Assembly (NCBI RefSeq): GCF_019263705.2
Contig: NZ_JADQDK010000001.1
Span: forward strand, 3,596,001-3,660,000
Length of the DNA stretch: 64,000 nt
Direction: 5' to 3'
Source: Pseudonocardia abyssalis
GTDB lineage: Bacteria > Actinomycetota > Actinomycetes > Mycobacteriales > Pseudonocardiaceae
This document shows positions 1-64,000 of the stretch, piece by piece. Every line of letters begins with the position of its first letter. Position 1 is the first letter of the stretch. The position numbers and the translations under genes were made by a program. Under the pieces are notes generated by a model that did no database searches, was not told the DNA's origin, and saw only the letters and a program-made list of their open reading frames with translations.

Positions 1-504
1 CTGGCGCGGCTTGCGGGCGAGCGCGACGAGCAGGTCGAACTCCAGCGGCGTCAGGGCGATCTGCTCGCCCTCGCGCTGCACCTGGTGGGCCGGGACGTCG
101 ATCGTGACGTCGCCGATCGAGAGCTGCTCGGCGGGCTCGTTCTCGGTGCGCCGCACCCGGGCCCGGATGCGGGCCACCAGCTCCTTGGGCTTGAACGGCT
201 TGACGACGTAGTCGTCGGCGCCGGACTCCAGGCCCAGGACGATGTCGACGGTGTCGGTCTTCGCCGTCAGCATGACGATCGGCACCCCCGACTCCGACCG
301 GATCGCCCGGCAGACGTCGATGCCGTTCATGCCGGGCAGCATCAGGTCGAGCAGGACGACGTCCGGACGCAGCTCGCGCACGGCCGGGAGCGCGCGGGAG
401 CCGTCGGCGACGACGGCGGTGTCGAAACCCTCGCCCCGCAGCACGATGGTGAGCATCTCGGCCAGGGCCGGGTCGTCGTCGACGACGAGCACGCGCGACT
501 TCAT
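1..504 (-). CDS. mtrA: Response regulator MtrA (3' part outside window)
   Basis: OmpR-type response regulator of the MtrAB system, which controls cell division and cell-wall genes in actinobacteria. The visible 168 residues hold the whole receiver domain: acidic pocket VVDDD near residues 7-11, phospho-acceptor Asp53 in LLDLMLPG, TAKTDT switch region and the conserved Lys in VKPFKPKEL. The first part of the winged-helix output domain (LTPLEFDLLVALARKPR) follows before the window edge. Nearly every segment matches mycobacterial MtrA. The ATG at 504 lies 6 bases after the tmk stop; an in-frame ATG at 516 would overlap tmk and is less likely. The mtrA-tmk-ahcY order matches M. tuberculosis. Partial only because of the window edge. 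Confidence 0.95.
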   Translation of the reverse strand, partial: MKSRVLVVDDDPALAEMLTIVLRGEGFDTAVVADGSRALPAVRELRPDVVLLDLMLPGMNGIDVCRAIRSESGVPIVMLTAKTDTVDIVLGLESGADDYVVKPFKPKELVARIRARVRRTENEPAEQLSIGDVTIDVPAHQVQREGEQIALTPLEFDLLVALARKPRQ

Positions 505-509
505 GCCGG

Positions 510-1208
510 TCAGCATCCCACTGCCGGGCCGGCGCCCGCGCCGGGCCCGCGCTTCCCCGCCTCCGCCCGCCCCAGGAACCGATCGGCCAGCGCCGGCACG
601 TCGATCGGCGCCGCCCCGTCGAGCACCGTCCACGGCGCGAGCCATCCGGCCGCGGCGAGCTGGGCGTAGACGGCACCGGTGCGCTGCTGCAGCCCGCCGT
701 CGGACTCGTAGACGTCGCGCTCGCGCCCCGGTTCGGTGCGCTCGCGGTGCGCGGCCCGGTCGGCGGCCACCGCCTGCGGTACGGCCAGGAGCAGGTGGTG
801 GTCGGGCACCGGGACACCGAAGCGGTCGATCTCCAGCGCCCGCACCCACTCCACGAACTCCCCCGCGGCGTCCTGGTGCAGCCGTGCAGCGCCGTACGCG
901 GCACCGGAGGCGACGTAGCGGTCGACCAGCACGACGTCGTGCCGGGCGAGTGCGGCGCGGAGGCCGTCGGCGGCGGCGCGGCGGTCCAGCGCGTAGAGCA
1001 CAGCCATGCCGTGCACCGAGTCGGTGAGGTCGCCGAGACGGCCGTAGAGGGCGTCGCGGACCAGTTCGGCGTGCACGTCGTCGGCGTAGCGGGGGAAGGC
1101 CAGGCCGTGCGTGCGGGCGCCGCGGGACGTCAGCTCGGCCGTCAGGCGGTCGGCGAACGTGCGCTTCCCGGCCCCGTCCAACCCCTCGACGACGATCATC
1201 CGGCCCAT
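510..1208 (-). CDS. tmk: Thymidylate kinase
   Basis: Phosphorylates dTMP to dTDP for DNA synthesis. The 232-residue product has a P-loop (GLDGAGKR, residues 9-16), the substrate-side FPRY motif (38-41) and the DRY motif (96-98, followed by VASGAAYG). An Arg-rich LID region lies around 150-166. Length fits the family, with a low-complexity Gly/Ala tail of about 15 residues. It sits directly upstream of mtrA with a 5-base gap and is probably cotranscribed with it, as in mycobacteria. The tail and the DGAGKR P-loop variant fit the actinobacterial TMK type. Confidence 0.93.
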   Translation of the reverse strand: MGRMIVVEGLDGAGKRTFADRLTAELTSRGARTHGLAFPRYADDVHAELVRDALYGRLGDLTDSVHGMAVLYALDRRAAADGLRAALARHDVVLVDRYVASGAAYGAARLHQDAAGEFVEWVRALEIDRFGVPVPDHHLLLAVPQAVAADRAAHRERTEPGRERDVYESDGGLQQRTGAVYAQLAAAGWLAPWTVLDGAAPIDVPALADRFLGRAEAGKRGPGAGAGPAVGC

Positions 1209-1217
1209 GGCGGGACC

Positions 1218-2093
1218 CTACTGCCGGAGGAAGGAGCGCAGAGCCGCCAGCGTCGCCTGCGGGGCCTCCTCCACCAGGAAGTGGCCCGCGTCGACCGTGG
1301 CCCCGCGCACGTCGTCGCCGCGCTCGCGCCACACCTCGAGCGGGTCGATCGGGCTCGCCCCCACCACGCTGCGGGCGCCCCACAGGGCGAGCAGCGGGGC
1401 GGTGACGCGGCGGTCGAGGTCGGCGCGGTCGTGCTCCAGGTCGATCGACGCGCCCGCCCGGTAGTCCTCCAGCATCGCGTGCCGGGCGTCGGCTCGTGAG
1501 AAGCAGCGCTCGTACTCGGCCAGCGCCTCCGGGGCGAACGCGTCCAGGCCCGATCCCCACCCGCCCAGCAGCGAGTGCAGATAGCCGACGGGGTCGGCCG
1601 CGATCAGGCGTTCGGGCAGGTCGGCGGGCTGGATGAAGAAGAACCAGTGGTAGTACGCCGTGGCCACAGCCCGGGTGACGTGGTCGTAGACGTGCGTCGT
1701 CGGGAGGATGTCGAGCAGCGCCGCCCGCGTGACGGCGGCGGGGTGGTCGAGCGCCATCCGGTGCGCGACCCGGGCCCCGCGGTCGTGCGCCACCACCGCG
1801 AACTCGTCGTGCCCGAGCGAGCGCATCACCCCGACCTGGTCGGCGGCCATCGCGCGGAAGGAGTACCCCGCGTGGTCCTCCCCCGACGGCGGCCGGGCGG
1901 AGTCGCCGTAGCCGCGCAGGTCCGGGGCGACGACGGTGTGCTCGCCGGCCAGCTCCGGCCCGATCGCGTGCCACATCGCGTGGGTCTGGGGGAAACCGTG
2001 CAACAGCAGCACCGGCGGCCCGGAGCCCCCGTGCACCGCGTTGATCCGCACCCCGTCGATCTCCGTCACGACCCGCTGGAATCCGTCGAACAC
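1218..2093 (-). CDS. Fluoroacetate dehalogenase-like alpha/beta hydrolase
   Basis: 291-residue alpha/beta hydrolase. Visible: oxyanion segment LLLHGFPQTHAMW (30-41), nucleophile elbow AHDRGARVAHR (Asp104, Arg105, Arg108), acid Asp128 in LLDILPT, His149-Trp150 in YYHWFFF, Tyr211 in EDYRAG and base His271 in DAGHF. In the crystallised fluoroacetate dehalogenase RPA1163 the equivalent set is Asp110/Arg111/Arg114, Asp134, His155/Trp156, Tyr219 and His280, and the Asp-acid and Asp-HisTrp spacings (24 and 45 residues) are identical here. The Arg pair binds the haloacid carboxylate and His/Trp/Tyr hold the halide. A haloacetate or fluoroacetate dehalogenase is therefore likely; an epoxide hydrolase is less likely because the paired Arg residues and the HW motif are not typical of that group. 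It lies 9 bases upstream of tmk. Confidence 0.85.
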   Translation of the reverse strand: MFDGFQRVVTEIDGVRINAVHGGSGPPVLLLHGFPQTHAMWHAIGPELAGEHTVVAPDLRGYGDSARPPSGEDHAGYSFRAMAADQVGVMRSLGHDEFAVVAHDRGARVAHRMALDHPAAVTRAALLDILPTTHVYDHVTRAVATAYYHWFFFIQPADLPERLIAADPVGYLHSLLGGWGSGLDAFAPEALAEYERCFSRADARHAMLEDYRAGASIDLEHDRADLDRRVTAPLLALWGARSVVGASPIDPLEVWRERGDDVRGATVDAGHFLVEEAPQATLAALRSFLRQ

Positions 2094-2103
2094 GCCCGGG
2101 ACG

Positions 2104-2598
2104 CTACCGGCCGGCAGGCGGTCGGCCTCGATCCGGCGGACCTGCTGCGCTGACCGCGCGCACGGTCTCCCAGCTCGCCGCGAACCCCGGGTGCAGCGGC
2201 ACCGCGCCGAGGCCGTCGGCGGGTACCCAGCGCACCTCGATCGTCTCGTCGGTCAGGGCCGTCAGGTGCACCGGCCCCGCGGCGCGGGCGATCACCGTGG
2301 TGTAGGTCCAGCCGCCGTGGTCGTCGACGTAGCTGCCGGTCGTCGCGACGTCGGCGGGGTCGAGCCCCGCCTCCTCGCCCGCCTCCCGCAGGGCCGCCTG
2401 CTCGGCGGTCTCGTCGCGGTTGCGGGCGCCGCCGAGGATGCCCCAGGTGCCGCCGTGGTGGCTCCACAACGCGCGGTGCTGCAGCAGGACCCGGTCCCCG
2501 TGCCACAGCAGCAGGCCCGCCGCCCCGTAGATGCCCCAGTGCTTGTGCCCCTGCTCGCAGCGGGTCCAGCCGTCACCGTCACCACGCAGGAAGAGCAC
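2104..2598 (-). CDS. Nudix hydrolase
   Basis: 164-residue Nudix protein. The Nudix box runs from Gly56 (GGARNRDETAEQAALREAGE then EAG), with the metal-binding REAGEEAG helix intact. The N-terminal CEQGHKHWGIYGAAGLLL pattern is common in actinobacterial NTP-pyrophosphatase-like Nudix proteins; the substrate cannot be read from sequence. It begins with GTG at 2598, and this start codon lies inside one arm of a 14-bp perfect hairpin that follows ahcY, so translation from ahcY readthrough should be poor. It precedes the dehalogenase-like gene by 10 bases. Confidence 0.88.
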   Translation of the reverse strand: MLFLRGDGDGWTRCEQGHKHWGIYGAAGLLLWHGDRVLLQHRALWSHHGGTWGILGGARNRDETAEQAALREAGEEAGLDPADVATTGSYVDDHGGWTYTTVIARAAGPVHLTALTDETIEVRWVPADGLGAVPLHPGFAASWETVRAVSAAGPPDRGRPPAGR

Positions 2599-2627
2599 CC
2601 CGCCAGACTACGACGGGGTGCTCTTCC
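2589..2627. terminator. 14-bp perfect hairpin after ahcY, covering the Nudix start codon
   Basis: Arms 2589-2602 and 2614-2627 are perfect inverted copies (GGAAGAGCACCCCG and its complement) with an 11-base loop. On the minus strand it begins 12 bases after the ahcY stop, the usual place for an intrinsic terminator, although no T-run follows. The distal arm contains the GTG start of the downstream Nudix gene (2596-2598). It may therefore act both as a terminator and as a translation block on readthrough RNA. Confidence 0.75.
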
Positions 2628-2639
2628 GGGCGGGGTCGA

Positions 2640-4142
<1,503 letters not shown>

Positions 4143-4219
4143 GCGGGTGCTACGCCTTCCATGGGGCAGTTCGGGGCAGGAGTGGTCGACTGCCCGGCGG
4201 GGATGTGCGGCACGGGACA

Positions 4220-4236
4220 GCCTCCGGATCGGAGGC
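4220..4236 (-). promoter_or_regulatory. Expression-platform hairpin competing with the SAH pseudoknot
   Basis: A 7-bp perfect hairpin (GCCTCCG-ATC-CGGAGGC on the minus strand) starts inside the 3' half of the riboswitch pseudoknot: the GCCTC at 4236-4232 is used by both structures. SAH binding would stabilise the pseudoknot and prevent this hairpin. It has no U-tract and lies about 75 bases before the ahcY start, so whether it halts transcription (possibly with Rho) or alters downstream folding is unclear. Confidence 0.65.
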
Positions 4237-4303
4237 GCCCTTCACGATGGCCCGGACTCCCCGAGCGTGGCGGACCCGAGGTCCGTCGCAGCGCCTCTCG
4301 GGG
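4231..4303 (-). ncRNA. SAH riboswitch aptamer upstream of ahcY
   Basis: On the minus strand the leader reads P1 5' side CCCCGAG (4303-4297), GAGGCGCTGCGAC, a hairpin CGGACC-TCG-GGTCCG, then CCACGCTCGGGG closing P1 (to 4259), and a downstream GGGCGCCTC. P1 pairs 7/7. GAGGCGC (4297-4291) pairs 7/7 with GCGCCTC (4238-4232), forming the pseudoknot typical of the SAH riboswitch. The CGCTGCGAC core and the CCA-GCTCGG closing strand match the family consensus (Rfam SAH_riboswitch) as remembered, and its standard regulon gene is ahcY, which begins about 90 bases downstream. Confidence 0.92.
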
Positions 4304-4389
4304 ATCGGCATTGCCATTGCCCGTCCAAGGGTGGCGAGGCCGCGGGGCGGTGTCAACCCGACGCGGGTGCTCCCCGCCACACTGTGTCC

Positions 4390-5130
4390 GTGGACGCCGC
4401 CGCGGTACTCGCCGCCTACGACGAGCAGGTCCGGCGCCGGGCCGCCCCGGGCGGGCGGATCGAGCGCGACGACGGCGTGGTCCGCAGCGTCGGGACGTGG
4501 AACGGGGTCGGCTGGAGCGCGCTGCACCCCGACCGCGCCGACGCCGTCATCGCCGCGCAGGTGGCGCGGTTCCGGGAGCTGGGCGTGGCGTGGGAGTGGA
4601 AGCACCACTCCCACGACCCCGTCGACGACCTGCCGGAACGCCTGCTCGCCGCCGGGTTCACGGCCGGCGGGCCCGAGACGCTGCTGGTGGCCGAGGCGGC
4701 CGCGCTGCCGGTGGACGCGCCGCCGCCGGCCGGGGTGGAGCTGGTGCCGGTCGTCGACGCGGCCGGGGTCGACGCGCTCGTCGCGGTGCACGACGCGGTG
4801 TTCGGCGGCGACCACTCCGCGGTGGGCCGCACCCTCCTGCGGAGCGCCGGGGTGGAGGCCGTGCTGGCCGTGGCCGACGGGGGACCGGTGTCGGCGGGGC
4901 GGATCGAGTTCGTGCCCGGCACCGAGTTCGCCGGGTTGTGGGGCGGCGGGACGCTGCCCGGGTGGCGCGGGCGCGGGGTCTTCCGGGCGCTCGTGGCGTT
5001 CCGGGCCGCGCGGGCCGTCGCGCGCGGGTACCGCTACGTCCAGGTGGACGCCACGGCGGACAGCCGCCCGATCCTGCTGGGCCTGGGGTTCTCGGAGCTG
5101 GCCACGACCACCCCGTACCTGCACGACTGA
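4390..5130 (+). CDS. GNAT family N-acetyltransferase
   Basis: 246-residue GNAT protein. The acetyl-CoA-binding motif A is visible near the C-terminus (GGGTLPGWRGRGVFRALVAF), followed by a beta-strand with RYVQVDATADSRP and the family's closing LGLGFSEL. The N-terminal half (AAYDEQVRRRAAPGG, WEWKHHSHDPVDDLPERLL) resembles proteins with a degenerate first GNAT domain. Start is GTG at 4390 (GTG 4384 also possible); there is no clear Shine-Dalgarno. It diverges from ahcY, sharing the intergenic region with the riboswitch. Substrate unknown. Confidence 0.8.
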   Translation: MDAAAVLAAYDEQVRRRAAPGGRIERDDGVVRSVGTWNGVGWSALHPDRADAVIAAQVARFRELGVAWEWKHHSHDPVDDLPERLLAAGFTAGGPETLLVAEAAALPVDAPPPAGVELVPVVDAAGVDALVAVHDAVFGGDHSAVGRTLLRSAGVEAVLAVADGGPVSAGRIEFVPGTEFAGLWGGGTLPGWRGRGVFRALVAFRAARAVARGYRYVQVDATADSRPILLGLGFSELATTTPYLHD

Positions 5131-5332
5131 CCCGCCTCGAACGGAACCTGGTTGCCGGTGGCGGCGGAGCACCCATGACGTTGCCCAGCGGCGCAGCCGG
5201 GTTCCCGTCGACGGTCCGCTCGCGGCCGATGTCGGTCACGCTCGTGGGGATCGTGCCGTCGGCGACGCCGCCGGGTGGGACATGGTCCGAACGGCCGGGG
5301 ACCGCTCCGGCGGAACGTCACGGCCGAGCGGT

Positions 5333-6640
5333 CTACCCCAGCAGGTGGTCGCGCAGCAGGGACTCCGCGGCGTCGGTGCGGCCGTGGGTGGCGAGCAGAC
5401 CGGCCGGGGCCACGGTGAAGTCCGAGTCGACCACGACCTCGACGTCGGCGAGCGCGGCGGCGAGCACCGGGTCGGAGCGCAGGGTCGCGATCACCGCGGC
5501 CAGACCGTTGCCCGGGCCGCGCTGGCGGAACACCCCACCGGTCAGCACGACGAGGCCGATGCCCTCGGCCGCGCCCGCGTCGGCGCGCAGGTGCCTGCGC
5601 ACGGCGACGACCGAGGCCAGCGCGGCGATCCGGCGGTCCTCCGCGGCGCCGCCCGCGTTGCTCGGCACGAAGCCGACCTCGCTGGCCATCCGCGCGACGG
5701 TGGGCGCGAGCAGGTCGGCCTCCACCGGGTCGACGACGCCCTCGGCCTGCCCCTCCAGGAGCACCCCGCCCGCCGCGGCGCGGACCCCGAGATCCCCCTC
5801 GACGGTGCGGCGCGCACCTCCCTCGACGCCGTCGCGACCGTCGGCGGAGTGCACCTCGGTGGTGGCGCACCCGACGTCGACGAGCAGCACGCGACCCCGC
5901 CGGATGCGCGCGAGCTCCGCGACGCCGCGACCCACCGCGTCGGCCGTGACGACCCGCACCAGCCGCCGGAACCGGGGCGCGACGGCTGGACCGCGGCCGC
6001 CGATGGCGTGGCGCTGGTAGAGCGAGACGAGCGCGGCGCGGGCCGGGCCGGGCACCACCTCACCAAGCCGCGGAAGAACGTTCTCACAGCTCACGACGGT
6101 GCGGCCGGTGGCGAGCAGGGTGGCCAGGGCCTCGGCGCGGCCGTCGACGTTGCCGGCGAGCAGGATCGGCGGGCGGATCCGGGCCCTGGCGAGGCGGCCC
6201 GCGTTGTGCAGCAGCGGGGCGGGGTCGTCGCCGTCGGAACCGCCCAGCAGCAGCACGACCCCGGGCTTGGCGTTGCGCAGCGCACGGACGTCGGCCGGTT
6301 CGAGCGGCCCCGCGTGCACGTGCACGACGTGCGCGCCCGCCGAGACCGCGACACGGTGCCCGGCCTCGGTCGCCGTGAGCCGGTCGGACCCGACGACCGC
6401 CAGCCGCAGGCCGCCGCCCGCCGACGAGCAGGCCAGCAGCTCCGGCTCGTGGGCCGATCCGCCGACCGCCGAGACCGCGCGGACCGTCGCGTCCATGCCG
6501 GCCAACACGTCACCGGTGGTGGTGGGGTGCTCGGCGAACCCGGCGAGGCCTCCGTCGGGGTGCACGAGCACGGCCTTGGTCCACGTCGAGCCCACGTCGA
6601 GGCACACCGCGGCGGCGACGTGGGAGCGGGCGGGTGTCAC
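5333..6640 (-). CDS. GlmL/MutL family ATPase-fold protein (glutamate mutase L-like)
   Basis: 435-residue protein of the MutL/GlmL family (PF13941), an ASKHA-fold ATPase group found with B12-dependent glutamate or ornithine mutases. Seen: N-terminal phosphate-1 motif CLDVGSTWTKAVLV, a second VLLVDVGCATTEVHS motif in the middle and an adenosine-type VVLTGGVFRQ motif near the C-terminus. No glutamate mutase subunits (mutS/mutE) lie in the window, so the partner is elsewhere or the protein is repurposed. GTG start at 6640. It is convergent with the GNAT gene, with 200 bases between them in which I see no gene. Confidence 0.82.
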   Translation of the reverse strand: MTPARSHVAAAVCLDVGSTWTKAVLVHPDGGLAGFAEHPTTTGDVLAGMDATVRAVSAVGGSAHEPELLACSSAGGGLRLAVVGSDRLTATEAGHRVAVSAGAHVVHVHAGPLEPADVRALRNAKPGVVLLLGGSDGDDPAPLLHNAGRLARARIRPPILLAGNVDGRAEALATLLATGRTVVSCENVLPRLGEVVPGPARAALVSLYQRHAIGGRGPAVAPRFRRLVRVVTADAVGRGVAELARIRRGRVLLVDVGCATTEVHSADGRDGVEGGARRTVEGDLGVRAAAGGVLLEGQAEGVVDPVEADLLAPTVARMASEVGFVPSNAGGAAEDRRIAALASVVAVRRHLRADAGAAEGIGLVVLTGGVFRQRGPGNGLAAVIATLRSDPVLAAALADVEVVVDSDFTVAPAGLLATHGRTDAAESLLRDHLLG

Positions 6641-6747
6641 GACGGTCGAGCCTAACGGGCCCGGGCCGCGGGAGCGCGTGCTCGGCCCCCGGTGTTCCGG
6701 GTAGGTTCGGCGGAGACCTGGTTCACATCTCGCGCCCGGGAGTACCG

Positions 6748-8388
6748 ATGCTCGGCCTCATGCAGGATCGCCCCCTCACCCTCACCCACGTGTTCCACCG
6801 GGCCGAGCAGTACTTCGGGCACAAGAACATCGTCACCGCGCTCGCCGACGGCGAGACGAGCACGACCGTCGCGGAGTGGGCGGTGCGGGTCCGCAGGCTC
6901 GCGACCGTCCTCGACACCCTCGGTGTGTCGGCCGACGGGCGCGTCGCCACGTTCTGCTGGAACACCGCCCGCCACCTCGAGCTCTATCTCGCCGCGCCCT
7001 GCACCGGGCGGGTGCTGCACACGCTCAACATCCGACTGTTCCCCGAGCAGCTCGTCTACATCGCCGACCACGCCGAGGACGAGGTCGTCTTCGTCGACCG
7101 CTCGCTGATCCCGCTGCTCGCGCCGCTGGCCGACAAGCTGGGGACGGTCCGGACCTTCGTCGTGATCGACGACGGCGCCGACGCCCCGATCCCCGACGGC
7201 TGGCTCGACTACGAGGAGCTGCTCGCCGCGGCCGAGCCGTTCGCGGGCACGTTCGTCGTCGAGGACGAGAACACCGCTGCCGCCATGTGCTACACCTCCG
7301 GCACCACCGGCAACCCGAAGGGCGTGGTCTACAGCCACCGCTCGGCGGTGCTGCACTCGTTGATCACGCTGACCGCCGACGCGTTCGGCCTGTCCGAGCG
7401 CGACGTCGTGCTACCGGTGGTCCCGATGTTCCACGCGAACGCCTGGGGCCTGCCCTACGGCTGCCTGCTCGCCGGCGCGACGATGGTGTTCCCCGGCCCG
7501 AACATGACCCCGCAGGCGATCGTCTCGATGCTGGAGCGGCACCGCGTCACGATCACCGGAGGGGTCCCCACCATCTGGATGGGGATGCTGCCGCTGACGG
7601 AGGGCCGCGACCTGTCGGCGCTGCGCCAGATCCTGTGCGGCGGCTCGGCCGTGCCGCGGGCGCTCTCGGAGTCCTACCGCGAGAAGGTCGGCATCCCGAT
7701 CACGCAGGCCTGGGGCATGACGGAGACCAGCCCGATCGCCACGATGGCCACCCCGCGCAGCCACCACGACGCGCTGACCGAGGCCGAGCGCGCCGACATC
7801 CGCGCGCGGCAGGGCCAGCCCGCGCCGTTCGTCGACATCCGGCTCGTCGATCCCGACACCGGCGAGGTCCAGCCCTGGGACGACGTCGCCACCGGCGAGA
7901 TCCAGGCCGCCGGGGCGTGGATCGCGAAGGAGTACTACCGCGGCGAGGGCGGCGGGGCGCAGTTCACCGAGGACGGCTGGCTGCGCACCGGTGACGTCGG
8001 CACCGGCGACCGCTACGGCTTCGTCCGGCTCGTCGACCGCACCAAGGACCTCATCAAGTCCGGCGGCGAGTGGATCGGCTCGGTCGAGCTGGAGAACGAG
8101 ATCATGGCGCACCCCAAGGTCGCCGAGGCCGCGGTGATCGCGATCCCGAGCGAGAAGTGGGTGGAACGCCCGCTCGCCTGCGTCGTGGTGAAGCCCGGGG
8201 AGACCGTCACCGGCGAGGAGATCATCGAGTTCCTCACCCCGCGCGTCGCGAAGTGGTGGCTGCCCGACGCGGTCGAGTTCATCGACGAGGTGCCGAAGAC
8301 GAGCGTCGGCAAGTTCTCGAAGAAGACACTGCGCGAGAAGTTCGGCGGGTACCAGGTGGCCGGGCCGACCAGCCACGACGGGGCCTGA
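6748..8388 (+). CDS. Medium/long-chain fatty-acid--CoA ligase
   Basis: 546-residue ANL-superfamily adenylate-forming enzyme that activates a carboxylic acid to its CoA thioester. P-loop [11 protein letters not shown] at 182-192, adenine-binding AWGMTETSP, hinge [10 protein letters not shown]8 motif [13 protein letters not shown] and catalytic Lys in [10 protein letters not shown] near the C-terminus. The ATG at 6748 has GGGAG six bases upstream; longer upstream reading is out of character. The sequence resembles FadD/AlkK-type medium- to long-chain ligases. It diverges from the GlmL gene. Confidence 0.92.
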
Positions 8389-8509
8389 CCGGCAGCAGCG
8401 ACGACCGTCGGCCCCGGCGCCTCCGTGGGTGTCACACCCCGTCCCCGTCGTCCTCGCCGATGTCGCCGCGTTCCGCGACGGTGAGCGCCTACCGGGTGGG
8501 CCTCATCGA

Positions 8510-9016
8510 TCAGATGCCGAACGGCGCCGCGTAGCGGACCCGCCCGCCCGGCACCGGGTCACCGTCGAGCGACAGCACCATCAGGGCCTCGTCGGGCACC
8601 TCGATCGACAGCGAGACGCCGTGTGCGGAGGCCCGCACGAAGCCGAAGCGCGGGTAGTACGTCGGATGGCCCAGCACCACCACGAACCGCTCGCCCGCGG
8701 CCCGGGCCGCCGCCAGCCCGGCCTCGATCGCGGCCGAGCCGGCGCCGGTCCGCTGGTACGCGGGCAGCACCGCGCACGGGGCCAGGCACAGCGCGGGGAC
8801 CTCACCGATGTGGCACCGGGTCAGCAGTGCGTGGCCGACCGGTGTGCCGTCGGTGTCGATCGAGAGCAGCGACAGCCCGGGGATCCAGCCCGGGTCGGCG
8901 CGCAGGGCGTCGACGAGATCGGCCTCCTCGGCGGTCCCGAACGCCGCCAGGTTGATCTCGCGGACGCCCGCGATGTCGGCGTCGGTCTCCGTGCGGGTGG
9001 TCCAGGTGTGGGGCAC
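8510..9016 (-). CDS. GNAT family N-acetyltransferase (YhbS-like)
   Basis: 168-residue GNAT protein. The acetyl-CoA loop appears as AVLPAYQRTGAGSAAIEAGL, followed by VVLGHPTYYPRFGFVRAS, the arrangement of the YhbS-type subgroup. Substrate unknown. It ends facing the fatty-acyl-CoA ligase (convergent, about 120 bases between stops) and starts only 4 bases after the stop of the DUF59 gene, so it may be the last gene of that transcription unit. Confidence 0.82.
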   Translation of the reverse strand: MPHTWTTRTETDADIAGVREINLAAFGTAEEADLVDALRADPGWIPGLSLLSIDTDGTPVGHALLTRCHIGEVPALCLAPCAVLPAYQRTGAGSAAIEAGLAAARAAGERFVVVLGHPTYYPRFGFVRASAHGVSLSIEVPDEALMVLSLDGDPVPGGRVRYAAPFGI

Positions 9017-9020
9017 ACGG

Positions 9021-9716
9021 TCAGGATCCCGCGACCGGGTAGCGCTTCTGCAGCAGGCTCGAGCAGTAGGCGCCGTTCGCCTCGATCCCTACGCGCTGCA
9101 GCCGCGCCCGCCGCAGGTGCAGCGGCACCTGCCCGGAGGTGACGCCGCTGCCGTCGGCGTGCACCAGCAACGGGGCGTCGTCGTCGTGCGGCAGGCCCAG
9201 CACGGAGCGGCGGTGCCGCATCCGGTCCAGCTCTGCCGACGGCGGCAGGTCACCGAGGACCGTGCCGGCCAGCTCGTCCGGCCCCGCCCCGGCGTCGACC
9301 AGTGGCCGGGCGACCCTGTCCTGCCCCGCCAGCGCCGCCTTGCGGAAGAACGCCCGGCGCAACTCGTCGAGCTCGGCCGTGGCCTCGCCCTGGGAGGACC
9401 CCTCGAAGGAACCGACGAACCCCGCCTGCGCCGCGACACCGCCGTTGATCTCGGCCGACGCGTGGTGGTCGGCCAGCGTGACCTCGGCGCGGGTCACGCC
9501 CGGGACCGCCGACACCGCGTCGTAGGCGTCGGCGACCATGAGGAACGAGAAGTTCGGCGCGCAGAAGAACGTGGGCAGCCGCAGGACGACGGCGGCCACC
9601 CCGTCCCCGGACACGGTGCACGACTCGACGAAGTCGAGATCGGTGACGGGCTCGTCCAGCTCGGGGTCGAGCACCGTGTCCAGCGCGCGCCAGACGTCGG
9701 CGCGCAGGGCGGTCAC
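9021..9716 (-). CDS. MIP18/DUF59 family iron-sulfur assembly-type protein
   Basis: 231-residue protein with an N-terminal MIP18/PaaD-like (DUF59) domain (ALDTVLDPELDEPVTDLDFV, then the short FFCAPNFSF motif). About 100 extra residues follow (aspartate-rich LGLPHDDDAPLLVHADGSG) ending in SSLLQKRYPVAGS. Proteins of this layout accompany propane/butane monooxygenase operons, next to an amidohydrolase and a GroEL, and are thought to help assemble the di-iron enzyme. The GTG start overlaps the amidohydrolase stop by 4 bases (GTGA), indicating translational coupling. No monooxygenase gene is in the window. Confidence 0.85.
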   Translation of the reverse strand: MTALRADVWRALDTVLDPELDEPVTDLDFVESCTVSGDGVAAVVLRLPTFFCAPNFSFLMVADAYDAVSAVPGVTRAEVTLADHHASAEINGGVAAQAGFVGSFEGSSQGEATAELDELRRAFFRKAALAGQDRVARPLVDAGAGPDELAGTVLGDLPPSAELDRMRHRRSVLGLPHDDDAPLLVHADGSGVTSGQVPLHLRRARLQRVGIEANGAYCSSLLQKRYPVAGS

Positions 9717-10732
9717 GCCATGGCCCCCTCGGGCGCGGCGAGCTGCAGCTCCGCCGGGACGGGGATGTCGTAGAGACGGGCGGCGTTGAGGCCCAGGATC
9801 TTCTTCCTGGTGGCCGTGGTGAGCTTCGCGTAGTCGGTGAACGCCTCGTCGTCGGGCATCTGCCAGTCGACCAGGCCCTCGACCTGCCACTTCGGGGTCC
9901 AGATGTTGTAGTCGCCGCCGAAGAGCATCTTGTCCTCGCCGACCCAGAACAGCAGCTCGCCCATCACCTTCGCGAACATCTTCGGCCGGGCGTGCATCAG
10001 GCCGCCGACGACGACCGAGAGACCGGCGTAGACGTTGGGCTCCTGCACCGCCATGAAGCAGAAGTCCTCGATGCGCGGCAGGCCGACGTGCTCGACGATG
10101 AAGTTGAGGCCCTGGAAGTCGGTGGCGGCGTGGTCGACGTCGGAGACGTCGAACGCGTCCTTGTCCAGCGGCCAGATCGTGGGGCCCTTGTGGACGTGGA
10201 TGTTGCGGATCCCGAGCTCCTGGGTCCGCTCGAGGAAGCGGTAGCACTCGGGGTCGGTCAGCTTGAAACCGCGGGAGTCGCCGTTCCACTCCGCCGTGTA
10301 GAGCTTGACGCCCTTGAAGCCGTACCTCTTGTGGTCCTCGGTGAACTCCTTCCAGCTCGCCTCGCCGTCGCGGGCGTCCCAGCGGCCGTTGACGATCCAG
10401 CGGTCGCCGTACTTCTCGAGCAGCGCCGCGTTCTGGGCCGCGGTGTTGAAGCCGTCCTTGTACCACTCCCGCAGGTAGGTCGACTGGAACACCGTGTGGT
10501 CGACGTGACCCTCGACGAAGACGTCCCGCTCGAAGTCCTCGGGCGTCGGCCGGAGGAACTTCTCGTAGTCCCAGTGGGTCTCCGGCGGGCCGAGCTGGTG
10601 GTAGCCGTAGAAGCAGTCGATCCAGCCCTTGGCGTAGTGCTCGGCACCGGGCACCCAGTTCTCCCGGCCCGCGTTCCAGAAGTGGCTGTGGGAATCGACG
10701 ACGAAGTACTTCTCGCCGTTCTTCTCGTACAT
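9713..10732 (-). CDS. Amidohydrolase of the propane-monooxygenase accessory type
   Basis: 339-residue TIM-barrel amidohydrolase (amidohydrolase_2 family). Metal-site motifs DSHSHFWN near residue 13, IHVHKGP mid-protein, FIVEHVGLP and a late GGDYNIW where relatives have GSD. Long segments (YEKNGEKYFVVDSH, GVKLYTAEWN, DVSDVDHAATDF) match, from memory, the amidohydrolase encoded after prmABCD/mimABCD in mycobacteria, Gordonia and Pseudonocardia. Its exact role there is unknown. RBS GAGGAG lies 6 bases before the ATG. It is preceded by a 117-base gap holding a palindromic operator candidate, below a FadR-type regulator gene. Confidence 0.88.
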   Translation of the reverse strand: MYEKNGEKYFVVDSHSHFWNAGRENWVPGAEHYAKGWIDCFYGYHQLGPPETHWDYEKFLRPTPEDFERDVFVEGHVDHTVFQSTYLREWYKDGFNTAAQNAALLEKYGDRWIVNGRWDARDGEASWKEFTEDHKRYGFKGVKLYTAEWNGDSRGFKLTDPECYRFLERTQELGIRNIHVHKGPTIWPLDKDAFDVSDVDHAATDFQGLNFIVEHVGLPRIEDFCFMAVQEPNVYAGLSVVVGGLMHARPKMFAKVMGELLFWVGEDKMLFGGDYNIWTPKWQVEGLVDWQMPDDEAFTDYAKLTTATRKKILGLNAARLYDIPVPAELQLAAPEGAMA

Positions 10733-10827
10733 GGGGTCTCCTCGCGTCGGTGGACTCCCCCATCAGAGGCGCACCTCACACGTCTGACAACCCGCTCAAT
10801 TCTCACCTAGCGATAATTCGACCACAT

Positions 10828-10841
10828 ATCAGATGTCTGAT
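10828..10841. promoter_or_regulatory. Candidate GntR/FadR operator before the amidohydrolase operon
   Basis: Perfect inverted repeat ATCAGA-TG-TCTGAT in a locally AT-rich stretch, just after the FadR-family stop codon and about 100 bases upstream of the amidohydrolase start. Matching half-sites occur nearer the gene (ATCAGA near 10762, GTCTGAC near 10781). FCD-type GntR regulators bind short palindromes of this size. The link to the adjacent regulator is inference. Confidence 0.5.
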
Positions 10842-10849
10842 GTCCGCCG

Positions 10850-11572
10850 CTACGTCGTGCGGAACAGCTCGATGATCACGTCGAAGTTCTCGATCGTGGC
10901 CGCCGCCGCGGCGACGGGGTCGCCCGCGCTGATGGCGTCGAACAGGGCCGCGTGCTCGTCCGCGGTGTCCGGCAGCGGCTCCTGGTCGACCAGCGCGGCG
11001 AGGGCGTGGCCCAGCGGTTCCCGGAACTGGTCGAACAGCGCCAGCAGCAGCGAGTTCCCGGTGATCGCGACGACGCACCGGTGGAACTCCGTGTCGGCCT
11101 CGACGAACGCGTCGGTGTCACCGCCGACCGACCGCTGCCGCCGGTCGAGCGCGGCCTTCAGCGCCGCCACGTCGTCCGGGCGGGCGTTCTCCGCCGCCAG
11201 CCGCGCCGCCTCGACCTCCAGAGCCCGCCGCACCTGGTAGACCTCCACGATCCGGGCCCGGCGCACCAGCCGGGACGTGTGCGCGTGGTCGTCGCGCGTC
11301 AGTCCGGTGACGTCGGGCCGCGGCGGGTGCTCCGCGGCGAAGGTCCCGGACCCCTGCCGGACGACCAGCAGCCCCTCGCGGCTGAGCACCCCGATCGCCT
11401 CGCGCAGCGACGACCGGCCGACGCCGAGGTCCCGGGCGAGTGCCGCCTCGGACGGCAGCCGCTCGCCGGGCCGCCACCGGCCGTAGGCGAGGTCGTCGCG
11501 CAGCGCGTTCTCCACCCGCTGCACCACGCTCCCGTTGCCGAGGTGGCGGGCGGACGGGTCGTCGACGGTCAC
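10850..11572 (-). CDS. FadR/GntR-family transcriptional regulator (FCD domain)
   Basis: 240-residue regulator. The N-terminal winged helix has the GntR signature (RPGERLPSEAALARDLGVGR then SSLREA) and the C-terminal all-helical FCD ligand domain shows the metal-binding pattern (DTEFHRCVVAITGN, later DEHAALFDAI). It starts with GTG overlapping the upstream GH16-like gene by 4 bases (GTGA), so the two are coupled. The accessory pair amidohydrolase/DUF59 is the likely target because the gap between them holds a palindrome. The ligand is unknown; FCD domains usually bind organic acids. Confidence 0.9.
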   Translation of the reverse strand: MTVDDPSARHLGNGSVVQRVENALRDDLAYGRWRPGERLPSEAALARDLGVGRSSLREAIGVLSREGLLVVRQGSGTFAAEHPPRPDVTGLTRDDHAHTSRLVRRARIVEVYQVRRALEVEAARLAAENARPDDVAALKAALDRRQRSVGGDTDAFVEADTEFHRCVVAITGNSLLLALFDQFREPLGHALAALVDQEPLPDTADEHAALFDAISAGDPVAAAAATIENFDVIIELFRTT

Positions 11573-12048
11573 GGGGTCCTCCTGGCGAGCGGCTGGTCGG
11601 AGACCGGGTACCGGTCCGGTGGGGCGGCGCCGACGACCCGGCGCACGACCCGCTCCGGCGGCGGCTCCACGGTCCCGGGGACCGCCCGGTCCGGGAAGTC
11701 GAACAAGCCGATGATCAGCAGCATCGGGTACCCGGGCGACCGCGTCGAGCGGCGGACGACCTCGTCGTCGACGAGGAGGTCGACGCCGCCGGGTCGCCGG
11801 TCGATCGCGTACCGGTGCAGTTCGGCGACGTCGATCCCGCGGCGGTCGGCGGAGAACTCCTCGTGCAGGGCCGGGTCCGCGCACCACACGGGATGGTCGT
11901 CCGGGATCGCCGGCCGCAGGCCCTCGTCGCCGACGCGGTGGGTGGCCGCCCGCGAGCTCCACGCCGGGGGGTACGCGGGGGTCCAGACCGGGCGGTCCAG
12001 CTCCAGGGGCGGGAAGCGGTCGTCGAAGGCGCTCACGACCGGCGACAC
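11569..12048 (-). CDS. GH16-like protein lacking its catalytic centre (internally deleted)
   Basis: 159-residue product from GTG 12048 (GGAGG seven bases upstream). The first 50 residues (LDRPVWTPAYPPAWSSRAAT, IPDDHPVWC) look like the start, and the last part (AELHRYAIDRRPGGVDLLVD, SPGYPMLLIIGLFDFPD) like the end, of a family of actinobacterial GH16 beta-glucanase-fold proteins. The middle, which should carry the ExDxxE catalytic motif and about 80 or more residues, is absent, yet the frame is open throughout. It is probably a decaying or non-catalytic derivative. Family assignment rests on remembered relatives. Its stop overlaps the FadR-type gene. Confidence 0.6.
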   Translation of the reverse strand: MSPVVSAFDDRFPPLELDRPVWTPAYPPAWSSRAATHRVGDEGLRPAIPDDHPVWCADPALHEEFSADRRGIDVAELHRYAIDRRPGGVDLLVDDEVVRRSTRSPGYPMLLIIGLFDFPDRAVPGTVEPPPERVVRRVVGAAPPDRYPVSDQPLARRTP

Positions 12049-12061
12049 TAACCTCCCTCCC

Positions 12062-12628
12062 GTGGACCTCGACGCGCTCGCCGCCCGGGTCCGTGCCGCC
12101 CCTCCGCGGTGCGGCGCCACGCGCCTGGTCTGCGTCGACGGTCCGTCGGGGTCGGGGAAGACGACGTTCGCCGGTCGGCTGGCCGCGGTGCTGGGCTGTC
12201 CCGTGCTGCACCTCGACGACCTCTACCCCGGCTGGGACGGCCTCGCCGCCGCGGTACCGCTGCTGCACGACGGGGTGGTCGCGCCGCTGGTCGCGGGCCG
12301 GCCGGCGAGCCACCGGCGGTGGGACTGGGCGGGGAACGGGTTCGCCGGGACCGTACCGGTCGGCCGCCCGGAGGTGCTGGTCGTCGAGGGTGCGGGCAGT
12401 GGTGCCCGGGTGATCGCCGCGCACGCGGTGCTGCTGGTGTGGCTGGAGGCACCCCGGGCGGAGCGGTTCCGGCGGGGCATCGCCCGCGACGGCGAGGCCT
12501 ACCGCCCGCACTGGGAGCGCTGGGCCGCGCAGGAGGCGACCCACTTCGCCGCGGAGGGCACCCGCGGGCGGGCCGACGTCGTCGTCGATACCGCCCTCAC
12601 CCCGCCACCGGGCGCTCGTAGCGGCTGA
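12062..12628 (+). CDS. Uridine kinase-like P-loop protein
   Basis: 188-residue P-loop kinase fold. Walker A GPSGSGKTT at 27-35, followed by LHLDDLYPGWDGL, the Asp-Asp pattern of the uridine kinase/phosphoribulokinase group, and VEGAGSGAR in place of the usual VEG(I/V) strand. GTG start at 12062. The 3' end overlaps the convergent GNAT gene by 32 bases. Substrate not determined: small actinobacterial proteins of this type are annotated as uridine kinase without biochemistry. Confidence 0.8.
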   Translation: MDLDALAARVRAAPPRCGATRLVCVDGPSGSGKTTFAGRLAAVLGCPVLHLDDLYPGWDGLAAAVPLLHDGVVAPLVAGRPASHRRWDWAGNGFAGTVPVGRPEVLVVEGAGSGARVIAAHAVLLVWLEAPRAERFRRGIARDGEAYRPHWERWAAQEATHFAAEGTRGRADVVVDTALTPPPGARSG

Positions 12629-13124
12629 CCAGCGGCTCCCCCGACGACCAGCGCACGAACTCCATCGGGATGCGCACATCGCCGCGGTGCTCGAACCCGG
12701 CGTCGGCGTAGTAGGCGCGCAGCCGTGTGTTGGCGGCGTCGCAGTCGAGCCGCATCCGGTCGCGGCCGTGGCGGCGGATCTCGCCGTCGACCCAGTCGAG
12801 CAGCGTGCACCCGATCCCCGCGCTCCGGCGGCGGACGGCGAACCGGTGCAGGTATCCGGCGCGGCCGTCGTCCTCCCCCGCGGCGTCGACCCAGAGCGGG
12901 TCGGTCCACTCCAGCGCGAACGTCGCCACCACCGCGTCACCCGACTCGACCAGCCACATCCGCCCCGACCCCAGGGACGGCTCGATGTACTCCGGGCGGA
13001 ACGCGGCGGGCCACTGCGTCACGCCGCGGCGGGCGAGCCAGGCCGCGGCGTCGTCGAGCACGGCGAGGACGGTGGCTCCCTCGTCGGGGCGGGCGGCACG
13101 GACGGTGACCGGGTCGGCGATCAT
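12597..13124 (-). CDS. GNAT family N-acetyltransferase
   Basis: 175-residue GNAT protein starting at ATG 13124 (MIADPVTVRAARPDE). Motif A reads YLHRFAVRRRSAGIGCTLLD, where the usual Q/RxxGxG/A is RRRSAGIG, followed by DCDAANTRLRAYYADAGF, a standard GNAT C-terminus. Longer upstream reading would enter low-complexity sequence and is rejected. The 3' end overlaps the uridine-kinase-like gene antisense by 32 bases. Substrate unknown. Confidence 0.82.
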   Translation of the reverse strand: MIADPVTVRAARPDEGATVLAVLDDAAAWLARRGVTQWPAAFRPEYIEPSLGSGRMWLVESGDAVVATFALEWTDPLWVDAAGEDDGRAGYLHRFAVRRRSAGIGCTLLDWVDGEIRRHGRDRMRLDCDAANTRLRAYYADAGFEHRGDVRIPMEFVRWSSGEPLVSRYERPVAG

Positions 13125-13253
13125 CACGCGATCCTGCGTCCGCGGGACCTCCGCCGCCACCGCAGGGACGGGATCGCCGTGTGCGGTGCAGGGCGGCCAC
13201 CGATGTCCGCATCGCACCGCGGCCGCCGACCACGGGACGGCCGACGGGGCGGG

Positions 13254-13925
13254 TCACCGTGCGCCGGCGAGCCGGTCGACGAGCGCCGTGACCGCCTCGG
13301 GCAGCTCCCGCACCGCACGGTCGCGCTCCGCGGCACCCGATCCGGTCCGGACCAACCGGACCCGTGCGCCGTGCCCGGTGCCGTCGAGCAACTCCCACGG
13401 CTCGCCGTCCAGCACGGCCCGCACCTCGTCGGCGGGATGGACCAGCTGCCGCTCGACGTGCACCTCCCACGCCTCGGCGGTGCCGGCCACGGTCGGCTCC
13501 GACAGCCCGAGCTCCTCGACGTAGCGCTCGTGCAGCACACGGTGGTCGAGGGGATCGGTCCCGTCCAGCACGGCGAAGCACGTGTCCCACCCGGCGGCGA
13601 AGCTCGCGGCGCCCGCCCGGTCGTCGAAGCTGTGGACGAGCAGCAGGACCGAACCGTCGCCGTCGGGGCGCAGTTCGAAGCGCAGGTGGTCGGCCTCCCA
13701 GGTGAACGCGATCAGCCTCGGCGGGTCGAGGTCGGTGACGACGCCGTCGCCGCCGAACCCGAAGACGACCTTCCCGCCGACGCGCGGTTCGATCGTCGCC
13801 CCGCTGGGGAACCAGGTCGCGAGGCGTCCGGGTTCGGTGAGCGCGGGCCAGACGCGCTCGGGCGGGTGGGCGAGCCGGCGCTCCATGCGGAGCACCGAGC
13901 GGCCGTCGGTGGTGGTCAGGTTCAC
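13254..13925 (-). CDS. SRPBCC (AHSA1-like) domain protein
   Basis: 223-residue START/AHSA1-like protein. The first 140 residues hold the fold's hallmarks: LAHPPERVWPALTEPGRL, ATWFPSG, and later LVHSFDDRAGAASFAAGWDT. The last 80 residues add a second, shorter segment of unclear origin. It starts with GTG overlapping the ArsR stop by 4 bases. ArsR-AHSA1 pairs are very common in actinobacteria; the regulator presumably controls the pair and the SRPBCC protein may bind a small hydrophobic ligand. Confidence 0.85.
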   Translation of the reverse strand: MNLTTTDGRSVLRMERRLAHPPERVWPALTEPGRLATWFPSGATIEPRVGGKVVFGFGGDGVVTDLDPPRLIAFTWEADHLRFELRPDGDGSVLLLVHSFDDRAGAASFAAGWDTCFAVLDGTDPLDHRVLHERYVEELGLSEPTVAGTAEAWEVHVERQLVHPADEVRAVLDGEPWELLDGTGHGARVRLVRTGSGAAERDRAVRELPEAVTALVDRLAGAR

Positions 13926-14233
13926 GGCTTCTCCTCGTCGGCGGCGTCGAGGTGGCGTTCGAGGGCGTCGAGCCGGTCGGCCCACATCCAGCGGTAGGGC
14001 GCGAGCCACGCGTCGACCTCGGCGAGCGGACCGGGCTCCAGCTCGTACCAGCGCCGCTGCGCCTCCGCGCGTACGCGCACCAGCCCGGCGTCGCGCAGCA
14101 CCTTGAGGTGCTTGGACGTGCCGGGTTGGCTCAGCCCGAGCGCCGCGGTCAGCTCGCCCACCGACCGCGGGCGCTCCCGGAGCAGGTCCAGGATCTGCCG
14201 TCGGGCGGGCTCGGCGAGCACTGCGAACGTCAC
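13922..14233 (-). CDS. ArsR/SmtB-family transcriptional regulator
   Basis: 103-residue winged-helix repressor (ARRQILDLLRERPRSVGELT, then LSQPGTSKHLKVLRDAGLV as recognition helix). There is no metal-binding CxC motif, so it belongs to the group paired with SRPBCC/AHSA1 genes rather than to metal sensors. The GTG at 14233 sits 7 bases after a good -10 element with no room for an RBS, implying leaderless translation. A 12-bp palindrome in the promoter spacer is the likely operator. Confidence 0.9.
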   Translation of the reverse strand: MTFAVLAEPARRQILDLLRERPRSVGELTAALGLSQPGTSKHLKVLRDAGLVRVRAEAQRRWYELEPGPLAEVDAWLAPYRWMWADRLDALERHLDAADEEKP

Positions 14234-14239
14234 GCCGCG

Positions 14240-14269
14240 AACATACCCGAACAGCTATATAGCTGACAA
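14240..14269 (-). promoter_or_regulatory. ArsR promoter with palindrome in spacer, probably leaderless
   Basis: On the minus strand TTGTCA (14269-14264), an 18-base spacer and TATGTT (14245-14240) form a standard -35/-10 pair. Position +7 after the -10 is the G of the GTG start (14233). The self-complementary AGCTATATAGCT (14253-14264) overlaps the -35 end and spacer, where a bound ArsR dimer would block polymerase. Confidence 0.7.
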
Positions 14270-14276
14270 GAGATGC

Positions 14277-15788
14277 TCAGCCCTTCTCGCCCCGGCCGAT
14301 CCGCTCCCCGAGCCGCGAGTGGTGCCGCCCGTAGGCGAAGTAGACGACCACGCCCAGCACCATCCAGATGACGAACCGCAGCCACGTCTCCACCGACAGG
14401 TTGAGCATCAGCCAGACGCACGCGAGCACCGCGAGGATCGGGACCAGCGGCACGAGCGGGGTGCGGAACGCGCGCGGCAGGTCGGGCCGGGTGCGGCGCA
14501 GCACGACGACCCCGATCGAGACCAGCACGAACGCGAACAGGGTGCCGATGTTGACCATCTGCTCGAGGTCGCCCGCCGGGAAGAACGTGGCCACCAGCGC
14601 GACGACGACGCCCACCAGCAGCGTGGCCCGTGCCGGGGTGCCGCGCTCGCCGGTGCGCGACAGCGAGCGCGGGAGCAGCCCGTCGCGTGACATCGCGAAC
14701 AGCACGCGGATCTGCCCGAGCATCAGCACCATGACGACGGTGGTGAGCCCGACGAGCGCACCGATCGCGATGACGGTGGCCGCCCAGTCGACGCCGAGCG
14801 AGGCGAACGCGGTGGCCAGCGTGGCCCCGGTGCCGTCCTCGGCGGTCCGCAGTTCCGTGTAGGGCACCATCCCGGTCAGCACGAGGGAGACACCGACGTA
14901 GAGCATCGTGACGATCACCAGCGAGCCGAGGATGCCGCGCGGCAGTGACTTCTGCGGGTTCCTCGTCTCCTCCGCGGTGGTCGCGACGACGTCGAAACCG
15001 ATGAACGCGAAGAACACCAGCGACGCGGCGGCGAGCAGGCCGTAGATGCCGTAGACGCTGCTCCCCTCGCCGCCGAACAGCGACAGCAGCGACTGGGTGA
15101 TCCCGCCCTCCGCCTCGCCGCCCGAGGCCGGCGGCGGGATGAACGGCGAGTAGTTGGCCGGGTTGACGTAGCGGAGTCCCACGACGATCACGAGCAGCAC
15201 GATCGCGACCTTGATCGCGGTGAACACCAGGCTGACCCGGCTGGAGATCTTCGTGCCGAGCACCAGCAACGTCGCGAGGACGACGATGAGCAGCAGAGCG
15301 CCCCAGTCCATCGTGACCGGCCCGAGCGGGATCGAGGTCCGCACCTGCAGGCCGAACTGGGCGAACACCGTGGCCAGGTACTCCGACCAGCCCTTGGCGA
15401 CCACCGACGACCCGACGGCGAACTCCAGCACGAGGTCCCAGCCGATGATCCACGCGACGAACTCGCCGAACGTGGCGTAGGAGAACGTGTACGCCGATCC
15501 GGCCACCGGGACGGTCGAGGCGAACTCGGCGTAGCACAGCGCGGCCAGCCCGCAGGCGACCGCGGCGAGCACGAACGCCAACGACACCGACGGCCCGGCG
15601 ACGTCGCCCGCGGTGCTCGCGGCAAGGGTGAAGATGCCCGCCCCGACCACGACCGCGACCCCGAAGACGATCAGGTCCCAGGTGCCCAGGTCCTTGCGGA
15701 GCTTGGTGTCCGGCTCGTCGGTGTCGGCGATGGACTGCTCCACCGACTTGGTCCGGAAGATCCCCGACTGCCTGTCCCGTACCGCCAT
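14277..15788 (-). CDS. Cationic amino-acid/polyamine permease (APC superfamily)
   Basis: 503-residue integral membrane transporter with about 12 hydrophobic segments. The first helix contains the APC substrate motif VVGAGIFTLAAS, and FFAFIGFDVVATTAEETRNP is the CAT-family signature. The C-terminus is charged (GRHHSRLGERIGRGEKG). The order relative to manA matches Rv3253c of M. tuberculosis, annotated as a cationic amino-acid transporter. Start ATG at 15788. Specificity is not provable from sequence. Confidence 0.92.
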   Translation of the reverse strand: MAVRDRQSGIFRTKSVEQSIADTDEPDTKLRKDLGTWDLIVFGVAVVVGAGIFTLAASTAGDVAGPSVSLAFVLAAVACGLAALCYAEFASTVPVAGSAYTFSYATFGEFVAWIIGWDLVLEFAVGSSVVAKGWSEYLATVFAQFGLQVRTSIPLGPVTMDWGALLLIVVLATLLVLGTKISSRVSLVFTAIKVAIVLLVIVVGLRYVNPANYSPFIPPPASGGEAEGGITQSLLSLFGGEGSSVYGIYGLLAAASLVFFAFIGFDVVATTAEETRNPQKSLPRGILGSLVIVTMLYVGVSLVLTGMVPYTELRTAEDGTGATLATAFASLGVDWAATVIAIGALVGLTTVVMVLMLGQIRVLFAMSRDGLLPRSLSRTGERGTPARATLLVGVVVALVATFFPAGDLEQMVNIGTLFAFVLVSIGVVVLRRTRPDLPRAFRTPLVPLVPILAVLACVWLMLNLSVETWLRFVIWMVLGVVVYFAYGRHHSRLGERIGRGEKG

Positions 15789-15892
15789 GGCGGGGAACCT
15801 ACGTGGGCCGGCGCCGCACTGTCACGCGCTGGGTGACGGCTGCTCACCGCCCCGTCCCTGTCCGGCCATCCGGGTGCGGGACAACCGGCGTC

Positions 15893-17152
15893 GTGGCCTC
15901 CCCCGACCAGACCGTCACCGCTCCCCTGCCCACGATCCGGCCGCGGCGCGCGGCGGTGGGCGGGGCCCTCGCCCTGCTGTGCCTCGCCGCGGTCCTGCTG
16001 GACGCCGCCGCGGATCTCCTGCCCGACGACCCGCTCGCCGGGGTACTCACCCCGCTCCGGCTGGTCGTGCTGCTGGGCCTGGCCGCGCTGGCCGTGGCCC
16101 GACCGGTCCCGGTGCGCACCCCGTTCGACCTGCCCGTCGCGCTGCTGCTGGTCGCGGCGGCGGTAGCGACCGCGCTGAACGGGCAGCCGTGGTCGGGCTG
16201 GCGGGCCGTCCTCACGGGCGCGGCCGTGCTGTACCTGACCGCCGGCGTGCGGCGCGTGGTCCCCGGGGCCTGGCCCGCGCTGGCCCTGCTCGCACTGCTG
16301 GGCGTCGGCGTCGCCGCGACGGCGGCCGCGCGGCAGAGCGCGAACGGCACCGGCACCGGGTTCTGCCGCGGCGCGCTCGACGGGTCGGCCGACCTGTGCA
16401 CGGGCGTCGAGATGATCCGCGCGACCGGCACGTTCGCCAACCCCAACCTGCTCGCCGCGTTCCTGGTCCTGCTCTTGCCGATCGCCGCCGCCGGTGCCAC
16501 GGGGCTCGCCGACCGCGCGTCCCGGCTGGTCGGCACGGCGGTGGTCGTCGTCGGGTACGCGGCGCTGCTGCTGACGGGCTCGCGCGGCGGCGTCCTCGCC
16601 GCGGTCGCCGGGGTCACGGCGTTCGTCGTGCTGCGACACCCGACCCGACGACGACTGCTGCTCGGGGCCGCGGCGGCGGTCGGGGCGGGCGGGCTGCTGG
16701 TCCTGGTCTCCGGCGGGCGGTTCGGGGTGCGCTCCGACGTGTGGTCGGCGGCGGTCGCACTCCTCGTCGACCGGCCGTGGGGGGTGGGCCTCGGTCGCGC
16801 CGGCGCGCTGCTCGACGCGTCGGTCCCCGGCGACGAGGCGTTCGCGCACGCCCACGACCTGTGGCTGAACTGGGCGGTCGAGGCGGGCCTGCCCGGGCTG
16901 GCGGCCGCGCTGTGGATCACCGCGGTGGCTGCGGCCGTGGTGCTGCGGGCGGCGGGACGCGGGTCGGCCGTCGCCGCGGCGGCCGGGGCCGGACTGGCCG
17001 GGTTCGCGGTGCTGAGCCTGGCCGACCACCCCGCTAACGCCGTCCGCGTCGCCGCCGCGCTCGCGGTGGTGCTCGGGGTCGTGGCCGCCGAGTCGCGGGC
17101 CCCGGGTCAGACCGGGACGGCCGGGGTCCGGTCCAGGTCGGGCTCCAGGTAG
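15893..17152 (+). CDS. O-antigen ligase-like (Wzy/RfaL) membrane protein
   Basis: 419-residue polytopic protein, about ten hydrophobic segments, with the O-antigen ligase family hallmarks: FANPNLLAAFL, LTGSRGGVLAAVAG and the periplasmic-loop motif AHAHDLWLNWAVEAGLPGL. The family links sugar polymers to a lipid or to another glycan. GTG start at 15893 without a clear RBS. The last 46 bases run antisense into the cation transporter gene. It is isolated from the glycan cassette at 43926-53780 but could serve it. Confidence 0.83.
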   Translation: MASPDQTVTAPLPTIRPRRAAVGGALALLCLAAVLLDAAADLLPDDPLAGVLTPLRLVVLLGLAALAVARPVPVRTPFDLPVALLLVAAAVATALNGQPWSGWRAVLTGAAVLYLTAGVRRVVPGAWPALALLALLGVGVAATAAARQSANGTGTGFCRGALDGSADLCTGVEMIRATGTFANPNLLAAFLVLLLPIAAAGATGLADRASRLVGTAVVVVGYAALLLTGSRGGVLAAVAGVTAFVVLRHPTRRRLLLGAAAAVGAGGLLVLVSGGRFGVRSDVWSAAVALLVDRPWGVGLGRAGALLDASVPGDEAFAHAHDLWLNWAVEAGLPGLAAALWITAVAAAVVLRAAGRGSAVAAAAGAGLAGFAVLSLADHPANAVRVAAALAVVLGVVAAESRAPGQTGTAGVRSRSGSR

Positions 17153-18030
17153 ATCAGCCGGGCGTCGGGGACGGCCGCCCGGACGCGGCCCTCCGCCTCG
17201 TCGATCGCCAGGGCGACGGCCTCCACCGCCAGCCCCGGCGTCAGCGCGATCTTCGCCGCGACCAGCAGCTCCTCCGGCCCGATGTACTGCGTGCGGACGT
17301 GGATGACCCGCTGCACGTCGCCGCCGACCAGACCGCCGGTGATCCGGGCCAGGACCGGTGCGGTGGCGCCCTCGCCGATGAGCAGCGACTTCATCTCGAT
17401 GATCAGGACGATCGCGATGACGCCGAGCAGCAGGCCGATCGCGATGGTGCCCAGCGCGTCGAACACGGGGTTCCCGGTCACGACGGTGAGCCCGACGCCG
17501 AGCAGCGCGAACATCAGCCCGATGAGCGCGCCGAAGTCCTCCAGCAGGACGACCGGCAGCTCCGGCACCTTGGACTGGCGGATGAACTGCCACCACGTGC
17601 CGGAGCCCTTGAGCGGTCGGGACTCGACGATCGCGGTGCGGAAGGAGAACGACTCCAGCCCGATCGCCACCAGCAGGATGGCGACGGCGACCAGCGGCGA
17701 GGTCAGGCCCTCGGGCTCCTGCAGCTTGTGGACGCCCTCGTAGAGCGCGAACACCGAGCCCAGGCTGAACAGCAGCAGCGCCACGACGAACGAGTAGAAG
17801 TAGCGGTCGCGGCCGTAACCGAACGGGTGCTCGGCCGTGGCCGCGCGCCTGGCCTGCCGTCCTCCGAGGAGCAGCAGGCCCTGGTTCGAGGTGTCGGCGA
17901 CGGAGTGCACCGCCTCGGCGAGCATCGACGACGAGCCGGTGATCAGCCAGCCGACGAACTTCGCGACCGCGATCCCGGCGTTGGCGAGCAACGCCGCCAC
18001 GATCGCCCGGGTCCCACCATGTCCAGCCAC
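17107..18030 (-). CDS. Cation diffusion facilitator transporter
   Basis: 307-residue CDF family exporter of divalent metals (Zn, Fe, Mn or Co). About six membrane segments; metal-site motif HSVADTSNQG in the second, HPFGYGRDRYFYSF in the loop, and LEDFGALIGLMFALLG in the fifth. A cytoplasmic C-terminal domain follows (LLIGEGATAPVLARI to the stop). GTG start at 18030 with a G-rich RBS; upstream in-frame sequence is low complexity and excluded. Metal specificity unknown. Confidence 0.9.
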   Translation of the reverse strand: MAGHGGTRAIVAALLANAGIAVAKFVGWLITGSSSMLAEAVHSVADTSNQGLLLLGGRQARRAATAEHPFGYGRDRYFYSFVVALLLFSLGSVFALYEGVHKLQEPEGLTSPLVAVAILLVAIGLESFSFRTAIVESRPLKGSGTWWQFIRQSKVPELPVVLLEDFGALIGLMFALLGVGLTVVTGNPVFDALGTIAIGLLLGVIAIVLIIEMKSLLIGEGATAPVLARITGGLVGGDVQRVIHVRTQYIGPEELLVAAKIALTPGLAVEAVALAIDEAEGRVRAAVPDARLIYLEPDLDRTPAVPV

Positions 18031-18154
18031 GACTGCCCCCTGATCCCGCCGGTCGATCGGTGGGAACACTACCCAGCGGGGGCGCGGTGGGCCGGGACCG
18101 GACCCGGACTCGAAACGGACGAAAGACCTGATCAGCGCACTACGCGCGGAACGG

Positions 18155-19360
18155 TCAGAGACCGTCGCCCGCCAGGAACAGCTGGGTGCCCTCGGTCCGG
18201 GTCGACACGGTGACGTCGACGTCGCCCGCCCCCAGCCACACCGACGATCCCCGCTTGATCGCCAGCTCCGCGCCACCGCAGCGGACCGCCGCCGCGCCGG
18301 ACGTGCAGAGCAGGATGCGCGGACCCTCACCGGGGACGTGGACCTCGCCGGGCCCGCCCTGCCACCGACGGAGCCGGAACTCGGTGGCGGGGGTGTCGTA
18401 GCGGCACCACCCGCCGTCACGGGTGCCGTGCAGGACGGGGGCCGCGGGCGCGGTGAAGTCGAGCACGCGCAGCAGCTCAGGGACGTCGACGTGCTTGGGG
18501 GTGAGTCCCCCGCGCAGCACGTTGTCGGAGTTGGCCATCAGCTCGACGGCGGCCCCGGCGAGGTAGGCGTGCAGGTTGCCGGCGGGCAGGTAGAGGGCCT
18601 CGCCGGGCGCGAGGGTGACGCGTTGGAGCAGCAGCGCGGCGAGCACGCCCGCGTCGCCGGGGTAGCGCTCGGACAGCTCCAGGACCGTGCGGGCCTCGGT
18701 GCTGAACTCGTGCGACGCACCGGCGAGCCGTACGCAGCCCTCCTGCAGTGCGGGGACGAGTACGTCGAGCGAGGACTGCGGCAGCGTGATCCAGGTCGTG
18801 AACAGGGCGCGCAGGCCGTGGTGGTCGGGCTGGGCGACCAGCAGCTCGGTGTGCGCGGCGAGTGCGGGCACGTCGAGGGCGCGGAGCAGTGCAACGGTGG
18901 CCGCCGGCTCCCGGAACCCGACGAGCGCGTGGAACTCGGTGAGCGCGCAGACCAGCTCGGGCTTGTGGTTGGCGTCGCGGTAGTTGCGGTCGGGGGCGTC
19001 GACGGGCAGGCCGCGGGCGTCCTCGCGGGCGAACCCCTCGGCCGCCTGCTCGGCGCTCGGGTGCGCCTGCAGCGACAGCGGTTCGTCGGCGGCGAGCACC
19101 TTGAACAGGAACGGCAGCCGCGCGTGCCACCGGTCGGAGCGGGCCGCCCCGAGGCGCCCGCCCGGGTCGGCGGTGATCGCGTCGAGCAGCGACGTACGGG
19201 TGCCGTCGGCGCAGACCAGGTGCGACGGTGCGCCGGGGTGCGCCCCCAGCCACAGCTCGGCCTGCGGGTGCGGCGACGGCACCTCCTGCCCCAGGAGGTC
19301 GGCGATGACGGTGCGCGATCCCCACGAGTAGGGCCGCACCGGGTTCTCCAGCAGCTCCAC
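18155..19360 (-). CDS. manA: Mannose-6-phosphate isomerase, class I
   Basis: 401-residue zinc-dependent isomerase interconverting fructose-6-P and mannose-6-P, the entry to GDP-mannose and mannosylated envelope glycans. Visible: RPYSWGSRTVIADLLG, substrate/zinc motif PLSLQAHPSAEQA, DANHKPELVCAL with zinc ligands, and the jelly-roll signature ALYLPAGNLHAYLAGAAVEL followed by NSDNVLRGGLTPKHVD. GTG start, 22 bases after the SIS-like gene. Same order as Rv3255c-Rv3257c. Confidence 0.95.
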   Translation of the reverse strand: MELLENPVRPYSWGSRTVIADLLGQEVPSPHPQAELWLGAHPGAPSHLVCADGTRTSLLDAITADPGGRLGAARSDRWHARLPFLFKVLAADEPLSLQAHPSAEQAAEGFAREDARGLPVDAPDRNYRDANHKPELVCALTEFHALVGFREPAATVALLRALDVPALAAHTELLVAQPDHHGLRALFTTWITLPQSSLDVLVPALQEGCVRLAGASHEFSTEARTVLELSERYPGDAGVLAALLLQRVTLAPGEALYLPAGNLHAYLAGAAVELMANSDNVLRGGLTPKHVDVPELLRVLDFTAPAAPVLHGTRDGGWCRYDTPATEFRLRRWQGGPGEVHVPGEGPRILLCTSGAAAVRCGGAELAIKRGSSVWLGAGDVDVTVSTRTEGTQLFLAGDGL

Positions 19361-19382
19361 GGTGGTCGGGTACTCCTGTCGG

Positions 19383-20477
19383 TCAGGCGGGGGCGATGGT
19401 GCGGGTGGCCAGCCCGAGGTAGACCGCGGCGACGTCGACGCGCGACGCCAGCAGCGCAGCCCGCAGCAGTGCGGAGTGCGGTGTGCCCCTGGCGACCTCG
19501 TCGACGGGGTGCAGCAGGTCGCCGTCCGGCAGCGTGCGGCCGGTGCGACGCAGCACCGCCTGACCGGGATCGTCCTCCCCCGTGGCCACGAGCACCAGCC
19601 TGGGCGGCAACGCCTCGTTCCCGGGTTCCGGATCGTCGAACGGGTCGTGGAAGACGTCGCGCTCGACGCCCGCGCGGTCCAGCGCGGCGAGCAGCCCGGT
19701 GGCCGCGACGCCCTCGGCGACGTCCCCGGAGTGCGCGACGACCCCCGCGTGGGTGGCCAGCGACGCCGCGGCGTGCCGGGCGACGGCGGCGCCCAGCGGG
19801 TCGGTGCCCCACAGCAGGGGCGTGCGCTCGGCGAGGCGCAGCGCGAGGGACTTGGCCGGGTTCATGAACGGCTCGTGGCCGGGCTGGTTGCGCTCGGCCT
19901 CGCCGTCGAGGAGGTCGGCGAGGACGTCCATCGCGGGGTCCAGCGGCGCGGTGAGCAGCCCGAGCGCGCGCAGCACGGCGAGCCCGGCGGTGAGCGCGCG
20001 CGGCAGGTCCAGGCCCGGCGGCACCGGGATCCGCGGCTCCACCAGCCGTACCCGGCCCGCCCCGGCGGACGCGACGGGCCCGTCGGCGGGGGCGGAGAGC
20101 ACGACCTCGGCCCCTCGGCGGACGGACCGGGCGACGGAGTCGGCGAGGTCGACGTCGGTGGGATCGTCGGTGTGGGCGACCACGACGTCGAGCGGGCCGA
20201 TCCAGCTCGGCACCGACTCCGCCACCACGACGGGCACCGGGCAGGCCGGCCCGAGCAGCGCCGCCAGCAGCGCCGACGAGGACGTGGACGCCCCCGGCCT
20301 GCGGACCAGCACGAGCGCGCGCGGCCGCGTGCCGCCGAGGTCGGCCACCCCGGACTCCTGCGCCCCGTGGGCGGCGGAGCGCACCTGGGCGCCCGCGGTC
20401 GCCGCGGAGCGCAGCACACCGCGGGTGTCGAGGGCGGCCAGCGCGCGGGGGTCGGCCAGCAGCGTGTCGTCGAGCAC
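19383..20477 (-). CDS. SIS-fold phosphosugar isomerase-like protein (Rv3256c family)
   Basis: 364-residue protein always found between manA and manB in actinobacteria. It resembles bifunctional phosphoglucose/phosphomannose isomerases of the SIS fold, with a weakly conserved N-terminal SIS domain (RALVLVRRPGASTSSSALLA in the sugar-phosphate position) and a C-terminal isomerase-like part (EPFMNPAKSLALRLAERTPL). Catalytic residues of true isomerases are not evident. GTG start overlaps the stop of the Trm112-like gene by one base (TAGTG). A role in mannose metabolism is inferred from context. Confidence 0.8.
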   Translation of the reverse strand: MLDDTLLADPRALAALDTRGVLRSAATAGAQVRSAAHGAQESGVADLGGTRPRALVLVRRPGASTSSSALLAALLGPACPVPVVVAESVPSWIGPLDVVVAHTDDPTDVDLADSVARSVRRGAEVVLSAPADGPVASAGAGRVRLVEPRIPVPPGLDLPRALTAGLAVLRALGLLTAPLDPAMDVLADLLDGEAERNQPGHEPFMNPAKSLALRLAERTPLLWGTDPLGAAVARHAAASLATHAGVVAHSGDVAEGVAATGLLAALDRAGVERDVFHDPFDDPEPGNEALPPRLVLVATGEDDPGQAVLRRTGRTLPDGDLLHPVDEVARGTPHSALLRAALLASRVDVAAVYLGLATRTIAPA

Positions 20478-20686
20478 TAGTCCGCTTCCCCGGCCGGGAC
20501 CGGCGGGGTCGCCTCCTCGAGCAACAGGACGGGGATGCCGTCGACGACGGGGTAGCCGCGGCCGCACGCCGTGCACGTCAGCACGTCGGCCTGCGAGTCG
20601 GCGGGCGTGCCCGGGCGCAGCGGCGCGTGGTCGTCGGACGGGCAGGCGAGGACGTCCATCAGCTGGGGGTCGAGCCGGACGGTCAC
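20477..20686 (-). CDS. Trm112/UPF0434 family small protein
   Basis: 69 residues with the Trm112-like zinc-ribbon remnant: LMDVLACPSDDH then LTCTACGRGYPVVDGIPVLL, keeping three Cys (ACP, TCTAC). Members partner methyltransferases or act as small scaffolds; the bacterial role is poorly known. GTG start with a strong AGGAGG six bases upstream. It lies between manB and the SIS-like gene and is translationally coupled to the latter. Confidence 0.88.
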   Translation of the reverse strand: MTVRLDPQLMDVLACPSDDHAPLRPGTPADSQADVLTCTACGRGYPVVDGIPVLLLEEATPPVPAGEAD

Positions 20687-20787
20687 GGTGTTCCTCCTGA
20701 GGGTGGTCTGGTCGACTCTGCCAGTGCGCGGCGGCGGGCGCCGGATCCGTCCGGGTGCCTCGTTCCCTCACCGCGCGTGGCGGAGGT

Positions 20788-22137
20788 CTACGCCCGGACG
20801 ATCGCCAGCACCTCGTCGCGCAACCGGGCGACCGCCGTCGCGTCGGCCGCTTCGACGTTGAGCCGCAGCAGCGGCTCGGTGTTGGACGGGCGCAGGTTGA
20901 ACCAGGACCGGTCCGGCAGGCTGACGGTGAGGCCGTCGAGCTCGTCGAACTCGGCGTCGGCGTAGGCCGAGCGGACGGCCGCGATCCGCCCGGGGACGTC
21001 GAGGACCGTGGAGTTGACCTCGCCGGACGCCGCGTAGCGCTCGTAGGCGCGCATCAGGTCCGACGCGGTGCCACCCGACTCACCGAGTGCGGCGAGCACG
21101 TGCAGGGCCGCGAGCATCCCGGAGTCGGCTCCCCAGAAGTCGCGGAAGTAGTAGTGCGCGGAGTGCTCGCCGCCGAACACCGCACCGGTCTCGGCCATCG
21201 TCTGCTTGATGAAGGAGTGCCCGACGCGGGTGCGGACCGCCGTGCCGCCGTGCTCGGCCACGATCTCGGGCACGGCGAGCGAGGTGATGAGGTTGTGGAT
21301 GACCGTGCTGCCCGGGTGCACGGCGAGCGCCCGCACCGCCACCAGCGCGGTGATCGCGCTCGGGCTCACCGGCTCGCCCCGCTCGTCGACGACGAAGCAG
21401 CGGTCGGCGTCGCCGTCGAAGGCCAGGCCCAGGTCGGCCCCCTCGGCGACGACGGCCTTCTGCAGGTCGACGAGGTTGGCCGGCTCCAGCGGGTTGGCCT
21501 CGTGGTTCGGGAAGTTCCCGTCGAGCTCGAAGTAGAGCGGGACGACGTCGATCGGGCCGCCCAGGACGGCGGGCACGGTGTGCCCGCCCATCCCGTTGCC
21601 GGCGTCGACGACGACCCGCAGCGGCCGGCTCCCCGAGAGGTCGACGAGCTCGCGCAGGTACGCGGCGTAGTCGGCGAGGACGTCCCGGTGGCTCTCGGTT
21701 CCGCCGCCCGGCCCGTCCGGCACGCCCTGCTCGACGGCCTCGCGGATCGCGGAGAGCCCGGTGTCCTGCCCGATCGGCGTGGCGCCCGCCCGGCACAGCT
21801 TGATGCCGTTGTACTTCGCCGGGTTGTGGCTGGCGGTGAACATCGCGCCGGGCAGCCCGAGGCGGCCGGAGGCGAAGTAGAGCTGGTCGGTGCTGGCCAG
21901 ACCGATGTGGACGACGTCGAGCCCCTGGTCGGTGACGCCCGCGGCGAAGGCGGCGGCGAGCCCCGGCGACGAGTCGCGCATGTCGTGGCCGATCACGACG
22001 GCCGTGGCCGCGGCGTCCTCGGAGCGCAGCAGCCGGGCCAGTGCGGCGCCGATCGAGCGGACCGTCGGCTCGTCGATGCCCTCGCCGACCACGCCACGGA
22101 TGTCGTAGGCCTTGATGACGGCGGAGAGGTCGCTCAT
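20788..22137 (-). CDS. manB: Phosphomannomutase/phosphoglucomutase
   Basis: 449-residue alpha-D-phosphohexomutase converting mannose-6-P to mannose-1-P. The phosphoserine loop MFTASHNPAKYNG places the catalytic Ser at residue 103; the Mg loop is FDGDADRCFVVD near 242; the phosphate-binding loop near the C-terminus is RPSNTEPLLRL. Start chosen at ATG 22137 (MSDLSAVIKAYDIRG), the usual family start. It feeds the nucleotidylyltransferase at 30589. Confidence 0.95.
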   Translation of the reverse strand: MSDLSAVIKAYDIRGVVGEGIDEPTVRSIGAALARLLRSEDAAATAVVIGHDMRDSSPGLAAAFAAGVTDQGLDVVHIGLASTDQLYFASGRLGLPGAMFTASHNPAKYNGIKLCRAGATPIGQDTGLSAIREAVEQGVPDGPGGGTESHRDVLADYAAYLRELVDLSGSRPLRVVVDAGNGMGGHTVPAVLGGPIDVVPLYFELDGNFPNHEANPLEPANLVDLQKAVVAEGADLGLAFDGDADRCFVVDERGEPVSPSAITALVAVRALAVHPGSTVIHNLITSLAVPEIVAEHGGTAVRTRVGHSFIKQTMAETGAVFGGEHSAHYYFRDFWGADSGMLAALHVLAALGESGGTASDLMRAYERYAASGEVNSTVLDVPGRIAAVRSAYADAEFDELDGLTVSLPDRSWFNLRPSNTEPLLRLNVEAADATAVARLRDEVLAIVRA

Positions 22138-22194
22138 GGGGAAGACCCTATCGACGGCCATCCGGAGCCCGACGGGCCGTCGGTGCTCGGCCCG

Positions 22195-22551
22195 TCAGTG
22201 TTCGGCCGGGCCCGGCAGCACGCGCAGGTGCCCGCGACGGCCGGTGCCCGTGGCCGGGGCGGCCTCGACGTGCCGGTCGGCGCGGCCCGCCTCGCGCACG
22301 GCCTCGGCGAGGGCCGTCAGGTCGTCGCTGGAGTGCTGCGGCGGGGCGAACTCGCCCTCGAACCGCACGACCTCCCAGCCCCGGGGGGCGGTGAGGCGGT
22401 GGGCGTGCCGGTCGCACAGGTCGTAGGAGTGCGGCTCGGCCTGGGTGGCGAGCGGACCGACGACGGCCGTGGAGTCGGCATAGACGTACGTGAGAGTGGC
22501 CACCGCGAGCTCGGTGCACCCGGTCCGCGAACACCGCCGCACACTCAGCAC
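22195..22551 (-). CDS. DUF3499 protein (Rv3258c-like)
   Basis: 118-residue actinobacterial protein of unknown function. RRCSRTGC and YDLCDRHAHRLTAPRGWEVV place two Cys pairs and a His as in a small zinc-binding domain; LTYVYADSTAVVGPLAT is the family's strongest segment. The tail is poorly conserved. GTG start at 22551 (22542 possible). It precedes manB by 57 bases in the same direction and diverges from the zincin-like gene, exactly as Rv3258c does. Confidence 0.88.
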   Translation of the reverse strand: MLSVRRCSRTGCTELAVATLTYVYADSTAVVGPLATQAEPHSYDLCDRHAHRLTAPRGWEVVRFEGEFAPPQHSSDDLTALAEAVREAGRADRHVEAAPATGTGRRGHLRVLPGPAEH

Positions 22552-22646
22552 GTCGACGACGATAGCGCGTGCCCGGCGCCGCACCCCGTTCCGACGCGCG
22601 GGCGCGCTGCGCGCGTCCGGGCGCCACCGCGTTCTAGGATTCTCCG

Positions 22647-23126
22647 ATGACCACCGCGCGACGCACGCTGCGCCGGTCCCCGAGACGTCGGGACCGGAGG
22701 GGCCGAGGCCTGCGCGGGATGCTCTACCCCACCACCACGCCGGTCGCGCGCACCCGCGCGGAGAGGTTCGACGCGCTGGTGCTGGAGGCGCTGGAGCCGA
22801 TCGAGCTGCGCTGGGGGTCCGAGCTGACCGACCTCGACCTCGCCGTCGACGACGTGCCGGAGGTCGACCGCACCTCGCCGGACGAGGTGAGCTGGGCCGC
22901 AGGCACGCTCGCCGACGCCGGCGTCCCGCTCGCGCAGCTGGTGCCGGCGGGGGTGGATCCGGACGGGATGCCCTCACGCGCCCGGATCGTGGTCTACCGC
23001 AGGCCGCTCGAGGCCCGCGCCAAGGGCGGGGCCGAGCTGGCCGACCTGCTGCACGAGGTGCTCGTGGAGCAGGTGGCGGAGTACCTCAACATCGAGCCCG
23101 ACGCCGTGGACGGCGGGGCTCCGTAG
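22647..23126 (+). CDS. Zincin-like metallopeptidase family protein (Rv3259-like)
   Basis: 159-residue member of the small zincin-like family (PF06262 type). A basic N-terminus (TLRRSPRRRDRRGRG) leads to a compact domain with EALEPIELRW and IVVYRRPLEARA. The helix that should hold the HExxH zinc motif reads LLHEVLVEQVAEYLNI: one His remains, while the second His and the following His-Phe-Gly are replaced, so peptidase activity is doubtful. The gene is convergent with whiB2 (13 bases between stops). Confidence 0.82.
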   Translation: MTTARRTLRRSPRRRDRRGRGLRGMLYPTTTPVARTRAERFDALVLEALEPIELRWGSELTDLDLAVDDVPEVDRTSPDEVSWAAGTLADAGVPLAQLVPAGVDPDGMPSRARIVVYRRPLEARAKGGAELADLLHEVLVEQVAEYLNIEPDAVDGGAP

Positions 23127-23138
23127 CAGCCCGAGGGC

Positions 23139-23489
23139 TCAGATGACGGCGCCGAGCTCGCCGCGGCGCAGCCGGCGGCGCTCCCGCTCGGACAGTCCGC
23201 CCCAGATGCCGAAGCGCTCGTCGTGGGCGAGCGCGTAGTCCAGGCACTCGGCACGCACGTCGCAGCCGCCGCAGATGCGCTTGGCCTCGCGGGTGGAGCC
23301 GCCCTTCTCGGGGAAGAAGGCCTCGGGGTCGGTCTGGGCGCACAGCGCCCGTTCCTGCCAGTCGGGCTCCTCCTCGCCCCCACCGTCGATGACGGTGAAG
23401 GGCCCGGAGAGGCGATCGGGGAGCAGACCCACGATCCCGGTACCGGACTCGAAAGGTCCCTCGTTCAGGACTCCTGCAACGATGTTCAC
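23139..23489 (-). CDS. whiB2: WhiB-family transcriptional regulator (WhiB2 position)
   Basis: 116-residue iron-sulfur regulator. Cluster ligands Cys50, Cys73, Cys76 and Cys82 (ICGGC, AECL), the GIWGG turn at 94-98 and the basic tail ERERRRLRRG are all present. GTG start with GGAGG seven bases upstream. Position beside manB, DUF3499 and fbiA identifies it as the WhiB2/WhmD/WhiB orthologue needed for septation in relatives. A 16-base palindrome lies about 55 bases upstream. Confidence 0.93.
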   Translation of the reverse strand: MNIVAGVLNEGPFESGTGIVGLLPDRLSGPFTVIDGGGEEEPDWQERALCAQTDPEAFFPEKGGSTREAKRICGGCDVRAECLDYALAHDERFGIWGGLSERERRRLRRGELGAVI

Positions 23490-23543
23490 TCGCCCACCTC
23501 CCCGCAACCCCTGGCGTGATCCACGTGCCCCTGCGAATCACAG

Positions 23544-23559
23544 CGATGTAAGTACATCG
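23544..23559. promoter_or_regulatory. Palindrome upstream of whiB2
   Basis: CGATGTA-AG-TACATCG, perfect 7-bp arms with a 2-base centre, in the whiB2/M50-protease divergent region. Size, symmetry and distance from the whiB2 start suggest an operator for a dimeric regulator. I do not recognise the binding protein. Confidence 0.55.
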
Positions 23560-23644
23560 GTGTGGGTCGGGGGTTGGCAAGCTGAAGCTGCCATCCGGGT
23601 GACGCGGTCCACCCCATCGGTCCCCCGTTCAGCACAATGGACGG

Positions 23645-24394
23645 ATGCGTGGTGTGTCGAATCGGGTCAGTCCGTGGTTCCTGGTGCTGGTGTTGGTTGC
23701 TGTGAGTGGTTCGGTACTCACCACTCTGGGTACTCCAGTCGCGTTGACGGCCGGTGTCGTCCTGCTCGTGCTGGGCGGGTGGGCGGTGTCGCTGTGCCTG
23801 CACGAGTTCGGGCACGCCTACGTCGCCTACCGCAGCGGCGACCTCTCGGTCCGCGACAAGGGCTACCTCACGCTCGACATCCGGCGCTACACCGATCCGG
23901 TGCTGTCCTTCGGCCTGCCGGTCGTGTTCCTGCTCCTCGGCGGGATCCCGCTGCCCGGCGGCGCGGTGTGGATCAACCACGGGGCGATCCGCTCCCGGGG
24001 GGCGCGGAGCCTCGTCTCACTGGCCGGCCCCGCCACGAACCTGGTGCTCGGGGCGGTCCTGACGGTGCTGGTGGCCACCGTCGCGATGCCCGGCGGACTC
24101 GCGATCGGGCTGTCCTGCCTCGCGCTGATCCAGGTGCTCGCGTTCGTGCTGAACATCCTCCCGGTGCCCGGCCTCGACGGGTTCGGCGTGCTGGAGCCCT
24201 ACCTCTCGATGCCGGCACGGCGGCTCGCCGCACGGGTACGTCCGTGGGCCCCGCTGGTGCTGTTCGTCCTGCTCATCGGCGTCCCCGGGGTGTCGGCGGT
24301 GTTCTTCGACCTCGCCTACACCGTCTTCGACGCCGTCGGCGGCAGCGGCCGGCTCGCCTCACTGGGGTACGGCGAGCTGCTGTTCTGGCGGTGA
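23645..24394 (+). CDS. M50 site-2-protease-type membrane protein
   Basis: 249-residue membrane protein with five to six hydrophobic segments. The zinc motif HEFGH lies at 53-57 and the distal Asp motif NILPVPGLDGFGVL near 175, both intact, so an active intramembrane metalloprotease is plausible. No PDZ domain. Related actinobacterial proteins are annotated as site-2 protease family; substrates are unknown. It diverges from whiB2. Confidence 0.9.
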   Translation: MRGVSNRVSPWFLVLVLVAVSGSVLTTLGTPVALTAGVVLLVLGGWAVSLCLHEFGHAYVAYRSGDLSVRDKGYLTLDIRRYTDPVLSFGLPVVFLLLGGIPLPGGAVWINHGAIRSRGARSLVSLAGPATNLVLGAVLTVLVATVAMPGGLAIGLSCLALIQVLAFVLNILPVPGLDGFGVLEPYLSMPARRLAARVRPWAPLVLFVLLIGVPGVSAVFFDLAYTVFDAVGGSGRLASLGYGELLFWR

Positions 24395-24408
24395 CGTGCC
24401 GATCGCCG

Positions 24409-24948
24409 CTACGTGCGGACGGGGGCGGTCAGCCGGTGACGGGCCGCCGCCACCATCGCGGCGACGGTCGGGCTGTCGTCGGGCAGGGCGTCGACCGGCC
24501 ACCACCGCAGGTCGTCGGACTCGTCGCTGATCGTCTCCACCGCACCGGCCGGGGCGCGCACCAGGAACCGGACGTCGAGGTGGTGGGTGGGCACGCCGAG
24601 CGAGCAGGTGATCGGGTGGACGTCGACGTGCAGCGGCACCGGGTCGATCGTCAGGTCGTCGATCCCGGACTCCTCCCGCGCCTCGCGCAGCGCGGCGGCG
24701 ACGAGGGAGTCGTCGCCGGGCTCGCAGTGCCCGCCCAGCTGGATCCACTTCCCGACGCGCGGGTGCAGCGTGAGCAGGGTGTGCGTGCCCGCGGCGTCGA
24801 GCAGCAGCGCCGACGCCGTGAGGTGCCCGGGCTCGCAGGACCGCTCGCACGCGTCGGGGCGGGCGGCCAGGAACGCCAGCAGGGCGTGCTTGAGGCCGCG
24901 CTGGTCGGAGCTGTCCGGCTCCCACCCCCGCAGCTCCGCCGTCGCCAT
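24409..24948 (-). CDS. Nudix hydrolase downstream of fbiB
   Basis: 179-residue Nudix protein. The box begins at LGGHCEPGDDSLVAAALREA and continues REESG, with all metal ligands. A short helical N-terminal region (HALLAFLAARPDACERS) precedes it. ATG 24948 is chosen, 9 bases after the fbiB stop; a GTG at 24963 overlapping fbiB is also possible. Nudix genes commonly follow fbiB/cofE in actinobacteria; the substrate is unknown. Confidence 0.85.
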   Translation of the reverse strand: MATAELRGWEPDSSDQRGLKHALLAFLAARPDACERSCEPGHLTASALLLDAAGTHTLLTLHPRVGKWIQLGGHCEPGDDSLVAAALREAREESGIDDLTIDPVPLHVDVHPITCSLGVPTHHLDVRFLVRAPAGAVETISDESDDLRWWPVDALPDDSPTVAAMVAAARHRLTAPVRT

Positions 24949-24956
24949 CGCCGCGG

Positions 24957-26285
24957 CTACCACTCGATCAGCTCCCCGTCGCGCGGCGACCTCGGCGCGA
25001 TCGGCTCCACCGGGTGCCCCACGGCGATCGCGCCGAGCGGCTGCCAGTCGGGCGGGAGGTCGAGGACCGTGCGCACGACGTCGGCGGCGAAGATCGTGGA
25101 CCCGACCCAGCAGGACGCCAGCCCCTCCGCGGCCAGCGCGACGAGCAGCGACTGCACCGCCGCCCCGCCCGCGACGGTGAACATCGTGCGCTCGCCGAGG
25201 CGCCGGGCGTCGTCGGGGTAGGTGTGCATGCCGTCGCCGGTGCGGAAGGCGAGGACGAGCTCGGGGGCGCGGCGCAGCAGGTCGCCGCGGGCCATCCGCC
25301 GCGACACCTCCTCCGCCGGGCGCCCGTCGGCGACGAGGTGCTCCTGCCAGCGGGCGGCCATGGCGTCGAGCAGCTCGGCGCGCTTCGCCCGGACGACGCC
25401 GAAGCGGAACGGCGTGCTGTGGTGCGGCGCGGGAGCGGTCTGCGCGACGCCGACCGCGCGGCGGACCGCGGCGAGGTCGACGGGCTCGTCGGTGAAGTCG
25501 CGGGTGCTGCGCCGAAGCAGGACCGCCTCCGAGCGGCCGCGCGCGATCGCCTCCGCCGTGCCGAGCCAGAACATGTCGTCTCGGACGGGGCGGACGAGGT
25601 CACGGGCGGTCGTCCCGTCGTCGACGGGCACGAGGCCGCGCACGACCGCGACCGGCACGCCGCCGAGCTTGCCCTTGACGAGGTCTGCGGCCGCGGCCAG
25701 CTCGTCGGCCATCGCGACCTGCGTGACGAGCAGCTCGTTGCCCTGGTCGTCGCTCTGCCCGTCGTAGCCGTGCAGCACCGCGATCCCGGCGGACCCGATC
25801 GCGATGTCGGTCTGCCCGATCCGCCACGAGCGGCCCAGTGTGTCGGTGACGACCACCGCGACGTCGACGCCGAGGTGGTCGCGCAGCTCCGAGCGCAGCC
25901 GCGACGCGCTGGCGTCGGGGTCGGCGGGGAGCAGCGCGAGCTCGTCGCGGCGCACGTTGGACCCGTCGATCCCGGCCGCCGCCTGCACGATCCCCAGCTT
26001 GCCGACCACGATCGACGTCGGGCCGCGGCGGGCGACGACCCGCTCCGTCTCGGCGTCGATCAGCTCGCGGCGCAGTGCGTCGCGCTCCGCCGGGTCCGTG
26101 GGGGCGGCGACGAGCCTGCCCTCGGTCTTGGAGAACACCTTCGACGTCACGACGACGACGTCGCCGGTCTCGATCCACGGTGCGGCCGCGGCGAGCGCGG
26201 CGGCGAGGTCGTCGCCGGGGCGGAACTCGGGCAGCCCGCGCACGGGCCGGACGACGATGTTCTCGAGCGCGGCGTGGTCAGACAC
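24957..26285 (-). CDS. fbiB: Coenzyme F420 gamma-glutamyl ligase FbiB (two-domain)
   Basis: 442 residues. The N-terminal CofE ligase domain ([36 protein letters not shown]) adds glutamates to F420-0. The C-terminal nitroreductase-fold domain ([34 protein letters not shown]) binds FMN and reduces dehydro-F420-0 in mycobacteria. GTG start at 26285 overlaps the fbiA stop by 8 bases, so the two form one unit. Confidence 0.95.
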
Positions 26286-27234
26286 CCGCGAGCTCCACCG
26301 CGTCGCGCGCCATCTGCGCGGTCGCGTCGGTGTCGGTCATCAGCAGCGGCACCGACCGCACGGCGACGCCGGGCACGTCGGCGGTCTCGCCCGAGTGGAT
26401 CAGCCAGCCGTCGAGGATCCCGTCTGCGGACCGCGCGCCGTAGTGCCGCCCGACGGCCTCGGCGGTGGTCTCGACGCCGATCGCGGTGAGGCAGCGGTCG
26501 GCCATGCCGCGCAGCGGGCGCCCCCCGACGATCGGCGAGACGCCGACGACCTTCGCGGCGGTGGCGCGCAGTGCGTCGCGGGCGCCGGGGACCTCCAGCA
26601 GCGCCCCGATGCTCACGACCGGGTTGGACGGCGCCATCAGGACGACGTCGGCGCCGGCGATCGCCTCGCGCGCGGCGGGCAGGATCGTGGCCTCGTCGGC
26701 GCCGATGCTCGCGAAGCGGTGCGCGGGCAGTTCGCCCTTGTGCCGGATCCACCACTCCTGGAAGTGGATGGCCTTCTGCGCCTTGGGCCCGTTCGCCGGG
26801 TCGTCGACGACGACGTGGGTCTCGACGCGGTCGTCGGTGACGGGCAGCAGCGTGACGCCGGGCTGCCAGCGGTGGCACAGCGCCGTGGTGACGTCGGAGA
26901 GCGGGTAGCCCGCGCGCAGCATCCGGGACCGCACCAGGTGCGTCGCGGTGTCCTTGTCGCCGAGCCCGAACCAGTCGGGGTCGGCGCCGTAGGCGGCCAG
27001 CTCGTCGCGCACCGACCACGTCTCCCCCGCGTGGCCCCAGCCCCGCTCGGGGTCGATGCCGCCGCCGAGGGTGTACATGCAGGTGTCGAGGTCGGGACAG
27101 ATCCGCAGCCCGTGCAGCCAGATGTCGTCGCCGACGTTGACGACCGCGGTGATCTCGGCATCGGGGAACGCGGCGCGGACCCCGACGAGGAAACGGGCCC
27201 CGCCGACGCCGCCGACCAGCACGGTGACCTTCAC
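26278..27234 (-). CDS. fbiA: 2-phospho-L-lactate/PEP transferase FbiA (CofD)
   Basis: 318 residues. Transfers phospholactyl or phosphoenolpyruvyl to Fo to make (dehydro)F420-0. N-terminal [14 protein letters not shown] is the nucleotide-binding loop; [30 protein letters not shown] and [11 protein letters not shown] are family signatures. GTG start at 27234. Same fbiA-fbiB order as Rv3261-Rv3262, but the whole unit is on the same strand as whiB2 here and a membrane protease lies between. Confidence 0.95.
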
Positions 27235-27593
27235 GTGTCCGAGCCTACGACGCGCCGGGGCGATGAGCCCGCGGACCCGCCGTGGTCCATGACCCGCCGG
27301 GCAGGTTGCGCACCGGCGCGTCGGGGTCGCGGCCCGGATCGACCGGGGTCCCGGCTCCCGCGGTGCGGCCTCCAGCACCACCGGTGCCCCGGCCGGCGCC
27401 TCCTGCGGCAGGGCGGCGATCGAGTCCTGCGCGATCGGGTGCGTCGTGCGGGGTCGACGCCCGGATCCTCTACGTCGGGGCGCCGGCGGACAGCGGACGT
27501 CCCGGCCCGGCCCGGCCCGGCCCGGACGGATCAGCGGCGGCTGCGGTCCCCCGCGAGGGTGGTGGCGGTGGTCGGTCAGGACGACGAGTCGAC
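27235..27593. other. Non-coding 359-base stretch between fbiA and the response regulator
   Basis: I find no convincing gene on either strand. It must contain the fbiA promoter on the minus strand. It carries a pentanucleotide tandem repeat at 27501-27525 and otherwise unremarkable GC-rich sequence. Confidence 0.6.
27501..27525. repeat. (CCCGG)5 tandem repeat
   Basis: Five exact copies of CCCGG in a row, in the intergenic region between the response regulator's 3' end and fbiA. Such short tracts can vary in copy number by slippage. Confidence 0.85.
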
Positions 27594-28253
27594 CTATCCC
27601 TGCGCGTCGCGGACGAGCAGCGCCACCTGCACCCGGTTGTCGAGGTCGAGGTCGCGCAGCAGTCGCGACACGTACGCCTTCACCGTGGCCACGCTCATGT
27701 GGAGCTCGCCCGCGATGACCGCGTTCGAGCCACCGCGGGCGACGGCCTCGGCGACCTCCCGCTCGCGCGCGGTCAGGGTGGCGAGCCGGGTGCGGGCGCC
27801 GCGGGCCGCGGCGTCGTCGGTGCCCGCGACCATCGCGATCACCGACCGCGTGACGGTCGGCGAGAGCATCGCGTCCCCGTCGGCGGCCGCGCAGACGGCG
27901 TCGACGATCCGGGCGGGTGGGGTGTCCTTGAGCAGGAAGCCCGACGCCCCGGCCCGCAGCGCGCGGACCACGTGCTCGTCGGCGTCGAACGTGGTGAGCA
28001 CGACGACGGCGGGCGCGCCGGGCTCCCGGCGCAGGCGGGTGGTGGCGGCGACGCCGTGGACGCGCGGCATCCGGAGGTCCATCAGCACGACGTCGGGCCG
28101 GTGCCGGGCGACGGCGTCGGGCACCTCGTCGCCGTCGGACGCCTCCCCGACGACGCCGATCGTGCGGCCGTCGTCGGTGACGTGGCCGTCGAGCATGAGG
28201 GTGAGGCCCGCGCGGACGAGTGCGTCGTCGTCGACGAGCAGGAGGCGGATCAC
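27594..28253 (-). CDS. NarL/LuxR-type response regulator
   Basis: 219 residues from GTG 28253, which overlaps the kinase stop by 4 bases (GTGA). Receiver: LLLVDDDALVRAGL, phospho-acceptor Asp59 in LMDLRMPRVHG, VVVLTTFDADEHV and Lys in GASGFLLKD. Output: LuxR helix-turn-helix LTAREREVAEAVARGGSNAV to the C-terminus. An in-frame GTG at 28262 would add three residues. Partner of the adjacent kinase; target genes unknown. Confidence 0.92.
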   Translation of the reverse strand: MIRLLLVDDDALVRAGLTLMLDGHVTDDGRTIGVVGEASDGDEVPDAVARHRPDVVLMDLRMPRVHGVAATTRLRREPGAPAVVVLTTFDADEHVVRALRAGASGFLLKDTPPARIVDAVCAAADGDAMLSPTVTRSVIAMVAGTDDAAARGARTRLATLTAREREVAEAVARGGSNAVIAGELHMSVATVKAYVSRLLRDLDLDNRVQVALLVRDAQG

Positions 28254-29374
28254 CTCGGCCACGGCATCGTCGCGGTCAGGACGTGGCGGCCCGCGTCGTC
28301 GACGGCGTCGCCCAGCTCGCCGCCGGCCAGCGCCACCCGTTCGCGCAGCCCGATCAACCCGGTGCCCGAGCCGCGGTCCGGGCCCGCGAGCCCCGGACCG
28401 GACACGACCCGCACCGACAACTCCGCCCCCGGGCGCCCGGCGACCTCCACGTGCACCGGCGCCCCCGCGGCGTGCCGGCGCGCGTTCGTCAGGCCCTCCT
28501 GGACGATCCGGTACGCGGTGCGGCCCAGCTGGTCCGGCGGTGCGCCGGGCACGTCGTGGGTGAGCTCGACGGTGACCCCGGCCGTGCGCGACTGCGTCAC
28601 GAGATCGGGCACGTCGGCCAGCCGCGGCTGCGGGGCGTCGACCCCGGGTTCCTCCTCGCGCAGCACGAGCAGGATCCCGCGCAGGTCGGCCAGCGCGGCC
28701 GTGGCGGTCTCGCGGAGCACACCCGCGGTGCGCCGGACGTCGGCGGGCGGCAGGTCACCGCGCAGCTCCAGCGCCCCGGCGTGCACGGACAGCAGCGAGA
28801 GCCGGTGGCCGAGCACGTCGTGCATCTCGCGGGCGATCCGGGCGCGCTCCGCGGACCGGGCCCGCTCGGCCCGCTGCGCGAGGTCCGCCTCCGCCCGCTC
28901 GGCCCGCTCCCACAGCGACGCCATCAGCTCGCGACGGGCGCCGACGAACAGGCCCCACCCGGCGGCGGCGAGCGTCAGCCCGAGCACGACGCCGGTGACC
29001 CAGCGGAACTCGACCGGGTCGGGGACGTCGAACCACAGGTCGACCACCGAGACGACCACGGCGAACGCCGTGACCCAGACGGCCGTGCCGCGGGACCGGT
29101 ACACCGCCACCGTGTAGACGCCGACCAGTCCGACGAAGCCCGCCAGCGGCGTCCAGGTGCCGAGCAGGAGCGTGGCGACGGCGAACAGGACCGGGGCGCG
29201 GCGGCGCCGGAAGATCGCGAGGAGCGCGCCGACGGCCAGCACCAGCCCGGTGGCCTCCCAGACGTCGACCCCGCCGGGCAGGACGTCGGTGGACACCCCC
29301 AGCATCCCGCCCGCAGCGGTGCACACGAGCGCGGCGACGTCGCCCAGCCGTTCCCGCCGTGGAAGCTCCCGCAT
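28250..29374 (-). CDS. Two-component sensor histidine kinase (HisKA_3)
   Basis: 374 residues. Four to five membrane segments form the N-terminal sensor (LGDVAALVCTAAGGMLGV to GVVLGLTLAAAGWGLF). A coiled linker ERAERAEADLAQRAERARSA follows, then the HisKA_3 box AREMHDVLGHRLSLL with His near residue 183. The ATPase domain has VQEGLTNARRHA (N box) and DRGSGTGLIGLRERV (G boxes). ATG 29374 immediately follows a G-run. No extracellular domain of size, so it probably senses membrane state. Coupled to the regulator downstream. Confidence 0.9.
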   Translation of the reverse strand: MRELPRRERLGDVAALVCTAAGGMLGVSTDVLPGGVDVWEATGLVLAVGALLAIFRRRRAPVLFAVATLLLGTWTPLAGFVGLVGVYTVAVYRSRGTAVWVTAFAVVVSVVDLWFDVPDPVEFRWVTGVVLGLTLAAAGWGLFVGARRELMASLWERAERAEADLAQRAERARSAERARIAREMHDVLGHRLSLLSVHAGALELRGDLPPADVRRTAGVLRETATAALADLRGILLVLREEEPGVDAPQPRLADVPDLVTQSRTAGVTVELTHDVPGAPPDQLGRTAYRIVQEGLTNARRHAAGAPVHVEVAGRPGAELSVRVVSGPGLAGPDRGSGTGLIGLRERVALAGGELGDAVDDAGRHVLTATMPWPR

Positions 29375-29398
29375 CCCCCCAGCGTAGGGGCGCAGCGC

Positions 29399-29414
29399 AT
29401 CGACCGAAGTCGAT
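29399..29414. promoter_or_regulatory. Inverted repeat upstream of the histidine kinase
   Basis: ATCGAC-CGAA-GTCGAT, perfect 6-bp arms. On the minus strand it overlaps a possible -35 (TTCGGT) with TACGCT 16 bases on, seven bases before the kinase ATG. It could be the regulator's autoregulatory site; as RNA it would be a UUCG tetraloop hairpin, but it probably lies upstream of the transcript start. Confidence 0.4.
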
Positions 29415-29672
29415 CGTCCGGGCACCATGGTCGGACCCGGCCGCGCCGACCGGCCGTCGCGGCCGCCCACCGTCCTCGCCGGCAGGCCCATCGACGTCAC
29501 GGACCCGGGTGCCGCACGGTGCAGCAGCGGCTCCGGGCGACGACGTGATCGACGTCCGGACCGGTCCGCCGGCACCGGGAGGTCGACGGCCCGCGCTGGT
29601 CACCCCGCGAATCGCGCCGGGCCTGGGCCGGGCACCACCGCGACCTCTGGGCGGGCGAGCTGCGCCGGACAC

Positions 29673-30596
29673 TCACATCGCGCGGTAGTCGCGCGGGGAG
29701 AAGCGGGGGCCGAAGCGGGGGCGGCGGAAACCGCTGACCTCGACGTACCGCACCGCGCGCTGGCGCTGGGGCACGTAGGGCGCGAGCACCTCGAGCATCC
29801 CGGCGTCGTCGAGCGGGCGGCCGAGGAGTGCCCAGCCGACGACGGTGGGGATGTGGAAGTCGCCGAAGCTGACGGCGTCGGGGTCGCCCCAGACGCGCTG
29901 GGCCACCTCCGCGGCGGTCCAGACGCCGATCCCGGGGACCCGGCGCAGCAGTTCGCGTCCGGCCGAGCCGCCCAGCTCGGCCGCGTTCTCCAGCCGGTGC
30001 GCGACGGCGGCGCAGGACAGGATCGCGCGGCGCCGGGCCGAGTCGACGCCCGCACGGTGCCACTCCCAGTCGGGCACGGCTCGGATCCGGTCCGGGGTGG
30101 GCGGTACGCGCATGCCGGGCGGGGTCGGCCCGGGCGGGTCGTCGCCGAAACGGCGGCACAGCTCGCGCCACGACCGCCGGGCCTCCGTGCCGGTGACCTT
30201 CTGCTCCAGGATCGCCGGCACCAGCTGGTCCCACACCCGCCGCGAGCTGCCGAAACGCAGGCCGGGATGCCGCCGGTGGGCGTCGGCGACGAGCGGGTGG
30301 TGGGCCACGAACTCCTCGGGCCGGTCGTCCGCACCGAGGAGCGCGGGCAGCCCGTCGAGCGACCACTGCGCCCCCGCACCCCACGCCCTGGCCAGCACCG
30401 AGCCGTCGGCGCGGCGGCGCAGCAGCGTCGTCACGGGGCCGTCGGGGGTGGTGCCGACCAGCCAGACCCCGTCGTCGTTGCGCTGCCAGGTCGGGTCGCC
30501 CGCGCCGCGGCGCAGCGGGGCGAGGACCCCGACGAGGTCGACGGTGAACTCCGGCGTCCACTCGCGGCGCAGCGGAGGGGCGGCGGCGTCAGGCAT
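29673..30596 (-). CDS. AlkA-like DNA-3-methyladenine glycosylase (HhH-GPD)
   Basis: 307 residues. The HhH-GPD motif is LLRRVPGIGVWTAAEVAQRV, followed by SFGDFHIP, where the Asp is the catalytic residue. EQKVTGTEARRSWRELCRRF is the preceding helix typical of this superfamily. It would remove alkylated bases. ATG 30596 overlaps the stop of the nucleotidylyltransferase by 8 bases, a coupling of DNA repair to envelope genes that is probably incidental. Confidence 0.87.
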   Translation of the reverse strand: MPDAAAPPLRREWTPEFTVDLVGVLAPLRRGAGDPTWQRNDDGVWLVGTTPDGPVTTLLRRRADGSVLARAWGAGAQWSLDGLPALLGADDRPEEFVAHHPLVADAHRRHPGLRFGSSRRVWDQLVPAILEQKVTGTEARRSWRELCRRFGDDPPGPTPPGMRVPPTPDRIRAVPDWEWHRAGVDSARRRAILSCAAVAHRLENAAELGGSAGRELLRRVPGIGVWTAAEVAQRVWGDPDAVSFGDFHIPTVVGWALLGRPLDDAGMLEVLAPYVPQRQRAVRYVEVSGFRRPRFGPRFSPRDYRAM

Positions 30597-31653
30597 CCGG
30601 GGAGAAGCGGATGCCGCGCACCTGCGCGTCGGGCCACACCCGGGCCCCGCCGCGCAGCTCGCACCCGCTGCCGACGACCGCGCGGTCGCCGATCACGGTG
30701 TCGACGACGACCGCCCCGTCCTCCACGACGGCCCCCGCCCCCACGACGGAGTGCTCGACGACGGCCCCGGCCCCGACCACCGCCCCGTCGAACAACATCG
30801 CGCCCTCCACCGACGCGCCGGCGCCGACGCGCGCGCCGCGCCCGACCGTCGAGCCGCCGAACACCTTCGCCGACGGGTCGACCTGCGCGCCGTCGAGGAT
30901 CATCGCGTCGCCGGTCGGCCCGGGCAGGGCGTCGGACGGGGCGAGGCCGCGGACCAGGTCGGCCGATCCGTGCACCAGGTCGGCGGGCGTGCCCATGTCG
31001 CGCCAGTACGCGGAGTCGACGTGCCCGGAGACGCGGCGCCCCTCGGCCAGCAGCCCGGGGAACGTCTCGCGCTCCACCGACACCGCCCGGCCCGCCGGGA
31101 TCGAGTCGATCACCGAGCGGCGGAAGACGTAGCACCCGGCGTTGATCTGGTCGGTCGGCGGATCCGGGGTCTTCTCGAGGAACGCGGTGACGCGCCCGTC
31201 GGCGTCGGTGGGGACGCAGCCGAACGCGCGGGGATCGGGCACCCGCACCAGGTGCAGCGTGACGTCGGCCTGCGTGCGGCGGTGGGTGTCGACGACGGCG
31301 GTGAGGTCGGTGCCCGCGAGGACGTCGCCGTTGAACACGAGCACGTGCTCGGCGCTCAGGTGCGCGGCGACGTTGCGGATACCGCCGCCGGTGCCCAGGG
31401 GCTCGTCCTCCACGACGTAGGTCAGCTTCAGGTCGAGCGCCGCACCGTCGCCGAAGTGCTCGGAGAAGGTCTCCGCGAGGTAGGAGGTGCCCAGCACGAC
31501 GTGCCGGACCCCGGCCGCCCGGATGCGCGAGAGCAGGTGCGCGAGGAACGGGACCCCGGCCGTGGGCAGCATCGGCTTGGGTGCGGACAGGGTGAGCGGG
31601 CGCAACCGGGTGCCCTTGCCACCCACCAGCACCACGGCCTCGACGTCATCCAT
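30589..31653 (-). CDS. Mannose-1-phosphate guanylyltransferase-type nucleotidylyltransferase
   Basis: 354 residues. N-terminal nucleotidyltransferase domain: VVLVGGKGTRLRPLTLSAPK signature, GDVLAGTDL (metal Asp), EKTPDPPTDQINAGCYVF. The C-terminal left-handed beta-helix consists of hexad repeats (VGRGARVGAGASVEGAMLFD, VVGAGAVVEHSVV). Orthologous by position to Rv3264c, which makes GDP-mannose from mannose-1-P. Start overlaps the wbbL-like gene by 8 bases. Substrate not proved: glucose-1-P would be the alternative. Confidence 0.88.
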   Translation of the reverse strand: MDDVEAVVLVGGKGTRLRPLTLSAPKPMLPTAGVPFLAHLLSRIRAAGVRHVVLGTSYLAETFSEHFGDGAALDLKLTYVVEDEPLGTGGGIRNVAAHLSAEHVLVFNGDVLAGTDLTAVVDTHRRTQADVTLHLVRVPDPRAFGCVPTDADGRVTAFLEKTPDPPTDQINAGCYVFRRSVIDSIPAGRAVSVERETFPGLLAEGRRVSGHVDSAYWRDMGTPADLVHGSADLVRGLAPSDALPGPTGDAMILDGAQVDPSAKVFGGSTVGRGARVGAGASVEGAMLFDGAVVGAGAVVEHSVVGAGAVVEDGAVVVDTVIGDRAVVGSGCELRGGARVWPDAQVRGIRFSPDA

Positions 31654-32299
31654 TGCGAAACTCCCTCGCGTAGCGGCGCAGGCCGCGGTCGACGGTCTCC
31701 AGCATGCCGGTCGCCGGCCCGGCCCCGACCACGACCTCCGCCGCGGGCACGTGCACGGCCAGCCAGCCCGCGCGGCCCAGCCGGGCCCCGAGGTCGACGG
31801 CGTCGACCGGGCCGAGGTGCCGCGCGTCGAACCCGTCGACGGACTCCCAGGCCGCACGGCGCACCAGCAGGCACTCCCCCGCCACCCAGCCGACCGGTGC
31901 GGCGTGCCGCGGTGCTCCGACCGGGACGCACCGTCGTCGCAGGTCACGGGGGGTCGGGAGGTCGCCCGCCGACGGCCGGACGGCCCCGTCGGGACTGCGC
32001 AGGCGCGGCCCGAGCACCCCGGCCCGCGGGAAGCGGGCCGCCGCGGCACGCAGCGCGTCCACGGATCCGGGGCAGAGCTCCGCGCGCGGATCGGCCACCA
32101 GGACCCAGTCGACGCCGGGCGCCAGTGCGACCACCCCGCGGTTGACGGCGGCGGCGCGCGCCAACCGCTCCCCGACGACGACCACCCGCGCTCCCGGCAC
32201 CCGCCCGGGGCCCTCGGACACGACCACCAGCGGCGCGTCCGGGCAGGTGGCGAGGAACCGCTCGCCGGGCACCGCCCACGTCACGATCCCGAGCTGCAC
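31646..32299 (-). CDS. WbbL-like family 2 glycosyltransferase, degenerate
   Basis: 217 residues, well short of WbbL (about 300). The C-terminal half matches rhamnosyltransferase WbbL (PVGWVAGECLLVRRAAWESV, VDLGARLGRAGWLAVHVP). But the usual EDVDL metal/acid motif reads PVDAVDL, the DxD-type motif reads VADPRAEL, and the HxxGHSTG segment after AEV is gone. Catalytic activity in the WbbL manner is doubtful. Position after the nucleotidylyltransferase matches Rv3264c-Rv3265c. GTG start. Confidence 0.7.
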   Translation of the reverse strand: MQLGIVTWAVPGERFLATCPDAPLVVVSEGPGRVPGARVVVVGERLARAAAVNRGVVALAPGVDWVLVADPRAELCPGSVDALRAAAARFPRAGVLGPRLRSPDGAVRPSAGDLPTPRDLRRRCVPVGAPRHAAPVGWVAGECLLVRRAAWESVDGFDARHLGPVDAVDLGARLGRAGWLAVHVPAAEVVVGAGPATGMLETVDRGLRRYAREFRNG

Positions 32300-32453
32300 G
32301 CGGCCACCCTATGCGGACCGGGCCGCCCCGGCCCCGCGCACCGTGCGACGGTTCGCGCACCGCCGGACGTACGCGGAACGCCGTCAGGTGCGCGGGACGG
32401 ATGCGCGGCGACGGGCGTACGGACCGACCGGTGGGGACGGCGAGCCGGGCGCG

Positions 32454-33296
32454 TCAGTCGTCGGCCGGGTCGATGCCGTCGAGCTCGGCCAGGGTCTCGG
32501 CGGCGACCCGGTCGCCGCCGTCGGCGGCCACCTGCAGGAACTCGCGGGCGTCGTCGGGGCGGCCGACGTCGAGAAGGAAGCGGCCCATCGTCCACGCCCA
32601 GCCCGGCTCGTTGTGCCGGCGCGCCTCGAAGAACTCCCCCTGGGCCCCGAGGACGTCACCGCGCTCGGTGAGCAGGAACTGCCCGTACGCGGTGTGCGCG
32701 CGGATCGCGCCGAGCTCGCCGGCCTGCCGGAAGAGCCCGTCGGCCTCCTCGATGCGGGACTGCGCGAAGCGCACCTCGGCGAGCGCGAGCACCGTGTCGG
32801 GACGGGCCGGGTCGACGTAGCGCTCGGCGGCGTCGGCGGCGGCGGGCAGGTCGCCGTCCTCCAGGTGCAGTGCCACGAGGTTGGCCGGGGCGAGCGGGTC
32901 GCCCTGCTCCGCGGCCCTGGCCAGCACCAGGATCCCCTCGGCGACCCGGCCCTCGTCCCGCAGCAGGATGCCGAGGTCGTTGGCCGCCCCCAGCTCGCCC
33001 GACGACACGGCCAGCCGCAGCACGTCCTCGGCCCGCACCCGGTCACCGAGCTCGCTCAGCGCCACCCCGAGGCGTCCCGCGAACCGGACGTGACCCTGCT
33101 CGACCAGCGGGGTCAACCACTCGACGGCGGCGTGCCAGTCACCGCTGTCGAGGTAGGCGCGGACCAGCAGGTCCGGGGCCGTCCGCTCCCCCGACGCGAC
33201 GGCCTGCCGGAGCACCTCGACGGCCTCCAGGGGACGGCCGGACTCCAGCAGGGCCGCACCCTCCGCGGCGAGGGGTTCGACCGGAAGCGACGTCAT
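32454..33296 (-). CDS. Tetratricopeptide/Sel1-like repeat protein
   Basis: 280 residues built of about seven helical-hairpin repeats of 34-36 residues (for example LLESGRPLEAVEVLRQAV, LGVALSELGDRVRAEDVLRL, LGILLRDEGRVAEGILVLAR). No signal peptide or membrane segment. A strong GAGGAGG RBS precedes the ATG. Likely a cytoplasmic scaffold. It stands where the rhamnose gene rmlD is found in mycobacteria, between wbbL-like and LCP genes. Confidence 0.85.
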   Translation of the reverse strand: MTSLPVEPLAAEGAALLESGRPLEAVEVLRQAVASGERTAPDLLVRAYLDSGDWHAAVEWLTPLVEQGHVRFAGRLGVALSELGDRVRAEDVLRLAVSSGELGAANDLGILLRDEGRVAEGILVLARAAEQGDPLAPANLVALHLEDGDLPAAADAAERYVDPARPDTVLALAEVRFAQSRIEEADGLFRQAGELGAIRAHTAYGQFLLTERGDVLGAQGEFFEARRHNEPGWAWTMGRFLLDVGRPDDAREFLQVAADGGDRVAAETLAELDGIDPADD

Positions 33297-33345
33297 GGAA
33301 CCTCCTCGGTGGAGTGACCCATGCTGTCAGCCCGATCCCATTTCG

Positions 33346-34173
33346 TCACCCTCTGTAGGTAGCGATCACTCTCCGATACGCCATTCGGCGCAGTGACTCG
33401 GGCACCAACCGGTACCCGCCGCGTACGACAACATTGCGCGCGAACTGCCCGCGCGTGGTGAATCCCAGCTCCCGGAACCGCCGCTGCACGGCCAGTTCCG
33501 CGCGCAGCTGGCCCAGCCCGCCGCGGCGCGCGTAGGCCCCCGAGCCGACCCGGTACTTCACCAGCGGCTCGGCCACGTTCGCCACCCGCGCCCCCGCGAC
33601 GAGCATCTTCGCCCAGAGCAGGTAGTCCTCCATCAGCGCGAAGTCGCTGTAGCCGCCGACGGCGCGGACGAGGTCGCGGCGGTAGACGACGGTGGGGTGG
33701 TTGAACGGGTCGGCGAAGCGCGCGCGGACCGCGATGTCGTGCGCGTCGACCGGCGGCGTGCGAGTGCCGACGATCTCGTCGGGATCGTCGCCGAACTCCT
33801 GCAGACCCGACCCGACCAGGTCGACCCCCGACTCGATGATCGGCAACTGCACCGCGAACCGGTGCGGGAACGAGATGTCGTCGGCGTCCATCCGCGCGAC
33901 GACGTCGTGGCGGCAGGCGTCCAGCCCGGCGTCCAGCGCCGGACCCAGTCCGACGTTCTCCGCACCCTCCAGCACGTCGACGGGGACCGGGCTCGACGCC
34001 ACCAGCCCGGCGATCGTCGCCGCCAGCGGCGCCGGCACCGGGCCGTCACGCACGATCACGACGTGGTCGGGTCGGCGGGTCTGCCCCTCGACGCTGGACC
34101 GGAACGCCGTCGTGAGGAAGTCGGCCCGGTCCCCGGCCCAGACCGGCAACAACAGCGAGAACTGCTCGGGCAA
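33346..34173 (-). CDS. Family 2 glycosyltransferase
   Basis: 275-residue GT-A enzyme. FSLLLPVWAGDRADFLTTAF at the N-terminus, nucleotide-sugar motif ARMDADDISFPHRF (DxDD), acceptor/base motif FALMEDYLLWAKML. No membrane segment. TTG start at 34173 with GGAGG eight bases upstream. Related to galactosyl- or rhamnosyl-transferases of surface polysaccharide loci. It diverges from the LCP gene, sharing a 168-base promoter region. Confidence 0.87.
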   Translation of the reverse strand: MPEQFSLLLPVWAGDRADFLTTAFRSSVEGQTRRPDHVVIVRDGPVPAPLAATIAGLVASSPVPVDVLEGAENVGLGPALDAGLDACRHDVVARMDADDISFPHRFAVQLPIIESGVDLVGSGLQEFGDDPDEIVGTRTPPVDAHDIAVRARFADPFNHPTVVYRRDLVRAVGGYSDFALMEDYLLWAKMLVAGARVANVAEPLVKYRVGSGAYARRGGLGQLRAELAVQRRFRELGFTTRGQFARNVVVRGGYRLVPESLRRMAYRRVIATYRG

Positions 34174-34341
34174 CTCCGGGTCCTCCGCCTCTTCTCCGCG
34201 CGGTCACGTTCCGTATCGGGGCGCAGCGCGACGACGGTCACCCGCGACACGCGGGCAGCCTCCCGCGAGGCCGCGCCCGATGCTGCACCCTAGAAGGCCG
34301 GACACACCGGTCACGCCGTCGGGGATGGAGTGAGGTGGAGC

Positions 34342-36087
34342 ATGGACCCGCGCAATGCCGCTGCACTGCCCGAACCACCCTGGCTGGCGCGCGCCACCCG
34401 CGAGCGCGACGCCCGCGTCGGTGCCACCCGGGTCGCCGCCTCCACCCGGACCGCCTCCCCCACGCGAGGTGGATCGTCGCGCACGAGCGCGGGCCGGCCC
34501 GCGGCGGGGTCGTCCCCGGGATCCTCACGGAGGTCCGACCCCTGGGCGCCCGCGCCGCGCACCCCCTCGACGCCGCCCGCCGGCTCGTCCGCCGCACGGC
34601 GCAGGCCGGCCCGTACCCCGGCGCCGCCACCCGCACCCGGCCGGCTCCTGCGGCGGCTGCGGACCGCCACCGTCGTCGCCTCGGTGCTCGTCCTCACCGT
34701 CACCGGCACGGCGTGGGGGCTCTACCGCGACATCACCGCCGGCATCGTCACCACCGACGTCATCTCCGGCGGCGGGAACGGCGGCGACCAGAACATCCTG
34801 CTGGTCGGCGTCGACAGCCGCACCGACGCCCAGGGCAACCCGCTGCCCGAGGAGATCCTGCGCGAGCTCAACAGCGGCGCCGACACCGGCGTCCTGAACT
34901 CCGACACGATCATGATGCTGCACATCCCGGAGGACGGCGGGGCCGCCGCGGCGTTCTCCATCCCGCGCGACGCGTACGTCGACATCCCCGGGTACCGCAC
35001 CGACAAGATCAACGCCGCCTACCCGGCGGTCAAGGCCCTCACCGCCGAGCGGCTGGTCGCCGACGGGATCCGCAACTCCGCCCAGATCGAGGCCGAGGCC
35101 GCCCGGGCCGGGCGCAGCGCGCTCATCGGGGCCGTCGAACGGCTGACCGGCCAGCAGATCGACCACTACGCGGAGCTCAACCTCGTCGGCTTCTACAACC
35201 TCACCCGCGCGATCGGCGGCGTCGACGTCTGCCTGACCGCCCCCGTCGACGACGTGCTCTCCGGCGCCCGCTTCGCCGCGGGGCCGCAGACGATCTCCGG
35301 CCGCGACGCGCTCGCGTTCGTCCGCCAGCGCCACGGCCTGCCCGACGGCGACCTGTCCCGGATCCGGCGCCAGCAGGTGTTCCTCGCCGCCGTCGCCGAC
35401 AAGGTGCTCTCCGCGGGCACCCTGACCGACCCCACCGCCCTCGGGTCCCTGATCGAGGTCGTCCAGCAGTCCGTGGTCCTCGACGAGGGCTGGGACCTCC
35501 TCGCGTTCGCCCAGCAGGCCTCCGACATCGCCGCGGGCAACCTCGAGTTCGTGACGATCCCGACCTCCGGGCCGGAGCGAAACGACCGCGGTGACGTGGT
35601 CCTCGTCGACCCCGACGTCGTGCAGGGCTTCATCGAGGAGCGGATCGAGGCGCAGCGGATCGCGGCCGACGCCGCCGCCGAGGTGCGCCGGGCCGAGCCC
35701 CCGCCGCCCGTCACCGTCATCGCGTCGCGCTACATCGTCAACGTCCGCAACGGCTCGGAGGCGGGCGGCCTGGCCGGGGACGCGCGCACCTACCTGACCG
35801 GCCTCGGCTTCACCGGCGGCACCGTCGACAACACCGAGCCCGCCGAGTCGAGCGTCGTGCGCTACTCCGGCGCCGACGGGGAGGCGGCGCGGTCGGTGGC
35901 CGACCAGCTCGGCGGCATCGACACCGCGCGCGACGACACCGTCCCCCAGGGCCACCTCCTCGTGGTGCTCGGCGGCGACTTCGACCCGTCTGTGCTGCCC
36001 GCACCGGCCCCGGTCGTCGACGCGGCAGCGCCGCCCCCTCCGGTGGCCGCCCCGATCACCGCGGCCGGGGTGCCCTGCATCGACTGA
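34342..36087 (+). CDS. LytR-CpsA-Psr (LCP) cell-wall glycopolymer ligase
   Basis: 581 residues. A disordered, Pro/Arg/Ser-rich cytoplasmic N-terminus (about 110 residues) precedes one membrane helix (TATVVASVLVLTVTGTAWGL). The LCP catalytic domain has NILLVGVDSRTD, SDTIMMLHIPEDG, FSIPRDAYVDIPGYRTDKIN and DALAFVRQRHGLPDGDLSRI. A C-terminal LytR_C domain follows (VNVRNGSEAGGLAGDARTYL). It attaches arabinogalactan-type polymers to peptidoglycan. Equivalent to Rv3267. ATG 34342 with GGAG upstream. Confidence 0.93.
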   Translation: MDPRNAAALPEPPWLARATRERDARVGATRVAASTRTASPTRGGSSRTSAGRPAAGSSPGSSRRSDPWAPAPRTPSTPPAGSSAARRRPARTPAPPPAPGRLLRRLRTATVVASVLVLTVTGTAWGLYRDITAGIVTTDVISGGGNGGDQNILLVGVDSRTDAQGNPLPEEILRELNSGADTGVLNSDTIMMLHIPEDGGAAAAFSIPRDAYVDIPGYRTDKINAAYPAVKALTAERLVADGIRNSAQIEAEAARAGRSALIGAVERLTGQQIDHYAELNLVGFYNLTRAIGGVDVCLTAPVDDVLSGARFAAGPQTISGRDALAFVRQRHGLPDGDLSRIRRQQVFLAAVADKVLSAGTLTDPTALGSLIEVVQQSVVLDEGWDLLAFAQQASDIAAGNLEFVTIPTSGPERNDRGDVVLVDPDVVQGFIEERIEAQRIAADAAAEVRRAEPPPPVTVIASRYIVNVRNGSEAGGLAGDARTYLTGLGFTGGTVDNTEPAESSVVRYSGADGEAARSVADQLGGIDTARDDTVPQGHLLVVLGGDFDPSVLPAPAPVVDAAAPPPPVAAPITAAGVPCID

Positions 36088-36110
36088 GCCGACCCGGGAG
36101 ACTGTCGTCC

Positions 36111-36818
36111 GTGTCCCTCACCGATGCCCTCCTGGACCGCTCGTCCGCCCGCCCGCTGATCACGTTCTACGACGACGCCACCGGCGAGCGGATCGAGCTC
36201 TCCGGGGTGACGACGGCGAACTGGGCCGCCAAGACCGCGAACCTGCTGCGCGACGAGTGCGATGTGGAACCGGGCACGACCGTCGCCGTCCTGCTGCCCG
36301 CGCACTGGCAGACCGCCGCGGTACTCCTCGGCGCGTGGTGGTGCGGGGCGCAGATCGTGGGCGAACCGGTCGGCGCCGATCTCGTGCTGTGCGACCGCGA
36401 GCGCCTCGACCTCGCCCTCTCCGCCGCCCCGCCCCTGGGCGTCGTGGCCCTGTCGCTGCACGCCTTCGGCGCCGGCATCGACGGCCTGCCCGCCGGCGTC
36501 GTCGACTACGCCACCGAGGTGCGCCTGCACGGCGACGACTTCGTGCCGTGGGAGCCGGTGCCCGACTCCGCCCCCGCCCTCGACGGCCTCCCGGTCGAGC
36601 GGGTGCGCGACTCTGCGCGCAGCCGGGCCGCGGCACTGGGCCTGTCGGGCTCCGACCGGGTGCTCTCGACCTTGGACTGGTCCTCCCCCGGCGGCCTCTC
36701 CGACGGCCTGCTCGCCGTCCTCGCCGCAGGGGCGTCGCTGGTCCAGGTCCGCAACGCCGACGACGCCGCCCTGACGCGCCGCGCCGAGTCCGAGCGCACG
36801 ACCATCCGCCTGGGCTGA
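36111..36818 (+). CDS. TIGR03089 family protein (Rv3268-like)
   Basis: 235-residue actinobacterial protein resembling only the N-terminal part of acyl-adenylating enzymes (FYDDATGERIELSGVTTANW, VAVLLPAHWQTAAVLLGAWW). The ATP-binding and C-terminal domains are missing, so it is not an active ligase. GTG start, 24 bases after the LCP stop, same order as Rv3267-Rv3268. Function unknown. Confidence 0.9.
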   Translation: MSLTDALLDRSSARPLITFYDDATGERIELSGVTTANWAAKTANLLRDECDVEPGTTVAVLLPAHWQTAAVLLGAWWCGAQIVGEPVGADLVLCDRERLDLALSAAPPLGVVALSLHAFGAGIDGLPAGVVDYATEVRLHGDDFVPWEPVPDSAPALDGLPVERVRDSARSRAAALGLSGSDRVLSTLDWSSPGGLSDGLLAVLAAGASLVQVRNADDAALTRRAESERTTIRLG

Positions 36819-36823
36819 TCCCG

Positions 36824-37455
36824 TCACGCGGCCCGGTGGTCGTGGACCGCGGTGCGGTGGCGGCGCCCGGTCGGAGTGGTCCACTGCATCGACCGGTCCG
36901 GGTGCAGGGCCACCTGCCGGCCGGGTTGCTCCTTCCGGTCGTGGTGGGCGGTGCACAGCGCAACGACGTTGGCCTCCGACGTGGTCCCGTCCTCCTGCCC
37001 GGCGACGACGTGGTCGAGCTCGCAGGTCGCCGCAGCCCGGCGGCAGCCCGGGCCCGGCAGGTGACGTCCCGCGCCCGAACGACGTCGGCCAGAGCAGCCG
37101 GTGTCCGGTAGGTGGTGCGGCCGGAGTCGAGGATCGCCCCGGACAGCGGGTCGGTGACCAGGCCCACCCAGACCGCGTCGGCAGCGAGCCAGATGGGCGG
37201 GGATCGGGCCGTACCCGGCGATCTCGCAGGGCTCGTCGTCCGCGCCGATCAACGTGCAGTACGGCACCAGGACGGTGATCAGCGGCTTGCCCGGCGTCAC
37301 CGGCGCCACAACCGTCGGGTCGGCATCGGGATCGCGGACGACCGGCTTCCCGGTCAGCGCGGCCGCGGCGAGATCGGCTCGGCGCTGGTCCGACGTCCGC
37401 GGGCCGTCGGCGGACATGCCGCGCGCCAGCCGGGTGAGCCACTCGAACGACGCAC
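36824..37455 (-). pseudogene. 13E12-type HNH endonuclease remnant, truncated and twice frameshifted
   Basis: C-terminal part of a DUF222/HNH protein of the mycobacterial 13E12 repeat family. Frame 1 gives FEWLTRLARGMSADGPR through YGPIPAHLA. The reading then passes to another frame (GLVTDPLSGAILDSGRTTYR, ARDVTC) at about 37180 and returns near 37058 for CELDHVVAGQ, VALCTAHHDRKEQPG (HNH motif). One lost base in GGGC/CCGGGC explains the second shift. The N-terminal 200 or so residues are missing. It lies between TIGR03089 and fadE25, where no such gene is expected. Confidence 0.85.
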
Positions 37456-37458
37456 TGG

Positions 37459-38613
37459 TCAGCGCAGCAGCGACCGCGCCATGACCAGGCGCTGCACCTG
37501 GTTGGTGCCCTCGTAGATCTGGGTGATCTTCGCATCGCGCATCATCCGCTCCACCGGGAAGTCCTTGGTGTAGCCCGCGCCACCGAGGAGCTGCACGGCG
37601 TCCGTCGTCACCGACATGGCGACGTCGGAGGCCAGGCACTTCGCGGCGCTGGAGATGAAGCCCAGGTTCTTCTCGCCCCGCTCGGCGCGCGAGGTCGCGA
37701 CGTAGACGAGCTGGCGCGCGGACTCCACCTTCATCGCCATGTCGGCGATCATGAACTGGAGACCCTGGAACTCGGCGAGGTGCTTGCCGAACTGCTTGCG
37801 CTCCTTGACGTAGGAGATCGCGATGTCGAGCGCGCCCTGCGCGATGCCGACGGCCTGCGCGCCGATCGTCGGGCGGGTGTGGTCGAGCGTCTGCAGCGCG
37901 GTCTTGAAGCCCGTGCCGGGCTCGCCGATGATCCGGTCGCCGGGGATCGTGCAGTTCTGGAAGTAGATCTCGCGGGTGGGCGAGCCGTTGATGCCGAGCT
38001 TGCGCTCCTTCGGGCCGACCTCGAAGCCCGGGTCGTCCTTGTGCACGACGAACGCGGAGATCCCGTTGGCCTTCTTCTCCGGGTCGGTGACGGCCATGAC
38101 CGTGTACCAGGAGGACACGCCCGCGTTGGTGATCCAGCACTTGGTGCCGTTGAGCACCCACTCGTCGCCCTGACGGACGGCGCGGGTCTTCATCGCGGCG
38201 GCGTCGGAACCGGCCTCGCGCTCCGAGAGCGCATAGCTGATCATCGCCTCGCCGGACGCGATCGACGGGAAGACCTGCTGCTTGAGCTCGTCGGAGGCCG
38301 AGAGCAGGATCGGGGTGAGCCCGAGCCCGTTGACGCCGGGGATCAGCGACGAGGACGCGCAGACCCGCGCGACCTCCTCGATGACGATGCAGCCGGCGAG
38401 CTCGTCGGCTCCCTCGCCGCCGAACTGCTCGGGGATCGTGATGGCGTGGAAGCCCGCCTTGGTCAGGGCGTCCTGGGCCTCGATCGGGTAGCGGCCCTGC
38501 TCGTCGACGTCGGCCGCGTAGGGCTGGATCTCCTTCTCCGCCAGCGTCCGCACGGCGTCGCGGAGGGCCTCGTGCTCGTCGCTGAGCCGGTAGCTGTCGA
38601 AGTCGGAGTTCAT
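37459..38613 (-). CDS. fadE25: Acyl-CoA dehydrogenase (FadE25-like)
   Basis: 384 residues, full length for the family. FAD/substrate motifs SYALSEREAGSDAAAMKTRA and WVLNGTKCWITNAGVSSWYT, electron-transfer loop GITTGSP-equivalent KLGINGSPTREIYFQ, and the base Glu in the C-terminal IYEGTNQVQRLVMAR. First step of beta-oxidation or branched-chain acyl-CoA breakdown. ATG 38613. It diverges from a TetR regulator that probably controls it. Orthologue by position of Rv3274c. Confidence 0.95.
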   Translation of the reverse strand: MNSDFDSYRLSDEHEALRDAVRTLAEKEIQPYAADVDEQGRYPIEAQDALTKAGFHAITIPEQFGGEGADELAGCIVIEEVARVCASSSLIPGVNGLGLTPILLSASDELKQQVFPSIASGEAMISYALSEREAGSDAAAMKTRAVRQGDEWVLNGTKCWITNAGVSSWYTVMAVTDPEKKANGISAFVVHKDDPGFEVGPKERKLGINGSPTREIYFQNCTIPGDRIIGEPGTGFKTALQTLDHTRPTIGAQAVGIAQGALDIAISYVKERKQFGKHLAEFQGLQFMIADMAMKVESARQLVYVATSRAERGEKNLGFISSAAKCLASDVAMSVTTDAVQLLGGAGYTKDFPVERMMRDAKITQIYEGTNQVQRLVMARSLLR

Positions 38614-38623
38614 GCCACGGATC

Positions 38624-38672
38624 GTAACGGCACTGCGTGCCGCGAGGCAAGCTCGCTGTTACCCTGCGTGCC
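38624..38672. promoter_or_regulatory. Repeats in the fadE25/tetR intergenic region
   Basis: In a 59-base divergent gap, arms GTAACGGC (38624-38631) and GCTGTTAC (38655-38662) form an inverted repeat with one mismatch. The 9-mer CTGCGTGCC occurs twice as direct repeats (38633-38641 and 38664-38672). Each half joins a GT(A/T)AC to a CTGCGTGCC. These are likely TetR binding sites covering both promoters. Confidence 0.5.
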
Positions 38673-39347
38673 ATGACTGGCGCCACGCGGAGAGGTCGGT
38701 CCGTCGAGGGCCGGGCCGAGGTGCGGCGCGACCTCGTGGCCGCCGCGGTGGCCCTGTTCCGCGACCGGGGCTACGAGGACACCACCGTCGACGACATCGC
38801 GGCGGCCGCGGGCGTCGGGCGCCGCACGTTCTTCCGCTACTTCCGCAGCAAGGAGGACGCGATCTCGCCCGACCACGAGACCGCGCTCGCCCGCATCGCG
38901 GAGGTCTTCGAGGCCGCGCACCCCGACGAGCCGGTCCCGAGCCTGGTCCTGCGCGCGGGCGAGACGGTGTTCGACCTCTACACCGACGACCCGCCGCTGT
39001 CGGTCGCCCGGTTCCGCCTCACCCACGACGTGCCGGTGCTGCGCGACCGCGAGTCGGCCAGCGTCGACCACTACCGCCGGATGTTCACCCGCTACCTGCG
39101 CCGCCGGTTCGCAGGCGGGCCCGACGACGGAGACCTGCGCGCCGCCGTCATCGGGGCATCCGTCGTGGCGGCCCACAACCTCGCCCTGCGGGCCTGGCTC
39201 GCCGACGGCGCCCCGGCCGACCGGCTCGACGCCTACCGCGACCGGTTCCGCCGCGTCGCCGACCTGATCCCCGGCGACGACGGACTGCTCGACGTCGCGG
39301 AGCGCCTGGAGATCGCGGTGGGACGGCTGGAGCGCGGCACGGCCTGA
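38673..39347 (+). CDS. TetR-family transcriptional regulator
   Basis: 224 residues. N-terminal DNA-binding domain VRRDLVAAAVALFRDRGYED, TTVDDIAAAAGVGRRTFFRY, FRSKEDAI. The helical C-terminal ligand domain is of the MftR/AcrR-like type. The ATG at 38673 is chosen because earlier in-frame sequence overlaps the promoter repeats. Divergent from fadE25, so an acyl-CoA-responsive repressor is plausible. Confidence 0.9.
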   Translation: MTGATRRGRSVEGRAEVRRDLVAAAVALFRDRGYEDTTVDDIAAAAGVGRRTFFRYFRSKEDAISPDHETALARIAEVFEAAHPDEPVPSLVLRAGETVFDLYTDDPPLSVARFRLTHDVPVLRDRESASVDHYRRMFTRYLRRRFAGGPDDGDLRAAVIGASVVAAHNLALRAWLADGAPADRLDAYRDRFRRVADLIPGDDGLLDVAERLEIAVGRLERGTA

Positions 39348-39370
39348 CGCCCGGGCCCGGACGTGCGTGA

Positions 39371-39427
39371 TCCCCGGGCCGCATCGATGGATGCGCACGC
39401 CGAGCTGGACGGGCTCGGGCCCGGGGA
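39371..39427. terminator. Hairpin after tetR
   Basis: Arms TCCCCGGGCC (39371-39380) and GGCCCGGGGA (39418-39427) pair 10/10, enclosing a smaller GCATC-GATG-GATGC hairpin. It starts about 25 bases after the tetR stop in the 256-base convergent gap before the IS630-derived gene. No T-run. A terminator is the simplest reading. The rest of the gap has no recognisable gene. Confidence 0.45.
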
Positions 39428-39603
39428 CCACGGGTGACTGCCTGGAACTCGCCGGCACCACACCGGCTCCACAACGGTCGAAGAACTGTCCTCTGTGGTG
39501 CTAGCGGACAGCCACCTCACGAATCCAGAAGCTACTCAACGCTGGACCACCTCCTCTCACGTGTGACACCACCCTACGACCGGGTCCCACACTCGCGCCA
39601 CGG

Positions 39604-40491
39604 TTATTTCGTGGGGATGTGCACCCACTGCAGAGCGCGCCCGGGCTCGTGCGCGAGGACCGCGGTCCGCAGTCCCGCGACGGACGCCGCGCCGCACTCG
39701 GTGGCGCCCGCGAGCACGGCGGAGACCCGGACGAACCGTGTCCAGTCCGGGCAGTCCGCGGCGACGTGCAGCGGCGTCCCGCGGCCGTCGGCCCATCGCT
39801 CGGCGGCAGCCGTGTCACCGGCGGCGAGCAGCCGCAGCCGGCCGGCGGGGACGTCGTCGAGCCCTCCGAGGAGGCGGGCGAGGCCCTCGGGGTCGCCCGA
39901 CGCTCCGACGTCGACGCTCCCGAACCGGCCGCCCAGCCGCGGGCGGGCACCCATCGGGGTCCGCTCGCGGGGCGGGCGGTCGCCGACCACCACGGCCAGC
40001 ACCGCGGCGTCGGCGTCGACGTGCACGCCGGCGAACGCCGCGAGCACCTCGGCCAGGGGCGGGTCGCAGCCCAATCGCACGTGCCCGTCGTCGAGCGGAC
40101 TGATGCCCCAGGTCCGCCAGATCTTCGCCACCGCGACGTTGCTGACGCCCAGCTCATCGGCGAGCAGCCGGCTCGACCAGCGCCGGGCTCGCGGCGGCGG
40201 GGCGTGCAGCGTCCGCTCGATGACCGACACCGGATCGACCGTCACCGGCCTCCCCGGGCGGGGCGCGTCGGTGAGCCCCGCGATCCCCTCGGCCCGGTAG
40301 CGCTCGCGCCAGGTGAGCACCGTCGTCGGGGAACAGCCGACGATCGCCGCCACCGCGGAGGGCCCGTGCCCCTCGGCGGACAGCAGGACGATGCGCGTCC
40401 GGCGGGCGGCCGTGACGCCGGCCGACGCGGCCCACGCACGCAGTGCGTCCGCCTCGTCTGCCTCCACCTGCAGCGGTGGAAAGGTGCGCAT
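39604..40491 (-). CDS. IS630-derived helix-turn-helix protein without catalytic residues
   Basis: 295 residues. The first HTH (RRTRIVLLSAEGHGPSAVAA, CSPTTVLTWRERYRAEGIAG, LTDAPRPGRP) and second HTH (WSSRLLADELGVSNVAVAKI) are those of IS630-family transposases. The remainder aligns weakly with the DDE domain, but the VDEK segment reads VLAVVVGDRPPRERTP and the closing WLNQVERFF reads WTRFVRVSAV, so catalytic Asp and Glu are lost while the frame is intact. No terminal repeats found around it. Best read as a domesticated DNA-binding protein. Start taken at ATG 40491; ATG 40545 is possible. Confidence 0.72.
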   Translation of the reverse strand: MRTFPPLQVEADEADALRAWAASAGVTAARRTRIVLLSAEGHGPSAVAAIVGCSPTTVLTWRERYRAEGIAGLTDAPRPGRPVTVDPVSVIERTLHAPPPRARRWSSRLLADELGVSNVAVAKIWRTWGISPLDDGHVRLGCDPPLAEVLAAFAGVHVDADAAVLAVVVGDRPPRERTPMGARPRLGGRFGSVDVGASGDPEGLARLLGGLDDVPAGRLRLLAAGDTAAAERWADGRGTPLHVAADCPDWTRFVRVSAVLAGATECGAASVAGLRTAVLAHEPGRALQWVHIPTK

Positions 40492-40628
40492 GGGAATGCT
40501 GCTCCACAACGACGACACCGTTCCCGGATATGCCAGGAACTTCATTAACGCCGGATTCTCGGGCGACTGACGGAATGTCATTCGTGCCGAGTGTGGAATG
40601 CGGTTGTCCGATTCACATGTGATGCCCG

Positions 40629-41132
40629 TCACTCTCGATCGAGGCGGCTCCGCAGCGCGTCGTCCTTCGCCAGCACCGATGCGTGCAGGTCGGACTGAAA
40701 GGTGATCATCCGGTCGAGCAGGGCGGGATCGGCGGCGGCGAGGATCCGCACCGCGAGCAGCCCGGCATTCCGCGCGCCGCCCACCGACACCGTGGCCACC
40801 GGAACACCCGCGGGCATCTGCACGATCGAGAGCAGCGAGTCCATGCCGTCGAGGTAGGCCAGCGGCACCGGGACGCCGATCACCGGCAGCGGGGTGGCCG
40901 AGGCGACCATCCCCGGCAGGTGGGCGGCCCCGCCCGCCCCCGCGACGATCACGCGCAGGCCGCGGCCCGCGGCGCCGCCGGCGTAGTCGAGCATGCGCTG
41001 CGGGGTGCGGTGCGCGGAGTACACGCCGACCTCGAAGGGCACGTCGAACTCGGCGAGCGCGTCGGCGGCGGCCTCCATCACCCGCCAGTCCGAGTCGCTG
41101 CCCATGATCACGCCGACGATCGGCTCAGCCAT
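40629..41132 (-). CDS. purE: N5-carboxyaminoimidazole ribonucleotide mutase
   Basis: 167 residues. Moves the carboxylate of N5-CAIR to C4 in purine synthesis. Signature [10 protein letters not shown] with catalytic Asp/Ser at the N-terminus, [33 protein letters not shown] and [23 protein letters not shown] 41132 overlaps the purK stop by 8 bases. Orthologue of Rv3275c. Confidence 0.96.
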
Positions 41133-42300
41133 GGATCGACCACCCGTCCTCCCACTCCGCCGTCGACAGCCAGTGCGCCGCCAGCGCCGCACGTTCCCGC
41201 ACGGCCCCCATGTCCGACCCGAGCACCGTCACGTGACCGATCTTGCGCGCGGGTCGCTCGGCCTTGCCGTACAGGTGCACCTTGACGTCGGGCAGCCGCG
41301 CGAACAGGTGGTGCACCCGCTCGTCCATGCCCATCTCCACCGGGCCGTCGGCGCCGAGGACGTTGGCCATCACCACCGCGGGGGCGGTGGGCGTCGTGGT
41401 GCCGAGCGGGTAGTCGAGGACGGCGCGCAGGTGCTGCTCGAACTGCGACGTGCGCGCACCCTCGATCGTCCAGTGCCCGGAGTTGTGCGGCCGCATCGCC
41501 AGCTCGTTGACCAGCAGCGTGCCGTCCGTCCGCTCGAACAGCTCGACGGCGAGCAGTCCGGTGACGCCGAGCTCGGCGGCCAGGCTCAGCGCGAGCCGCT
41601 GCGCACCGGCGGCGACCTCCTCGTCGAGGCCGGGGGCCGGCGCGAGCACCTGTACGCACTGCCCCGCCTCCTGCACCGTCTCCACGACCGGCCACGCCGC
41701 GGCCTGCCCGTAGGGCGAGCGGGCGACGAGCGCGGCCAGCTCGCGGCGCAGCGGCACGGCCTGCTCGACCATCAGCGGGGTGCCGGCGGCGAGCAGTTCG
41801 TCGACCAGCGCGTCGTCGGCGTCGGGCAGCATCCACACCCCGCGCCCGTCGTACCCGCCGCGGACGGCCTTGAGCACGACCGGCCAGCCGTGCTCCGCCC
41901 CGAACGCCTTCACGTCGGCGGGCGTATCGACCGGGGTGAACGGCGGCACCGCGGCCCCCAGCTCGCTCAGGCGGCGGCGCATGACGAGCTTGTCCTGGGC
42001 GAACAGCAGGGCGTCCGGGCCGGGGTGGACGGTGACACCGTCGGCGACGAGCGCGCGCAGGACGTCCTGCGGGACCTGCTCGTGGTCGAACGTCACCGCG
42101 GAACACCCGGTGGCGAAGGCGCGGACGGCGGTGAGGTCGTCGGCCGACCCCGCGCGCACGTCCGCGCATACCTGGGCGGCGGGTTCGCCGGTGCCCGCGG
42201 CGAGCACGCGCAGCGACTGACCGAGCGCGATCGCGGCCTGGTGGGTCATGCGGGCGAGCTGGCCGGCACCGACCATGCCGACGACGGGAAGAGTGTTCAC
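41125..42300 (-). CDS. purK: N5-carboxyaminoimidazole ribonucleotide synthase
   Basis: 391-residue ATP-grasp enzyme making N5-CAIR from AIR, bicarbonate and ATP. N-terminal [23 protein letters not shown]-grasp [20 protein letters not shown], metal site [20 protein letters not shown] followed by [12 protein letters not shown] start at 42300. Overlaps purE downstream, diverges from gtrA with a 46-base gap. Confidence 0.96.
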
Positions 42301-42346
42301 GGTGCCGGGAGCCTACCCAGCGGGGGGCTCTGGCACGATTCACCAG

Positions 42347-42856
42347 GTGTCCGTCGTCGAGTCGGTGCTGGCCCAGATCCCGCAGCCGTACCGGTCCGTC
42401 GCGATCAAGCACCGCGAGCTGATCAAGTTCGCGATGGTCGGGGGCACCACCTGGATCATCGACACGGCCGTGTTCCTGCTGCTCAAGAACACCGTGCTGA
42501 TCGAGAAGCCGCTCACCGCGAAGATCATCGCGGTGCTGGTGGCCACCATCGCGTCCTACGTCCTCAACCGCGAATGGTCCTTCCGTACCCGCGGCGGCCG
42601 TGACACCCACCACGAGGCGCTGCTGTTCTTCCTGGTCAGCGGCGTCGGGGTGGCCGTCTACACCGCCCCGCTGGCCGTGTCGCGCTACCTGCTGCACCTC
42701 AGCGTGCCCGATGTGAGCCTGTTCACGCAGGAGGTCGCCGACTTCGTCAGCGGCCAGATCATCGGCGTCCTGCTCGGCATGGCGTTCCGCTGGTGGGCCT
42801 TCCGCCGCTTCGTCTTCCCCGACGAGGACGTGCGCCGCCAGGCCCCCGAGGCCTAG
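42347..42856 (+). CDS. GtrA-family membrane protein
   Basis: 169 residues, four hydrophobic helices (VGGTTWIIDTAVFLLLKN, LTAKIIAVLVATIASYVLN, LLFFLVSGVGVAVYTAPLAV, SGQIIGVLLGMAFRWWAF) with the GtrA signatures NREWSFR and FRRFVFP. Family members help flip lipid-linked sugars or aid arabinogalactan assembly (Rv3277, Rv3789). GTG start. Its TAG stop lies in the CTAG where the downstream IS inserted and is preserved. Confidence 0.92.
   Translation: MSVVESVLAQIPQPYRSVAIKHRELIKFAMVGGTTWIIDTAVFLLLKNTVLIEKPLTAKIIAVLVATIASYVLNREWSFRTRGGRDTHHEALLFFLVSGVGVAVYTAPLAVSRYLLHLSVPDVSLFTQEVADFVSGQIIGVLLGMAFRWWAFRRFVFPDEDVRRQAPEA
42852..42856. repeat. Left target-site duplication of the IS (CCTAG)
   Basis: CCTAG immediately before the element; repeated at 43925-43929. 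It contains the gtrA stop codon on the plus strand and the transposase stop codon on the minus strand. Confidence 0.85.
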
Positions 42857-43812
42857 CTGTTCTGTCCCGTGAGGTTGGGGACTCGGGTGGCGGGTGGGCC
42901 GCCGATCGCGGTGTGTCCGCGGTGATGGTTGTAGTAGTGCAGCCAGTCGGGCAAGGCGGCTCGTCGGGCGGTCTCGGTGCGGTAGGGCTGGGCGTAGGCC
43001 CATTCGTCGAGCAGGGTGCGGTTGAACCGCTCGACCTTGCCGTTGGTTTGGGGCCGGTAGGGGCGGGTCCGTTTGTGGACGGTGTCGGTGTTGTGCAGGG
43101 CTTGGGCGAAGTCGCGGGAGCGGTAGCAGGACCCGTTGTCGGTCAGGACGCGGGCGATGTTCTCGATGCCTTGTGCGTGGAACCAGGCCGCGGCGCGGGC
43201 CCAGAACTGTGCCGCGGTGGTCTTGCGCTCGTCGGGCAGGATCTCGGTGTAGGCCAGGCGTGAGTGGTCGTCCAGGGCGTTGTGCAGGTAGCTGTAGCCG
43301 ATCTTTCGGCTACCTCTGTTGCGGCGGCCAGCGGCGCGGCCGAGGGTCTTGTGGCCGCCGCCGTCGGGGATGTTGCCCAGCTTCTTGATGTCGACGTGGA
43401 CCAGGTCACCAGGCTGTTTGTGTTCGTAGCGGCGGACGGTCTGGCCGGTGGTGCGGTCGAGGTGGGCCAGACGGGCCATGCCGAAGCGGGTCAGGACCCG
43501 GTGCACGGTGGAGGAGGCGATGCCGAGCAGGAACCCGATCCGGGCCGGTCCCCAGCGGCGCAGGACCCGGACTTTGATGATGCGTCGCTCGGTGCGGGTC
43601 GGGGTTTGGTTCGGGCTGTGGTGCGGGCGGGAGGAACGGTCGACCATCCCGGCTGGGCCTTCGGTGCGGTAGCGGCTTGACCAACGCTTCGCGGTGCCGA
43701 CTGAGACCTGGAACCGTTCCGCGGCGCGGCGCAGTGGCCACCCGTCCTCGACGACGCAGCGGGCGAGGCGGAGCCGGCCGGTCTCGGACAGCGGGGCGTT
43801 ACGGTGGAGCAC
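42853..43812 (-). CDS. IS481-family transposase
   Basis: 319 residues from GTG 43812 (LHRNAPLSETGRLRLARCV, the standard family start). HTH region WPLRRAAERFQVSVGTAKRW, second HTH GPARIGFLLGIASSTVHRVL. DDE triad intact: Asp in GDLVHVDIKKLG, Asp in RVLTDNGSCYRS, Glu in NGKVERFNRTLLDEW. The TAG stop codon lies outside the inverted repeat, in the CTAG target copy, so the host site supplies translation termination. Appears functional. Confidence 0.95.
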   Translation of the reverse strand: MLHRNAPLSETGRLRLARCVVEDGWPLRRAAERFQVSVGTAKRWSSRYRTEGPAGMVDRSSRPHHSPNQTPTRTERRIIKVRVLRRWGPARIGFLLGIASSTVHRVLTRFGMARLAHLDRTTGQTVRRYEHKQPGDLVHVDIKKLGNIPDGGGHKTLGRAAGRRNRGSRKIGYSYLHNALDDHSRLAYTEILPDERKTTAAQFWARAAAWFHAQGIENIARVLTDNGSCYRSRDFAQALHNTDTVHKRTRPYRPQTNGKVERFNRTLLDEWAYAQPYRTETARRAALPDWLHYYNHHRGHTAIGGPPATRVPNLTGQNS

Positions 43813-43924
43813 GAGGGCCTCCTTGGGTCGGGTGCAGATGTCGCTATCCACACCGGACCTGGAGGCCCTCCCTTACGCCAAGATCATCTGTCGCGTGTCG
43901 TTCTCAACCTCTGTGGGCAGTACA
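42857..43924. mobile_element. Complete IS481-type insertion sequence
   Basis: Terminal inverted repeats 42858-42882 (TGTTCTGTCCCGTGAGGTT...) and 43900-43924 match at 18 of 25 positions. Outside them the pentamer CCTAG is present on both sides (42852-42856 and 43925-43929), a target duplication centred on CTAG. IS481 of Bordetella is known to insert at NCTAGN. One transposase gene fills the element. About 1.07 kb, typical for the family. Confidence 0.92.
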
Positions 43925-43929
43925 CCTAG
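43925..43929. repeat. Right target-site duplication of the IS (CCTAG)
   Basis: CCTAG immediately after the element, matching 42852-42856. On the minus strand it supplies the TAG stop of the adjacent glycosyltransferase gene. Confidence 0.85.
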
Positions 43930-45113
43930 GGCGGCCCGAGCTCCAGGTCGGCGTGGCCGAACGCGAACCCGTCGACGTCGGCGCGGGTGGGCTGGCGGCG
44001 GGCGCGGCCCAGCGCCCGGGTGCTGCAGGCCGTGGCGACCTCCGTGTCGCCGCGGCGCAGCACGACGGTGGCGAGGTCGCCGTCGACGAGCGCGCGGACG
44101 GCGGCCCCCACCGCCCACCGCGGCAGCGGGCCCGCGACCCGCATCCGGACGCGCGCCCGCAGGAGCTGGTCGGGGCTCCACCGGTCCCCGATCTCCATGT
44201 CGTGGTGCTCCTGGTCGCGCAGCGACGACGCCACCAGTGCCGCCCCGGGACCCGGCTCGGTCGTGACGAGCACGTCCGGCAGCCCGCCGGGCGGGCCGCC
44301 GCGGCGCGTGCCGGGTTCCGGGATCAGCTCGGCGAGCCGGGTCCGCTCGCGGTCCTTCTCCGCGTCCTTCCCCGCTCCCCCGCGCAACGCCCAGTCCGGG
44401 CCGTCGTGCCAGGCCACCGCGGAGCGCTCGTGCACCAGGACCGCGCCGTTGTTCCAGGCCCGGTAGGCCAGGTCCCAGTCCTCGCCGCCGTAGCCGACGA
44501 ACCGCTCGTCGAAGCCGCCGATGTCGTCGAACAGGCTGCGCCGGCACGCGAGCACCGCGCTGATGACGAACCGGAAGGACGTGCCGTCGGCGTCGAGGAG
44601 GTCGCGGGTCTCGGCGTAGCCCTTCCGCAGCCAGGCGGGCTCGGGCAGCTCGGGGAGCGTCCGCGGGTCGGTGCCGGGCGGCAGGCCGGTGAGGTCGGCG
44701 TGCCGACGGCGCCCGACGGCGAGCACGTCGGAGCACCGGGCGACGCGCGCCGTCAGGCGTTCCAGGAAGTCGGGCTCGGGCACGGTGTCGGCGTCGAGGA
44801 ACACCAGCACCTCGCCGCTCGTGGCGGCGACCCCGAGGTTGCGCGCGGCGGCGGCCCGGAACCCCAGGTCCGCCTGGGTGACGACCCGCACCGGCGGGCC
44901 ACCGGTGGGTACCTCGGGCGGCGGGTCCGACCCGTCGTCGGCGATCACGATCTCGACCGGTCGCAGCGTCTGGTGGCACAGCGCGTGCCAGGTGCGGGCG
45001 AGCTGCTCGGGCTGGCGGTAGTGCGCCACGACGACGCTGACCTCCGGCCGCGGGACCGGGTGCTCGTCGAGCAGGTCGTAGCGGTTGCCCGGCACGAGGA
45101 CGTCGGTCAGCAC
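43926..45113 (-). CDS. Family 2 glycosyltransferase with C-terminal extension
   Basis: 395 residues. GT-A domain: VSVVVAHYRQPEQLARTWHA, IADDGSDPP, DxD motif VLVFLDADTVPEPDFLERL, and the GT27/galactosyl-type C-terminal motif FVGYGGEDWDLAYRAWNNGA. About 130 extra residues follow, from AGKDAEKDRERTRLAELIPE, with a beta-rich tail of unknown role. GTG start overlaps the upstream glycosyltransferase stop by 7 bases. Its TAG stop is in the IS target duplication. Last gene of the leftward arm of the glycan cassette. Confidence 0.87.
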   Translation of the reverse strand: MLTDVLVPGNRYDLLDEHPVPRPEVSVVVAHYRQPEQLARTWHALCHQTLRPVEIVIADDGSDPPPEVPTGGPPVRVVTQADLGFRAAAARNLGVAATSGEVLVFLDADTVPEPDFLERLTARVARCSDVLAVGRRRHADLTGLPPGTDPRTLPELPEPAWLRKGYAETRDLLDADGTSFRFVISAVLACRRSLFDDIGGFDERFVGYGGEDWDLAYRAWNNGAVLVHERSAVAWHDGPDWALRGGAGKDAEKDRERTRLAELIPEPGTRRGGPPGGLPDVLVTTEPGPGAALVASSLRDQEHHDMEIGDRWSPDQLLRARVRMRVAGPLPRWAVGAAVRALVDGDLATVVLRRGDTEVATACSTRALGRARRQPTRADVDGFAFGHADLELGPP

Positions 45114-46036
45114 GCGAGGACCCTCCGGTAGAGCGCGACGTGGTCGGCCCCGGCGGTGCAGCGCAGCGGCGCGCCGAGCCGGGTGTGGGCGGGGTCGGCC
45201 AGCGCGTCGGTGACGTCCAGCGTGCCGTAGACGATCACCGCGCCGGGACGGCGGGTGGCCTGCTCCCGGACGTACGGACCGCTCGCCGCGAGCGGGCGGC
45301 GCCCGCACCCCCACCAGGTGGCCAGCGTGCCGCTCGCGCTGACGGTCCGCCCGGGCACCACCGGCACCGTGACGGCCCGGGCCGCGGCGGCGAGGTCGGC
45401 GTCGCTCAGGGCCCCGGTGACGACGAGGTCCACGCCCGCTGCCGCGGCCCGCGCGCACAGCTCCGCGACCAGCGGGCCGTGCCCCGGCGACGGTCCGCCC
45501 GCGGCCACCACCCGGGGCCGCGACGGGTGCCGGGCCGCGGCGTCGAGGACGTCGGCGTGGCCCTTGCCCGGATAGACGAAGCCGAGGACGCCCAGCGTGG
45601 GGCGGTCGGCCCACACCGGCACCGCGCCGCCGTCGACCGGACGCGGCACCGGCAGCTCGACGACCGTCGCGACCCGTCCGGAGAACGCTGCGACCTTCGC
45701 CGCCTCGTGCTCCGCGGACACGACGACGGCCTCGCAGGCCGCGACGACACGCGCGTACCCCGCGGTGCGCCGCGCGTCGCGGGCCGGGTCGGGATCGGCA
45801 CCGGGCACGTCGTGCAGGGTCACCACGAGCGGGCGCCGCACGGTCGCGGCCCACGCGGTGAACGCGTCGGCGGCGGAGGCGATGTCGGGGCCCCACAGGG
45901 CGTCGGTGAACTGGGCGTGCACGAGATCGGGCCCGGCCGGACCCACCCCGTGCTCCGCGACGCGGGCCGCCAGGAGCGCGGCGTGCCGGACCACCCCGTG
46001 CCCGGCCGGGCCGGGGGCGACCGTCGCCACCCTCAT
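45107..46036 (-). CDS. GT-B (family 4-like) glycosyltransferase
   Basis: 309 residues. N-terminal MRVATVAPGPAGHGVVRHAA is the GT4 glycine-rich opening; VTLHDVPGADPDP, PTLGVLGFVYPGKGHADVLD and VVPGRTVSASGTLATWWGCG correspond to the acceptor loop, donor-domain start and C-terminal donor region. The E-x7-E motif is replaced by VSASGTLATWW, so donor use may be unusual. ATG overlaps the upstream stop (ATGA). Confidence 0.78.
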   Translation of the reverse strand: MRVATVAPGPAGHGVVRHAALLAARVAEHGVGPAGPDLVHAQFTDALWGPDIASAADAFTAWAATVRRPLVVTLHDVPGADPDPARDARRTAGYARVVAACEAVVVSAEHEAAKVAAFSGRVATVVELPVPRPVDGGAVPVWADRPTLGVLGFVYPGKGHADVLDAAARHPSRPRVVAAGGPSPGHGPLVAELCARAAAAGVDLVVTGALSDADLAAAARAVTVPVVPGRTVSASGTLATWWGCGRRPLAASGPYVREQATRRPGAVIVYGTLDVTDALADPAHTRLGAPLRCTAGADHVALYRRVLAC

Positions 46037-47040
46037 GCCGCGACCGACCGGTACACCGCGGCGTGCACCGCCGCGATCCCCTCCCGCTGCACGCGGCGCT
46101 CCTCCGGGTCGGCCCGCCACGCCGGGCGCTCGTCGTGGGCGCGGCGCACCGCGGCCCGTAGCGACTCGACGTCGAGGTGCCGCTCGTCGTGGCCGTAGAG
46201 CAGGCACGGCGCCTGCTCGGCGTAGAACCCGCAGTCGGGGGCGAGCACCGCGGTGCCCAGGTCGTGGCAGGCCTCCAGCCAGCCCGAATGGGTGCCGAAG
46301 CGGTACGGCAGGACCGAAAGGTCGAGGCCGGTGAGGTAGTCCCACAGGTCGTCGTCGGAGAACGGGGGGTGCACCCGCACGTCGACACCGGGGAGGGCCG
46401 CCGCGACGGCCCGGCCCCGCGCGTCGTCGTGCGCGTCGACCCGCAGCCGCGCGCCGGGCAGCTCCGCGACCGCGTCGGCCAGGGCGCGGGCCACCGGCAG
46501 CGGGTCTGCGTTGGCGCGCACGCTCTTCGCATGCATCCCCACGACGAACCCGTCGTGGGGCGGGCGGGGTGCCGCGATCCGGTCGGGTCCCACGACGTGC
46601 GGGTGCGGCACGACCGTCGCGGCGCGCCCCCAGCGCCGCGCGATCTCCGCCGCGGCCCCCGGGGTGAGGGTGAGCAGGGCGTCGGCGGCGGGGACGAGGA
46701 CGCCGAGCGCGGCGTCGTGGGCCGCCGGGTCGGCGTGGTGCGGGTTGCGCAGGTCGTGGACGGTCACGACGAGCGCCTTCCCGGTGTCGCGCACGGCGGC
46801 GGCCAGCGCGGTGAGGTCCGCCGGGCTGCGGTCGTCGTAGCCGAAGTGGACGTGCAGGACGTCGAACTCGGCGGCGTGCGCGCGCACCCAGGACGGGTCG
46901 AGCATCGGCGGCGGCCACCACTGCCCGGCCGGGACACCGGCGACGGGCGGGTCCGGGAGGCGCACGACGCCGTCGCGGGACCCGGGGTGCGCGAGGTGCC
47001 GCACGTAGACGTGACCTGCGGGGACCGACGCGATGCGCAC
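46033..47040 (-). CDS. GT-B (family 4-like) glycosyltransferase
   Basis: 335 residues from GTG 47040 (RIASVPAGHVYVRHLAHPG). FDVLHVHFGYDDRSPADLTA and VVTVHDLRNPHHADP belong to the N-terminal Rossmann domain; VVGMHAKSVRANADPLPVAR, LDLSVLPYRFGTHSGWLEAC and LGTAVLAPDCGFYAEQ to the donor domain. First gene of the leftward three-gene unit; 45 bases separate it from the divergent WcbI-like gene. Stop overlaps the next start (ATGA). Confidence 0.8.
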   Translation of the reverse strand: MRIASVPAGHVYVRHLAHPGSRDGVVRLPDPPVAGVPAGQWWPPPMLDPSWVRAHAAEFDVLHVHFGYDDRSPADLTALAAAVRDTGKALVVTVHDLRNPHHADPAAHDAALGVLVPAADALLTLTPGAAAEIARRWGRAATVVPHPHVVGPDRIAAPRPPHDGFVVGMHAKSVRANADPLPVARALADAVAELPGARLRVDAHDDARGRAVAAALPGVDVRVHPPFSDDDLWDYLTGLDLSVLPYRFGTHSGWLEACHDLGTAVLAPDCGFYAEQAPCLLYGHDERHLDVESLRAAVRRAHDERPAWRADPEERRVQREGIAAVHAAVYRSVAA

Positions 47041-47085
47041 CGGACCGGGTGCCCCGTCGCGCCCGCTCCCAACCGCCGGAGCAGC

Positions 47086-47988
47086 ATGCGTCACGTGGAC
47101 CCCGGACGCCGACGCCATTACGGCGACTTCTACGACGGCGTCGACGGCCCGCTCGCCCTGGTGCACGGCAACTGCCAGGCCGAGTCGCTGCGCGTGCTGC
47201 TCGCCGGGTCGCCGACGTTCGCGCCACGGCCGGTGCGGATCCCCCCGGTGCACGAGCTCACCGCCGACGACCTCCCGCACCTGCACGCCCTGCTCCCCCG
47301 CACGACGGTGCTGCTGAGCCAGCCCGTCCGCGACGGGTACCGCGACCTGCCGCTGGGCACCGCCGAGCTCACCGCCCGCCTCGCGCCGGGCGCCCGGGTG
47401 CTGCGCTGGCCCGTCGTCCGGTACGCCGGGCTGCACCCGTGGACGGTGATCGTGCGGCACCGCTCCGACATGGCGGTGGTGCCACCCGTCGTGCCGTACC
47501 ACGACCTGCGTACCCTCACCGCCGCCGCCGGGCTCCCCCCCGCCGCGGCGCCGACCGCCGCGGCGTTCCGCGCTGCGGCCGACCTGACCGTCGCCGAGCT
47601 CGCGCAGCGCGAACGGGGCACCGACGTCGGTGTCTCCGACCTGCTCCGCGGCCTCGGCGTCGATGCCGCGCACACCCTCAACCACCCCGGCAACCCCGTG
47701 CTGATCGCCCTGGCCCGCCGCGTGCAGGCCGCGCTCGGGCTGCCCGCCGACGCCGAGGAACCGGGGCGCGCGCTGCTCGGCGGGATCCGCGCCCCGCTGG
47801 ATCCCTCCGTGCTCGCCGCGCTCGGGCTCGACGCACCGCCGCGGGAGCACTGGATCGTCGACGGCGTCCCGGTCGACGACGCGGAGGTCCGGGCCGCCCA
47901 GCTCGACTGGTACCGCACGCATCCGCAGTGGGTGGCGGCCGGTCTGGAGCGGCACGCGGAGCGGATCGTCCTGCTCGGCGGGGCGTGA
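47086..47988 (+). CDS. WcbI-like polysaccharide biosynthesis protein
   Basis: 300 residues. The opening ALVHGNCQAESLRVLLAGSP is the WcbI signature, whose GNCQ residues form the active or CoA-binding site in the Burkholderia capsule protein. HALLPRTTVLLSQPVRDGYR, RWPVVRYAGLHPW and NHPGNPVL further support the family. WcbI-type proteins are proposed acetyltransferases acting on surface polysaccharides. ATG with GGAG five bases upstream. It lies between the two arms of the glycan cassette. Confidence 0.82.
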   Translation: MRHVDPGRRRHYGDFYDGVDGPLALVHGNCQAESLRVLLAGSPTFAPRPVRIPPVHELTADDLPHLHALLPRTTVLLSQPVRDGYRDLPLGTAELTARLAPGARVLRWPVVRYAGLHPWTVIVRHRSDMAVVPPVVPYHDLRTLTAAAGLPPAAAPTAAAFRAAADLTVAELAQRERGTDVGVSDLLRGLGVDAAHTLNHPGNPVLIALARRVQAALGLPADAEEPGRALLGGIRAPLDPSVLAALGLDAPPREHWIVDGVPVDDAEVRAAQLDWYRTHPQWVAAGLERHAERIVLLGGA

Positions 47989-48068
47989 CCGGCGTCGCAG
48001 GCGTGGGTGGGGCCCGGACGGGGTAGACCACGGAAGCCCCCTAGCCCGCTGATCACCGGGAGTCACCC

Positions 48069-48092
48069 ATGCCCCGCTCCACCTCCCGTTGA
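48069..48092 (+). CDS. Possible seven-codon leader ORF coupled to the next gene
   Basis: ATG at 48069 with GGGAG six bases upstream encodes MPRSTSR and stops at TGA 48090-48092, overlapping the TTG start of the glycosyltransferase (TTGA). The glycosyltransferase itself has no visible RBS, so re-initiation from this ORF could drive it. A frameshift in the first codons of the larger gene is the alternative. Confidence 0.35.
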   Translation: MPRSTSR

Positions 48093-49153
48093 GCACCTAC
48101 CGCGTGGCCCTGATCGCCTCGGCCCGGTACCCGATCCGTGAACCGTTCCCCGGGGGGCTGGAGGCCCACACGTGGCAGCTCGCCTCCCGGCTGCGCGAGC
48201 GCGGCCACGAGGTCACCGTGTTCGGCGGCGCCGGTTCCGACCCCGCTCTCGACGTCCGCGAGATGGCCCCGCTGCCGGCGCTGTCGGCACACGCGCGCAG
48301 TGACGTGAGCATGCCCGCGGAGTGGTTCCTCGCCGAACACCACGCGTACCTCGGCCTGATGCTGGAGCTGGCCGCGCCCGACGCCCCGTACGACGTCGTG
48401 CACAACAACTCGCTGCACTACCTGCCGGTCGCGATGGGCCCGGCGGTCGTACGGCCGGTCCTCACGACGCTGCACACGCCGCCGACGCCGTGGCTGGAGT
48501 CGGCGGTCCGGCTGCCGCGCACCGCGTCGACCCCCCGGTTCGCCGCGGTCAGCCGCACCACCGCCGAGCAGTGGCGCGGTCTCGTCCCGGACATCCGGGT
48601 GGTGCGCAACGGCGTCGACACCGCGGCCTGGACACCCGGCCCCGGAGGCGACACCCCCGTGTGGTCCGGCCGGATCGTGCCGGAGAAGGGACCGGTCGAG
48701 TCCATCCGGGCGGCCCGCGCCGCCGGCACCGGGCTCCGGCTGGCCGGGCCCCGCCCCGACCGGGACTTCTACGACGCGGAGGTCGCCCCGCTGCTCGGCG
48801 ACGGCGTCGAGTGGGTCGGGCACCTCGACCACGCCGCGCTCGCCCGGCTCGTCGGGTCGGCGTCGGTGGCGGTCGTGGCGCCGTGCTGGGACGAGCCGTA
48901 CGGGCTGGTCGTCGCCGAGGCGCTGGCCTGCGGCACCCCGATCGCCGGGTTCGCCCGCGGGGCCCTGCCCGAGCTGCTCGACGACACCTGCGGGGTGCTC
49001 GCCGCCCCCGGTGACGTCGACGGCCTCGCCACCGCGATCCGCGCTGCGGCGGAGCTGGACCGCTCCGCCGTCCGTAGGCGCGCGGTGGAGTTCTGCTCGG
49101 TGCAGGCGATGGTCCGCGGCTACGAGGACCTCTACGACGAGCTCGCCGCGTGA
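48089..49153 (+). CDS. Family 4 glycosyltransferase
   Basis: 354-residue retaining GT-B enzyme. N-terminal IASARYPIREPFPGGLEAHT, acceptor side DVVHNNSLHYLP, donor domain VRNGVDTAAW, VWSGRIVPEKGPVESIRAAR, and the E-x7-E motif in CWDEPYGLVVAEALACGTPI. Start TTG 48089 (no nearer ATG/GTG keeps the opening strand). First gene of the rightward six-gene unit; the stop overlaps the next gene's GTG by 4 bases. Confidence 0.88.
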   Translation: MSTYRVALIASARYPIREPFPGGLEAHTWQLASRLRERGHEVTVFGGAGSDPALDVREMAPLPALSAHARSDVSMPAEWFLAEHHAYLGLMLELAAPDAPYDVVHNNSLHYLPVAMGPAVVRPVLTTLHTPPTPWLESAVRLPRTASTPRFAAVSRTTAEQWRGLVPDIRVVRNGVDTAAWTPGPGGDTPVWSGRIVPEKGPVESIRAARAAGTGLRLAGPRPDRDFYDAEVAPLLGDGVEWVGHLDHAALARLVGSASVAVVAPCWDEPYGLVVAEALACGTPIAGFARGALPELLDDTCGVLAAPGDVDGLATAIRAAAELDRSAVRRRAVEFCSVQAMVRGYEDLYDELAA

Positions 49154-50130
49154 TCGCCTACTACGTGCACCACCAGGGCAGCGGTCACCTCCAGCGGGCC
49201 ACCGCGGTGACGGCGGCGGCCCGCGCGGCGGTCGTCGGGCTCTCCTCGCGGCCCCGCCCGGAGGGCTGGAGCGGCGAGTGGGTCGAGCTGCCCGGTGACA
49301 GCGACGGCGCCGTCGACGACGTGACCGCGGGCGGCACCCTGCACTGGGCCCCGCGCCGCCACCCCGGCCTGAGCGAGCGGATGCGGATGATCTCCGAGGT
49401 CGTGGCGCGCGCCCGGCTGGTCGTCGTCGACGTGTCGGTGGAGGTGGCGCTGCTCGCGCGGCTGCACGGTGTCCCGGTGGTGGTGCTGGCCCAGCCGGGC
49501 GACCGCACCGACCGCGCCCACCGCACGGCCTACGACCTCGCCGACCGGCTGCTCGCACCGTGGCCCGAGCGCCCGTCCGACGGCTGGCCCGCCGGGTGGA
49601 CCGCCAAGACCGTGCACCTGGGGGCGCTGTCCCGCTTCGACGCGCACCCGGTGCCGCCGCCCGGTGACCCGCGCCGTGTGCTCGTGCTCTGGGGATCCGG
49701 CGGGCTCGACGTCACCTCAGCCGACCTCGCCGCCGCCGCGGCCGCGACGCCCGACCGGCACTGGGTCGTCGCCGGGCCGTCCGGGACCGGCGGGCCGCCG
49801 AACCTGACGTGGCTGGGCTGGGTCGACGACGTCTGGGCGGAGCTGTCGGGTGCCGGGATCGTCGTGACGCACGCGGGACAGAACGCGCTCGCCGAGGTGG
49901 CCGCGGCCCGTCGACCGGCCGTCGTCGTGCCGCAACGGCGGCCGCACGGCGAGCAGGCGTCGACCGGCCGGGCACTGCACCGGGCCGGGATCGCCGTCAC
50001 CGCCTGGCCGGACCCGGCGGCGTGGGCCGCCCTGCTGGAGCGGGCGGGTGACGGCTCGGCGTGGTCGGGGTGGTCGACCGGCGACGGGGCCGCGCGCGCG
50101 GCCGCCGTGCTCGACGAGCTGGCTGCATGA
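49150..50130 (+). CDS. MurG/GT28-like glycosyltransferase
   Basis: 326 residues. MIAYYVHHQGSGHLQRATAV resembles the MurG/GT1 opening loop with GSGHLQR; the C-terminal half has RVLVLWGSGGLDVTS, LTWLGWVDDVWAELSGAGIV and VTHAGQNALAEVAAARRPAV, typical of UDP-sugar binding. GTG start within the upstream stop (GTGA); stop overlaps the next ATG (ATGA). Confidence 0.83.
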   Translation: MIAYYVHHQGSGHLQRATAVTAAARAAVVGLSSRPRPEGWSGEWVELPGDSDGAVDDVTAGGTLHWAPRRHPGLSERMRMISEVVARARLVVVDVSVEVALLARLHGVPVVVLAQPGDRTDRAHRTAYDLADRLLAPWPERPSDGWPAGWTAKTVHLGALSRFDAHPVPPPGDPRRVLVLWGSGGLDVTSADLAAAAAATPDRHWVVAGPSGTGGPPNLTWLGWVDDVWAELSGAGIVVTHAGQNALAEVAAARRPAVVVPQRRPHGEQASTGRALHRAGIAVTAWPDPAAWAALLERAGDGSAWSGWSTGDGAARAAAVLDELAA

Positions 50131-50957
50131 GACCGCCGACCGTCGCCGTCGTCACGATCACCCGCGACCGCGACGCCCACCTGCACCGCCAGCGCGTCGG
50201 GCTCGCCGCGGACCCGCCGGACCGGCACGTCGTCGTCGGGATGGGGGTGCGGCCCGCCCTCGCCGACGTGCCCGGCGCGCCGCCGGTGACGGTCGTCGAG
50301 GTCCCGGTCCCGGACTCCGGTCTGCCATTGGCCGCGGCCCGCAACGCCGGTGCGGCCGCCGCCGACGCCGACCTGCTCGTGTTCCTCGACGTCGACTGCA
50401 TCCCCGCACCCGCCATGCTGCGTCGCTACGCCGACGCCGTCCGCCGCGTCGACGGGCCCGCGCTGCTGTGCGGGCCCGTGCACTACCTGCCCCCGCCCCC
50501 GGACGGCGGCTACCCGGTCGACGGCCTCGCCGCCCTCGCCCCGCCGCACCCCGCCCGCCCCGCCCCGCCCGACGGCGAGATCGTCGCCGAGACCCGGTTC
50601 GCGCTGTTCTGGTCGCTGTCCTTCGCCGTCACGGCGGCCACCTGGACGGCGCTCGGCGGCTTCTGCACCGACTACACCGGCTACGGCGGCGAGGACACCG
50701 ACTTCGCCTGCGCCGCACAGGACGCCGGGGCCGGGCTGTTCTGGGTGGGCGGCGCGGACGCGTTCCACCAGCACCATCCCCCCGCCCGGGAGACCCCCGC
50801 GCGGATCGCGGAGATCGTGCGCAACGCGCGGCTGTTCCACCGCCGCCGCGGCTGGTGGCCGATGACCGGCTGGCTCGACGACCTGGCCGCCCGCGGTGTC
50901 GTCGTCTTCGACCCCGATCGCGGCGTCCTGCACCTCACCCCGGGAGGTCCCCCGTGA
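50127..50957 (+). CDS. Family 2 glycosyltransferase
   Basis: 276 residues. VAVVTITRDRDAHLHRQRVG, LAAARNAGAAAADADLLVFL, DxD motif LDVDCIPAPAMLRRYA and galactosyl-type motif YTGYGGEDTDFACAAQDAGA. Like the gene at 43926 it belongs to the galactofuranosyl/chondroitin-type GT2 group with a C-terminal GGEDxDF. ATG overlaps the upstream stop, and the stop overlaps the next GTG. Confidence 0.88.
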   Translation: MRPPTVAVVTITRDRDAHLHRQRVGLAADPPDRHVVVGMGVRPALADVPGAPPVTVVEVPVPDSGLPLAAARNAGAAAADADLLVFLDVDCIPAPAMLRRYADAVRRVDGPALLCGPVHYLPPPPDGGYPVDGLAALAPPHPARPAPPDGEIVAETRFALFWSLSFAVTAATWTALGGFCTDYTGYGGEDTDFACAAQDAGAGLFWVGGADAFHQHHPPARETPARIAEIVRNARLFHRRRGWWPMTGWLDDLAARGVVVFDPDRGVLHLTPGGPP

Positions 50958-51874
50958 CCACGCTGCTCGACGCCGCTCCCCCCGGGCCCGCGCCCGACCT
51001 CGCCGACGCCGTCCGCCAGCCGCTGCCCCTCCCCGGCCACGGCGACACCCCCGGCCGCTGGCGGGCCCTGGCCGCGTGGGGCCGCACCGACCTCGTCCTC
51101 GCCCGGCTGGCCGAGGGCCACACCGACGCGCTGGCGATCCTCGCCGAGGCCGGGTGCACCCCCGTCCCCGGCGCGCTCTACGGCGTGTGGGCGGCCCGGT
51201 CCGGCGGGATCGGTGCCGAGCTGCACGACGGGGCGGTGCGCGGGACCGTCCGGTTCTGCTCCGGCGCGCACCGGCTCGACCGGGCCCTGGTGATCGCCGA
51301 CGCGCTGATCGTCGACGTCGACCTGCGCGATCCCCGCGTCCGCCCCGTCGAGGGCACCTGGAATCCGGCCGGGATGGCGGCGAGCGACAGCGTCGACGTC
51401 GAGTTCTCCGCGGTGCCGGCCGAGGTCACCGTGGGCCCGCCGGGCTTCTACACCGGCCGTCCGGGGTTCTGGTGGGGCGGCGGCGGGGTCGCGGCCGTGT
51501 GGCTGGGTGGCGCAGCCGGGGTCGTCGACGACGTGCGCGACGCCGCGGGCACCGACCCGCACCGCCTCGCCCACCTCGGCGCCCTGCACACCGCGCTGGC
51601 GACGACCGACGCCCTGCTCGCCCGTACCGCGGCCGCGATCGACGCCGACCCGGTCGCCGACCACACCACCGCGGTCTGGACCGCCCGCGCCGCCGCCGAG
51701 CACCTGTGCCGCACGGTCGGTGACCTCGCCCCCCGCCTCGCCGGGGCCACCGTGCTCAGCCGCCACGGCCGCCTCGGGGCGCGCCTCGCCGACCTCGGCG
51801 TCTACGTCCGCCAGCACCACGCCGAACGCGACCTCGCCGCCCTCGGCGCTCGGGTCGTGGAGGAGGAGTCATGA
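50954..51874 (+). CDS. Acyl-CoA dehydrogenase-like protein in glycan operon
   Basis: 306 residues, shorter than true acyl-CoA dehydrogenases (about 380). Middle beta-domain remnants GTVRFCSGAHRLDRALVIAD and VDVEFSAVPAEVTVGPPGFY, then GFWWGGGGVAAVWLGGAAGV and a helical C-terminus. The N-terminal helical domain is reduced and no catalytic Glu can be placed. It may be a non-catalytic or specialised FAD protein acting on a lipid or sugar carrier. Coupled on both sides (GTGA, ATGA). Confidence 0.75.
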   Translation: MTTLLDAAPPGPAPDLADAVRQPLPLPGHGDTPGRWRALAAWGRTDLVLARLAEGHTDALAILAEAGCTPVPGALYGVWAARSGGIGAELHDGAVRGTVRFCSGAHRLDRALVIADALIVDVDLRDPRVRPVEGTWNPAGMAASDSVDVEFSAVPAEVTVGPPGFYTGRPGFWWGGGGVAAVWLGGAAGVVDDVRDAAGTDPHRLAHLGALHTALATTDALLARTAAAIDADPVADHTTAVWTARAAAEHLCRTVGDLAPRLAGATVLSRHGRLGARLADLGVYVRQHHAERDLAALGARVVEEES

Positions 51875-53121
51875 CCGGACCCTGGTTGCGGGACCCGCCG
51901 CCGCGCCCGCTCGACCTGGGCATCCTGGGCCACCGCGTGGTCGTCGTCGCCGCCCATCCCGACGACGAGACGCTCGGCGCGGGCGGCCTGATGCGGGCCG
52001 TGCACGAGTCGGGCGGGCAGGTCGAGCTCGTCGTCGCCACCGACGGGGAGGCCGCGTTCCCCGACCTCGACGGGCCGGCCCGCGACGCGCTGGCCGCCAC
52101 CCGCCGTCGCGAGACCGACGACGCACTCGCCGCGCTGGGCCTGTCCGGCGTGCCGGTGCACCGGCTCGGAATGCCCGACTCGGCCCTCGACGCCGACACG
52201 TTGGCCACCGCTCTGGAACCGCTGCTGCGCGACGCCGACGCCTGGGTCGCGCCCTGGGCGGGAGACCCGCATCCCGACCACACCGCCGCCGGGCTCGCCG
52301 CCGCGGCCGCCTCCCCGGTGACGGCCACGGGCTGGACGTACCCGATCTGGATGTGGGCGTGGCTGGAACCGGACGACCCGTCGATCCCGTGGTCCCACGC
52401 CCACGCCCACCCCCTCGACGAGACCGCGCGGACGGCGAAGCGGCGGGCGCTGGCCTGCTACGCGTCGCAGACCGGCGGCCCGGCCCCGATCGTGCCGCCC
52501 GACGTGCTCGCGCACTTCGACACCGGCACCGAGGTCGTGTTCCGCACCCCGCCGGGTGGATCCGCCCCCCGGGAGCGGTTCGACACGCTCTACGCCGGCG
52601 ACGACGGCGACCCCTGGGCGACCCGCACCAGCTGGTACGAGCGACGCAAGCGTGCGGTGCTGCTGGCCAGCCTGCCCCGGGAGCGGTACCGGCACGCCGC
52701 CGAGCCCGCGTGCGGGACCGGGGCGCTCACCGTCGAGCTCGCCGAGCGCTGCGACCGGCTCGACGCCTCCGGCTTCTCCCCGGCCGCGGTCGCCGCCACC
52801 CGGGGCTCGGTCGACGGCGTCCCGGTGATCCGGGCGGCACTGCCCCACCCGGACGCCCTGCCCGACGGGATCGACCTCGCCGTCGTCAGCGAGGTCCTCT
52901 ACTACCTCGACGACGCCACGCTGGCCGCCACGGTCGACCGCCTCGCCGACGCGGTGCTCCCCGGCGGCGACATCGTGATCGCGCACTGGCGCGGCTGGCC
53001 CGCCGAGGCACCGCGCGACGCCGAGGCCACCCACCGCGAGCTGCTCGACGACCCGCGCTTCGTCCCGCTCGTCACGCACGTCGACGAGGACTTCCTGCTG
53101 CACGTGCTGCGGCGCGCGTAG
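51871..53121 (+). CDS. Bifunctional PIG-L deacetylase / SAM-dependent methyltransferase
   Basis: 416 residues, two domains. Residues 1-230: LmbE/PIG-L zinc deacetylase with AHPDDE (28-33), DGEAAFPD and WAGDPHPDHTAAG (third ligand His near 138). Residues 245-416: NodS-like methyltransferase starting SWYERRKRAVLL, with AEPACGTGALTVELAERCDR as the SAM loop and VVSEVLYYLDDATL as motif IV. It probably removes an N-acetyl from a sugar intermediate and methylates the product. ATG overlaps the upstream stop. Confidence 0.9.
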   Translation: MTGPWLRDPPPRPLDLGILGHRVVVVAAHPDDETLGAGGLMRAVHESGGQVELVVATDGEAAFPDLDGPARDALAATRRRETDDALAALGLSGVPVHRLGMPDSALDADTLATALEPLLRDADAWVAPWAGDPHPDHTAAGLAAAAASPVTATGWTYPIWMWAWLEPDDPSIPWSHAHAHPLDETARTAKRRALACYASQTGGPAPIVPPDVLAHFDTGTEVVFRTPPGGSAPRERFDTLYAGDDGDPWATRTSWYERRKRAVLLASLPRERYRHAAEPACGTGALTVELAERCDRLDASGFSPAAVAATRGSVDGVPVIRAALPHPDALPDGIDLAVVSEVLYYLDDATLAATVDRLADAVLPGGDIVIAHWRGWPAEAPRDAEATHRELLDDPRFVPLVTHVDEDFLLHVLRRA

Positions 53122-53780
53122 TGGACGCCGTAGGGGTCCTCGTCCCGGCCCGCGACGAGGAGGACCGGGTCGCCGCGTGCCTGCGCAGCGTCCTCGCCGC
53201 GTTCCCCCCGGGCGTCGCGACCGCGGTGGTCGTCGTCCTCGACCGCTGCACCGACCGCACCGCCGAGCGCGTCCCCGCCGGCGTCGACGTCCTGACCAAC
53301 GCCCACCCGTCGAGCGTCGGGGAGCTGCGCGACCGCGGCGTGCGGCACCTGCTGGGTCGCCTGGCCGGCCACCGCCCGGAGCGGACCTGGCTGCTCAGCA
53401 CCGACGCCGACACCGTCGTCGGCCCGGACTGGGTCACCGACCACCTCCGCCACGCCGCCGCGGGCGCGCACGCCGTGGCCGGGCTGGCCGATCTCGACAC
53501 GCCGGTCGACGGGGCCTACGCGCGGCTCGTCCGCTCCGGCATCCGGGCCGACGGCCACACCCACGTCTACGGGGCCAACCTCGGCGTCCGCGCCGACGCC
53601 TACCTCGCGACGGGCGGCTTCCCGGCCGCGGTGCACGGCGAGGACCACGCGCTGGTCGGGATGCTGCGGGCGGGCGGGTTCCGGGTCGTCACGGCACTGG
53701 ACGGACGGGTCCGCACGAGCGGGCGGACCGTCGGCCGCGCCCCCGGTGGCCTGGCCGACCTGCTCGCCGGGCTGGTGTGA
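53121..53780 (+). CDS. Family 2 glycosyltransferase
   Basis: 219 residues. VGVLVPARDEEDRVAACLRS, VVLDRCTDRTAER and DxD-type LLSTDADTVVGPDWVTDHLR, then GANLGVRADAYLATGGFPAA and HGEDHALVGMLRAGGF. It resembles GT2 enzymes paired with PIG-L/methyltransferase fusions. GTG start overlaps the upstream TAG by one base. Last gene of the rightward cassette; a hairpin follows. Confidence 0.86.
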   Translation: MDAVGVLVPARDEEDRVAACLRSVLAAFPPGVATAVVVVLDRCTDRTAERVPAGVDVLTNAHPSSVGELRDRGVRHLLGRLAGHRPERTWLLSTDADTVVGPDWVTDHLRHAAAGAHAVAGLADLDTPVDGAYARLVRSGIRADGHTHVYGANLGVRADAYLATGGFPAAVHGEDHALVGMLRAGGFRVVTALDGRVRTSGRTVGRAPGGLADLLAGLV

Positions 53781-53794
53781 GCCAGTCGGGGTTG

Positions 53795-53820
53795 GCCGGG
53801 TGACGGGCCGGGCACCCGGC
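53795..53820 (+). terminator. Hairpin closing the glycan operon
   Basis: GCCGGGTG (53795-53802) and CACCCGGC (53813-53820) pair 8/8 with a 10-base loop, 14 bases after the last glycosyltransferase stop and 4 bases before the next ATG. No T-run. Confidence 0.5.
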
Positions 53821-53824
53821 TCGC

Positions 53825-55651
53825 ATGCCCACCCCGCAGACCCCCGCCACGGGCGACCAGCCCCGCCGTCCCACCGTCGCCGACCACATCGTCGACCGGC
53901 TGGCCTCCTGGGGCGTCCGGCACTACTACGGCTACCCCGGCGACGGCATCAACGGCATGACCGCGGCCCTGCAGCGCCGCGGGGACACCCGGTTCGTGCA
54001 GGTGCGCCACGAGGAGACCGCGGGGTTCGCCGCGACCGCGCACGTCAAGTACGGCGGCGGGACGATCGGGGCCGCGCTGGTCACGTCGGGTCCGGGCGCG
54101 GTGCACCTGCTCAACGGCCTCTACGACGCGAAGCTCGACCACCAGCCGGTCGTCGCGCTCGTCGGCCAGACGGCGCTGACCGCACAGGGCGGCGGGTACT
54201 ACCAGGAGGTCGACCTCCTCTCGCTCTACAAGGACGTCGCGGGCTTCCAGGCCCAGCTCGACGACCCCAGCCAGGTCCGCCACCTCGTCGACCGCGCCTG
54301 CCGCACCGCGCTCGCGCACCGCACCGTCGCCGTGCTCGTGCTGCCCAACGACGTCCAGGACCTCGACGCGGTGCTCGACCCGCCGCAGACCCACGCCCAC
54401 TACGCCACCTCCAACGCCCCCAGCACCCGCTCGACGGTGCCGCCGGAGGCCGACCTGCGCGCCGCCGCCGAGCTGCTGCGCGGCGGGGAGAGGGTGGCGA
54501 TGCTCGTCGGGCAGGGCGCGCTCGGCGCCGAGGCCGAGGTGGCCGCGATCGCCGCCCGGCTCGGCGCCGGGGTGGCCACCGCGCTGCTCGGGATGACCGT
54601 CGTCGACCAGCGCGAGCCGTGGGTCACCGGCGCACTCGGGCTGCTGGGCACCACCCCCAGCTCGTACCTGATGAAACACTGCGACCGGCTGCTGATCGTC
54701 GGCTCCAACACGCCCTACAGCGAGTTCTACCCGCCGGAGGGCCGCCCGGCCGTCCAGATCGACATCGACGGCGCACAGATGGGGATGCGGTACCCGACTC
54801 AGCTCAACCTCACCGGGGACGCCGCCCCGACGCTGCGTGCCCTCGACGCCCTGCTCGTCGACCACACCCCGCCGACGGCGTGGCGCGCGGACGTCGCGGA
54901 GCGGACCGCGTCGTGGCGCACGGGTCAGGTCCAGGTCGCGCACCAGGACGCCGAGCCGCTCAACCCGCAGCGGACGGTCACCGAGCTGGACGACCGGCTG
55001 CCCGCCGACGCGATGGTCGCGGTCGACTGCGGCACCGTGACGGCCTGGTACGCGCGGCACCTGCACGTGCGGCCCGGGATGCTGGCGTCGCTGTCGGGGA
55101 CGCTGCTGTCGATGGGCGGGGCCATGCCGTACGGGATCGCCGCGAAGTTCGCGCATCCCGACCGCCCGCTGTTCGCGCTGATCGGCGACGGCGCGATGCA
55201 GATGAACGGCGTCAACGAGCTGATCACGGTGGCGAAGTACTGGCGCGAGTGGGCCGACCCCCGCTTCGCCGTGCTGGTGCTCAACAACCGCGACCTCGCG
55301 TTCGTCAGCTGGGAACAGCGGGCGAGCGAGGGCACGCCGAAGTTCGACGACAGCCAGGACGTGCCCGACGTCGACTACGCGGCGTGGGCGCGGAGCCTGG
55401 GGCTCGACGGGATCCGGATCGACGACCCGGCGCAGGTCGGGCCGGCGTGGGAGGCCGCGCTGGCCGCCGACCGGCCGTTCGTCATCGACGCGGTGGTCGA
55501 CCCCGCCGAGCTGATGATCCCGCCGCAGTTCACCCGCGAGCAGGCGACCAACATGGCGACGTCGATCATCCGGGGCGACTCGGACTGGCGCGGGATCCTG
55601 CGCCGCGGCCTCCCGTCGGCGGTGGCGACACTGCTCCCGCACCGGTCCTAG
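53825..55651 (+). CDS. Pyruvate-oxidase-like thiamine pyrophosphate enzyme (YdaP type)
   Basis: 608 residues with the three-domain layout of ThDP decarboxylases/oxidases. The catalytic Glu is in VRHEETAGFAATAHVK (near 63); central FAD/nucleotide-fold domain LVGQGALGAEAEVAAIAARL; ThDP-Mg motif GDGAMQMNG to LVLNN in the last third. VTSGPGAVHLLNGLYDAKLD is diagnostic for the pyruvate oxidase/acetolactate synthase group. Related to B. subtilis YdaP; substrate probably pyruvate, but glyoxylate or others are possible. ATG 53825. Confidence 0.9.
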   Translation: MPTPQTPATGDQPRRPTVADHIVDRLASWGVRHYYGYPGDGINGMTAALQRRGDTRFVQVRHEETAGFAATAHVKYGGGTIGAALVTSGPGAVHLLNGLYDAKLDHQPVVALVGQTALTAQGGGYYQEVDLLSLYKDVAGFQAQLDDPSQVRHLVDRACRTALAHRTVAVLVLPNDVQDLDAVLDPPQTHAHYATSNAPSTRSTVPPEADLRAAAELLRGGERVAMLVGQGALGAEAEVAAIAARLGAGVATALLGMTVVDQREPWVTGALGLLGTTPSSYLMKHCDRLLIVGSNTPYSEFYPPEGRPAVQIDIDGAQMGMRYPTQLNLTGDAAPTLRALDALLVDHTPPTAWRADVAERTASWRTGQVQVAHQDAEPLNPQRTVTELDDRLPADAMVAVDCGTVTAWYARHLHVRPGMLASLSGTLLSMGGAMPYGIAAKFAHPDRPLFALIGDGAMQMNGVNELITVAKYWREWADPRFAVLVLNNRDLAFVSWEQRASEGTPKFDDSQDVPDVDYAAWARSLGLDGIRIDDPAQVGPAWEAALAADRPFVIDAVVDPAELMIPPQFTREQATNMATSIIRGDSDWRGILRRGLPSAVATLLPHRS

Positions 55652-55695
55652 GAGGCCGTCACCTGGTTCCGGAGCCCGGCCAGGCCGCGGCGTGG

Positions 55696-56568
55696 ATGCC
55701 GCCTGTCGCCTCGGCCGGGCCGCGCTCCTCCTCGTCGGACCCGGCCCGGAACTCCGCCGCCGACTACGTGGCCCGCCTCGACCGCTGGCTCGCCGACCGC
55801 ACCAGCGCGAGCGGCCTCGACGTCGCCGACGGCACGCCGCCGATGTTCCACCCCTGCACGCCGAGGGGCATGGAGCCGGCCGACCGGATCGTCGTCTCGC
55901 CGCCGGCGCAGTACTCCGCCGTGGACGGCATGCCCACCGACTGGCACCCCGTGCACCTCGGCGGGCGCGCGGTCGGCGGGGCCGGGCTCGCCATGACCGA
56001 GACGACGTGCACGTCCCCGGACGCGCGGATCACCCCCGGATGCCCCGGGATCGGGAACGACGAGCAGGCCGCCGCGTGGGCGCGCACCGTCGACTTCGTG
56101 CACGCGAACAGCGACGCGAAGATCGGGGTGCAGCTCGGGCACGCGGGCCGTGGGGGTTCCACGAAGGTCATGTGGCAGGGCGTCGACGACCCTCGACGAG
56201 GACGGCTGGGAGATCGTCGGCCCGTCGCCGGTCCCCCACCGGTCCGACGGCGCGGTCCCGCGGGAGATGACGCACGCCGACACGGCACAGGTGATCGACG
56301 ACCGCGTCGCCGCCGCCCGACGCGCGGCGACCGTATCCCTCAGGAGACCGGCGTGCCGACCATGACCGTCGGCGCGATCGCGTCGGCCGAGGACGCGAAC
56401 ACGATCATCGCGGCCGGCCGCGCCGCCCTGTGCTGCCTGGCGCGTCCGCACCTGGTCGACCCGTACCGGACGCTCGACGCGGCGATCGAGCAGGACTACC
56501 GCGGTCACGTCCCCCCGAAGCGGTACCGGCCGGGACGGGGGGCCCGCCGCCGTGCGCAGGAACCGTAG
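55696..56568 (+). pseudogene. Salicylyl-CoA 5-hydroxylase/oxidoreductase remnant
   Basis: Remains of the C-terminal half of a bifunctional salicylyl-CoA 5-hydroxylase/old-yellow-enzyme protein. YVARLDRWLADRTSASGLDV is the linker, then MEPADRIVVSPPAQYSAVDG and ARTVDFVHANSDAKIGVQLG of the OYE barrel. A lost base in a Pro codon near 56191 shifts the frame; WEIVGPSPVPHRSDGAVPRE continues in the new frame. About 170 residues are then missing (near 56330) before TMTVGAIASAEDANTIIAAG. The N-terminal flavin monooxygenase domain is gone. Clearly dead. Confidence 0.85.
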
Positions 56569-57681
56569 CTACTGCAGCGCCAGGGTCCGGACGGCCTGGC
56601 GCGCGGCGGCCCCGCCGGCGTCGAGCGCGATCCGCATCGCGGTCGGCACGTCGAGGTCGTCGAGGAGGGCGGCCCGGACGGCCGCGACGTCGGCATCGGA
56701 GCCGCCCCCGGTGGCCGCGGCGCGGTAGAGGCGGTCGAGCCGCTCGGCGGCGACGTCGAGGTCCTTGGCCCGGTACTCCCAGTCGGCCGCCCACTCGCGG
56801 TCGAGCAGCAGCAGCCGCAGGGCCGCACCGGGACGGTGCGCGAGCAGGTCGCCGACGAGCACGAGGTTGCCGGTCGACTTCGCCATCTTCGCTCCGTCGA
56901 CGTGCACGGTGCCGATCGGCATCCGGCGTCGCGCGTACGGCACGGCGCCGGTGGCCGCGGTGGCCAGTGCCACCTGGTAGGCGTGGTGCGGGAAGGCGAG
57001 GTCGGCGCCGCCGATCAGGACGTCGACGGTGCCGCCGAGCGTGGCGAGCGCCATCGCCGCGCACTCGGCGTGCCAGCCCGGCCGGCCGGGGCCCCAGGGG
57101 CTCGGCCAGGACGGGCCGGCGTCGTCGGCGGGCCACCAGACCGGCACGTCGAACGGGTCGTCGCGGCGCGGGTCGTCCGGGTCGTCGCCGTTGGCGCGGG
57201 CCAGCGCGAGCGCGGTGTCGGCGTCGAGCCCGGCCGCGGCGGGCACGCCGGATCCGCGGAACCACACCCCGCCGCCGCGCTCGTAGGCCGCGCCCGCCCC
57301 GAGCAGCGCCGCGGCGAGGGCGACGACGTGGCGGACGTGGTGGCGCGCGTGCGGCTCGTGGTCGGGCCGCCGGACGTGCAGCGCGGCGAGGTCCTGCTCG
57401 ACGGTGAACTCCTGCGAGAGCCCGAACTCGTCGTAGGGCTTCCCGCGCTCCGCCGCCGCGCGGGTGAGCTCGTCGTCGATGTCGGTGACGTTGCGCGCGA
57501 CGACCGTGTCGGTGCCCGTCATCCGCATCACGCGGGCGACCGTGTCGGCCCAGACGAACGTCGACGCGTGGCCGAGATGGGTGACGTCGTAGGGCGTGAT
57601 GCCGCAGACGTACAGGCGGGCGGGGACGGTGAGCGGCACGGGGGCACCGCACAGCGTGAGGATCGGGTCGGGTGCGGTCAC
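56569..57681 (-). CDS. Cysteinyl-tRNA-synthetase/MshC-like cysteine ligase
   Basis: 370 residues, class I synthetase fold. Zinc ligands Cys26 (YVCGITPYD), Cys207 (GWHAECAAM) and His232 (FPHHAYQ) are present, HIGH is HLGH (35-38) and KMSKS is KMAKS (265-269). The length lacks CysS's anticodon-binding region and fits MshC, which joins cysteine to GlcN-inositol in mycothiol synthesis. It is not beside the usual mshC neighbours, so it may be a paralogue with another amine acceptor. GTG start at 57681. Confidence 0.78.
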   Translation of the reverse strand: MTAPDPILTLCGAPVPLTVPARLYVCGITPYDVTHLGHASTFVWADTVARVMRMTGTDTVVARNVTDIDDELTRAAAERGKPYDEFGLSQEFTVEQDLAALHVRRPDHEPHARHHVRHVVALAAALLGAGAAYERGGGVWFRGSGVPAAAGLDADTALALARANGDDPDDPRRDDPFDVPVWWPADDAGPSWPSPWGPGRPGWHAECAAMALATLGGTVDVLIGGADLAFPHHAYQVALATAATGAVPYARRRMPIGTVHVDGAKMAKSTGNLVLVGDLLAHRPGAALRLLLLDREWAADWEYRAKDLDVAAERLDRLYRAAATGGGSDADVAAVRAALLDDLDVPTAMRIALDAGGAAARQAVRTLALQ

Positions 57682-57786
57682 CTGCCCATCCTGGCAGGAT
57701 CCGGGCGCCGACCGTTCGGCGACGGATACCACGTGCACGACGCACTGTGCGTAGTGCTCTGATCACCCGATCGATACCCTCCGACG

Positions 57787-58101
57787 ATGCTCATCTGGGT
57801 GACGCTGGCCATCGGTATCGCCACCATCGCGCTCGGCTCGCTGGCCATGATGCGGGTCGACGAGCGCTGGCTCCCGGCGCACCTGCAGTGCTGCCGCTGC
57901 CTGCGCACCTGGCACGGCCGGGAGAAGATGTGCGAGCGCTGCGGTGGACGCGGGCACGACTACGACTGGCTCGCCGCCAGGTACGCGGGCTTCCCCACGC
58001 ACGACTGGCAGGGCTACCTCGACACCGGACCCATCCCGGTCGTGCGGATCCCGGCCCAGCGCACGGTGGACGTGTTCGCCGAGCGGGAACCGTCCGCGTA
58101 G
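57787..58101 (+). CDS. Small membrane-anchored zinc-ribbon protein
   Basis: 104 residues. One N-terminal helix (MLIWVTLAIGIATIALGSLA), then a zinc-ribbon-like CCRCLRTWHGREKMCERCGG with two CxxC knuckles, and a tail without known features. Divergent from the CysS-like gene and convergent with the ABC1 kinase (5 bases apart). I do not recognise a named family; it is probably a cytoplasmic-face membrane protein. Confidence 0.7.
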   Translation: MLIWVTLAIGIATIALGSLAMMRVDERWLPAHLQCCRCLRTWHGREKMCERCGGRGHDYDWLAARYAGFPTHDWQGYLDTGPIPVVRIPAQRTVDVFAEREPSA

Positions 58102-58106
58102 GTCGG

Positions 58107-59432
58107 TCAGGCGGCGAACCCCGGCACCTGCTCCTCCGCGATCCCGCGGGCGGCCACCGTGCAGTCGAGCTGCGCGAGGATCGCCACCCAGCCCGACAGC
58201 ACGCGCAGCACCAGAACGTGCTCGGGCGGCAGGTTCAGGGCACGGCCGGTGCCCTGGAACGCGCGGTTGTTCGGGTTCGCGACCCGCGCTCCCTGCCGGG
58301 CCATCCACTCGCGGGTGAAGTGGAACTCCGGCTCCCGCAACGGGTCGGCGAGCGCGCCGACCCAGCGCAGGACGTCGGCGTCGGGGGCGTCCGGGGCGAG
58401 GAAGCCCTCGGCCACGAGCAGATCGGTGAGCGGGCCGCGCTCCCCGTCGGCGGTGAGCCGCAGCATCCGCACGAGCACGGGCGGGAGGCCGTCGGGCATC
58501 CGGGCGACCGCCCCGAAGTCGATCATCCCGAGGCGCCCGTCGTCGAGGACGAGGAAGTTGCCGGGGTGCGGGTCGGCGTGCAGCAGCCCCACCGTCGCGG
58601 GCGAGGCGAACATCGTCTCGACGATCGTGTGCGCGTGGCCGTCGCGGGCGGCCTGCTCGGATGCGTCGACGGCGGGCACGCCGATCAGGCGGCCCAGTGG
58701 TACGCCGTCGAGCCACTCCGAGACGAGCACCTTCGGGGCGGACGCGACGACGGCGGGGACGTGCAGCCCCGCGGTGTCGGCGTACGCGGCGGCGAACGCG
58801 CGCTGGTGGTCGGCCTCGGCGCGGTAGTCGGTCTCCTCCAACATGCGCTCGCGCAGCTCGCGGATCAGCGCGCGGGCGTCGAGGCCGGGGAGCAGGGAGC
58901 CGAACAGCCCCGCGAAGCGCTGGAGCTGGCGCAGGTCGGCGTCGAGCGCGACGTCGGCGCCCGGGTACTGCACCTTCACCGCGACAGCCCGCCCGTCGTG
59001 CCAGACCGCGCGGTGGACCTGACCGAGGCTGGCCGAGGCGACCGGCTCGTCGTCGAACTCCCGCAAGCGCTCACGCCACCCGGAGCCGAGCTGCTCGGCG
59101 AGCACGCGGTGCGCCTCGCGGGCGGGCATCGGCGGGCCCGCGGTCTGGAGCTTCGCGAGAGCGTCGTGGTAGGAGTCGGCGAACTCCGGCGGCACCATCG
59201 CGTCGTAGACGCTCAGGGCCTGACCCAGCTTCATCGCGCCGCCCTTGAGCTTCCCGAGCACGGCGAAGAGCTGCTCGGCGTTGCGCGCGGCCGTGGAGGC
59301 GGACACCTCGTCGGCGTCGGCGCCGGCCAGTGACCGGCCCCAGCCCGCGACGGCCCGCCCCGCGAACCCGAGCGGCAGCATCGCCAGCCGCGCCGACCGT
59401 GCGGCTCCGCTGCGGGGTATCGCATCGCCCAT
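58107..59432 (-). CDS. ABC1/UbiB-family atypical kinase
   Basis: 441 residues. KxGQ motif in LKGGAMKLGQALSVYD, the Ala-rich loop VASASLGQVHRAVW replacing the normal P-loop, VAVKVQYPG with the ATP Lys, catalytic LHADPHPGNFLVLDDG and DFG as MIDFGAVAR. UbiB/ADCK/COQ8-type ATPases support quinone or isoprenoid lipid metabolism. ATG 59432; longer in-frame starts enter low-complexity sequence and a large palindrome. Confidence 0.92.
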   Translation of the reverse strand: MGDAIPRSGAARSARLAMLPLGFAGRAVAGWGRSLAGADADEVSASTAARNAEQLFAVLGKLKGGAMKLGQALSVYDAMVPPEFADSYHDALAKLQTAGPPMPAREAHRVLAEQLGSGWRERLREFDDEPVASASLGQVHRAVWHDGRAVAVKVQYPGADVALDADLRQLQRFAGLFGSLLPGLDARALIRELRERMLEETDYRAEADHQRAFAAAYADTAGLHVPAVVASAPKVLVSEWLDGVPLGRLIGVPAVDASEQAARDGHAHTIVETMFASPATVGLLHADPHPGNFLVLDDGRLGMIDFGAVARMPDGLPPVLVRMLRLTADGERGPLTDLLVAEGFLAPDAPDADVLRWVGALADPLREPEFHFTREWMARQGARVANPNNRAFQGTGRALNLPPEHVLVLRVLSGWVAILAQLDCTVAARGIAEEQVPGFAA

Positions 59433-59459
59433 GTGGATCAGCCTAGGAGACCGGCGACG

Positions 59460-59539
59460 GGTCCCGGTCCGCGCACCGTCGCGCCGTCGGCGCATGTCGG
59501 GACATGCGCGGACGGTCGGGAGGTGCGCGGACCGGGACC
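59460..59539. repeat. Nested inverted repeat (17-bp outer arms)
   Basis: Perfect 17-base arms 59460-59476 and 59523-59539 (GGTCCCGGTCCGCGCAC and complement), a 6-bp pair ACCGTC/GACGGT inside (59475-59480, 59511-59516), and an 8-bp central hairpin GCGCATGT-CGGG-ACATGCGC (59490-59509). It lies between the Rpf-like 3' end and the ABC1 kinase start, so it can terminate the former. Its size and nesting exceed a simple terminator. Confidence 0.8.
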
Positions 59540-59549
59540 GTTCACCGCG

Positions 59550-59888
59550 TCAGCGCAGGCCGAGCTCGGAGGCGCAGGCAGGCCACGCGCCCCAGCCCTG
59601 GCCGTCGAGCACGCGCTCGGCGACGGCGATCTGCTCGCTGCGGCTCGCGTTGTGCGCGCTGCCCTCACCGCCGTAGGCGCGCCAGGTGGACGGGGAGAAC
59701 TGCAGGCCACCGGAGTAGCCGTTGCCGGTGTTGGTGCTCCAGTTCCCGCTGCTCTCGCACGCGGCGAGGGCGTCCCAGGTGGAGGCCGGTGCGGCGTTCG
59801 CGGTGCCGGCCATCAGCAGGGGGGCGGCCACGGCGGCGGTGCCGACGAGGGCCAGGCGGGCGGAGAAGGGCAGGGAAGAGCGGAACAT
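59550..59888 (-). CDS. Secreted Rpf-like transglycosylase domain protein
   Basis: 112 residues. A Sec signal peptide (basic MFRSSLPFSARLALVG, hydrophobic core, cleavage after ANAA near 33) precedes a single resuscitation-promoting-factor domain: STWDALAACESSGNWSTNTG with catalytic Glu45, NGYSGGLQFSPSTWRAYGG, two Cys for a disulfide. It cleaves peptidoglycan and promotes growth resumption in relatives. ATG 59888. A long nested stem occupies the leader. Confidence 0.92.
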   Translation of the reverse strand: MFRSSLPFSARLALVGTAAVAAPLLMAGTANAAPASTWDALAACESSGNWSTNTGNGYSGGLQFSPSTWRAYGGEGSAHNASRSEQIAVAERVLDGQGWGAWPACASELGLR

Positions 59889-59913
59889 GCGTGTGAATCC
59901 AGGATCCGAATCC

Positions 59914-59997
59914 CGCGTCACCCGGTGGCACCGGCCCCCGTCCCGCCTCGTGTGATCGAGGGACCGACGACCGCGGGACGGGGTGCGTGGTGACGCG
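59914..59997 (-). promoter_or_regulatory. Structured leader upstream of the Rpf-like gene
   Basis: Two nested perfect 9-bp stems: CGCGTCACC (59997-59989) with GGTGACGCG (59922-59914), and inside it CCGTCCCGC (59981-59973) with GCGGGACGG (59946-59938), ending 25 bases before the ATG. A second stem-rich element lies just upstream (GTCGGC...GCCGAC, CGTCCG...CGGACG, about 60000-60060). Many actinobacterial rpf genes have c-di-AMP (ydaO) riboswitches, but I cannot match that consensus here. Confidence 0.5.
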
Positions 59998-60172
59998 GCG
60001 GTGTCGGCTCGTCCGTGCAACGCCCGGCCACCATCGTGGGCCGGACGGTCGCCGACGCTAAGCGCCACTCCCCCGCACCGGTCAAGGTCGGACACCGGTG
60101 ACGAATCACACCATCGCCCCCACCTGGCGATCCGTGGTCCGTCACCCGGCCGGGGGTGACCCGGGCCACAGC

Positions 60173-61042
60173 TCAGGCGAGGCCCAGCATCCGCACCGCG
60201 TTGTCCTTCATGATCAGCGGGCGGACGTCGTCCTTGATGTCCAGCTTCGCGAAGTCGGCGATCCAGCGGTCCGGGGTGATGACCGGGAAGTCGGAGCCGA
60301 ACAGCACCTTGTGCCTGAGCAACGAGTTGGCCGCGCGCACGAGCTGCGGCGGGAAGTACTTCGGCGACCAGCCGGACAGGTCGATGAAGACGTTCGACTT
60401 GTGCGTCGCCATCGAGATCGCCGCGTCCTGCCACGGCACGGACGGGTGGGCGAGGACGACCGTCAGCTCGGGGAAGTCGGCGGCGACGTCGTCGAGCAGC
60501 ATCGGGTCCGACAGCCGCAGCTTGATCCCCCGCCCGCCCGGCAGGCCCGCGCCGATCCCGGTCTGCCCGGTGTGGAACAGCGCGGGCACCCCGGCCTCGG
60601 TGATCGCCTCGTAGAGCGGGTAGAACGCGGGGTCGTTCGGCGTGAAGTTCTGCAGGCTCGGGTGGAACTTGAACCCGCGGACGCCGTGCGCGTCCACCAG
60701 GGATCGGATCCGGCGCACCGACGCCGCCCCGCCGTGCGGGTCCACCGAGCCGAACGGGATGAGCACGTCGGGGTGTGCCGCGGCGGCGTCGGCGATCTCC
60801 TCGCTCGACAGGCTCGGGTGCCCGGTCGCCGTCGTCGCGTCGACGGTGAACACGACCGCGGCCATCCGGCGCTCGCGGTAGTGCCCGGCGATCGTCTCGA
60901 CGGTGGGGGTGCGGTCCTGGTCGGCGCGGAAGTACGCCGCGGAGGCGTCCATCAGCTCCTGGTCGAGGGAGAGGCAGCCGTGGCCGTCCTGCTCGACGTG
61001 GACGTGGACGTCGATCGCGTCGATGGTCGCGAGGTCGATCAC
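60173..61042 (-). CDS. Amidohydrolase_2 family hydrolase/decarboxylase
   Basis: 289 residues. Metal-site IDAIDVHVHVEQ at the N-terminus, KFHPSLQNF, LFHTGQTGIG, VLAHPSVPWQ and VLFGSDFPVITPDRW near the C-terminus complete a TIM-barrel amidohydrolase of the ACMSD/resorcylate-decarboxylase-like group. GTG start overlaps the upstream dehydrogenase stop by 4 bases. Probably acts on a carboxylated intermediate of the operon's catabolic pathway. Confidence 0.87.
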   Translation of the reverse strand: MIDLATIDAIDVHVHVEQDGHGCLSLDQELMDASAAYFRADQDRTPTVETIAGHYRERRMAAVVFTVDATTATGHPSLSSEEIADAAAAHPDVLIPFGSVDPHGGAASVRRIRSLVDAHGVRGFKFHPSLQNFTPNDPAFYPLYEAITEAGVPALFHTGQTGIGAGLPGGRGIKLRLSDPMLLDDVAADFPELTVVLAHPSVPWQDAAISMATHKSNVFIDLSGWSPKYFPPQLVRAANSLLRHKVLFGSDFPVITPDRWIADFAKLDIKDDVRPLIMKDNAVRMLGLA

Positions 61043-61929
61043 GGGGTCTCCTCCTTGAGGGCCAGCAGCGCGCGGACCACGGTGTCGCGGTGGCGCGCGA
61101 GGACGGCCGGGTCGACCCCGGCCAGCTCCTCGTCGACGCCGTCGATGATCTTCTTCTCGAGCTCGGGGGTCATGGTGGGGTGGCCCAGGTCGCGCCACCA
61201 CGCCTCGGTCGGCGCGCCGAGGTGCTCCAGGATGTGCGCGATCCCGCCGGAACCTCCGGAGAGGTGCTGGTTGGCGAACGGGCCGAGCACGGCCCAGCGC
61301 AGGCCGGGGCCCTGCGAGATCGCGGTGTCGATGTCGGCGACCGAGGCCACCCCGCGGTCGACGAGCGAGTACGCCTCGCGCCACAACGCCGCCTGCAGCC
61401 GGTTGGCGATGTGGCCGGGCAGCTCCTGGCGCAGCCGGATCGGCTTCTTCCCGACGGAGACGTAGAACGCCATCGCCGCGTCCATCGCGGCCTCCGACGT
61501 GCGTCCCCCCGGCACGACCTCCACCAGCGGAACGAGGTGCGGCGGGTGGAACGGATGGCCGACGAGCACGCGCTCGGGGTGCCGGGTCGCCGCCCGCGCG
61601 ATCGTGCTCGGCAGCATCCCGGACGAGCTGCTGGCGAGCACGACGTCCGGGCGGGCGGCCTCGTCGAGCCGAGCGAACAGCGTGTGCTTGACGTCCGCGC
61701 GCTCCGGGGCGTTCTCCTGCACGAAGTCGGCGGCCGCGGCGGCGTCCCCTGCGTCGGCGGTGAACGTGAGCCGGGCCGGGTCGGCGCCGATCTCGACGAC
61801 ACCCGCCCGGAGCCGCTCCTCCGCGCCGGGCGCGGGGTCGGACGCCACGACGTCGAGCCCGTGGTTCAGCAAGTGCGCCGCCCAGCTGACGCCGATCGCG
61901 CCGGTCCCGACCACGGCGACGGTGCTCAT
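61039..61929 (-). CDS. 3-hydroxyacyl-CoA dehydrogenase-like (carnitine dehydrogenase type)
   Basis: 296 residues. NAD loop VAVVGTGAIGVSWAAHLLNH; VLASSSSGMLPSTIARAATR and VGHPFHPPHLVPLVEVVPGG carry the family's Ser and His residues; PGHIANRLQAALWREAYSLV links to the helical C-domain. The closest remembered relatives are L-carnitine dehydrogenases and short 3HCDHs. ATG overlaps the upstream ligase stop (ATGA). Substrate unknown. Confidence 0.87.
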   Translation of the reverse strand: MSTVAVVGTGAIGVSWAAHLLNHGLDVVASDPAPGAEERLRAGVVEIGADPARLTFTADAGDAAAAADFVQENAPERADVKHTLFARLDEAARPDVVLASSSSGMLPSTIARAATRHPERVLVGHPFHPPHLVPLVEVVPGGRTSEAAMDAAMAFYVSVGKKPIRLRQELPGHIANRLQAALWREAYSLVDRGVASVADIDTAISQGPGLRWAVLGPFANQHLSGGSGGIAHILEHLGAPTEAWWRDLGHPTMTPELEKKIIDGVDEELAGVDPAVLARHRDTVVRALLALKEETP

Positions 61930-63833
61930 GACGCACCTGCGGCGCCTGTGCGCGGAGAAGCGCGCCCCGGCCCGCTCTTCCGGTCACGGGCGGCGAAGCC
62001 GCTGAAGGCGTCGAGGGAGGTCGGGTCGGCGAGCACGCCGCGGGCGGTGTCGTCGACCGGTGCGCCGAGCAGGATCCGCTTCACCGGCAGCTCCAGCTTC
62101 TTGCCGGTGCGGTTGCGCGGCACGAGCGGCACCGCGGTGATGCGGTCGGGCACGTGCCGTGGACTCAACGCGGTGCGGAGTTCGCGGGCGATCCGGGCCT
62201 CGTCGAGCTCCGCGCCGTCGGCGAGCTGGACGAACAGCAGCAGCTCCCCGTTGCCGCCCGCCGGGTCCTCCAGGTGCACGACCAGGCTGTCGACGATCCC
62301 GGGCAGCTCCTCGACCACGGCGTAGAACTCCGCGGTGCCCAGCCGGACGCCGCCGCGGTTGAGCGTGGCGTCCGAGCGTCCGGCGATCACGCAGCTCCCC
62401 GTCGCGGAGAACCGCACCCAGTCGCCGTGGCGCCACACGCCGGGGTAGACGTCGAAGTACGCGTCGCGGTAGCGGGAGCCGTCGGGATCACCCCAGAACC
62501 CCACAGGCATCGACGGCATCGGCTCGGTGATCACCAGCTCCCCCAGCTCCCCGACGACCGGCTTCCCGTCCTCGTCGAACGCGGCGGCGGCCACGCCGAG
62601 CGTCGGCCCGGCGATCTCCCCGGTCACGCACGCCTGCCACGGGCTGCCCTGCACGATCCCGGTGCAGACGTCGGTGCCGCCGCTGCCGACATTGAGCAGC
62701 ACGCCGTCGAGGTGTTCGGCGACCCACCGGAACCCCTCCGGCGGCAGCGGGCTCCCGGCCGCGCCGAGCTGGCGCAGCCGCGGCAGCGCGGGCGGCACGT
62801 ACCCCTCGGCGCGGCACGCCATGAGGAACCCGGGCGAGGCGCCCATCAGCGTCGCGCCGGTCTCCTGCGCGATCCGCCACTGCCAGCCGACGTCGGGGAA
62901 GACCGGGTTGCCGTCGACCAGCACGACCGATGCCCCGCAGAGCAGCCCGGACGCCAGCGCGTTCCACATCATCCAGGCGGTGGTGGAGAACCAGAGGATC
63001 CGGTCGCCGGGGCCGAGGTCCCAGCTGAACGCGTGGTTCTTCAGGTGCTCGACGGTGATGCCGCCGTGCCCGTGCACGATCGCCTTCGGTTTCCCCGTGG
63101 TGCCGGAGGAGAACAGGACGTAGAGCGGGTGGTCGAACGGGACGGGATCGAACGCGAGTGCTGCCGGCTCGGCCAGTAGCTCCTCCCACGTCGTGGTGTC
63201 CGGGAGGTCCCCCGCGCCGTAGGGCACCGCGACGACGTGCCGCAGCGTCGGCAGGCCCGCCCGCAGCGCCGCCACCTCGGCACGCCGGTCGACCGGCTTC
63301 GCGCCGTAGGTGTAGCCGGGGGCGGCGAGCAGGACGGTGGGCTCGATCTGGGCGAAGCGGTCGATCACGCTGCGCGCCCCGAACTCCGGCGCGCAGCTCG
63401 CCCAGACCGCGCCGAGGCTCGCCGCGGCGAGGAACGCGACGAGCGTCTCGGGGATGTTGGGCAGGTAGGCGACGACCCGGTCGCCGCGGCCCACCCCGAG
63501 CCGCGCCAACCCGGCGCGGGCCCGCGCGACCTGGTCGCGCAGCTCGTCCCAGGTCAGCTCGACGACGTCGCGGGTCTGGGAGTACGCGACGACGGCGACG
63601 CCGCCCGTCCCGCGCAGCGCGTGCGCGGCGTAGTTGAGCTCGGCGCCGGGGAACCACTGCGCCCCCGGCATCTCCCGGCGGCCGAGCACGGCGGTCGGCG
63701 GGGTCGTGAAGTCGACGTCGAGGTGCTCGACGACGGCCGACCAGAACCCGTCGAGGTCGGTGACCGACCAGCGGTGCAGGGCGGCGTAGTCGCCGATCCC
63801 CACCGATTCGGCGAACGCCTCGATGCGGCTCAC
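61926..63833 (-). CDS. Acetoacetyl-CoA synthetase-like ligase
   Basis: 635 residues, ANL superfamily. FGARSVIDRFAQIEPTVLLA, P-loop LFSSGTTGKPKAIVHGHGG, FSTTAWMMWNALASGLLCGA (acetoacetate-CoA ligase signature), VGSGGTDVCTGIVQGSPWQA, A8 SDATLNRGGVRLGTAEFYAV and catalytic Lys in PRNRTGKKLELPVKRI. It activates acetoacetate or another 3-oxoacid with ATP and CoA. GTG start overlaps the upstream crotonase stop by 4 bases. Confidence 0.92.
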   Translation of the reverse strand: MSRIEAFAESVGIGDYAALHRWSVTDLDGFWSAVVEHLDVDFTTPPTAVLGRREMPGAQWFPGAELNYAAHALRGTGGVAVVAYSQTRDVVELTWDELRDQVARARAGLARLGVGRGDRVVAYLPNIPETLVAFLAAASLGAVWASCAPEFGARSVIDRFAQIEPTVLLAAPGYTYGAKPVDRRAEVAALRAGLPTLRHVVAVPYGAGDLPDTTTWEELLAEPAALAFDPVPFDHPLYVLFSSGTTGKPKAIVHGHGGITVEHLKNHAFSWDLGPGDRILWFSTTAWMMWNALASGLLCGASVVLVDGNPVFPDVGWQWRIAQETGATLMGASPGFLMACRAEGYVPPALPRLRQLGAAGSPLPPEGFRWVAEHLDGVLLNVGSGGTDVCTGIVQGSPWQACVTGEIAGPTLGVAAAAFDEDGKPVVGELGELVITEPMPSMPVGFWGDPDGSRYRDAYFDVYPGVWRHGDWVRFSATGSCVIAGRSDATLNRGGVRLGTAEFYAVVEELPGIVDSLVVHLEDPAGGNGELLLFVQLADGAELDEARIARELRTALSPRHVPDRITAVPLVPRNRTGKKLELPVKRILLGAPVDDTARGVLADPTSLDAFSGFAARDRKSGPGRASPRTGAAGAS

Positions 63834-64000
63834 TTCTCCACCTTCGGCCCGCGACCGGCCAGGAACTCCCGCATCCGGGTCTGCGCCTCGTCGCTGCTCG
63901 ACGCCACCGCGGCCATCAGTGCCTCCATCAGGTAGCCCTGCTCGGGGTCGGCGTCGGCAATGCGGGGCAGGGCCTGCAGCACCGCGAAGTTCGTGACGGG
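63830..64000 (-). CDS. Enoyl-CoA hydratase/isomerase (3' end only)
   Basis: The window holds the last 56 residues of a crotonase-family protein: PVTNFAVLQALPRIADADPE, EALMAAVASSSDEAQTRMRE, FLAGRGPKVEK then stop. The helical end with repeated Ala/Arg and the final GPKVEK is typical of enoyl-CoA hydratases. Active-site segments lie outside the window. First visible gene of the four-gene operon. Confidence 0.85.
   Translation of the reverse strand, partial: PVTNFAVLQALPRIADADPEQGYLMEALMAAVASSSDEAQTRMREFLAGRGPKVEK

Follow-up and report, generated by a model that had tools for sequence, protein, structure and literature searches.

The window analysed here is a stretch of 64,000 nucleotides from Pseudonocardia abyssalis, in which gene calling places ten genes between 43926 and 53780, three running leftward and seven rightward. 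An earlier sequence-only reading had put nine to ten genes in this interval; its ends are exact, and the count is ten. The glycosyltransferases, given there as six, number seven. The features are as follows, with modules A and B defined further below.

43926-45113, minus strand: GT2L, a GT2-type glycosyltransferase with Glyco_transf_7C, module A accessory (PF00535 78.1 bits, PF02709 36.6 bits; GTG start at 45113)
45107-46036, minus strand: GTmid, a divergent GT4-like protein, module A accessory (PF13579 18.3 bits, under the cut-off)
46033-47040, minus strand: GTup, GT4-like, opening the left arm; core of module A (homologues with PF13439)
47041-47085, no strand: divergent intergenic region between the arms, 45 nt, as it also is in the close relative L066
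47086-47988, plus strand: WcbI, a WcbI-family putative CoA-dependent acyltransferase (PF18588 225.5 bits, cut-off 29.2)
48089-49153, plus strand: GT4 glycosyltransferase, module A core (PF13439 and PF00534 both pass their cut-offs)
49150-50130, plus strand: MurG-like GT-B glycosyltransferase, module A core (PF04101 25.1 bits, cut-off 22)
50127-50957, plus strand: GT2b, a GT2-type glycosyltransferase, module A core (PF00535 26.9 bits, cut-off 23.3)
50954-51874, plus strand: ACAD-fold flavoprotein-like protein, 306 aa, module B
51871-53121, plus strand: fusion of a PIG-L deacetylase with a NodS-like methyltransferase (PIG-L/MT), module B (PF02585 84.6 bits, PF05401 34.3 bits)
53121-53780, plus strand: GT2c, a small GT2-type glycosyltransferase of 219 aa, module B (PF00535 36.5 bits)

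Nearly every junction within the arms had been described as overlapping, and seven of the eight are: by 7 and 4 nt in the left arm and, after a 100-nt gap behind WcbI, by 4, 4, 4, 4 and 1 nt in the right. Since overlaps of 1-15 nt occur at 11 of 33 same-strand junctions elsewhere in the window (own gene calls), this packing lies above background, yet is not unique (one-sided Fisher p 0.008). In the window, neither GTup nor GTmid reaches the cut-off of any Pfam family. PF13439 is present in many of the GTup homologues listed, and the GTG start of GTup at 47040 is consistent with homologues aligning from residue 1; GTmid recurs at module A loci as a partner of WcbI and GT2L. Of the ten proteins, two (the MurG-like one and GT2c) contain a hydrophobic segment whose mean over 19 residues is 1.80; a soluble location can therefore not be claimed for the whole set.

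Comparison with other loci divides the block, which had been taken for one cassette, into two modules with separate distributions, each of which also occurs alone elsewhere. Module A comprises the core glycosyltransferases GTup, GT4, MurG-like and GT2b, often accompanied by WcbI, GTmid and GT2L. Module B comprises the ACAD-fold flavoprotein, the PIG-L deacetylase, the NodS-like methyltransferase and GT2c. The sequence-only reading would have been refuted by a gene order conserved nowhere else; L066 keeps all ten genes in identical order. All ten also occur in a different, shuffled order (G260; L052/L075). The core of A forms a single run with methyltransferase, ACAD and GT2c at L099, and the same set has a photolyase interposed at L053. 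At L127 both modules share a locus, separated by a SigB/F-type sigma gene, and in G321 the distance between WcbI and the ACAD gene is about 11 kb, which puts the latter just beyond the stretch examined. Linkage of the two modules is observed in several families.

Module B is complete at 17 of 20 phylum-sample loci, and the recurrence of ACAD-like, PIG-L/MT and GT2 genes that had been proposed as a check is seen, with the four functions together at 62 of 80 named loci (80 of 438 matches listed). ACAD, PIG-L and methyltransferase are even encoded as one open frame at L121. No PIG-L was found beside methyltransferase, ACAD and GT2c at L053, L055 and L099, nor does it adjoin them at two Cupriavidus loci; deacetylation is therefore not a constant part of the module. 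The genome of the window itself holds a second PIG-L/MT copy (66%), and a reading of its gene neighbourhood found no ACAD or GT2 beside it. The cassette had further been supposed to draw on a nucleotidylyltransferase at 30589, a ligase-like protein at 15893 and GtrA. None of these was seen by eye in a gene list of about 20 kb from L066, and a search for GtrA at the compared loci found it at none.

The two modules also co-occur across genomes, by Fisher tests that ignore the relatedness of the genomes. The ACAD of module B is present in 12 of 14 GTup-positive genomes vs 26 of 281 others, with ACAD matches accepted down to E 0.001 and 14 weak GTup matches (E 7e-9 to 7e-4) scored negative, and in 14 of 18 WcbI-positive genomes vs 61 of 374 others, with one weak WcbI match (in G384) scored negative. 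Among near relatives only, the figures are 7/8 vs 22/51. In genomes with module A, module B is mostly unlinked to it. A strong GTup match is absent from 26 of the 38 ACAD-positive genomes, and module B was not found in four complete WcbI-positive genomes (G243, G643, G465 and G670). On the ACAD tree the A-B linkage is scattered, with six changes (gains or losses), at least four of them forced by supported branches. Of 393 genomes sampled from the class, the window's own counted, 76 carry the module B flavoprotein; the module is found in Pseudomonadota too, on records of both chromosomes and plasmids. Module B is a cluster spread widely through Actinomycetota and Pseudomonadota.

Its surroundings elsewhere include stress and trehalose genes, settings absent from the sequence-only reading. 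Stress families lie beside module B at 8 of 20 phylum-sample loci vs 0 of 19 control loci, one of these short; the p of 0.002 is optimistic, as the 12 stress families were chosen with the Pfam counts of these 20 loci already known. These counts rest on Pfam scans of 142 of 157 neighbour proteins in the phylum sample and 147 of 151 in the controls, and 12 of the 20 loci have none of the 12 families. Among the matches listed, 34 of 65 named loci (65 of 80 kept, those under 15 kb and L127 excluded) have stress families, a circular figure because the queries were derived from the named loci and L127; here 147 of 149 first-listed neighbour proteins, from 26 of 28 picked loci, were scanned against Pfam. 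In the window, a pyruvate-oxidase-like gene at 53825 is the sole reminder of this setting. A loose motif resembling a SigB/SigF promoter (GTTT-N15/16-GGGTA) is present upstream of module B in 21 of 100 regions scanned, vs 84 of 904 such regions for other genes called at 60 of those loci; none was found in the four window stretches scanned. One study lists a GT2 (MSMEG_1097) and a methylase (MSMEG_1771) of M. smegmatis as SigF-dependent (PMC4694148). Trehalose-type genes (OtsA, OtsB or GH65) accompany 6 of 18 pseudomonadotal module B loci, and in Comamonas antarctica the module sits inside otsA-B-otsB. At the 20 actinobacterial phylum loci OtsA/OtsB were found beside none and a GH65 protein beside one.

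The individual proteins bear on the possible chemistry. The flavoprotein had been called acyl-CoA-dehydrogenase-like, and the fold is indeed present. It lacks the YEG motif in which acyl-CoA dehydrogenases carry their catalytic Glu. The Glu of the window's true ACAD falls on V285 (MAFFT) or H288 (ungapped reading), and there is no conserved Glu at either position; nearby E291 is near-invariant (57/62). Conserved are H56 (62/62), S103 (61/62) and H289 (62/62). TdsC aligns with the flavoprotein at H56 and at the FCSG serine, presumed active-site residues of FMN monooxygenases; H289 is presumably the counterpart of the last histidine of DszC. In the fold comparison, true ACADs and FMN monooxygenases tie in Z, so the fold appears to fit both equally. 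Nitrososynthase and DnmZ match by sequence profile and are not among the 50 fold matches listed, and when profiles of the flavoprotein and of the window's true ACAD were compared, the beta domain alone aligned.

The PIG-L domain exceeds its PF02585 cut-off of 28.2 bits threefold at 84.6 and shows AHPDDE in translation, in which we take AHPDD to be the PIG-L deacetylase motif. It does not reach the MshB NCBIfam equivalog (24.9/224.35 bits). The methyltransferase domain passes PF05401 (34.3 bits, cut-off 24) and falls short of the NodS equivalog NF041650 (52.6/300 bits). The cassette also stays below the mycofactocin MftF equivalog cut-off (86.6/280 bits). In WcbI, Cys30 lies in a GxCQ motif and aligns with Cys14 of solved WcbI (4bqn alignment). 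That Cys14 is bonded to CoA, the protein belongs to a capsule pathway, and acetyltransferase activity was not detected for this founder (PMC4104973).

We give an even chance to the reading that two separately conserved modules have been joined and act in one pathway, yielding a stress-associated oligosaccharide. In the step order proposed, GT2c would add an amino sugar to a glycoside, with trehalose the leading candidate for the acceptor; PIG-L would strip the N-acetyl group from that sugar, the NodS-like domain would methylate the deacetylated sugar, with the nitrogen laid bare by PIG-L as the probable site, and oxidation of the edited sugar, presumably by flavin chemistry, would fall to the ACAD-fold protein. 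Module A, its four core glycosyltransferases together with WcbI, GTmid and GT2L, would then extend the glycoside to an oligosaccharide, which WcbI would acylate. The enzymes would be cytoplasmic or work on the inner side of the membrane, under what may be general-stress regulation.

Other arrangements of the same evidence deserve attention. The seven glycosyltransferases and the WcbI homologue, whose solved relative is capsular (PMC4104973), would suit a surface or cell-wall polysaccharide or glycolipid, the kind of product the sequence-only reading had in mind, with a repeat unit assembled on a lipid carrier, then decorated, and taken outside by an export apparatus whose genes lie elsewhere. 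Gene lists read by eye, one of them cut short in places, show no recurrent flippase, polymerase or phosphoglycosyltransferase beside either module, and module B, where it stands by itself, is located among stress genes; we consider such a product unlikely. That A and B are unrelated pathways, neighbours only as co-regulated stress genes, we regard as improbable. Either module is found alone, Zn-ADH and stress SDR neighbours are common to A-alone and B loci, and tree linkage may be gained or lost; against this, A and B co-occur genome-wide even when unlinked and form a single overlapping run in the window, L066 and L099.

A third cysteinyl-tRNA-synthetase-like (MshC/CysS-like) gene at 56569, matching PF01406, lies near the cassette in the window and L066 and, with glycosyltransferase and PIG-L, recalls a mycothiol-like or other small-molecule pathway. 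This we rejected as highly improbable: the gene adjoins the cassette only in these two among the loci compared, its other occurrences there being partial matches at two control loci, and the PIG-L domain scores far below the MshB cut-off.

Returning to the joined pathway, a bolder version is possible but doubtful: module B would be an undescribed, widely shared stress pathway in which trehalose, or a glycoside of it, becomes an amino-sugar glycoside, N-methylated and flavin-oxidised, that serves as a stress protectant and from which module A of some actinomycetes would make a larger acylated oligosaccharide. Among the open-licence papers listed we recognised no description of the cassette or of module B, in agreement with the sequence-only reading, which could match it to no named actinobacterial pathway. 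So frequent a sugar pathway linked to stress, containing an ACAD-fold enzyme that still lacks an explanation, would add something new to bacterial stress physiology and could supply novel enzyme chemistry. Where module B lies in a trehalose operon, a candidate acceptor is named and can be tested directly.

Several known systems offer partial parallels. In several Pseudomonadota module B lies inside or beside the trehalose operon otsA/otsB, whereas these genes are absent at the 20 actinobacterial phylum loci. The WcbI of the Burkholderia pseudomallei capsule (PDB 4bqn/4bqo) shares PF18588 and the cysteine correspondence, but the partner genes here are different. TdsC, DszC and MsuC, FMN monooxygenases of the ACAD fold, have chains of 386-402 aa, unlike the 306 aa of the flavoprotein. 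Nod factors are edited by NodB and NodS, which deacetylate and then methylate. Module B may follow the same logic, and its methyltransferase matches NodS models, although it lies far under the NodS equivalog cut-off and its deacetylase is of the PIG-L type.

The ten-gene cassette is a composite locus built of ordinary enzyme families. Module A comprises a core of four glycosyltransferases (GTup, GT4, MurG-like and GT2b) together with GTmid, GT2L and the putative acyltransferase WcbI; module B comprises an acyl-CoA-dehydrogenase-fold flavoprotein-like protein (ACAD), a PIG-L deacetylase, a NodS-like methyltransferase (MT) and the glycosyltransferase GT2c. Gene calls in the 6.3 Mb assembly (window, C1:3596001-3660000) confirmed the ten genes where the sequence-only reading had placed them, and the 1-7 nt stop/start overlaps that it described at nearly all within-arm junctions were found at seven of eight. 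Since 11 of 33 same-strand junctions elsewhere in this high-GC window also overlap, the packing is real, yet not exotic. Pfam cut-offs are passed by WcbI, GT4, GT2L, GT2b, GT2c, the MurG-like protein and PIG-L, and the methyltransferase part of the PIG-L/MT fusion scores above that for PF05401 (NodS). None was reached by ACAD, GTmid or GTup in the Pfam scan of the window copies, and no NCBIfam cut-off by any of the ten proteins. Hydropathy is low in eight of them (19-residue maximum at most 1.52); the MurG-like protein and GT2c peak at 1.80, so that membrane contact is possible for these two.

The closest named ACAD homologues belong to Pseudonocardia petroleophila (91%) and P. hydrocarbonoxydans (84%). 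The arm layout is common to the window, L066 (a relative's locus with the same ten genes in the same order), L068 and L096. The window cassette is flanked as follows.

42853-43851: IS481-type transposase (PF13011, PF00665), directly adjoining the left arm
53825-55651: pyruvate-oxidase-like thiamine-diphosphate enzyme (PF02776, PF02775, PF00205), 44 nt behind the cassette
56569-57738: cysteinyl-tRNA-synthetase-like gene, the genome's third with PF01406

No IS481-type transposase lies next to the L066 cassette, so the left flanks differ, and no pyruvate-oxidase-like gene occupies the corresponding place there. Comparable enzymes are encoded at two WcbI loci and at several module B loci of Mycobacterium. 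Judged by score, the PF01406 gene at C1:5302429 resembles CysS, and MshC may be encoded at C1:1672123; both names are guesses.

Module A exists on its own. All seven genes, with no module B within about 20 kb, are found at nine WcbI loci (L068, L070, L071, L096, L100, L103, L105, L107, L108), and at L069 (genome G321) with ACAD about 11 kb away. Six WcbI loci hold part of the module (L073, L097, L098, L102, L109, L110) and four WcbI without the other module A genes (L067, L101, L104, L106). Outside window-like loci, WcbI groups with GTmid and GT2L, and GTup with GT4, MurG-like and GT2b; this core occurs without WcbI at GTup loci such as L245-L249, and on a Rhodococcus qingshengii plasmid it adjoins GAF, ANTAR and SigB/F genes. 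A Stf0-type sulfotransferase (PF09037; one of three proteins scanned) lies next to GTup in L253, L254 and L255, from three genomes of one family; the founder Stf0 reportedly acts on trehalose.

Module B is likewise found apart. An ACAD homologue (E 0.001) is present in 39 of 296 genomes of the phylum, and 17 of the 20 neighbourhoods fetched around such homologues hold all four functions together, with PIG-L and MT unfused in most; L042 has no MT or GT2c match, L053 and L055 no PIG-L match. Module A genes accompany them in L052 and L053, and a GTup-like gene in L041. Among 80 named loci (of 438 matches), from taxa including Streptomyces, Mycobacterium, Rhodococcus, Actinoplanes, Massilia, Xanthomonas, Delftia and Paraburkholderia, 62 hold all four functions (PIG-L 69, MT 68, GT2c 68) and two have module A matches (L115, GTup; L127, six genes). 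In L121 a single open frame spans ACAD, PIG-L and MT. Plasmid records from Acinetobacter, Comamonas, Pandoraea, Legionella and Cupriavidus carry module B at least partly (L259, L261, L263, L265, L266, L269-L271); some are typed conjugative or mobilizable, and two are chromosome-sized. A second PIG-L/MT fusion in the window's own genome (L005:10506-11585; 66% identical) has no adjoining ACAD or GT2.

The modules meet in the window, L066, L127, L052/L075 (all ten genes, different order), L053 (A without WcbI), L099, L111 (WcbI, GTmid, GT2L) and L112 (WcbI only). Mapped onto a 66-sequence ACAD tree, linkage in these eight rows requires six changes, which may be gains or losses, at least four of them forced by well-supported branches; the label shows some clustering, 19 of 500 shuffles giving as few changes. 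Across genomes, in tests that ignore relatedness, ACAD accompanies a strong GTup match (E <1e-20, own genome excluded) in 12 of 14 cases vs 26 of 281 others in the phylum sample; double-positive genomes occur in every one of the seven families that the GTup set covers. For WcbI genomes the figures are 14/18 vs 61/374 in the class and 7/8 vs 22/51 among near relatives. The near-relative exception, G327, lacks module B; its WcbI match (L073) is in two pieces, the middle missing, and GTmid is cut, an apparent decay.

The neighbours of module B point to stress. In the phylum sample (142 proteins) they include SDR (4), GAF (4), catalase (3), ANTAR (3), sigma-70 (3) and SpoIIE (2), all absent from the 25 commonest families of a control set from the same genomes (147 proteins); named-locus neighbours (147 proteins) include ferritin (4), GAF_2 (3), OtsA-type (2) and ANTAR (2). 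At least one of 12 general-stress families, fixed after the Pfam counts of the phylum loci, occurs at 8/20 of these vs 0/19 controls; the 34/65 at named loci is circular, the queries having been taken from them. A-only loci score 5/20 and A+B loci 4/7. Read by eye, the Rhodococcus rhodnii locus L175 sets module B amid GAF, SigB/F, stress SDR and Zn-ADH genes. Upstream regions of module B contain a loose SigB/F promoter motif in 21 of 100 cases vs 84 of 904 for other genes of the same loci (2.3-fold); scanning four stretches of the window gave none.

Trehalose-type genes stand at 6 of 18 pseudomonadotal module B loci, seven named (L136, L145, L157, L170, L177, L185, L192) and eleven plasmid records (L259, L261, L263-L271). 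A Comamonas antarctica plasmid record has one overlapping run, otsA-ACAD-PIG-L-MT-GT-otsB, and a Legionella lytica record otsB-GH65-PIG-L-MT-GT2-ACAD; among Acinetobacter plasmid records, that of A. soli places otsA close to module B, and that of A. ursingii katE, otsA and otsB. In Massilia (L157) and Delftia (L177) module B has an adjoining OtsA match. Near it in Cupriavidus basilensis are katE, topoisomerase IB, a PA2169-type protein and a gene annotated as a maltosyltransferase. No trehalose genes were found in Pandoraea, Paracoccus, Methylobacterium (ACAD only), A. baumannii or C. campinensis, the last two records being without gene annotation there; at the 20 actinobacterial phylum loci there is no otsA or otsB, and a GH65 protein at one (L047).

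As a proposed sequence of steps, GT2c would place an acetamido sugar on an acceptor, PIG-L would free the amine, the NodS-like domain would methylate it and the flavoprotein would oxidize it; module A transferases would extend the product and WcbI acylate it. L053 and L099 have MT, ACAD and GT2c with no adjoining PIG-L match, so the amine may have another source or be dispensable. Module B, for which we recognised no matching published description in the open-licence literature searched, is a common, stress-linked gene set.
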